This document shows positions 1-31,559 of a DNA stretch of 31,559 nt, piece by piece. Source of the stretch: a bacterium. GTDB lineage: Bacteria > T1Sed10-126. The DNA lies in NCBI GenBank assembly GCA_003557545.1, contig PWOD01000001.1, forward strand, positions 1 through 31,559. Reading direction: 5' to 3'. The translations under genes and the position numbers were made by a program. Each line of letters begins with the position of its first letter. Position 1 is the stretch's first letter. Under the pieces are notes generated by a model, which was not told the origin of the DNA, did not search any database, and was given only the letters and a program-made list of their open reading frames with translations.

Positions 1-34
1 AGAATTTAAGGTTTGATTATCGAAAGGATTTATA

Positions 35-1354
35 ATGGGATTTTTCAATTTTGCTCCCTCATTCAGAGGTGGAACCCATCCACCCGGGAAAAAATCAGCG
101 ACGGTCTCCCGACAGGTCAAACCGATTCCCCTCCCCTCAACTCTGTACTTACCACTTAACCAGCACGCAGGGGCAATGGCCGAACCTGTAGTAAAAAAGG
201 GGGAGAGTGTGGTGCGTGGACAACTGCTGGCAGAACCAGCCGGGGAAATCTCCGCCGCCCTACACTCACCGGCCGGCGGAGAGATCAAAAAGATCACCCC
301 CCATCTAACTCCCTGCGGCCAGCGAGTTCCCACAATAGTCCTTTCAGTTGATCCAAAAAATACTGAAACTAACTTCTATCAACCCTATGAAAATTTACAG
401 AAAATTACTCCCCGCCAGATCAAAGAACGGGTCAAACAAGCTGGAATAGTCGGATTGGGCGGCGGCGCCTTTCCCACTTCAGTTAAACTCTCACCACCGG
501 CTGACAAACCAATCCATACTGTTATTCTAAACGGTTGTGAATGTGAGTCATTCCTCACCTCCGATCATCGAATGATGGTTGAACGACCTGACCAGATCAT
601 CCAGGGGTTACAGCTACTGATCAGAGCAGTCGAAGCTGAACGGGGAATAATCGGTGTGGAAAACAATAAACCTGATGCTATCAAAATACTCAAACAAAAA
701 CTTGCCAACAACGATAGGATAACTGTTCAAGCGGTCCGGGCCAAATATCCCCAGGGCGTGGAAAACATGCTGATTTATGCCCTCACGGGCAAAAAAATAT
801 CTGCCCGGGAATACCCGGTCGACAAAGGGTTCCTGGTCAATAACGTCAGTACTGCCGCGGCAGTTTCAGAAGCTGTTTTCCAGGGCAAACCACTTATCGA
901 GCGGATTATTACCCTATCAGGTCCCGGGCTTAAAAAACCGGGCAACTTCCTGGTCCCTCTGGGGACTTCTTTCAAAGAGCTAATTTCCCATTGTGAACCG
1001 GATGAAGATTTCAGCCTGGTCCTGGCCGGCGGCGCGATGATGGGTACCAGCCAGGCTGATCTGTCAGCTCCTACGGTCAAAGCCACCGGCGGAGTTGTAG
1101 TTCTCGACAGCCGCTACCTGCAAACGACCGATGAACATCCCTGTATTCGCTGCGGCAGGTGTGTAACCGGCTGTCCCCAGCAGCTGGTTCCAACCAAATT
1201 AACCCGGTTGATCAAATCGCACAGATTTTCTGAAGCTAAACAGCTACACGTTGATAGCTGTCTTGAATGTGGAGTTTGTTCTTATGTTTGTCCCTCCAGT
1301 ATCCCCCTGGTTCACTGGCTGAGAGTCGGTAAAAACCGGGAGATAAACGAATGA
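35..1354 (+). CDS. rnfC: Rnf complex subunit RnfC
   Basis: Peripheral electron-transfer subunit of the membrane Rnf complex, which couples ferredoxin oxidation and NAD+ reduction to Na+ or H+ pumping. The 439-residue length is normal. The glycine-rich nucleotide/FMN motif GLGGGAFPT lies at residues 140-148, followed by NGCECE at 166-171. Two [4Fe-4S] motifs sit near the C terminus: CxxCxxCxxxCP at 370-381 and again at 409-420. The ATG is preceded by GAAAGGA. It is the first visible gene of the cluster and overlaps rnfD by ATGA. Any promoter lies upstream of the window or within its first 34 bases. Identification is firm from the motifs and the rnfCDGEA order. Confidence 0.97.
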   Translation: MGFFNFAPSFRGGTHPPGKKSATVSRQVKPIPLPSTLYLPLNQHAGAMAEPVVKKGESVVRGQLLAEPAGEISAALHSPAGGEIKKITPHLTPCGQRVPTIVLSVDPKNTETNFYQPYENLQKITPRQIKERVKQAGIVGLGGGAFPTSVKLSPPADKPIHTVILNGCECESFLTSDHRMMVERPDQIIQGLQLLIRAVEAERGIIGVENNKPDAIKILKQKLANNDRITVQAVRAKYPQGVENMLIYALTGKKISAREYPVDKGFLVNNVSTAAAVSEAVFQGKPLIERIITLSGPGLKKPGNFLVPLGTSFKELISHCEPDEDFSLVLAGGAMMGTSQADLSAPTVKATGGVVVLDSRYLQTTDEHPCIRCGRCVTGCPQQLVPTKLTRLIKSHRFSEAKQLHVDSCLECGVCSYVCPSSIPLVHWLRVGKNREINE

Positions 1355-2304
1355 AGCCAGAACAGTTGCAGGTGCAATCGGCTCCTCACATACCGGCCAC
1401 GGGCTCGACCCCAATGATTATGAAGTCAGTTATCCTGGCACTACTTCCCGCCGTTATAGCCGGCAGCTATTTTTTCGGTTTTAGAGCTCTTTTGGTTATT
1501 TTTACCTGTATTATTTCAGCCCTGATTTCCGAAACAATCTTTCTCTTAATTCGCCGGCGCAAACCGCCCCTGATGGATGGCAGCGCCCTGTTAACCGGTC
1601 TACTGCTGGGCCTCTGTCTTCCAGTTACAATACCACTCACCCTTGCCGCCCTTGGTTCCGTTGTGGCAATTGTCCTGGGCAAGCAGATATTTGGTGGTCT
1701 GGGTTACAATATTTTCAATCCGGCGTTAATTGGACGAGCCTTTTTACAGGCTTCATTCCCGGTTATTATGACGACCTGGATAGCACCGATCAACAGCTGG
1801 TTTAATTCAACAGTTAACGCTACTACCACAGCCACACCGCTGGCGGCACCGGCCGAGTTTTCATACCGGCAACTATTGATTGGCACAACTGGCGGCAGTA
1901 TTGGAGAAACCTCCGCAGTGGCACTTCTCCTGGGAGGGTTTTTCCTGCTGATTTTAAAAAATATAGATTGGAGAATCCCCACTGGATTTCTGCTATCAGC
2001 CGGAGTGGTCAGCGGCCTGCTCCACCTTTATGACCCCGGTCATCCGGACCCGCTCACACAACTGCTATCAGGAGGCCTGATACTTGGGGCCTTTTTTATG
2101 GCAACCGATATGGTCAGTTCTCCTATCAATCCAATCGGCACCTGGATTTATTCTTTAACCGGAGGAACCCTTGTAATTATCTTTCGAATTTTTGGCGGGC
2201 AGCCCGGTGGAGTTATGTATGCTATTCTATTGGTCAATGCTCTAACACCAATTATTGATCGCTACACTCATCCCCGGCCTTTTGGGGAGACGATTTCAAG
2301 ATGA
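1351..2304 (+). CDS. rnfD: Rnf complex subunit RnfD
   Basis: Integral membrane subunit of Rnf, homologous to NqrB, which carries a covalently bound FMN. The 317-residue protein has many hydrophobic segments from about residue 25 onward. The motif TATPLA at 160-165 matches the flavinylation site, which makes Thr162 the expected FMN attachment residue. Other family features are KQIFGGLGYNIFNPALIGRA around 111-130 and the C-terminal GG-rich membrane segment. The start ATG overlaps the rnfC stop, and the end overlaps the rnfG start, so translation is probably coupled. Confidence 0.96.
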   Translation: MKPEQLQVQSAPHIPATGSTPMIMKSVILALLPAVIAGSYFFGFRALLVIFTCIISALISETIFLLIRRRKPPLMDGSALLTGLLLGLCLPVTIPLTLAALGSVVAIVLGKQIFGGLGYNIFNPALIGRAFLQASFPVIMTTWIAPINSWFNSTVNATTTATPLAAPAEFSYRQLLIGTTGGSIGETSAVALLLGGFFLLILKNIDWRIPTGFLLSAGVVSGLLHLYDPGHPDPLTQLLSGGLILGAFFMATDMVSSPINPIGTWIYSLTGGTLVIIFRIFGGQPGGVMYAILLVNALTPIIDRYTHPRPFGETISR

Positions 2305-2864
2305 AACTATCGATTCGCATGATCATCGTACTGGGAATTATCACGCTGCTTTCCGGAGGGGTTCTCTCAATACTTAACAACTGGGCCGAACCACGCATTG
2401 AACAGCATCGACAACAGCGCATCATTGACTCCATCAACCAGCTTTATCCGGGCCAGCCGGACCACAAAAAAATTGCCAGTTATGCAGAAAATCTGCCAAT
2501 CTACGCCTGTTATGACGATGCTGGAGAAACTATCGGTTTCGCCTTCCAGGCCCGGGGAATTGGATACGCAGATGAAATCAGACTGATGGTTGGACTTGAC
2601 CGCTCATTAGAACAGCTGACAGGTCTGTTTGTTCTCGAACAGACAGAAACCCCGGGCTTAGGAGCGCAGATCACTGAGGACAAATTCCAACAGAAATTTG
2701 CCGAACTCGAGTTATCAGCTGACGAACCGAGCATCGAACTGGTTGATCGGGATCCGTCAGCCGGGCAGGTTGAAGCGATTACCGGCGCCACCATATCCTC
2801 CGAGGCGGTCATCAATATAATCAACCGGGCGCTGCCCAGGATACGCAGGGAGCTGGCCCGATGA
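2301..2864 (+). CDS. rnfG: Rnf complex subunit RnfG (covalent FMN protein)
   Basis: A 187-residue protein with one N-terminal membrane anchor (about residues 5-25) and an FMN-binding domain. The motif ITGATISS at 160-167 is the RnfG/NqrC flavinylation site, with Thr164 the expected FMN-phosphodiester residue. ETPGLGAQI at 116-124 is another conserved family motif. It passes electrons between the other Rnf subunits on the outer face of the membrane (family knowledge). Four-base overlaps with rnfD and rnfE show a tightly coupled operon. Confidence 0.96.
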   Translation: MKLSIRMIIVLGIITLLSGGVLSILNNWAEPRIEQHRQQRIIDSINQLYPGQPDHKKIASYAENLPIYACYDDAGETIGFAFQARGIGYADEIRLMVGLDRSLEQLTGLFVLEQTETPGLGAQITEDKFQQKFAELELSADEPSIELVDRDPSAGQVEAITGATISSEAVINIINRALPRIRRELAR

Positions 2865-3466
2865 AAAATCAATACTGGCATGATTTTGGCAAAGGAATCT
2901 GGCAGCTAAACCCGGTTTTTAAACAACTTCTTGGGATGTGTCCGGTCCTTGCAGTAACCACTACAGCAATCAACGGACTATCCATGGGACTGGCCACCGC
3001 TTTTGTCTTGATCAGTTCAAGCCTGATAGTTTCACTAATAAAAAATCTTATCCCCCGCCAGGTTAGAATCGCTTCCTATATTGTAATAATTGCAACTTTT
3101 GTTACTACCGCCGATATGATACTTGCGGCCCTGTTCCCGGAGATAAGCCGGGCCCTGGGACCCTATGTTCCACTGATCGTGGTTAACTGTCTGATTCTCA
3201 GCCGCCAGGAGGCATTTGCCTCGGACAATTCAATCGATCGAGCTTTTATGGACGCCCTGGGTATGAGTGCCGGTTTCACCTTCGCTCTACTGGCCCTGTC
3301 CGGCGTACGTGAACTGCTGGGAACAGGTGAAATATTTGGGGTGCCGCTGGCGGCTGGATTATTCGAACCGTGGATGGTTATGATTCTTCCGGCCGGGGCA
3401 TTTATTTCTCTGGGCTTTTTAATTGCCCTGGTAAACCATACCAGCCAGTCCCTGGGATGGGATTAA
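2861..3466 (+). CDS. rnfE: Rnf complex subunit RnfE
   Basis: A 201-residue integral membrane protein of the RnfE/NqrD family, with about six hydrophobic helices and the typical start region ending in NPVFKQLLGMCPVLAVTT. The family's conserved pattern of a Cys in one half-membrane helix (LGMCP) and another in the inverted repeat (VVNCLIL) is present. These Cys coordinate an iron cluster shared with RnfA in known Rnf/Nqr structures. The start overlaps the rnfG stop by ATGA. One base separates its stop from rnfA. Confidence 0.96.
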   Translation: MKNQYWHDFGKGIWQLNPVFKQLLGMCPVLAVTTTAINGLSMGLATAFVLISSSLIVSLIKNLIPRQVRIASYIVIIATFVTTADMILAALFPEISRALGPYVPLIVVNCLILSRQEAFASDNSIDRAFMDALGMSAGFTFALLALSGVRELLGTGEIFGVPLAAGLFEPWMVMILPAGAFISLGFLIALVNHTSQSLGWD

Positions 3467-3467
3467 A

Positions 3468-4046
3468 ATGGAACTAATTTTGCTGTTTCTCTCGGCTGTC
3501 CTGGTAAATAATTTTGTTTTAACCTATTTTCTTGGCATCTGTCCTTTCCTCAACATCTCCAACCGGCTGGACTCCGCCTTCTCCCTGGGCATGGCAACAA
3601 CATTTGTAATGACCATGACCGCCGCAGTAAGCTGGTTAATAAATAATTTCATCCTTATCCCCTATCAGCTCCAATATCTTGAATACGTAGCCTTCATCCT
3701 GGTTATCGCCTCCCTGGTTCAACTGGTTGAAATGTTCATTCAACGAATAAGCCCATCGCTGTACGAAGCCCTCGGTATATTTCTTCCACTAATTACGACT
3801 AACTGTGCAATTCTCGGGATGGCCTTATTTGCATCCATGCGCGGCTACAGTTTCATTCAAACAATCATTTACGGATTTGGAGCGGGTACTGGTTTCACCC
3901 TGGCAATTCTAATTATGGCCGGTATTCGTGAACGATTAGAACTGGCGGATGTGCCCCAGCCCTTTAAAGGTGCACCAATCACTCTGCTTATAGCTGGGAT
4001 ATTAGCCCTGGCCTTCATGGGTTTTGCCGGCCTGTTAGCCGTCTAA
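3468..4046 (+). CDS. rnfA: Rnf complex subunit RnfA
   Basis: A 192-residue integral membrane subunit, sister of RnfE (NqrE-like). It has about six membrane segments with inverted topology and the paired motifs LGICPFLN and TTNCAILG, whose Cys residues bind the intramembrane Fe-S centre in characterised homologues. The start codon follows the rnfE TAA after one base. In most rnfCDGEAB clusters rnfB follows directly. Here two extra membrane genes lie between rnfA and rnfB. Confidence 0.96.
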   Translation: MELILLFLSAVLVNNFVLTYFLGICPFLNISNRLDSAFSLGMATTFVMTMTAAVSWLINNFILIPYQLQYLEYVAFILVIASLVQLVEMFIQRISPSLYEALGIFLPLITTNCAILGMALFASMRGYSFIQTIIYGFGAGTGFTLAILIMAGIRERLELADVPQPFKGAPITLLIAGILALAFMGFAGLLAV

Positions 4047-4087
4047 AAATATTAAACATTAAAACGTCCGGTGGTTGATTAGTTGTT

Positions 4088-4813
4088 ATGCTTAAAAAAT
4101 CAAAAGAACTACCGTTCATAATAACCCTTTCATTTCTCTGTGGATTTATCTTTATACGGCTGGCAGTTTTTCTGGCCGGCTCAGCCGACACAGTCTTTGC
4201 GGAAGCTGCCAAACTGGGCGAACTACCCGATCAGTATTTTCATATTGGATCAAATATAATTTTGTTTGGCCACCATATTCACCATTTTTATTTTGGGGTG
4301 GCGATGATTGCCGTCGCCGGCTGGTTAGCCCTCGTTGGCTCGGAGTTTTTCACCAAACAGGTGCTGGCCTCAATCTATGGCTTTGGTCTGGGACTTTTCA
4401 TGGATGAAATAGGTTTACTCCTGACCTGGGGTGATTATTACAGCCGCCTCTCCTATCTCCTGTCAGTTCTACTTGCAGGAATCTTTCTTAATATCGTTTT
4501 TTTTCACGATTACTGGGTGAGTATTCGGGATAATCTTATTTCTTCTACCTTCTATCAACTAGTTCAAAAAAGTTTTTTGCGCCCCGACAGTTTTCTAAAA
4601 CTGGCCGACAGAATCAGTCAAACCACAGGTCAAACCGAGAAAACTGCTCTTGTTTTTAGTGGTTTAATCTACCTTGGCGCCGGCCTGCTGGTGATCCGTT
4701 ATCCAGCAATAATCCGCGCGGCCATTATGCTGATCTTCTTTCTCCAGGGAACCAATTATTTAGTCCAATTTTTCTACTCAGGAAGTGATAAAGGTGAAGA
4801 TCCAACTATATGA
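4088..4813 (+). CDS. Integral membrane protein of unknown function inside the rnf cluster
   Basis: Not recognised with certainty. It has 241 residues and about six to seven hydrophobic segments. The middle holds polar residues in or next to membrane segments: HHIHHF at 62-67, MDEIG at 105-109 and WGDYYSR at 114-120, which could form a metal or proton site (inference only). A separate two-helix hairpin at about 188-230 resembles DUF308/HdeD-type hairpins and is echoed by the next small gene. It lies 41 bases after rnfA on the same strand and is probably co-transcribed with rnf. A GGTGG-type ribosome site precedes the ATG. It may be an accessory or assembly factor of Rnf, or an unrelated passenger. 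Confidence 0.8.
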   Translation: MLKKSKELPFIITLSFLCGFIFIRLAVFLAGSADTVFAEAAKLGELPDQYFHIGSNIILFGHHIHHFYFGVAMIAVAGWLALVGSEFFTKQVLASIYGFGLGLFMDEIGLLLTWGDYYSRLSYLLSVLLAGIFLNIVFFHDYWVSIRDNLISSTFYQLVQKSFLRPDSFLKLADRISQTTGQTEKTALVFSGLIYLGAGLLVIRYPAIIRAAIMLIFFLQGTNYLVQFFYSGSDKGEDPTI

Positions 4814-4970
4814 ACGATTACGACTGTTATTAACCGGTATAGCTTATTTTACTGCGGGTATTTTAATCATCACCCACCCCCGTTTTTTTTATTACTGGGT
4901 TGCAGCCATCTTTCTGTTCCAGGGTGCCGTCTCGCTGCTACGTTCACTCGCCCAACAAAAATTCATCTGA
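4794..4970 (+). CDS. Small two-helix membrane protein (DUF308/HdeD-like hairpin)
   Basis: A 58-residue protein predicted to span the membrane twice. The GTG at 4794 is preferred because AGGAA at 4780-4784 lies nine bases upstream. An in-frame GTG at 4785 touches that ribosome site. The gene overlaps the end of the preceding one by 20 bases, implying translational coupling. Its core (from GIAYFTAG to FLFQG) aligns without gaps to residues 192-221 of the preceding protein with 11 of 30 identities by hand, so it looks like a duplicated C-terminal hairpin. Function unknown. Confidence 0.65.
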   Translation: MKIQLYERLRLLLTGIAYFTAGILIITHPRFFYYWVAAIFLFQGAVSLLRSLAQQKFI

Positions 4971-5054
4971 TATGATCTGAAAAATCCCGGATATTTGATA
5001 GAATATAGCTAGGTGCAAAATTAATATCAACTGTTTTTTAAAGGTGAATTAAAA

Positions 5055-5840
5055 ATGGATTTAACCGCTGTAATCAGCATGGCAATAATGGGCGTTCTAT
5101 TTGCTGCAGGCCTCGCTCTGGCACACCAGAAACTTAAACTGGAAGAGGATGATCGAATCGAGCAGGTTGATGAACTGCTCCCCGGAGCGGACTGCGGAGC
5201 CTGTGGTTACGCCGGATGTGAAGCAATGGCCCGGGCCCTGGTCGACGGTGAAGTTGTTCCCCAAAAATGTCCGGTTGCCGATGATGCAACCTACCAAAAA
5301 ATTGCCGATCTGCTAAATCTATCATCCGACAGCTCCAGCTCTGATTTGGTGGCGCGGGTGCTCTGCCGGGGTGGGAAAGAGGAAGCTAAACAGCTGGCAG
5401 CATATCGAGGAATCAACACCTGTGCCGCGGCCAACCTGGTAAATACAGGAGGAAAAGCCTGCACCTACGGTTGTCTGGGTCTGGCTGATTGTGTGGCTGC
5501 CTGTAAGTTTGACGCACTTGAGATGAACGATAATGGACTGCCGGTGGTTAATGATGACAACTGCACAGGATGTAATGCCTGCGTCATCGCCTGTCCGCGT
5601 GACATCATCGAACTGCACGAGAGAGAACAAAAGCTATTTGTCTGGTGCCTGTCCGAAGATGACCCGGCAACTTCGCGCAAAAGCTGTACAGTAGCCTGTA
5701 TTGGTTGTGGAATCTGTGCCAAACTCTGCGACGGGGTGGAAATGAAAGAGCCCAACCTCGCCGTAGTGAGCGAAACCAATGCTCCAGACTGTGATCAGGG
5801 TGTAGAAAAATGTCCTACAGATGCAATTGATTACAAATAA
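5055..5840 (+). CDS. rnfB: Rnf complex ferredoxin-type subunit RnfB
   Basis: Electron-entry subunit that accepts electrons from reduced ferredoxin. The 261 residues start with a membrane anchor (about 4-24), followed by the Fe4S domain with Cys47, Cys50, Cys55 and Cys72. A two-cluster ferredoxin domain uses Cys136/140/146/150 and Cys170/173/176/180. A further Cys-rich C-terminal region has Cys211/215/218/221/225 plus Cys246 and Cys253, as in clostridial-type RnfB proteins that carry extra clusters. AAGGTGA sits before the ATG. It is separated from rnfA by about 1 kb holding two membrane genes. Confidence 0.96.
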   Translation: MDLTAVISMAIMGVLFAAGLALAHQKLKLEEDDRIEQVDELLPGADCGACGYAGCEAMARALVDGEVVPQKCPVADDATYQKIADLLNLSSDSSSSDLVARVLCRGGKEEAKQLAAYRGINTCAAANLVNTGGKACTYGCLGLADCVAACKFDALEMNDNGLPVVNDDNCTGCNACVIACPRDIIELHEREQKLFVWCLSEDDPATSRKSCTVACIGCGICAKLCDGVEMKEPNLAVVSETNAPDCDQGVEKCPTDAIDYK

Positions 5841-5862
5841 TACCCCGGGAGCCATATAAATA

Positions 5863-6321
5863 ATGGTAACAGCGGTTGTAAATGATTTAGAAGACTCAAC
5901 GGTCAAGCTAACCTGCAAAGAATCAACAAGTTGTGATAACTGCACAGGTCCAGGCTGTAAAACGGGGGACAAAGAGGTGCAACTAACGGCAACAAATCCC
6001 TATCAATTTCAACTTAATCCCGGTGATCTTGTGGAGGTTGAGCCAGCGACTGGAATTTTTTGGCCCCTGACCGGTCTGCTGTTTGTTAGCCCACTTTTAC
6101 TGTTTATCCTGGGCACTGCCGGGGGAGCGTTCCTGGCCCCACTGATAGCACCAGGTCTTGCTGCAGAACTTGTCGGTTTTTTAACTGGAATAGCAGTTCT
6201 ACTGCTATCTGTCCCGGTGATCAGACTGGGCCTTAAGCGGGTCAACCAGAGCTTGCCACTGCTGTCTGTTACCCGGGTTATAAACTCCGTAGAAGCTGAT
6301 TCGAATCAGACCCAACCATAA
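5863..6321 (+). CDS. rseC: RseC/SoxR-reducing system family membrane protein
   Basis: A 152-residue protein with the RseC layout: an N-terminal cytoplasmic Cys-rich part (Cys18, 24, 27 and 32 in the pattern CxxxxxCxxCxxxxC) followed by two membrane helices at about 66-88 and 98-125. In E. coli, RseC works with the Rsx (Rnf) complex in keeping SoxR reduced and also modulates RseA. Here it follows rnfB by 22 bases with a GGGAG ribosome site, so it is most likely an Rnf-associated factor, perhaps in cluster or flavin maturation. The exact role in this organism is inference. Confidence 0.85.
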   Translation: MVTAVVNDLEDSTVKLTCKESTSCDNCTGPGCKTGDKEVQLTATNPYQFQLNPGDLVEVEPATGIFWPLTGLLFVSPLLLFILGTAGGAFLAPLIAPGLAAELVGFLTGIAVLLLSVPVIRLGLKRVNQSLPLLSVTRVINSVEADSNQTQP

Positions 6322-6421
6322 TAAAATAACGGTTGCTCCCCCGGTAATCACTCCTGAACAGGTCACCATTTTAACCGATATTGTTTAGAAAATCTGACTA
6401 TCCTACAGCTAAAAAACAGCT

Positions 6422-6658
6422 TTACAAATTATTTTCTAACCAGTCGATAATTTCTGCAGATTCATACAGTGGGCTGCCGTTTATCATCAAACAGGGCACC
6501 TGTTTTTTACCACCCTGCTCCTCAAGTTCTCTGGCAATCTCTTCATCAGTAACATCCTGAAGTTTAACCGCTTCAGTCTTACCCAACCCATCAAGCTTGT
6601 TTAACACCTTCTGACAGAATGGGCAGCTTGGTCGATAATACAGTTCAAGTTCTGGCAT
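6422..6658 (-). CDS. Glutaredoxin-like thioredoxin-fold protein
   Basis: A 78-residue protein with the redox motif CPFC at residues 13-16, the cis-proline element QVPCL at about 53-57, and a C-terminal YESAEIIDWLENNL helix typical of glutaredoxins and the N-terminal domain of glutathione S-transferases. A GAGGAG ribosome site precedes the ATG. It probably acts as a small dithiol oxidoreductase in the cytoplasm. It is convergent with the rnf cluster, and no strong terminator hairpin is visible in the 100 bases between them. Confidence 0.88.
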   Translation of the reverse strand: MPELELYYRPSCPFCQKVLNKLDGLGKTEAVKLQDVTDEEIARELEEQGGKKQVPCLMINGSPLYESAEIIDWLENNL

Positions 6659-6721
6659 TGTCTCACTCCTCAGATCTAAAATAAATAGTTACCAAATCAT
6701 CCGACAAAACAACTTGCCGGT

Positions 6722-7687
6722 TCAATCAAACTTTGGCTCTCCAGCCGGCTGCTGATTTCTCAGCTCACGCATTGTTTCCAGGTAATCTTTTATTTCCTCT
6801 ACTATTGCCTCAACAACCTCACTGCGACTGGTTCGAACATGGCCGTGATCACTCCAGGAAATCTGTTTAGGTTCTCCGGCCTGCTCGTATAGCTGTTTGA
6901 AACTGTCATCGGGAAAATAATGATCATTCCGGGTGGCCAGCATAACAAACTCCCGCGGCGCAATCCTGTCAACATAATGCAACGGATCAAAAGTTCCGGC
7001 AAATGTATCAATAAACCAGACAATAAACCGCCGGGGTAACCACTCATCACGCTGGTCCAGTATATGGCGCCAGATTTTTCTATAATTACCGCCGCCATGC
7101 ACAGCCAGAACCCGGGGGACTCGCTCATCCAGAGCTCCATGAATAGTTCCAAAGAAAACACCAAGACTGGCTCCCGCCACCGTAATATTATCCAGTTCGT
7201 ATCCAGCCTCCTCAAGATAATCAACCACCAGCATACCTCCGCCAACCGTGGCAAATCCAGCCTGTCTTACATCATAAATCAACAACCCTATATCCCAGGC
7301 ATTTTCCGGAGCATAATAAGGGTATTGGACCGAGATCAGAACCAGATCATTCCGCTCAGGAATCAGCTCGAGCACCTCATCACCGGTTCCACGACCAGCA
7401 TAAGTTATCATGATGAAATGGTCCTCCTGCAGCTGCCGGGGACGCCGTTTATAGGCAGTAACGACTGATTCTTCCCGGGTATTATAAAACTCCAGCAGCT
7501 TGGTTACCGACCTTTCATCCTCCTGGCTCTTGATCACCTCGGCTCGATCGAACTGGCCACGGTACTGATAAAAAACATCAGTCTTATCCAGTTGAACATA
7601 GACAATAACTACCAGCAGGATTACCCCTACAATAACAGCGCTGGCAGCAGCTATTAACGCAGCCAATTTTATTCCACGTTTAACCAT
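6722..7687 (-). CDS. Membrane-anchored alpha/beta hydrolase
   Basis: A 321-residue protein with a single N-terminal hydrophobic segment (about residues 7-32) that could be a signal anchor placing the catalytic domain outside the membrane. The nucleophile elbow GASLG gives Ser174. ATRNDHYFPD at 251-260 offers the acid (Asp255), and SDHGHVR at 279-285 offers the His (281 or 283). This is the layout of serine alpha/beta hydrolases. The substrate cannot be predicted; esterase or peptidase-like activity is equally possible. It ends 63 bases before the glutaredoxin-like gene on the same strand. Confidence 0.8.
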   Translation of the reverse strand: MVKRGIKLAALIAAASAVIVGVILLVVIVYVQLDKTDVFYQYRGQFDRAEVIKSQEDERSVTKLLEFYNTREESVVTAYKRRPRQLQEDHFIMITYAGRGTGDEVLELIPERNDLVLISVQYPYYAPENAWDIGLLIYDVRQAGFATVGGGMLVVDYLEEAGYELDNITVAGASLGVFFGTIHGALDERVPRVLAVHGGGNYRKIWRHILDQRDEWLPRRFIVWFIDTFAGTFDPLHYVDRIAPREFVMLATRNDHYFPDDSFKQLYEQAGEPKQISWSDHGHVRTSRSEVVEAIVEEIKDYLETMRELRNQQPAGEPKFD

Positions 7688-7911
7688 TTTTTACCCCTAC
7701 GATCAGGATTTATTGTGCAATTTAAACTTATAAATTGTATCCACACACCCTTATATCCGCAACCCTCAAGCAAACGATTACTGCCAAATTCCTATTAACT
7801 CATCAGGTACCAATTTTTTCAAACAAAAGTGGTTTTAAACTGATAAAATTAGTGATTGATGATAATCTGTTGATAGTATTCAACTTAATTGCTTATTCGG
7901 GAGGAATTAGA

Positions 7912-8808
7912 ATGGCCTTAAAGATCGGAGTTATCAGCAGTTGCATTATGGACTTAACTTTTGAAGTCGCAACACTCCCTCAACCCGGCGAGACAATCTC
8001 AGCAGAAAATTTTCATACCGGTTTCGGAGGCAAAGGTGCCAACCAGGCTGTAGCTGCTGCCAAAACCGGCGGCGATGTCAGAGTGATCGGGGCCGTCGGC
8101 AAAGATGATTTTGGCGATAAAACAATCAGCAACTTCCAGGACCAGGGGATCGACAGCAGCCAGATCTTCCAGTTCTCTGAAGCCGGCACAGGTCTGGCAG
8201 CAATCTATGTTGACCGTCAGGGCGAAAACTCAATCGGAGTAGCACCCCGGGCCAACCGGCTGTTATCTCCCGAGCAGATCGAAACTGTTCCCCGAAAATG
8301 GTTTGAAGAGATAGGTATTTTAGCAGGGGTTCTGGAAATCAATACCGATGTTCTTATTGCCGGCTTCCGCCGGGCCAAACAACAAAAAGATACAATTACT
8401 ATATTAAACGCTGCCCCGGCTCGAGAAATCCCTCCAGAACTATGGGAGCTGATCGATATCTTGATAGTCAACGAAACAGAAGCTCAATTTTTTTGTGGAC
8501 AGCTGCCCGAGTGGGACTCTCCGGAACAGGTAATGAAAAAACTTCACAATTTGGGACCAACAACTGTTGTCCTCACCCTGGGCAAATCGGGAGCCATATC
8601 CTCCACAGCTTCCGGACTTTCCAGAGTTACTGGAGAGAAGGTCACAGCAGTTGACACAACAGGTGCCGGTGATGCTTTTATCGGACGTTATCTCAGCGCT
8701 CTGGCCCAAGAAAAAGAGCAACTTGAAGCAATCCAGCTGGCTAACTCCTATGCCGCTCAAACCGTACAAAAACCGGGCACACAAAAATCTTTTCCAATCT
8801 TAAGCTGA
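7912..8808 (+). CDS. rbsK: Ribokinase-type PfkB family sugar kinase
   Basis: A 298-residue kinase. The ATG at 7912 was chosen because GGGAGG lies just upstream and the protein then begins, as usual for ribokinases, at the first beta strand. The upstream extension is not family-like. Sugar-binding GFGGKGANQA lies at 37-46, NETE at 187-190, and the anion-hole/ATP motif DTTGAGDAF at 248-256 with catalytic Asp254. It would phosphorylate ribose or deoxyribose at O5. The distinction cannot be made by eye, but a deoxyribokinase or ribokinase would feed the pentose-phosphate BMC locus 10 kb away (inference). Confidence 0.88.
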   Translation: MALKIGVISSCIMDLTFEVATLPQPGETISAENFHTGFGGKGANQAVAAAKTGGDVRVIGAVGKDDFGDKTISNFQDQGIDSSQIFQFSEAGTGLAAIYVDRQGENSIGVAPRANRLLSPEQIETVPRKWFEEIGILAGVLEINTDVLIAGFRRAKQQKDTITILNAAPAREIPPELWELIDILIVNETEAQFFCGQLPEWDSPEQVMKKLHNLGPTTVVLTLGKSGAISSTASGLSRVTGEKVTAVDTTGAGDAFIGRYLSALAQEKEQLEAIQLANSYAAQTVQKPGTQKSFPILS

Positions 8809-8916
8809 TTTTTTATTTACACTGCTCTTTGTCTGGATAGTTTGCCATCGGCTTGACAAAGTTACTGGATAAATGAGAAGCTATTTGCTTTCAAAATTAT
8901 CTGGAGAGGACTTCCT

Positions 8917-11172
8917 ATGACTTTAAACAATAGTTGTTCCATCTTAAAAAAAACAAAAAACAATCGATTAAAAGAGTTATTACAGCAGCTATATAGATTT
9001 TTTCAGTCATCCGGACCACTGCAATTAATTTTAATTGCTTCTCTTATTGGAATTGTTGGAGGGCTTGGTTCGATCGCCTTCAAATATCTTATTCTGTTCT
9101 TTAAATTCCTCTTCTACGGAGCCACCTCTACCGATGGATTTCTATCTGTCGTCCTGGCTCTACCATGGTGGTGGAGAGTCCTGGCACCAGCGCTGGGCGG
9201 ATTAATAATTGGACCGCTAATCTATTTCATCGTCCCCGAAGCCAAAGGCCATGGTGTCCCCGAAGTAATGGAAGCAGTAGCTGTAAAAAAAGGCTTGATC
9301 CGGTTTCGGGTAGTCCCACTAAAAGCAGTTATATCCGCCATCTGCATCGGTTCTGGTGGTTCGGCCGGACGGGAGGGTCCAATTGTTCAGATCGGTTCGG
9401 CTTTCGGCTCAACCCTGGGTAACTTTTTAAAACTCTCACCAACCCGGACAAAAACCCTGCTGGCGGCGGGAGCAGCCGCTGGAATCGCTGGAACTTTTAA
9501 CGCGCCACTGGCCGGAGTAATTTTTAGTATTGAAGTTATCCTGCGAAAAATTAAACCGACTGATTTCGCTACAATTGTCATCGCCTCAGTTATCGGCACA
9601 GCTGTTTCTAATGCCTTTGCCGGGGGAATCTATTCGGTATTTAATGTCCCCCCCCATAGACTGATCAGCATGTGGGAGCTTCTACTGTACATCGGACTGG
9701 GCCTGGCAGCGGCGATAGTTGCCCTGATTTACGAAAATACTCTCTATGCCATGGAAGATATCTTTGAAAAAATTAAACTCCCTCCCTACCTTCTGCCAGC
9801 TCTCGGAGGTCTATTGCTGGGTCTATTAATTCTGGCAGTCCCGGGTGTTCAGGCCACCGGTTACCCGGTCATGGAAGAAGCTCTACATGGAAATCTTCCC
9901 CTCCAGATGGTCTTTTTCTTTATGATTGCCAAAATTTTAGCAACTATTTTTAGCCTGGGTAGCGGTGGGTCCGGGGGAATTTTTGCACCGGCCCTTTTTA
10001 TCGGTTCCATGCTTGGAGCCACCTACGGACATATCGTCAACAACTGGCTGCCCAACCTGACCGGTGGCCCCGGCTCTTACGCCATGGTCGGAATGGGGGC
10101 TGTCTTCGCCGGCGCTACCCATGCACCGCTCACAGCTATTATTATTCTTTTTGAAATGACCCACGACCATCGAATAATTCTCCCCATGATGTTTGCCTGT
10201 ATCATTAGCTCATTTGTCACTAAACTCTATCAGAAGAAAAACATCTATACGACCAAACTGTTAAAGCGAGGTCTCGACATCGACACTATCGAAGAACAGA
10301 ACCTGCTGGAAAATATTACTGTTGGTGACGCGATGACCAAAGATCCCATAACTATTGATGAAAATGCCACAATCGCAGAAGCCAGGGAATATTTTGCTAA
10401 AAGTTTTTATTCAAATCTCCCTGTAATCCGATCGGAAACAGGAGAATTAACCGGTGTTTTAAGTCATGAACAGGTTTTTTCTGCTGCTGAAAATGATCAA
10501 AAACAGTTGGTTCGTGAGGTCAGCATGCCACCCGGAGCTACCCTCTATGAGAACGATAGTTTACTGGAAGCAATCCAGGACATAAGTCAAATAGCGGTGA
10601 AAATCATTCCGGTGCTGGCCAGCGACGATTCTAACCGGCTTGTGGGTGTTCTGGCTCGGGGTGATATACTGGATAACTATTCTAAACAGATTTTCGATTC
10701 ACAGGAGGAAATTACTTTTAACATTAAAGCCGAAACACGGATCAGCGTTTCAGAGCTTGTCCATAACTCACTCAGACCACTTAAAAATCAGTTTCAAAGC
10801 AAAGGAGTTAAACTGACTACCAGAATAAAGAGTAATCTACCTGAAATCGGGGTTGATTTCACTAAGATGAGTTGGGTAATAACCAGCCTCCTGGGCAACG
10901 CTCTACGCTACTCTGAAGCTAATGATGAGGTCATCTTTAAAGTCCAACAGACTGATAATATGATAGTTTTCCAGGTGATTGACAACGGTTCTGGTATGAG
11001 TAAAGACTGTCAAAAATCTATCTTTGGTAATGATACCGATAAACCGGATCCACAAAAATGCCAGGGACTGGCAATCGCCCGGGAGATCATTGAGGGACAC
11101 GGTGGAAAAGTCTGGATTGAAAGTACTCCCGGCGAAGGAACAGAGGTTAGCTTTTCGCTTCCTCTGGATTAA
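8917..11172 (+). CDS. CLC chloride channel/transporter fused to CBS pair and histidine-kinase-type ATPase domain
   Basis: A 751-residue protein. Residues about 35-440 are a full CLC membrane domain with GSGGSAGREGP at 145-155 (gating Glu153), GSGGIFAP at 351-358 and Tyr444. The position of the internal proton-transfer Glu reads FSIEV (203-207), with Val207 as in CLC channels. Two CBS domains follow at about 465-520 and 533-588. The C terminus (about 606-751) is an HATPase_c domain with N-box NALRYS (Asn661), G1 DNGSG (689-693), G2 QGLAIA (716-721) and the final GEGTEVSFSLPL strand. No phosphoacceptor His box is evident. Typical CLC proteins end after the CBS pair. The frame is continuous and the ribosome site GGAGAGG is good. 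Confidence 0.93.
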   Translation: MTLNNSCSILKKTKNNRLKELLQQLYRFFQSSGPLQLILIASLIGIVGGLGSIAFKYLILFFKFLFYGATSTDGFLSVVLALPWWWRVLAPALGGLIIGPLIYFIVPEAKGHGVPEVMEAVAVKKGLIRFRVVPLKAVISAICIGSGGSAGREGPIVQIGSAFGSTLGNFLKLSPTRTKTLLAAGAAAGIAGTFNAPLAGVIFSIEVILRKIKPTDFATIVIASVIGTAVSNAFAGGIYSVFNVPPHRLISMWELLLYIGLGLAAAIVALIYENTLYAMEDIFEKIKLPPYLLPALGGLLLGLLILAVPGVQATGYPVMEEALHGNLPLQMVFFFMIAKILATIFSLGSGGSGGIFAPALFIGSMLGATYGHIVNNWLPNLTGGPGSYAMVGMGAVFAGATHAPLTAIIILFEMTHDHRIILPMMFACIISSFVTKLYQKKNIYTTKLLKRGLDIDTIEEQNLLENITVGDAMTKDPITIDENATIAEAREYFAKSFYSNLPVIRSETGELTGVLSHEQVFSAAENDQKQLVREVSMPPGATLYENDSLLEAIQDISQIAVKIIPVLASDDSNRLVGVLARGDILDNYSKQIFDSQEEITFNIKAETRISVSELVHNSLRPLKNQFQSKGVKLTTRIKSNLPEIGVDFTKMSWVITSLLGNALRYSEANDEVIFKVQQTDNMIVFQVIDNGSGMSKDCQKSIFGNDTDKPDPQKCQGLAIAREIIEGHGGKVWIESTPGEGTEVSFSLPLD

Positions 11173-11278
11173 CAAGCTACACCTTTTATTGATAGACCGA
11201 TTAATAAAAAAATGAAGAAAAGAACAACTTAATCGAGATGATTAATACCCTGACATTTTACTGGTTTTCAACTGCCAA

Positions 11279-12763
11279 TTAACGTTTCCAATAAGCCGGA
11301 GTAAAAACGATCAGCACAGTAAATATTTCTAAACGGCCCAGCCACATTAACAAAGTGCAGATAAACCGTCCTATTCGGGAAAGTTCAAGATAATTATTAA
11401 ATGGGCCAAAACTTCCCAGAGCCGGCCCAATGTTTCCAAGGGTGGCCGCCACAGCACTCATCAATTCAATCGATTGAAACTCATGACCAACCCGAAAAGC
11501 ATCCAACTGTAAAAATAACGTTCCAAGTAAAAATATTGAAAAATAAGCAAGGATCATCGTCATTATATTACTTATAACATCTTCTTCTATAATTTTTGCG
11601 CCCATATGTAGTGGTTTGATGGCATCCGGATGAACAGTTGTAAATAACTGGCGAAAAATCGATTTCAATCCAACATACCACCGCACAACCTTTATCCCTC
11701 CACCAGTTGAACCGGCACAGCCACCGACAAACATCAATAAAAAAATAATCGTCAGGGCAAATCCGGGCCATAGGGTAAAATCGGCGCTGGCAAAGCCGGT
11801 TGTAGTTATAATTGATAAAGTTTGAAATAAACTATGCCGGATTGTTTCTAACAGATCCAGATCCATCACAGAACCTATAGCGACAACCACTAAAACTGCT
11901 CCCGTTAAAATTATCACTGAATAAAAAATAAACTCACGATTTTTCAAAGCAGAAAAATCACCATTCAACACCCACCAGATTAAAGCAAAATTAGTTCCGG
12001 CTAAAAACATAAAGGGAATTATCGTCCACTGAACGGCTGGTGAAAACTCTGCAACCCCATTAGCCAGAGGAGAAAAACCACCGGTTGGCATGGTTGAAAA
12101 GGCATGAGCAAAAGCATTATAAAGATTCATTTTAGGATCTAAACCTATAATGTTGATGGAAAAAAGTAATATTACCAATAATAAAGTCAAACCAACATAA
12201 ATTATCCAGAGTTTTTGCGCTGTTCCAACTATTCGTGGTTCAAGCCGCTCAACTGAAGGACCCGGAGCTTCCGCCTCGATTACCTGACTTCCACCAACCG
12301 CCAGTTTAGGAAGAATGGCAACAGCCAGAACAATTATCCCCATTCCCCCCAGCCACTGTGTTAACTGCCGCCACATCATAATTGCCGGCGAATGAAATTC
12401 TAAAGATATTTTGTCCATAACCGTGGCCCCGGTAGTCGTAAAACCACTCATACTTTCAAAAAAAGCATTTACCGGCAGAGCAACTGTTCCTCTCCCGGCC
12501 AGAACATAAGGTATGGCCCCCATTATCGCCACAACCAGCCAGGTTAACATTACAAATAAGAAACCTTCCCGGATACCAATCTCCGGGGCTTCTTTAAAAC
12601 CTGCACACAAACTACCAATAACTAAAAAAATTACGATAGTAACAAAGAAAACAGCAATATCACTGGCGGTAAAAATAGCGATCGTCAAGGGAATCAATAA
12701 AGTCACCGAAAGACCGATCAATACCGTTCCCATCAAACTCAATACACTGCGGTAATCAATCAT
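11279..12763 (-). CDS. trkH: TrkH-type potassium uptake channel subunit
   Basis: A 494-residue integral membrane protein of the SKT family (E. coli TrkH has 483). It contains four M1-P-M2 repeats with pore motifs SGFTTTGATV, STMPTGGFS, ITTTGFASADF and ATLGNIGPA, whose central glycines form the K+ filter. It follows trkA with a two-base gap, so the pair is one operon. It converges on the CLC gene, with a 106-base AT-rich spacer that shows no convincing terminator. Confidence 0.95.
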   Translation of the reverse strand: MIDYRSVLSLMGTVLIGLSVTLLIPLTIAIFTASDIAVFFVTIVIFLVIGSLCAGFKEAPEIGIREGFLFVMLTWLVVAIMGAIPYVLAGRGTVALPVNAFFESMSGFTTTGATVMDKISLEFHSPAIMMWRQLTQWLGGMGIIVLAVAILPKLAVGGSQVIEAEAPGPSVERLEPRIVGTAQKLWIIYVGLTLLLVILLFSINIIGLDPKMNLYNAFAHAFSTMPTGGFSPLANGVAEFSPAVQWTIIPFMFLAGTNFALIWWVLNGDFSALKNREFIFYSVIILTGAVLVVVAIGSVMDLDLLETIRHSLFQTLSIITTTGFASADFTLWPGFALTIIFLLMFVGGCAGSTGGGIKVVRWYVGLKSIFRQLFTTVHPDAIKPLHMGAKIIEEDVISNIMTMILAYFSIFLLGTLFLQLDAFRVGHEFQSIELMSAVAATLGNIGPALGSFGPFNNYLELSRIGRFICTLLMWLGRLEIFTVLIVFTPAYWKR

Positions 12764-12765
12764 AT

Positions 12766-14112
12766 TTATTCAACCTGCTCAGCAATCTCCTCTGCCTTTT
12801 CCGCGTCCGCCAGGATGACCAGCCTGTCACCAGGTTGTACCACAGTGTCACCCCGCGGGGTGATCAGCTCAGAATCACGCACTATAGCTCCAATTGTCAT
12901 AACTCCTGACAGAGATTTAGTCCCTTCCCGCAAAGGTCTACCAACCAGCGGACTACTCTTTCCAACAGACATTTCATAAACTGTCCCTTTGTGATGTTCG
13001 ATACTGGTTATATTTTCTGCGTAATCAACCTCGATATAGCGGATGATTTCATTGGCCATTTCTTCCCGAGGATTCACAACAAAATCAATCGCAGTGGCTT
13101 CAAACAGATCGACAAAAGCATTCTCATGAACCAGCGAAAGTACCTGAGCAACTCCCCACTGCTTGGCCAGCAAACAGAGCAAAAGATTTTGACAATCCGG
13201 ACTAACCGCCCCCACAACTAAATCAACCTGATTTAAATTCTCCCGCTCCCAGATCTGTTCATCCTTCGCATCACCCTGTAAAACCAGCACGTCCGGTAGT
13301 TTTTCAGCCAGATATCGCGCCCGCTTTTCATCCTGCTCAATCATGATAAGATTTACCTTATATTTTTGTAACTGCCGGGCTATCTGATAACCAAAATTTC
13401 CCCCACCCAGCAGCAAAATATCTTCAATTTTTCCTCTAACCTCGGCCGGATTAAGTTCCTGACCAAACTCCTTAACCCGAGCCGGATCACCAATTACTGC
13501 TACTTTATCCCCGGTCTCAATAGTGTCCTGACCCCGCGGAAAAATAATTTTATCATCACGGAAAATCGCGCCAAAAGTCAACCGGGAAAAACGATCAGAA
13601 ACTGCCACACTGTTGCCCGCCAGGGGACTACCATCAGGCACTTCATAAACAGCCATCTGAACCCGATTATCTACAAAATATTCCATCTCACGAGCCGGTT
13701 GACGGCGGGAACTATAGGTAATAAGACGAACAATATTTTCGGCTGCCTGCAGGGCCCGGCCCAGCATTAAATCAACTCCAAAAGCCCCGGTTGACTTCTG
13801 CCAGGTCTGAAGATAATCGGTATTCATGACCCGAGCGATTGTAAAAATATCTTTTTCTAACTTTGCCGTATTACAGATCATGATATTAGTCTGATCAAGA
13901 TTAGTAGTGACAATCAACACATCGGCTTGTTTAAGACCGGCCTTTTTAAGTACATCCAGCTCGGTTCCATCACCATGAGTAACTTCAATCGAACGGGGAA
14001 CAGAATCAAGAGTTGAAATATCAGAATCAATCAGATGAACAGTATGATCGGAAACTAACTTTCGTGCTACCTCCTGCCCCACCTGCCCCGCTCCAACAAT
14101 TAACATTTTCAT
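12766..14112 (-). CDS. trkA: TrkA: K+ uptake regulatory subunit with two RCK domains
   Basis: Cytoplasmic NAD(H)/nucleotide-binding ring protein that gates TrkH. The 448 residues form a tandem of RCK_N-RCK_C units. Rossmann motifs are GAGQVG (about 7-12) and GGGNFG (about 236-241), each followed by a TrkA_C domain. The ATG at 14112 is preferred because GAGG lies nine bases upstream and homologues start at MKMLIVGAG. An in-frame ATG at 14121 lies directly against that ribosome site. It is transcribed from an extended -10 promoter facing the ktrB promoter. Confidence 0.95.
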   Translation of the reverse strand: MKMLIVGAGQVGQEVARKLVSDHTVHLIDSDISTLDSVPRSIEVTHGDGTELDVLKKAGLKQADVLIVTTNLDQTNIMICNTAKLEKDIFTIARVMNTDYLQTWQKSTGAFGVDLMLGRALQAAENIVRLITYSSRRQPAREMEYFVDNRVQMAVYEVPDGSPLAGNSVAVSDRFSRLTFGAIFRDDKIIFPRGQDTIETGDKVAVIGDPARVKEFGQELNPAEVRGKIEDILLLGGGNFGYQIARQLQKYKVNLIMIEQDEKRARYLAEKLPDVLVLQGDAKDEQIWERENLNQVDLVVGAVSPDCQNLLLCLLAKQWGVAQVLSLVHENAFVDLFEATAIDFVVNPREEMANEIIRYIEVDYAENITSIEHHKGTVYEMSVGKSSPLVGRPLREGTKSLSGVMTIGAIVRDSELITPRGDTVVQPGDRLVILADAEKAEEIAEQVE

Positions 14113-14143
14113 AACTATCATCCTCGAAAACTGCTGCTGGTCT

Positions 14144-14171
14144 TTGCTAAAAATCTACTTACTGATATGAT
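14144..14171 (+). promoter_or_regulatory. Candidate promoter for ktrB-ktrA
   Basis: TTGCTA (14144-14149, four of six matches to the -35 consensus) is followed after 16 bases by TATGAT (14166-14171, five of six matches to the -10 consensus). The -10 box runs into the inverted repeat and overlaps the opposing trkA promoter region. Confidence 0.4.
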
Positions 14172-14185
14172 ATTTATTATATCAT
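14167..14185. promoter_or_regulatory. Inverted repeat (possible operator) between the divergent K+ uptake operons
   Basis: ATGATAT and ATATCAT form a perfect 7-bp inverted repeat around a 5-base centre. It covers the -10 elements of both divergent promoters, so a bound regulator, or polymerase on one promoter, could block the other. AT-rich sequence can produce such repeats by chance. Confidence 0.4.
14176..14184 (-). promoter_or_regulatory. Extended -10 promoter for trkA-trkH
   Basis: On the minus strand the bases read TGATATAAT, a perfect TATAAT preceded by TG at extended -10 spacing. No good -35 box is found 17 bases further up, as is common for extended -10 promoters. It lies inside the inverted repeat at 14167-14185, about 64 bases before the trkA start codon. 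Confidence 0.5.
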
Positions 14186-14234
14186 TTCAGCGCGATTGGA
14201 TGCACCAACTAAAATATCAACTCTGGTGAAAAAT

Positions 14235-15530
14235 ATGTTGAACTGGTTTTATCAGCTGCACCCGGTCACCCGGGCAATCATTGGTTTTATTACAGTTATT
14301 CTACTGGGCGGTTTTTTACTCTGGCAGCCTATCAGCACACCGGGACCGGAACATCTTTCCTTCACAGATGCGATTTTTACCGCAACCTCAGCCGTCTGTG
14401 TTACCGGCTTGATAGTTGTTGATACCAACGAGGATCTATCTCATTTCGGGCAACTGGTAGTTTTATTGCTGATCCAGATAGGAGGGCTGGGAATCATTCT
14501 TGCCTCGGCTTTTCTGATCTTAGGATTAAGACATACAATTAGTCTGAAATATCGTCGTTCAGTCCAGCAAAATTTTATAAACTGGCCCATAAAAAAAGTA
14601 AAAAAAGCATTGTTCAGAGCCTTTCTGGTGATATTCGCAATTGAGGTTATTGGGGCTGGCTTGTTAACCTATGCCTTCAGTGAAAAACATGATTTTTTCA
14701 CCGCCCTCTGGCACGGAGTTTTCCACAGTATTTCAGCGGTTTGTAACGCTGGTTTCAGTCTTAACAGTGACAGCCTGATACAGTGGGCGGACAATCCACT
14801 GGTAATAGTAACAGTTGGGCTGCTAATTATTGCCGGAGGAATAGGATTTCTTGTCCTGGCTGAAATTTTCAGTTATAACAAAGTTTCTCAAAAACTATCG
14901 ATCCACACTAAAACAATGCTGGCCGGCTCAGGGATTTTAATCGTTACTGGATTTATAGCCTTCATGATTCTGGAACCGAACTGGACCTATCTCGATTATC
15001 TATTTCAATCGATCACACCCCGGACGGCTGGTTTTAACAGCATAGATCTCAGTAAATGGTCATCAGCCTCCCATCTTATTCTTATGGTTTTCATGTTTAT
15101 CGGTGCCGGGGCGGGCTCCACAGCCGGTGGTATTAAAATTACAACTGCCTGGGTCGTAATTGCCAACATGATCTCAAGAATCCGCTATCACCGCCATACA
15201 CATATTTTTAAACGCCGCCTGCACTGGAAACAAATCAACCATGCACTTGTTTTGCTGTTCATCGGAATAATGATAATATTTATCATAACTTTCACACTCA
15301 CAATAACCGAAAATGCTGGTTTTAAAGAGATCCTGTTCGAAGTCTTTTCAGCCCTGGGGACCGTCGGTCTATCTCTGGGAATAACTTCAGAACTCTCGTT
15401 TTTAGGCCGCTGGATTGTTATAATAACTATGTTTTTAGGTAGATTGGGTCCGTTGACTTTTGCACTTATAATAATCTCTCCCAATCAAGAATGTTACACC
15501 TATCCGGAAGAAAAGGTCTTGATTGGCTAA
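14235..15530 (+). CDS. ktrB: KtrB/TrkH-family potassium (Na+-coupled) channel subunit
   Basis: A 431-residue membrane protein with the KtrB pore signatures SAVCVTGL, SAVCNAGFS, ITPRTAGFN and SALGTVGLS. Each holds the selectivity-filter Gly, one per M1-P-M2 repeat. The ATG at 14235 is chosen because GGTGA sits five bases upstream. An in-frame TTG at 14196 lacks a ribosome site. In characterised systems KtrB imports K+ with Na+ dependence and is gated by KtrA. It is divergent from trkA and followed by ktrA after 12 bases. Confidence 0.93.
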   Translation: MLNWFYQLHPVTRAIIGFITVILLGGFLLWQPISTPGPEHLSFTDAIFTATSAVCVTGLIVVDTNEDLSHFGQLVVLLLIQIGGLGIILASAFLILGLRHTISLKYRRSVQQNFINWPIKKVKKALFRAFLVIFAIEVIGAGLLTYAFSEKHDFFTALWHGVFHSISAVCNAGFSLNSDSLIQWADNPLVIVTVGLLIIAGGIGFLVLAEIFSYNKVSQKLSIHTKTMLAGSGILIVTGFIAFMILEPNWTYLDYLFQSITPRTAGFNSIDLSKWSSASHLILMVFMFIGAGAGSTAGGIKITTAWVVIANMISRIRYHRHTHIFKRRLHWKQINHALVLLFIGIMIIFIITFTLTITENAGFKEILFEVFSALGTVGLSLGITSELSFLGRWIVIITMFLGRLGPLTFALIIISPNQECYTYPEEKVLIG

Positions 15531-15542
15531 GGTGATCTAATT

Positions 15543-16202
15543 ATGCAATTTGCTATAATCGGATTAGGCTTGTTTGGTTCCAAACTTGCTCTGGAGCTTT
15601 CCAACGCCGGACATGAAGTTCTCGTTATCGACAATGATGAAAGTCATATTCAGGAGATTCACAACCGGGTCACTGAAGCTATAATCGGTGATGCAACTAA
15701 TGAAGAACTGATTGAAGAACTGATCACTTCCGATTTTGCGGCTGCGGTCGTAACAATTACTGAATCGATTGAAGCCAGTTTATTATCTGCTTTAAATTTA
15801 CAGAAGGTCGGGGTTAAGCAGATCTACGTTAAATCAAATCAGCCCGAACACAGCCAGATATTAAAACGTATGGGTATCAAACATATCATTAAACCTGAAG
15901 AAGAAGCGGCTGTCAAACTGGCCAAATGCATCAGCTCTCCAAAGGTTGTTGATCTTATCATTTACAGAGATGAGTTGAGTTTTCTTGAGCTGAAATCTCC
16001 CCAAAAATTTGTTGGTAAAGATTTAAAACAACTTAACCTCCGTAAAAAATATAATGTTCAGGTTTTTGGAATACAGCAGGCAGATGAAACTGAAATGGAT
16101 ATAACTCCTTCCCCATCATATAGATTCAAGCCTGACGATTTGATTCTCCTGGCAGCTTCCAAAGAATCTATCAACAGATTTGTCGATAAATTCGGCAATT
16201 AA
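15543..16202 (+). CDS. ktrA: KtrA: RCK-domain regulatory subunit
   Basis: A 219-residue single RCK protein with the Rossmann motif IIGLGLFGSKLA (about 4-15), acidic IDND at the end of the second strand, and a C-terminal TrkA_C domain from about residue 135. It forms the cytoplasmic ATP/ADP-sensing octameric ring on KtrB (family knowledge). AAGGTGAT precedes the ATG. It ends 16 bases before the convergent ZIP gene. Confidence 0.93.
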   Translation: MQFAIIGLGLFGSKLALELSNAGHEVLVIDNDESHIQEIHNRVTEAIIGDATNEELIEELITSDFAAAVVTITESIEASLLSALNLQKVGVKQIYVKSNQPEHSQILKRMGIKHIIKPEEEAAVKLAKCISSPKVVDLIIYRDELSFLELKSPQKFVGKDLKQLNLRKKYNVQVFGIQQADETEMDITPSPSYRFKPDDLILLAASKESINRFVDKFGN

Positions 16203-16218
16203 AATAGACGCTGGAGAG

Positions 16219-17064
16219 TTACAACATTAGAAGGCTTACCGCCATAATCAGCATTCCACCGATCAGACCATAGATTGAAAGGTGGTGTTCCCCATATTTT
16301 TCAGCCGCCGGGAGCAACTCGTCAATCGCCACATAGACCATTATTCCGGCCACCGCGGCGAAGACAATACCAAAGGCCGGGTCATCGGGTCCAGTTAAAA
16401 AAGGCAGTAACAACCAGAACCCAACAACTGCACCTACAAGTTCTGCACAACCGGCTAAAAAGGAATAGAGCAGACCTTTTTCCCGACTGCCCGACGCATA
16501 GTAAAGCGGCATGGCCACGGCAATCCCCTCGGGAATGTTATGGATTGCTATTGCAATAGCAATGGTCACTCCCACCAGCGGATCATAGAGGGTTGCCAGA
16601 AAAGTAATTAATCCCTCGGGAAAATTATGCAAGAAAATTGCCAGGGCTGTAAACACCCCGGTGCGATGCAGTTGCTCCGGATCATCAACTGCTATCTCGA
16701 GATGATCTGTTTTAGCCGCCTCAATAAACTCTCCCACCTCTTCCACAGTCGTCAATTCATGGGGATTATCAAAATCCGGAATCATCCGGTCAATCAACAT
16801 CATTAGCAGAATTCCAATAAAAAAAGCCCCAACAGCCAATCCTTCGCTGGGGGCCATATCAAAGGCCTCATTAGCTAAAAGCTCAACAAATGATATATAG
16901 ATCATAACTCCGGCGGCAAACCCCAGGGCAACCGTAAGGACTTTCTTGTTGGTATGCTTGGTAAAATAGGCTAAAAAACCACCCAAACCTGTAGACAGTC
17001 CAGCCAGGGTTGTTAGTCCAAAAGCCAGCAAAACCCGACTTAATTCAAATCCACCGATCATCAT
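16219..17064 (-). CDS. zupT: ZIP-family divalent metal transporter (ZupT-like)
   Basis: A 281-residue membrane protein. The two metal-site helices carry HNFPEG (about 146-151) and HNIPEG (about 175-180), the hallmark of ZIP zinc/iron transporters. A charged loop of about 45 residues (about 95-137, with DPEQLHR) stands before the first of these and makes the protein longer than E. coli ZupT (257). The ATG at 17064 is chosen since AGGAG lies eight bases upstream. Substrate is probably Zn2+ or Fe2+. Confidence 0.9.
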   Translation of the reverse strand: MMIGGFELSRVLLAFGLTTLAGLSTGLGGFLAYFTKHTNKKVLTVALGFAAGVMIYISFVELLANEAFDMAPSEGLAVGAFFIGILLMMLIDRMIPDFDNPHELTTVEEVGEFIEAAKTDHLEIAVDDPEQLHRTGVFTALAIFLHNFPEGLITFLATLYDPLVGVTIAIAIAIHNIPEGIAVAMPLYYASGSREKGLLYSFLAGCAELVGAVVGFWLLLPFLTGPDDPAFGIVFAAVAGIMVYVAIDELLPAAEKYGEHHLSIYGLIGGMLIMAVSLLML

Positions 17065-17294
17065 AATAATCACTCCTCATTTTCTTTACTGGTAAACTTA
17101 AAATGACAAAAATCTAATGCAATACCTGTAAATAGGTCAGTTGCTGCGGCAGCAAAATCTATTTAACAATCGATGCATCATTAAACAACATCCACTATAC
17201 TATTGCTCCAACTGAAATTTATATTGTATCTAGATTAATTTTGTAAAAAAAGCTTTTTCCATCATGTCAACTAATTTAACAACCGGTAAGCCAT

Positions 17295-17321
17295 CACAAA
17301 TTGTGTTTTTACCTGTAAAAA
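17295..17321. repeat. Two adjacent small inverted repeats 3' of the FUSC gene
   Basis: CACAA-A-TTGTG (17295-17305) abuts TTTTTAC-CT-GTAAAAA (17306-17321), a perfect 7-bp inverted repeat. They lie just beyond the last gene of the BMC-side transcript. The stems are AT-rich and lack a GC core, so a terminator role is doubtful. The rest of the 271-base spacer before the ZIP gene is AT-rich and shows only a weak TTGACA (minus strand, 17265-17270) without a good -10 at standard spacing. Confidence 0.3.
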
Positions 17322-17335
17322 ATAAAATTATCCAA

Positions 17336-18430
17336 TTACCCGGCATCCTGCCGGAAACTTATCAACTGTTCGAGATATTTTTCAAACTGCAAAAGATTTA
17401 GATTCAGATGAATCAGATCAGAATAAACAGCCATTAAAGGTGCCCCCGCTTCCGGGCTATCCGCTTCAACCTGATTCATCTTATGGTTCAACCGCTCAAT
17501 CCGCCGGTTAACCTTTTTAGTTGAACTCACCGGACGGGAGCGCATCTTCTCAAGTCTTGTAAATAATCCCGATAAATCGGTAGAGAGACGAACAAATTCA
17601 TCTTCCACCATGGTGATAGTCTCTCTATCGAACTGATAATTCATCAGATTCAGCAGCAGATCCCAGAGATAATGGCTCAAATCATTCAGCGCATTTAACA
17701 GGTTTCGGTAATGTTCATTTTCCCGGGCATGCTCGCTGCGCCGAAAAAATTTGACCTCTTTAGCTATTTCATTCAGATCGCGACGCAGTTCCCGAAGAGA
17801 GGTAAAAAGCGGATTAAAATTATTTAAAAAATCATTTAACCTGCTTGCTTCAGGAACCTCACCACGGTTTTCAATCAACAGATCAGATAATGACTGAAGT
17901 TTTTTATTAAGTTTTACCGACAGGTCGACCAGATGTAGAAAAATTCGATCACGGTACCTGAAAAGTGAGGAAAGAAAGTTCACTAATGAGGCCGCCCCAA
18001 CACCCAGAACTATTGTCAGATAACGTAAAAATATTCCATGCAAAAATGAAGACTCAATTAATAGCGGAATAGCAGCCAGATAGGTAACAGTAAACAGAGC
18101 AATTACGGTGCCCTCTTTTAACCCTAATTTCAAAGAGAAAAAAATTGTTACCCCCATAGCTACTGAAGTTGTAAATACAGTCGGGCGGGCCTCAAGATCA
18201 AGCTGCAATCCAATAATTACAATGGTGGTAATAACGGTGGCCAGAGTTGTCGTGGTTAACTGTGTCCAGGAGAATTGAAGGCCTCGATAAAGGTTTGGCT
18301 GGAGAGTAAGCACAGCGATAAAAATGATCGACAATAATTCAGTCGGTTCTATCCAGTTGGCAAGATAAAAGCTGATAGCCGTCGCCAAAAAATATTTCAA
18401 TGTAACTATTGTGTAGCGGCGAAACTGCAT
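17336..18430 (-). CDS. FUSC/aromatic acid exporter (ArAE) family membrane protein
   Basis: A 364-residue protein with an N-terminal membrane domain of about five to six helices (about residues 8-145) and a long helical, charged cytoplasmic half, the layout of ArAE_1/FUSC proteins. The motif AVLTLQPNLYRG near residue 40-50 matches the family. The ATG at 18430 is chosen because homologues start with a similar Arg-rich first helix. The longer open frame (GTG at 18526) would run 71 bases into deoC. No good ribosome site precedes 18430, so it may be coupled to deoC. Relation to the BMC pathway is unknown. Confidence 0.75.
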   Translation of the reverse strand: MQFRRYTIVTLKYFLATAISFYLANWIEPTELLSIIFIAVLTLQPNLYRGLQFSWTQLTTTTLATVITTIVIIGLQLDLEARPTVFTTSVAMGVTIFFSLKLGLKEGTVIALFTVTYLAAIPLLIESSFLHGIFLRYLTIVLGVGAASLVNFLSSLFRYRDRIFLHLVDLSVKLNKKLQSLSDLLIENRGEVPEASRLNDFLNNFNPLFTSLRELRRDLNEIAKEVKFFRRSEHARENEHYRNLLNALNDLSHYLWDLLLNLMNYQFDRETITMVEDEFVRLSTDLSGLFTRLEKMRSRPVSSTKKVNRRIERLNHKMNQVEADSPEAGAPLMAVYSDLIHLNLNLLQFEKYLEQLISFRQDAG

Positions 18431-18444
18431 GTAATTGACTGAAC

Positions 18445-18459
18445 TTAAGGAGTCCTTAA
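18445..18459. repeat. Perfect short inverted repeat over the deoC stop codon
   Basis: TTAAGGA-G-TCCTTAA is a perfect 7-bp inverted repeat that includes the deoC stop codon. On the minus strand it offers AAGGA, but about 22 bases before the next start codon, too far for ordinary initiation. It could form a small hairpin that affects coupling to the FUSC gene. Confidence 0.35.
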
Positions 18460-19892
18460 TAATCGGAATCGGATGTTCCTCCAGAAACAATCGCCACCCC
18501 GGCACTGGCCCCGATCCGTGAAGCACCGGCGGCGATCATATCAATCGCCTCTTCAAAATTATGGACTCCCCCGCTGGCTTTTACTCCCATCTCCTCACCA
18601 ACCACGCGGCGCATCAATGCAATATCATTCATCTTGGCGCCACCAGGTCCAAATCCGGTTGATGTTTTAACAAAATCTGCCCCGGCCTCTTTACAAATTT
18701 TGGAAGCCTGGGCTTTCTGTGTATCAGACAGCATACCTGTTTCCAGAATCACCTTGAGCACCCGGTTACCGGCAGCCTCCTTCACCGCCGCCACATCACG
18801 GCGCACATAATCGTCATTCCCCTCTTTTAAAGCCCCGATATTCATCACCATATCGATCTCATCTGCTCCATTGGTAATTGCTTCCCGGGTCTCCTGCACC
18901 TTGGTAGCCGTCGTCGTCGCCCCCAGCGGAAAACCGATAACTGTACAGACCCGGACATCGGTCCCTCGAAGTAGCTCACTACAAAGGGTCACCCAGGATG
19001 GATTAACACAAACCGAGGCAAAGCCAAAATCACTGGCTTCCTTACAGAGCTGAACAATTTCATCACGCGTAGCATCCGGATTCAACAGTGTATGGTCAAT
19101 ATACCCGGCCACCTCCTGTTTCACATCCCGTACTCCGATAGTCGTACTCAACCGCATACCTTCAGCTTCTAAAACCGCCCCATAACCCTGATCACCTTTA
19201 CCCACGGTTAGAGTTGGCTTGCCACCCCTGTTAGCGGTTTTTTCACGACTCACCTGAACCTCGGTTAATTCCCCGGAATTCACCGTCGAACGGAGGAGCT
19301 GATAGGATAACTCATGTAACGGTGCAGTCTGCAAGCCAAGTTCGGTAGCGTTAGCCAGCTGCTGATCATATTTAGTTTGGATCTTAGCGTTAGTACTGGT
19401 CACCCCGCCATCCTCCGGAACCAACACGGTTTTACCCTGGCTGAGAGCCTCGACAGCCACCCGACCTGATATATCGGAACCCTCCATCCGGTTAATCTGA
19501 TTGAGAAGGTCAAAAGAAATCGCCGGGATCAGGACTGCATCACAACGTGTGACCAGGCCAAAACATCCGACTTCCGGGACGGCTGACTCATAGACACCAT
19601 CCACGCCCGGGAGATTTTTTAACCGTTCCCGACCCGACTGAGGAACTGACTCGGACATAATCAGATCCAAAAGGAACCCCCGGTCGCCCAGCTCACGCAG
19701 CTGCTGTTCAACCACATCAATATCTTCATTACCGGCGATAAGCAGAACCAGGACGCGCTGCTTATCAGCTGTCGTTAAAACTGGATCACTGGACTCAACC
19801 ACTGGTTGAGCAGTATCCGTCGGGGAAAATTTATTCGCCAGTTGTTTGACTACTTCGCTGGTTATCTGTTCGATTAATTCTTGGTCTATCAC
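18456..19892 (-). CDS. deoC: BMC-associated deoxyribose-phosphate aldolase with flavoprotein-like N-terminal domain
   Basis: Cleaves 2-deoxyribose-5-phosphate to glyceraldehyde-3-phosphate and acetaldehyde. At 478 residues it is about twice the usual DeoC (215-260). The aldolase domain (about 258-478) is intact: IDHTLLNP (265-272), EIDMVMN with Asp347, KVILETG with Lys380, Schiff-base Lys409 in FVKTSTGF, and Lys438 in GVKASGG. Residues 3-20 form an amphipathic helix ([14 protein letters not shown]) typical of BMC encapsulation peptides. Residues about 45-200 look like the flavoprotein-like domains found in BMC loci (strand-helix start RVLVLLIAG, then [10 protein letters not shown] and [16 protein letters not shown]). 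A GTG start follows AAGGAGG by nine bases. It is the likely signature enzyme of the compartment. Confidence 0.93.
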
Positions 19893-19977
19893 TGATTAAA
19901 TCCTCCTTAAAAATTCCTGGCCTGATTAAACTCGCTCTCAACTACAACTAATGAACCGCAATAATAATTTAAGCTTA

Positions 19978-21828
19978 CTAAACTATCTGAACCAAATCTA
20001 TTCCAAGATAACTGGCAATTCCAAACATAACACCGGCGACGGTGGCAGTTTGATAGGAAGCCAGGGTCCCGGCCAGCATCGTTTTAAAACCCAGCTGAGC
20101 AAGATCTCCCTCACGATTGGGGGCGATCCCACCGATCCCACCGATCTGAATAGCAATCGAACTAAAATTGGCAAATCCACAGAGAGCATAACTCAGCATC
20201 ACAACACTACGGGGATTAAGCAGCTCAATTGCCCCACGGAAATTCAGGAAGGCAACAAACTCATTAATCGCCATCTTAGTTCCAATTAACTGACCAAACT
20301 CAATCAGATCTTCCCAGGGAACTCCCATGACAAACGCAAACAGAGAGAATATATATCCAATTATTTTTTCCAGATTAAGCCCGGCAAGAACAGTCAAAAA
20401 GTCCAACCCGGTCAGATGAACAATCAGACCTACCAGAATAACTCCAACAACAGCTATCCAGAGTAGCTGACCAAATTTTTTAAAGGTCGGTGATTTCCAC
20501 AACCAGAATGATAAGATCAAAAACAACACCACGGTAGCAAACAGTCCCGCAGCCACCACCGAAGAATCACTTCCGCCAACCAGGTAGCTAATCCCACCAA
20601 AAACAACCATGGTCAGCAGCTGGATCGACAATGATTTGCCCAACAAACCTATCTGCTCGACACACAGATAATAGGAGGACAGCAGACCGACTACCAGCCC
20701 TATCACCATACCCAGAGCCGGCAAAACAGGATCGATTGCGAGCCCGGGGCTCAGTTCCGGCAGCAACAGATAAAGTGCTGCAGGTAGAAAGAACACCAGG
20801 GAAATAACAGCAAACCATTTTTTAGAAAGCTCTTCCCGCCAGCCCCAGCGTCCGACAAAAACCAGGGCAAACAGCCCACCAAGCATGGCTCCGGGCCAGA
20901 AAGCCTGGAGACCGGTAAGCTCAGTAACAAGCAGATGTAATCGGGTGCTGAACCAGTTAATAAGAAAATTACCAAGGTAGACAAGGGCGATAAAGGCGAG
21001 CAGCATCGCTCCTACATTGAGCGCCAGGGTTAGACCGGTTTTAGCACCTTTGGCTGCCGCATCGATCAGATTAACCCCCTGTTCATCAATCTCAACTTTA
21101 ACCTCTCCACGGGTCATCGGCACCTCTTTTTCCGGATAAACCAATTTTGACATAACTATTGCCGCCGGAGCAGACATCACGCTGGCCGTTATTAGATGCC
21201 CTGCTATAGCCGGAAACTCTGGGCTTAACAGACTAACAAAAGCTGCCATAACTCCTCCGGCAACCGTGGCAAAACCACCGGTCATCACAGTGGCAAGCTC
21301 CGACCTGGTCATTGTTCTAACAAACGGTTTAATCACCAGCGGTGCCTCGGTCTGACCGACAAAAATATTTGAACTGACAGACAGGGTTTCAGCACCACTT
21401 GTGCCCATTAACTTCATCATTATCCAGGCAATAAACTCAACCAGTTTCCGCATAATCCCGGTGAAATACAGCACCGCCATAAAAGAGGAGAAAAAGATTA
21501 TCGTGGGCAAAACTGAAAAAGCAAACTCGGCACCCTGCTGAAACCGGGAGTTTTCAAGCGCAGCAAGATCAGAATCTACCAGACGGCCAAACAGAAATGC
21601 CGCACCCTCATTAGAAAACTCTAACAATCCGACAATTACATCGTTTAAAATTCTAAACAGCTGCTGACCCGGACCGGTCAACATGACCAGCGCACCCAGG
21701 ACCAGCTGAATTACCAGACCCACTATCACTGTTTTCCACATTATTTTATTTTTATCTGAAGAGAGCAACCAGGCAAAAAAGGGCAATAAAACAAGTCCAA
21801 CTATCCCGACATAAAATTCTGGTCCCAT
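19978..21828 (-). CDS. nupC: Concentrative nucleoside transporter (NupC/CNT) with large internal membrane insertion
   Basis: A 616-residue transporter; bacterial NupC proteins are about 400-430. CNT landmarks are intact at both ends: GQTEAPL (158-164), VMTGGFATVAGG (181-192), MGVPWED (501-507), GTKMAINEFVAF (516-527) and SIAIQIGGIGGIAPNR (557-572). Between about 300 and 480 lie some 180 extra residues with about six hydrophobic segments (311-326, 338-356, 367-385, 400-416, 423-442, 453-473). GGAGG precedes the ATG. Located between rpiB and deoC, it most plausibly imports (deoxy)nucleosides that feed the BMC pathway. Confidence 0.92.
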   Translation of the reverse strand: MGPEFYVGIVGLVLLPFFAWLLSSDKNKIMWKTVIVGLVIQLVLGALVMLTGPGQQLFRILNDVIVGLLEFSNEGAAFLFGRLVDSDLAALENSRFQQGAEFAFSVLPTIIFFSSFMAVLYFTGIMRKLVEFIAWIMMKLMGTSGAETLSVSSNIFVGQTEAPLVIKPFVRTMTRSELATVMTGGFATVAGGVMAAFVSLLSPEFPAIAGHLITASVMSAPAAIVMSKLVYPEKEVPMTRGEVKVEIDEQGVNLIDAAAKGAKTGLTLALNVGAMLLAFIALVYLGNFLINWFSTRLHLLVTELTGLQAFWPGAMLGGLFALVFVGRWGWREELSKKWFAVISLVFFLPAALYLLLPELSPGLAIDPVLPALGMVIGLVVGLLSSYYLCVEQIGLLGKSLSIQLLTMVVFGGISYLVGGSDSSVVAAGLFATVVLFLILSFWLWKSPTFKKFGQLLWIAVVGVILVGLIVHLTGLDFLTVLAGLNLEKIIGYIFSLFAFVMGVPWEDLIEFGQLIGTKMAINEFVAFLNFRGAIELLNPRSVVMLSYALCGFANFSSIAIQIGGIGGIAPNREGDLAQLGFKTMLAGTLASYQTATVAGVMFGIASYLGIDLVQIV

Positions 21829-21916
21829 AGTTAACCTCCAATTAACAATGATTTAATTGTGGATCAGTTACTGCGTTACAAAATAATCTTAAAATTCTTT
21901 TAAAAAAACTATTAAG

Positions 21917-22360
21917 TTAAGAGTTTTCCAACTGGGTTATTTTGTCCAGCCGTTTTTGATGACGGCCGCCGGCAAAAGGAGTTTTTAACCATAGTTCAAC
22001 CAGCTGTTGCGCCCGACCGGCACCGGTCAACTGCGCACCTATAACCATCATGTTGCTGTTATTATGCTCCCGGCTACTGCGTGTGGTAAACTCATCAGTT
22101 GGCGAAGTTGCCCTCACACCGGCCACTTTATTGCCTACAATGGCTGAGGCAATACCGGTTGTATCCACCATGATAGCGCGATCAAAACTCCCCCCCGCAA
22201 CACCTTCAGCAACCAGCCGGGCATAATCGGGGTAATCACAGGACTCAGTCGAATAAGTACCAAAATCGACCACCTGGTATTCAGCTTTACCGTCAAGAAA
22301 ATTTTTGATCGACTCTTTCAGAGTGAATCCACCGTGATCGGCACCAAGTGCTATCTTCAT
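21917..22360 (-). CDS. rpiB: RpiB/LacAB-family sugar-phosphate isomerase, catalytic Cys replaced by Asp
   Basis: A 147-residue protein matching RpiB along its length: GADHGGF (6-12), SREHNNSN (His99 region) and the C-terminal GGRHQKRLDKI. The canonical CGTGIG loop, where E. coli RpiB has catalytic Cys66, reads DTTGIA here, with Asp exactly at residue 66. RpiB-type isomerases are recurrent members of DERA-based (sugar-phosphate-utilising) BMC loci. Normal RpiB interconverts ribose-5-phosphate and ribulose-5-phosphate. The altered base suggests a different substrate or mechanism. The start overlaps the stop of the preceding small gene by four bases. Confidence 0.88.
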   Translation of the reverse strand: MKIALGADHGGFTLKESIKNFLDGKAEYQVVDFGTYSTESCDYPDYARLVAEGVAGGSFDRAIMVDTTGIASAIVGNKVAGVRATSPTDEFTTRSSREHNNSNMMVIGAQLTGAGRAQQLVELWLKTPFAGGRHQKRLDKITQLENS

Positions 22361-22656
22361 TCTATGACAATCCTCACTCCGAGATCTTTAGCCCTATCAC
22401 GGGCCTCCGGCGTAATGATTACAGACTGACCGATCAGCAGCTCCTCCGGACCAAAAGTCGCGTAAAACTTTTCTACCTTTTCACCGGTTAAAACCTGACC
22501 CGACTCAAACCCTACCCTTTCAGCCTTTTTTGCTGGAACCGCTGGGGAAAGATTCTCAGAAGATTTTTTTGAACCAGCAGTTAGACCCTGCTGTTCAAGA
22601 GCCTTCAGGACAGCCACAACGATCTCCCGGACCAGATTTTCATCAATCTTTAGCAT
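22357..22656 (-). CDS. Small BMC-associated protein with targeting-helix N terminus
   Basis: No enzyme family recognised. It has 99 residues. Residues 5-22 (ENLVREIVVAVLKALEQQ) form an amphipathic helix like BMC encapsulation peptides, followed by a Ser/Lys/Ala/Pro linker to about 45. A compact C-terminal part ends in SVIITPEARDRAKDLGVRI, resembling the ITPxARDxAxxxGI segment seen in several Eut/Pdu accessory proteins. It may be a scaffold or cargo adaptor, or partner of RpiB, with which it is translationally coupled. AGGAG precedes the ATG. Confidence 0.75.
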   Translation of the reverse strand: MLKIDENLVREIVVAVLKALEQQGLTAGSKKSSENLSPAVPAKKAERVGFESGQVLTGEKVEKFYATFGPEELLIGQSVIITPEARDRAKDLGVRIVIE

Positions 22657-22778
22657 CTAAAAATCTCCTAAAAATCATATTTATAAACAGCTCAAAATTA
22701 ACTTTGCGATTCCACCAGCCATTCTACCACGACGGATAAAACAGCCTCAAATCAATGGTTTTAACAGGAAAAAGTAGT

Positions 22779-24287
22779 TCAAACTATTCTGAAATAATCA
22801 ACCAGCGCACAGCGACGACGACGCACAAACGAACGGGCAGAGGTTATCCCTTCACCTGTCGGAGTGGTGATCGTCATCGAAGTCCAACCTTCGCCGTTAT
22901 GACCCATTCCATTGAGGTTGCTGCCATTTTTAACAAAAATACTGGTATTAACCGCAACGGCCATACGATGCATATTCTCAATATTCCGTGAATGAATCAA
23001 AGCGGAATGCTGATACCCATGTTCAAGCTCAACCGCCAGATCGATCGCTCGATCAACATTTGACACTCTAACAAGCGGAACAACCGGCATCAACTGTTCA
23101 ACCGTTGCAAACGGATGGTCCGGTCCAGTTTCAGGAACCAGCAGACGTGTGCCGGCCGGCACGGTAAATCCCGCTGCTGTAGCGATTTTATCAGCATCCT
23201 GGCCAACCCAGTCGGTATTAACCGAAGGATTAGGGCCGGGATAACCCTCAAAAACCATCCGGGCTACCGCTTCAGTCTGCTGTTCATCAATAACATAAGC
23301 ACCATTATCAGTCAGCTGATAAAGCAGATCATCAGCAATAGAATCTACGGCGATAATGATCTTTTCACAGGTGCACATAATGTTATTATCAAAACTGGCA
23401 CCCTCAACAATCTTTTCACCGGCTCGGGGAAGATCAGCCGTCTCATCAACAACCACGGGGGGGTTCCCCGGTCCAGCACCCAGCGCCCGTTTGGAAGCCT
23501 TCATGGCCTCTTTAACTACGGCTTCACCACCGGTCACTACAAGCAGAGCGATATCGGGATGATGAAAAATCTCCTGAGCTGTTTCCAGGGTCGGCTGATC
23601 GATAATCGTCAGAAGATCCGACGGGCCACCAACCTGCTGAATCACCCTGTTTAACTGGTGAATAACCTCTACACAGATTTTTTTTGCCGCTGGATGGGGA
23701 TTAAATACAACCGCATTCCCAGCAGCAATCATACTTATTCCGTTATTCACCATGGTTGCCGCAGGATTGGTTGATGGAGTAATCGATCCAATAACTCCCC
23801 AGGGAGCAAACTCTTCCAGGGTCAGCCCGTGATCACCGGTAGTAACTTCCGGTTCAATATCCTCAACACCGGGAGTTTTACGCGCCACCAGAGTAATCTT
23901 GGCCTTTTTATCTTCAGCCCGACCAAAACCGGTCTCTTCGACCGCACGACGACCCCAGACCTCAGCATTTTTCAGGGCCACCTCACGAATCGCCTCAACA
24001 GCCCGCTGACGGAGAGAATAATTCCCCTGCCCGCGAAACTGACTGAAGGCAAGACTAGCCGCCTGAACAGCCTCTTTAACAGTGCTGTAGGCGCCAAGCC
24101 GGTTCGATGAAGATACAGAGGAGTTACTGCTCACAGAAGAACTGTTAGAACCTGCGCCAGGCGTAATATCTGGTCGCCCGGCAGAACCAATCGTAGTCCG
24201 TCCTGAATTGAGCGAAAATTCCGAGTTATTAACTTTATTCACAACTTCACTGACTATGGAACGCAGTTCCGTTTCATCCTTGTCCAT
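22779..24287 (-). CDS. CoA-acylating aldehyde dehydrogenase of the BMC (PduP/EutE type)
   Basis: Converts an aldehyde, here presumably acetaldehyde from DeoC, plus CoA and NAD+ to acyl-CoA and NADH. The 502 residues begin with an amphipathic helix (5-19, ETELRSIVSEVVNKV) typical of encapsulation peptides, then a Ser-rich flexible linker (about 44-62). In the catalytic domain, SITPSTNPAATMVNN lies at 168-182 and the nucleophile Cys305 in FDNNIMCTCEK, the PduP/EutE-type context. A second Cys307 follows it. AGGAGG lies ten bases before the ATG. No phosphotransacylase or alcohol dehydrogenase gene accompanies it in the window. Confidence 0.94.
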   Translation of the reverse strand: MDKDETELRSIVSEVVNKVNNSEFSLNSGRTTIGSAGRPDITPGAGSNSSSVSSNSSVSSSNRLGAYSTVKEAVQAASLAFSQFRGQGNYSLRQRAVEAIREVALKNAEVWGRRAVEETGFGRAEDKKAKITLVARKTPGVEDIEPEVTTGDHGLTLEEFAPWGVIGSITPSTNPAATMVNNGISMIAAGNAVVFNPHPAAKKICVEVIHQLNRVIQQVGGPSDLLTIIDQPTLETAQEIFHHPDIALLVVTGGEAVVKEAMKASKRALGAGPGNPPVVVDETADLPRAGEKIVEGASFDNNIMCTCEKIIIAVDSIADDLLYQLTDNGAYVIDEQQTEAVARMVFEGYPGPNPSVNTDWVGQDADKIATAAGFTVPAGTRLLVPETGPDHPFATVEQLMPVVPLVRVSNVDRAIDLAVELEHGYQHSALIHSRNIENMHRMAVAVNTSIFVKNGSNLNGMGHNGEGWTSMTITTPTGEGITSARSFVRRRRCALVDYFRIV

Positions 24288-24339
24288 TACGAAAGTCCCT
24301 CCTGCCTTTCCTTTGAAAAATCATACCCATGAAGAACGA

Positions 24340-24627
24340 TTACTCAACATCGCCTTCAACAGCTATAGGAAAGACATCTTCCAGCTCGGCGTGAGGACGC
24401 GGAATAACATGTACTGCAACAAGTTCTCCAACTTTTTCTGCTGCAGCCGCACCAGCATCAGTAGCCGCTTTACACGCAGCAACATCGCCTCTAACCATCG
24501 AGGTAACATAACCTGCACCAATCTTTTCCTGGGCCACCAACGTCACCTTGGCTGCCTTAACCATAGCATCTGAAGCTTCAATCAATGCCACCAAACCTCT
24601 CGTTTCTATCATACCAAGTGCTTCCAT
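24340..24627 (-). CDS. BMC shell hexamer protein (BMC-H)
   Basis: A 95-residue single-domain shell protein with [20 protein letters not shown] at the start, [17 protein letters not shown] in the pore-loop region and a C-terminal [15 protein letters not shown] segment, as in canonical EutM/PduA-like hexamers. The pore loop reads GAG rather than the common GSG. The ATG at 24627 is chosen; AAGGAGG lies 12 bases upstream, while an in-frame TTG at 24639 directly touches it. It is the first gene after the promoter/operator region and the only shell gene in the window. Confidence 0.96.
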
Positions 24628-24710
24628 AAACTTGTGCAACCTCCTTAGAAAATTAAATTAATTTAGTAAAACTTTTGACTCTTAACTGAAATCTTGCCGG
24701 TGCTAAAAAA

Positions 24711-24720
24711 ACTGTACAGT
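24711..24720. promoter_or_regulatory. 10-bp palindrome in the BMC leader
   Basis: ACTGTACAGT is a perfect 10-bp palindrome between the candidate BMC promoter and the shell gene. On the minus strand it is followed by seven Ts, but a 10-bp palindrome without a loop is a poor terminator. A second regulator site is possible. Confidence 0.3.
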
Positions 24721-24724
24721 AACA

Positions 24725-24739
24725 CTGGCAAACTGCCAG
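24725..24739. promoter_or_regulatory. Candidate operator of the BMC operon
   Basis: CTGGCA-AAC-TGCCAG is a perfect 6-bp inverted repeat with a 3-base centre. It lies about 6-20 bases downstream of the transcription start expected from the promoter at 24752-24780, a classic repressor position. The regulator is not encoded in the window. Confidence 0.45.
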
Positions 24740-24751
24740 ACTGATAGATAA

Positions 24752-24780
24752 AGAATAATAAGCAAATCCATTTTTGTCCA
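24752..24780 (-). promoter_or_regulatory. Candidate sigma-70-type promoter of the BMC operon
   Basis: On the minus strand TGGACA (24775-24780, five of six -35 matches) is followed after exactly 17 bases by TATTCT (24752-24757, four of six -10 matches). It lies in the 209-base spacer between the EutJ-like gene and the shell gene, the largest gap in the locus, and precedes the operator-like repeat. Confidence 0.45.
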
Positions 24781-24836
24781 CAGGTTTATCCCTTCCAGTA
24801 AAAAAAACAACAAAATAATCTATAGCTATTAAACCG

Positions 24837-25688
24837 CTAACTGTTTAACCTGTCAACCCCCCAGAGAGCTATGCCCAGTGGTGTTATAACTATTGGGTTA
24901 TTTGGTTTTAAAACCGGTTTCTGCAGAACATCAGCAAAAATTGTTTCAAAACCCTCCGGTATGACTGTCCCGCCCACAAGATATATCGGTTGTTTTTGAG
25001 GAAAGCGGACCAGCTCCTTCTCAACTATGCTGGCCATCTTCTCCACCACAGGTTGAACAATCCCCCGGTAAGCAGAAAACGGTTCGGTTATTTTAAATTT
25101 TTCGGCAGCCTCATAATCAATCCCCTGATTGCCCGATATAACCAGGGAAAGATGATGCCCGCCGGTCGCCTCATCAGCAGTATGGATAACCTGACCATTC
25201 TCAACAATCGAAATACCGGTTGTGCCGCCTCCCACGTCAACGATAACCCCCTGATCAATCTCCAGTGCAGCCGCGGCCGCCGACGGTTCGGAGATCTCCC
25301 CAATCACCTCGAACCGGCAATCCTTAACCACATTAGATTCAACCCAGGGTTCAGTCCCCGGGGGATAACCGACAGCCGCATAATCTAAACTTATCTCATC
25401 AGGAAACTGCTCTTCCAACTGCTGCTTAAAATCGGCCACTACCTGACGTGCACCAGCATAATCAACAACTATTCCATCCCGGACCGAACTATCCCACTGA
25501 AACCGGGCGGCCACCGCTTCGCCACCGGCATCAAGTACAATCATCTGAATATTTGATGTCCCCAGATCGATACCCGCCACCAGCGGGGGAGCAAAAGAAC
25601 TTTTTACCTCCCCGCTACTAATTAGCTGCTGAATCTCAGTTAATCGTTTTTCCACAGGGGTTATTTCAACCGTTTCAGTTGTCTCCAT
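24837..25688 (-). CDS. eutJ: EutJ-like Hsp70/actin-fold ATPase of the BMC locus
   Basis: A 283-residue protein with the ASKHA ATPase motifs: phosphate-1 GIDLGTSN (39-46), phosphate-2 VDVGGGTTGIS (150-160) and adenosine motif YLVGGTVIPEGFE (236-248). The length and arrangement match EutJ, a presumed chaperone or assembly ATPase of ethanolamine-type BMCs, whose role is not firmly established. The ATG at 25688 is chosen as GGAGG lies ten bases upstream. An in-frame TTG at 25697 abuts the ribosome site. It follows capA by five bases, so it may be transcribed with the polysaccharide genes as well as with the BMC set. Confidence 0.9.
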   Translation of the reverse strand: METTETVEITPVEKRLTEIQQLISSGEVKSSFAPPLVAGIDLGTSNIQMIVLDAGGEAVAARFQWDSSVRDGIVVDYAGARQVVADFKQQLEEQFPDEISLDYAAVGYPPGTEPWVESNVVKDCRFEVIGEISEPSAAAAALEIDQGVIVDVGGGTTGISIVENGQVIHTADEATGGHHLSLVISGNQGIDYEAAEKFKITEPFSAYRGIVQPVVEKMASIVEKELVRFPQKQPIYLVGGTVIPEGFETIFADVLQKPVLKPNNPIVITPLGIALWGVDRLNS

Positions 25689-25693
25689 ACCAA

Positions 25694-26830
25694 TCAATCC
25701 TCCGCACTCAAAGCCACCGAATAGACTGCTCTATCCCAGGTTGCAAATTTTTCAGTCTGCTGCAGATAGTTATTTAACTCGTCGGTTGTATTAAAAGTTA
25801 CAACCGGCTGAGGTCGATAATTGACCTGATAATTATTTACATTCAATAGATTGTAGCTAACTGCCGACAGCCCACCATTACTGAGAGTTATCCGGGGAAC
25901 CAAGCCATATTGAACATTCTGGCTCAAGGTAGTAAAAAAATAGTTGCCCAGACTGTAAAAAATAACTCCATCGTTATAATATTCGACCGGTTGTAAGGTA
26001 TGGGGATGATGACCAAAAACCACCGTGGCACCGGCATCGATAGCAGCTCTCCCCAGATTTTTCTGATAGGCCTGCGGAGTAATCTCCAGTTCCCTTCCCC
26101 AATGAAACGAAACAATAGTATAATCGGCAATCCGCGCAGTTTCAGCCACCAGTTTACGTACCCTGTCAAAGGCGCCAAAGGCAGCTCCCGGACTCTCGTC
26201 ATCGGCCCAAAAAGCTTCAGGAAATGTATTAGAAAAAGCTAAAAAACCGATTTTTTTGCCCCGACGCCGAAACAATGCCGCTGTTTCTGCCTGTTGCCGA
26301 CTGGTTCCGGCTCCGCTGTATTTTATTCCAGCCTTCTGTAGCTGCTGAATTGTGTCCAGTAAACCAACCGTGCCGTAATCCATAATATGATTATTGGCCA
26401 GACTAACCCCATCAACACCCAACTCCTGAAGCAGTGGAATCACCTGTTCTGAACTCTGGCGCAGATGATACCGCTTATCGATCCACGGCTCACGATGATC
26501 GGTGATCGGTGCTTCAAGATTTACCAGTTTAAGATCTGCACCACCGATTATTCCCTCCAGCTGCTCCGTGAATAACCCTATCCCCTGCTGATTTAATTGG
26601 TTTTTTATACGCTCACCAAAATATATATCTCCTCCCACAACCAGCTGCAGTTCGGCCGGTTCCGAAAGCTCCACGGGGGATTCCACAGAACCATTAAACA
26701 GATTGTAAAACAGGATGATCATGGCAAGTAAAACAACCACGGCGAGGATGCTCTTTCGGTTTATTCCAAAACTCTTCAACTTAATCCAAACCTTTAAATT
26801 AGACCCGTTCGGGATCTGATTCACTACCAT
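25694..26830 (-). CDS. CapA-family (PGA_cap) metallophosphatase-fold protein
   Basis: A 378-residue protein with one N-terminal membrane anchor (about 27-46) and an external domain carrying the CapA signatures VVGGDIYFGERI, NLEAPITDH, GVSLANNHIMDYG and VFGHHPHTLQPVEYY followed by IFYSLGNYFF. Members act in polyglutamate or polysaccharide capsule biosynthesis or have a calcineurin-like phosphoesterase fold with unclear substrate. The frame from ATG 26830 overlaps the upstream gene by 32 bases. A later start (TTG at 26779) is possible, and no strong ribosome site decides. Confidence 0.88.
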   Translation of the reverse strand: MVVNQIPNGSNLKVWIKLKSFGINRKSILAVVVLLAMIILFYNLFNGSVESPVELSEPAELQLVVGGDIYFGERIKNQLNQQGIGLFTEQLEGIIGGADLKLVNLEAPITDHREPWIDKRYHLRQSSEQVIPLLQELGVDGVSLANNHIMDYGTVGLLDTIQQLQKAGIKYSGAGTSRQQAETAALFRRRGKKIGFLAFSNTFPEAFWADDESPGAAFGAFDRVRKLVAETARIADYTIVSFHWGRELEITPQAYQKNLGRAAIDAGATVVFGHHPHTLQPVEYYNDGVIFYSLGNYFFTTLSQNVQYGLVPRITLSNGGLSAVSYNLLNVNNYQVNYRPQPVVTFNTTDELNNYLQQTEKFATWDRAVYSVALSAED

Positions 26831-27842
26831 ACTCTAACAGAATAATGATAGCAAAAATCGCCGCCCCGTGGCCCAACAATAATATCGCATCGATCAGCTC
26901 TACTTTAGTAATAAATGTTGCCAGCATACCGACTGTCAGAGTCACCAGATAGATCAACAATACGGCAGTACGCCGGGTAAAACCAAGTGCTACAAGACGG
27001 TGAGAAAAATGCCGATTATCGGCCTCCCAGATCGGCCGTCCTTCCATTAACCTTATAACGATAACTGAAAACGTATCAAACAGTGGGAGAGCAAAAACCA
27101 CAAGTGGAGTAATGACCGGCAGATGGTCCAGCACGGAATATTGAAGATAATAGGCCGCCACCGAGGAAGAGGCAAGAAAAAAACCGATAAACTCACTACC
27201 GGCATCACCCAGGAAAAGATCCGATGGTTCAAAATTGAACCGCAAAAAAGCGACCAGTGAACCAAACAGCGCTCCCATTAAAACTACTGTCTGGAAATCC
27301 TGCTGGCGAAACGCAATAATACTAAACAGCAGAGCACAGATGGCCGCCACACCCGAAGTCAGCCCATCCATATTATCCAGCATATTAAAACTATTTGTTA
27401 TTCCAACTATCCAGAGCACGGTTAACCCATAGGTGATAATGTTATCACCGATAAACAAACTGATTGATACCCCATGGGTAACAACGATCAAGGCAGCACC
27501 AATCTGTACAATGAATTTAGGGGCGGGAGAAATATCCTGAAAATCATCAACAAGCCCCATTATGAATATCAGTATTGAGCCTAACAAAATCCCCTGCAGT
27601 TGAAGGTTCCAGCCCAACAGACCATAGTTTATAATAACCATCACCGTTACCCAGACACTGACAAAAACTGCCAGCCCCCCCAATAGTGGAGTCGGTTTAT
27701 CATGGGCCTTGTGGCCGCCGGGTTTATCTAATAAACCAACCTTTCGAGAAATGAATTGAGCTGGAGGAACCGCCAGGTAACAAACTCCAAAACTGACTAA
27801 AACCAACAAAAAAAAGATCCAGCCGTTACCGGTCGAGATCAC
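26799..27842 (-). CDS. wecA: Undecaprenyl-phosphate N-acetylhexosamine-1-phosphate transferase (WecA/TagO type)
   Basis: A 347-residue multi-pass membrane enzyme that starts glycan assembly by moving a HexNAc-1-phosphate from its UDP donor to undecaprenyl phosphate. Family motifs are HKAHDKPTPLLGG (44-56), Asp99-Asp100 in LVDDF, NMLDNMDG (153-160), FLGDAGSEF (210-218) and the donor-recognition HFSHRL (278-283). The GTG start overlaps the stop of the UDP-sugar dehydrogenase gene by four bases. MraY is excluded by the HFSHRL loop and the polysaccharide context. Confidence 0.92.
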   Translation of the reverse strand: MISTGNGWIFFLLVLVSFGVCYLAVPPAQFISRKVGLLDKPGGHKAHDKPTPLLGGLAVFVSVWVTVMVIINYGLLGWNLQLQGILLGSILIFIMGLVDDFQDISPAPKFIVQIGAALIVVTHGVSISLFIGDNIITYGLTVLWIVGITNSFNMLDNMDGLTSGVAAICALLFSIIAFRQQDFQTVVLMGALFGSLVAFLRFNFEPSDLFLGDAGSEFIGFFLASSSVAAYYLQYSVLDHLPVITPLVVFALPLFDTFSVIVIRLMEGRPIWEADNRHFSHRLVALGFTRRTAVLLIYLVTLTVGMLATFITKVELIDAILLLGHGAAIFAIIILLEYGSESDPERV

Positions 27843-29143
27843 AGTACAATCAACTCGGTATCAGCGAGCAGAGATATCTGTTCAAGAGCATTGCGGGTAT
27901 CAACAATCAAGGGAAACTCAACTACTATTTTCTCCCAGTCAAAGAGAGAGTGATCGGTTATTATCAGGGCCAGATCAAAATTCTCATCCGACAGTTGGTC
28001 CAGAGTAAACCGTTCCACAGCCTGTTTTCGAACAACAAACTGCTCCACATAGGGATCACAGTATTTGACCGTCGCTCCCCCATCCAGTAGCTGCTCAACA
28101 ATATGAAAGGCGGGAGATTCCCGTGTGTCAGAAACCTCCGGCTTGTAGGCTACACCAATAACCGCTATGCTGGACCCCCTGACACTTTTACAAAATCGAT
28201 TCAGACCATCCGTGACTAACCGATAAACATATTCAGGCATCGACCGGTTAATCTCATCGGCCAGCTCAATAAATCTGGTTGTCGCATTATCCAGACTGGC
28301 CCGCCAGGAGAGAAATAACGGATCGATCGGAATACAATGTCCACCTAATCCTGGACCCGGATAGAAGGGCATAAATCCAAATGGTTTGGTGGCTGCTGCA
28401 TCGATAACCTGCCAGACATTAATCCCCAGCCGATCACAGACCAGAGCCATCTCATTGGCCAGACCGATATTAATGCTGCGGAAAGTATTTTCCAGCAACT
28501 TAACCATCTCGGCCTCTCGGGTTGATTCAACGGTTATAACTTCGCCCGCCACCTGGCCGTAAACAAGTTCTCCGACACGGGCTGCCTCGGCGTTATATCC
28601 TCCAATCACCTTAGGAGTATTTTTTAGACCAAACTGAGGATTGGCCGGATCGATTCTTTCCGGTGAAAATACCAGCAGGATCTCCTTATTAAGATCCCAC
28701 CCTTCCTGCTCAAAAGCCTCAGCCACAACCTCATCCGTGGTTCCGGGATATGTCGTGCTTTCCAGGGTAATCAGTCCCGGAGGTTGGAAGTTTTCAGCGA
28801 TCGTCCTGACCGCCCTGACGATATATGAAATGTCAGGATCGCGCGATTTACGTAAAGGCGTCGGCACACAGATATGAATTGAATCAAGATCCTCCATAAG
28901 TTTCATATCTATTGTGGCCCGAAGATTTTTCCGTTCGATCAGGTCAGCCAGCCGACCGGAAGCAATATCAGAAACGGGTGATTCTCCCCGTTTTATCTGA
29001 TTTACCTTATCCTCATTCACATCAAACCCGGTAACTTCAAACCCCTTCTCGGCAAACTCAACTGCCAGGGGTAAACCAACATAACCCAACCCAACAACCC
29101 CTATTTTAAGGCTCTTTTCTGCTATTTTTCTTTCCCAGTTCAT
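27839..29143 (-). CDS. UDP-N-acetyl-D-mannosamine/glucosamine 6-dehydrogenase (WecC/WbpA family)
   Basis: A 434-residue NAD-dependent four-electron dehydrogenase that makes a UDP-N-acetylhexosaminuronic acid. The Rossmann motif GVVGLGYVGLP lies at 15-25, ESTTYPGTT at 128-136, catalytic Cys270 in PGLGGHCIPIDP, and the C-terminal UDP-binding domain starts with VIGVAYKPEVSDTRESPA. Cysteine context and length favour the WbpA/WecC branch over UDP-glucose dehydrogenase. Exact substrate stereochemistry is not decidable. It overlaps both neighbours by four bases. Confidence 0.92.
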   Translation of the reverse strand: MNWERKIAEKSLKIGVVGLGYVGLPLAVEFAEKGFEVTGFDVNEDKVNQIKRGESPVSDIASGRLADLIERKNLRATIDMKLMEDLDSIHICVPTPLRKSRDPDISYIVRAVRTIAENFQPPGLITLESTTYPGTTDEVVAEAFEQEGWDLNKEILLVFSPERIDPANPQFGLKNTPKVIGGYNAEAARVGELVYGQVAGEVITVESTREAEMVKLLENTFRSINIGLANEMALVCDRLGINVWQVIDAAATKPFGFMPFYPGPGLGGHCIPIDPLFLSWRASLDNATTRFIELADEINRSMPEYVYRLVTDGLNRFCKSVRGSSIAVIGVAYKPEVSDTRESPAFHIVEQLLDGGATVKYCDPYVEQFVVRKQAVERFTLDQLSDENFDLALIITDHSLFDWEKIVVEFPLIVDTRNALEQISLLADTELIVL

Positions 29144-30114
29144 TTAAATCCCTCATTCGAACGAAAATAATCAATTACACCGTCAAGAATAGCCTCTATT
29201 CCATTTGCCGGCTCAAAACCAGTATATTTCTGCAGCTTTCTGGTGTCGGGGGCACGGTGTTCCATATCCTCAAACCCCTCTTCAAATGCCTCTTCATACG
29301 GGACAAATCTAATCTCCGAACTGCTGCCGACCCGCTCAATTATCGTCTCAGCAAGCTGTTTTACAGTAACCCGCTGGTTACCACCAATATTAAACACTTC
29401 ACCAAAACAATCTTGATTTTCCATCAACTTAACAGTCGCCTCCACGGTATCTGCAACATACATAAAAGCCCTGGACTGATGGCCATCTCCATGAACAGTC
29501 AGCGAACGGCCGAGCAAAGCCTGATTAATAAAGGTAGGGATAACCATTCCATATCTACCGGTTTGACGGGGGCCCACAGTGTTAAAATACCTTCCAATAA
29601 CCACCGGCAGACGTTTCTGTCTCCAGAAAGCCAATCCCAAAAATTCATCCAGAGCTTTAGTACAGCTATAGCTCCAGCGTGAAATCATTGTCGAACCCAG
29701 AACCCTGTCAGCATCTTCCGCGAAGGGAACTTTTTCATTTTTCCCGTAGATTTCAGAGGTTGAAGCAAGAAATACCGGTTTCTTCTCACGGTTGGCTGAA
29801 TGGAGTATATTTTCTGTCCCCCGAACATTAGTCTCAATTGATTCCAGAGGGTTATCAATAATATATTTAACCCCTACCGCGGCGGCCAGGTGAAAAATTC
29901 TATCCACCCGGTCGATCAGCTGATCAACCACTACTCGGTCCAGAACTGTTTCAACCACCAGCTCAAACCGCTCCATCTTCTGGAGATGGGCAATATTATC
30001 CAGCCGGCCAGTAGACAGATTATCCAGTACTATGACCTCATCACCCTGTTCAAGAAGTTTTTCACAAAGATGGGAGCCGATAAAACCGGCCCCCCCGGTT
30101 ACCAGTGTTTTCAT
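29140..30114 (-). CDS. Extended-SDR NAD-dependent nucleotide-sugar epimerase/dehydratase
   Basis: A 324-residue protein with the NAD motif GGAGFIG (7-13), HLAAAVGV (75-82), ASTSEIYG (117-124) and the catalytic Tyr149-xxx-Lys153. GRYFNTVGPRQTG and the late FEDMEHRAPD segment resemble UDP-glucuronate decarboxylases and related dehydratases more than GalE. It probably modifies a UDP- or dTDP-sugar for the surface polymer. GAGAGG precedes the ATG. The stop overlaps the dehydrogenase start as ATGA. Confidence 0.9.
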   Translation of the reverse strand: MKTLVTGGAGFIGSHLCEKLLEQGDEVIVLDNLSTGRLDNIAHLQKMERFELVVETVLDRVVVDQLIDRVDRIFHLAAAVGVKYIIDNPLESIETNVRGTENILHSANREKKPVFLASTSEIYGKNEKVPFAEDADRVLGSTMISRWSYSCTKALDEFLGLAFWRQKRLPVVIGRYFNTVGPRQTGRYGMVIPTFINQALLGRSLTVHGDGHQSRAFMYVADTVEATVKLMENQDCFGEVFNIGGNQRVTVKQLAETIIERVGSSSEIRFVPYEEAFEEGFEDMEHRAPDTRKLQKYTGFEPANGIEAILDGVIDYFRSNEGFK

Positions 30115-30213
30115 AAATTAATCCTCTCAACTACAAATTTCCAGCCAAACTTATTAACCATCAAAAATCTATTCCAAACATTTTTTATATCAGATTAAAC
30201 CGGCTAATAGCCT

Positions 30214-31392
30214 TTATTCAAGCAATTGATTGTAACATTTTTTTATCTCTTTGACCATGGTTTGCCAGTGAAAGCGTGGAACGACCCACTCCCGGGCTCG
30301 TTCTGCAAACTGTCCGCGCAGTTCAGCCGAATCAATCAATTTAGAAACTGACCGGGCCAGTTGCTCAATTTCCCGCGGTTCAATTAAAAAACCGGTCTTC
30401 CCATCCTCTATTGCCTCAGGCGCGCCATCGATTGCATAACTAACAACCGGACGGCCGGCGGCCTGGGCCTGGGGAATCACCCGGGGCAAACCCTCCCGAA
30501 GGCTGGTATGAACAAGGCAGTCCATGACTGTCAACATCTCAGGAATTTGACTGTAAGGAACCAGCCCGGCGAACTGAATTTTGTCCCGAACACCGAGCTT
30601 TTCCGCCTGCTCTTCCAGCTGTTCCCGCAAAATCCCATCACCCACTATCAGAGCCCTGGCAGTCGGTTTCTCCCGGGCGACCCGGGCAAAAGCTTCAATA
30701 AAATATTTATATCCTTTCAGATGAAACAGTCGGGCTATTTTACCGATGACAAAATCTTTCTCATGGTAACCCCATTTTTCCCGAAGACTCTGAGCTGACT
30801 GACTGGAGGGTTGAGGAACCGCCAGAAACTCCTCCAGCTTCATCCCGCTATATACTGTCCTGTAACCCTGGCGGGGATTTACACCCACAGCTTTTGCCTG
30901 GTCGGTCATCCGATCACAGACGGTGATTATCTTGTCGGTTATCAAAGCTGTTATTTTTTCTAAAAAACTATAGAACCAGAACTTATATCTTGCCTGATAC
31001 TGATGAAAAGGTAACCCGTGGATCGTATGAACAATCAAAGGTACACCGGCTAAAAAAGCCGCCCAACGACCGATTATTCCTGCTTTTGAACTATGGGTAT
31101 GGACAATCTCATAATCATTTTTACGAAAATTTTGCCACAGTTTAAAAAAACTTATCAGATCACGAAAGGGATTAATCGCCCGACGCATCTGCTCAATTAT
31201 CAACAACTTTATTCCCAACTCACGAGCTTCTTCAATTAACTCCCCCTCCGGCCCTAGAGCCGGTCCGGTTACCAGTATTGTATCCCAGTCCGGATCTTCA
31301 TGTAGACCCCTCACAGTAAGCAGGGTGTTCTCCTGAGCACCTCCCAGGATCATTCTGGTTATCACATGACAGACCGCCACAGGCTTACTCAT
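30214..31392 (-). CDS. GT4-family glycosyltransferase
   Basis: A 392-residue GT-B enzyme. The N-terminal acceptor domain begins VCHVITRMILGGAQENTL, and the donor domain contains VIGKIARLFHLKGYKYFIEA, ALIVGDGILREQLEEQA and the donor-site segment TSLREGLPRVIPQAQAAGRPVVSY. It transfers a sugar from a nucleotide donor during exopolysaccharide or capsule assembly. It lies 99 bases before the epimerase gene and 48 bases after the truncated gene at the window edge. No signal peptide. Confidence 0.93.
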   Translation of the reverse strand: MSKPVAVCHVITRMILGGAQENTLLTVRGLHEDPDWDTILVTGPALGPEGELIEEARELGIKLLIIEQMRRAINPFRDLISFFKLWQNFRKNDYEIVHTHSSKAGIIGRWAAFLAGVPLIVHTIHGLPFHQYQARYKFWFYSFLEKITALITDKIITVCDRMTDQAKAVGVNPRQGYRTVYSGMKLEEFLAVPQPSSQSAQSLREKWGYHEKDFVIGKIARLFHLKGYKYFIEAFARVAREKPTARALIVGDGILREQLEEQAEKLGVRDKIQFAGLVPYSQIPEMLTVMDCLVHTSLREGLPRVIPQAQAAGRPVVSYAIDGAPEAIEDGKTGFLIEPREIEQLARSVSKLIDSAELRGQFAERAREWVVPRFHWQTMVKEIKKCYNQLLE

Positions 31393-31440
31393 TACGGATA
31401 AAATTTCTTTGTCGATTTTCCGATCTCATCGACAAATAGC

Positions 31441-31559
31441 TCATGAACGGTCAACCGCCTGGCGGACTACCGGTGACTGTTGCAACCAGTCCCACTGTTT
31501 TTTCAGGCCAGCCTCCAGACTCACCTCGGGACGCCAACCTGTAGCCTCCTCCAACGCTC
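31441..31559 (-). CDS. C-terminal fragment of an SDR nucleotide-sugar epimerase/dehydratase (cut by window end)
   Basis: An open frame of 38 residues plus TGA enters from the window edge and contains EEATGWRPEVSLEAGLKKQW, the typical C-terminal helix pattern of extended SDR sugar epimerases (TGWxPxxxLxxGL). The 5' part lies outside the window. Family assignment rests on this short motif and on the polysaccharide context. Confidence 0.65.
   Translation of the reverse strand, partial: ALEEATGWRPEVSLEAGLKKQWDWLQQSPVVRQAVDRS

Follow-up and report, generated by a model that had tools for sequence, protein, structure and literature searches.

A single open reading frame in a 31,559-nucleotide stretch of bacterial DNA (hereafter the window) joins a CLC pore, a pair of CBS domains and the ATPase domain of a histidine kinase. 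The locus raises the question of whether such a protein is real and, if so, where its C-terminal domain came from and what that domain might do on an anion channel or transporter.

Domain layout and the pore

The gene (positions 8917..11172; it and all its features given below lie on the + strand) encodes 751 amino acids and is preceded by an RBS-like GGAGAGGA (8903..8910), six bases 5' of the ATG. Its CLC pore domain, residues 94-435 (9196..10221), aligns to E. coli-type CLC structures and matches the Pfam entry Voltage_CLC (PF00654) at 352.6 bits against a cut-off of 24.8 (E = 3e-105), over profile positions 1-345 of 346, making it complete. Two stretches match the CBS entry (PF00571; E = 2.7e-19, above the cut-off), the first at residues 469-523 (10321..10485) and the second at approximately residues 535-590 (10519..10686), with limits estimated from the alignment. 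Residues 651-750 match HATPase_c (PF02518) at 68.1 bits against a cut-off of 26.4 (E = 1.1e-18). An earlier note on this DNA had read one unbroken frame with a full CLC pore, a CBS pair and a C-terminal HATPase_c domain; the frame itself and the Pfam search that the note proposed, in which all three families score above cut-off, bear this out.

The ATPase domain is of the histidine-kinase CA (Bergerat) type and spans residues 600-750 (10714..11166), as judged from Pfam, an AF2 model and fold matches. Its start near residue 600 comes from kinase alignments and the model, in which the segment normally found 3' of the kinase DHp is present. No DHp stands ahead of it: the fusion tail has no HisKA/DHp match in Pfam up to E = 1, and a whole-genome profile search with PF00512 gave no match at the fusion loci, confirming the lack of a His-phosphoacceptor helix that had been reported before. 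The junction therefore coincides with the DHp/CA border and follows immediately on the second CBS domain. An ordinary kinase acting in cis is ruled out by the missing DHp. As for the anti-sigma kinases of the SpoIIAB/RsbW type, PF13581 (HATPase_c_2) scores 14.2 bits, below its cut-off of 27.4.

In the pore, the external gating glutamate E153 (motif GREGP; 9373..9375) is a glutamate in 45 of 45 aligned CLCs. Alignment to 1kpl places V207 (9535..9537) where EcClC has its internal proton glutamate (E203), a site at which 43 of 45 relatives have Val, Ile or Leu; the internal glutamate of the exchanger subtype is thus absent. Mutating it in the E. coli exchanger abolishes proton transport (PMC5362633), so the window protein, with Val at that site, may function as a channel or as a transporter that lacks coupling. 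The gene product appears to be a ClcB-like CLC anion channel or transporter, two classes that sequence alone does not tell apart.

With ClcB-like prokaryotic CLC-CBS proteins (NCBIfam PRK01862, matched at 372 bits, below its 482-bit cut-off), the fusion shares the pore, the gating glutamate, the CBS pair and, with most of the relatives compared, the Val or Ile at the internal proton-glutamate site. Unlike the fusion, the proteins of this kind found here stop after the CBS domains or carry a tail of ~100 amino acids, which we assigned by eye as TrkA_C (RCK)-like; such post-CBS tails occur in L049, L050, L055, L058, L064 and others. The earlier statement that CLC proteins end after the CBS domains was too strong, as many relatives have this tail and one has a PTS EIIA domain.

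Relatives, origin and genomic neighbourhood

The same fusion is present in five proteins from four genomes and two phyla, with no internal stops. A genome of a second genus in the same family as the window genome (G001) carries it at 71% identity, between neighbours (a ribokinase-type gene and TrkH) that also flank the window gene, and the fusion protein of the named record T1Sed10_126 (PWHN01000061) matches the G001 copy. In another phylum, CSSed10_371m (labelled Elusimicrobia) has a copy at 57% identity together with a second, more distant paralogue, and one further fusion occurs in G400; altogether, 2 of the 16 genomes of that phylum carry the fusion. The isolate names correspond to soda-lake sediment datasets, T1Sed of high and CSSed10 of moderate salinity (PMC6146748). 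Since the two named records are soda-lake MAGs, at least some of the fusion-bearing bacteria come from soda lakes.

The window genome is fragmented (239 contigs), and the earlier note had warned that an assembly or sequencing error might have joined two genes, or that relatives might carry them separately. Both concerns are excluded by the five loci. Four more loci have the same junction without internal stops, and no fewer than two of these come from separately deposited MAG records, a recurrence that rules out an artefactual joining and leaves it a negligible probability.

The survey of the architecture in related genomes that the note had proposed has been run; there are four more loci, and the architecture is rare elsewhere among the matches listed. 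In a family-spread set of 386 genomes with more than 250 family labels, and with matches listed down to about 237 bits, the tail is covered among those listed only in the window genome and G001. Among the matches listed for the remaining genomes of the set, there is no HATPase_c tail and none extends past residue 640; very divergent tailed CLCs could escape this survey. A second survey, centred on G059 (the genome with two copies of the fusion), took in mostly the same genomes and adds little, and no fusion occurs in the phylum (4 genomes) to which the closest CLC without a tail (G247) belongs. A contig scan limited to two peptide patterns returned two fusions (L041 and L042). CLC or kinase matches were obtained in 1125 plasmid records, none of which covers 80% of the query, and viral contigs gave no match. 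In the open-access library searched, we found no paper describing a CLC/HATPase_c fusion. Taken together, the fusion is real, conserved, and rare but recurrent in two phyla.

Placed in a tree among 25 kinase CA domains, the five fusion CA domains form one clade (support 99/94), with the more distant copy of G059 (paralogue B) as its first branch. The kinases nearest to the fusion tails are two ordinary ones (L097 and L099), which share the N-box pattern WV-x-SNLIGNALRYT. The five CLC parts likewise group in one clade (100/100) with the CLC of L043, whose placement inside that clade is weakly supported (90/74). L043 comes from a soda-lake MAG of the Spirochaetaceae (PUOG01000222), and its gene (L043:4798-7056) codes for a CLC-CBS-PTS_EIIA_2 fusion; the product belongs to the same CLC clade and carries a signalling domain in the same C-terminal slot, in this case an EIIA_2 phosphotransfer domain and not HATPase_c. 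On the simplest account, other orders of events being possible, a CA domain would have been captured once by a CLC ancestor, and EIIA would later have taken its place in the L043 lineage. The fusion was probably transferred between phyla.

Upstream of the window fusion lies a PfkB/ribokinase-type gene (7735..8808, + strand) and downstream a TrkH K+ uptake protein (11279..12763, - strand), both identified by Pfam and syntenic in G001. They are followed, on Pfam evidence, by a TrkA K+ uptake regulator (12766..14121, - strand), a second TrkH (14196..15530, + strand) and a second, short TrkA/KtrA-like regulator (15543..16202, + strand), so that the two K+ uptake systems reported beside the gene are indeed there, as two TrkH/TrkA pairs after it. 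The G001 fusion neighbours TrkH and a TrkA-type ORF. The first copy of G059 and that of G400 adjoin an Mrp operon with an MnhG subunit fused to EIIA, and an SLC12-like gene lies upstream of the G400 fusion. Paralogue B (L047:1462-3705) sits in a one-strand run of Mrp, MnhG-EIIA, CPA2-EIIA, CLC-HATPase and SLC12-like genes. All five genes thus adjoin Trk, Mrp, CPA2 or SLC12-type transporters, which supports the osmotic or ion-homeostasis context suggested previously.

The EIIA_2 fusions of these regions, MnhG-EIIA_2 in G059 and G400 and a CPA2 Na+/H+ exchanger-EIIA_2 in G059, lie at L079:11186-12055, L079:9471-11186, L080:3918-4754 and L078:4588-5424. EIIA_2-matching open frames of similar size also occur in the window genome (G000:C98) and in G001 (C80); beside the window fusion itself, no EIIA gene was recognised. 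In another genome (G043:C6:16181-19965), two HATPase_c frames on the - strand lie upstream of a CLC gene without a tail on the + strand, at a distance of ~0.8 kb, and are possibly separate kinases. The window also holds, ahead of the region, an RNF-type electron transport cluster (35-6321; RnfC, RnfD, an Fe-S protein, then an RseC/MucC family gene) and, at 24840-31392, glycosyltransferase, UDP-sugar dehydrogenase and PGA_cap capsule-synthesis genes that probably form a surface polysaccharide cluster.

State of the ATP site

We compared the motifs of the five fusion tails with those of the 25 histidine kinases, calling the window protein and three others type A and paralogue B of G059 type B. 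N661, in the N box WVITSLLGNALRYS (10873..10914), is kept in all five fusions and all 25 kinases. D689, G691 and G693, in the G1 box DNGSGM (10981..10998), and G717 are likewise kept in every fusion protein. The first N-box Asn is replaced by Ser or His in type A (S657 in the window protein, where 24 of 25 kinases have Asn), and the F box of the window protein has lost its second aromatic. The ATP lid of type A is shorter than in most of the compared kinases, by several residues in the window protein (11026..11052). The G2 box of the window protein (11053..11070) reads QKCQGL, and that of type A as a whole [QE][KR]C[QL]GL, instead of the canonical GxGxGL, so that two of the three glycines are lost: position 713 is Gln or Glu in all four type-A fusions versus Gly in 23 of 25 kinases, and position 715 is Cys in all four versus Gly in 25 of 25. 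The boxes had previously been described as intact, which holds for N661, D689, G691 and G693 but fails for G2 (residues 713-718) and for the first N-box Asn. Only paralogue B among the fusions has a canonical ATP site, with the full N, G1 and G2 set (G2 = GKGLGL).

Judged by these motifs, the CA domain of the window protein looks worn out and pseudokinase-like. The pair K/R714-C715 is common to all four type-A proteins, and because this [KR]C replacement is conserved across two phyla, it points to a new constraint on the G2 box rather than simple decay. Sequence has changed faster in the CA domain than in the pore (identity 54% versus 82%), and in the closest pair (G059A/G400A) dN/dS is 0.39 for the CA part versus 0.09 for the pore, at a dS of 0.42. 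The CA part is therefore under purifying selection, looser than that on the pore; its faster evolution might also reflect drift in a tail that is half dispensable.

Structure prediction of the tail, another step proposed earlier, yields a CA fold. In an AF2 model of residues 455-751, the CA domain is confident (pLDDT mostly about 70-90 outside the lid, below 50 in the lid) and the CBS part is weak. The best matches among solved structures are histidine-kinase CA domains (VIA Z 18-20), with DivL at the top (Z 20.4), tied with several others. The full-length AF2 model is poor (mean pLDDT 50) and offers no CA-CBS interface in support of coupling.

Possible roles of the kinase-derived tail

With slightly better than even confidence, we favour the reading that a pseudokinase-like CA domain has been reused as a cytosolic module regulating the CLC gate via the CBS domains. 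We observe here the architecture and its conservation, the grouping of the tails in a single clade, the absence of a DHp, the degeneracy of the G2 box and lid, and the transporters nearby; that the gate is regulated, what ligand or partner is involved and which way control runs are what we infer. The CA domain would derive from a histidine kinase of the ordinary kind, severed immediately behind the DHp, and would since have turned pseudokinase-like. It may bind nucleotide weakly or not at all, or dock a partner protein, and its state would be relayed via the CBS pair to the gate. Next to transporters of K+ and Na+, the module might in this way adjust anion flux to the energy or ion status of cells that presumably must balance Na+, K+ and Cl-. 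The TrkA_C-like or EIIA domains that relatives carry in the same slot support a regulatory module. Among the three readings that the earlier note had offered for the ATPase domain, a non-catalytic gating module is the best supported, and an active kinase, in cis or in trans, is disfavoured for the window protein because its G2 box and ATP lid are degenerate.

The HisKA-type kinases WalK, HK853, ThkA and VanS share with the fusion the CA fold and the N and G1 motifs; the fusion differs from them in having no DHp or phosphoacceptor His and, in type A, in its degenerate G2 box and lid. DivL, a Caulobacter pseudokinase, resembles the fusion tail as a reused kinase core that makes little or no use of ATP: it has no kinase activity, binds ATP weakly and was crystallised without nucleotide (PMC4211667). 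DivL differs in that it retains a DHp and a full set of boxes, has no transporter fused to it and has DivK~P as its binding partner. Several eukaryotic CLCs are modulated by CBS-bound ATP, and ClC-1, ClC-2, ClC-5 and ClC-6 resemble the favoured reading in their cytosolic nucleotide modulation through CBS domains (PMC10575590); in these proteins, unlike the fusion, the nucleotide lies between the CBS domains and there is no Bergerat-fold domain. The fusion is probably best filed among the CLC-CBS proteins, and the proposed mechanism appears plausible.

The canonical ATP site of paralogue B counts against a regulatory module, in that one or more members of the family could have catalytic activity. 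At least paralogue B might then be a channel-enzyme, a CLC that uses ATP in its kinase domain to gate flux or to phosphorylate in trans, with type A as the pseudokinase counterpart, which we regard as unlikely. The tail could instead be an ATP/ADP sensor proper, with Mg-nucleotide in the usual CA pocket opening or closing the CLC and thus providing a second nucleotide site besides the CBS pair. The five residues kept in all five proteins and the full motif set of paralogue B fit such a sensor; in type A, however, the lid and two G2 glycines out of three are lost, so this reading is possible but doubtful.

A CA domain without a DHp needs an acceptor elsewhere, and the tail might phosphorylate in trans a DHp or another acceptor, for example the EIIA on the neighbouring MnhG or CPA2, in which case anion flux would control signalling. 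EIIA-fused antiporter subunits do adjoin the fusions in G059 and G400, and type B is canonical. HPr, however, is present in three of the four fusion genomes and can serve EIIA, which therefore needs no other phosphate donor there, and the window fusion lacks a recognised EIIA neighbour. A PF00512 search of the window genome found no CA-less (DHp-only) HisKA partner. Two things make phosphorylation in trans seem unlikely for type A: a G2 box that is no longer intact and, in each of the window genome's four HisKA proteins, a CA domain of its own. The degenerate lid speaks against such phosphorylation as well; it is conceivable for type B, and we give it little credence overall. That the tail is merely a decaying passenger without function would agree with its faster evolution, its lost motifs and the EIIA that one clade member has in its place. 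Yet the frame is intact in five loci and two phyla, dN/dS is below 1 and the new K/R714-C715 pair is conserved throughout type A, making a functionless tail very improbable.

If the tail regulates the pore, as in the reading that we favour, a CLC would be under the direct control of a kinase-derived domain, and a sensor-kinase ATPase module would be working outside two-component signalling. Since types A and B coexist in one genome, nature itself offers the same channel with a worn ATP site and with an intact one for comparison. The transporter neighbourhood and the soda-lake origin of the named records suggest that the fusion may serve to match chloride flux to Na+ and K+ transport in haloalkaliphiles.
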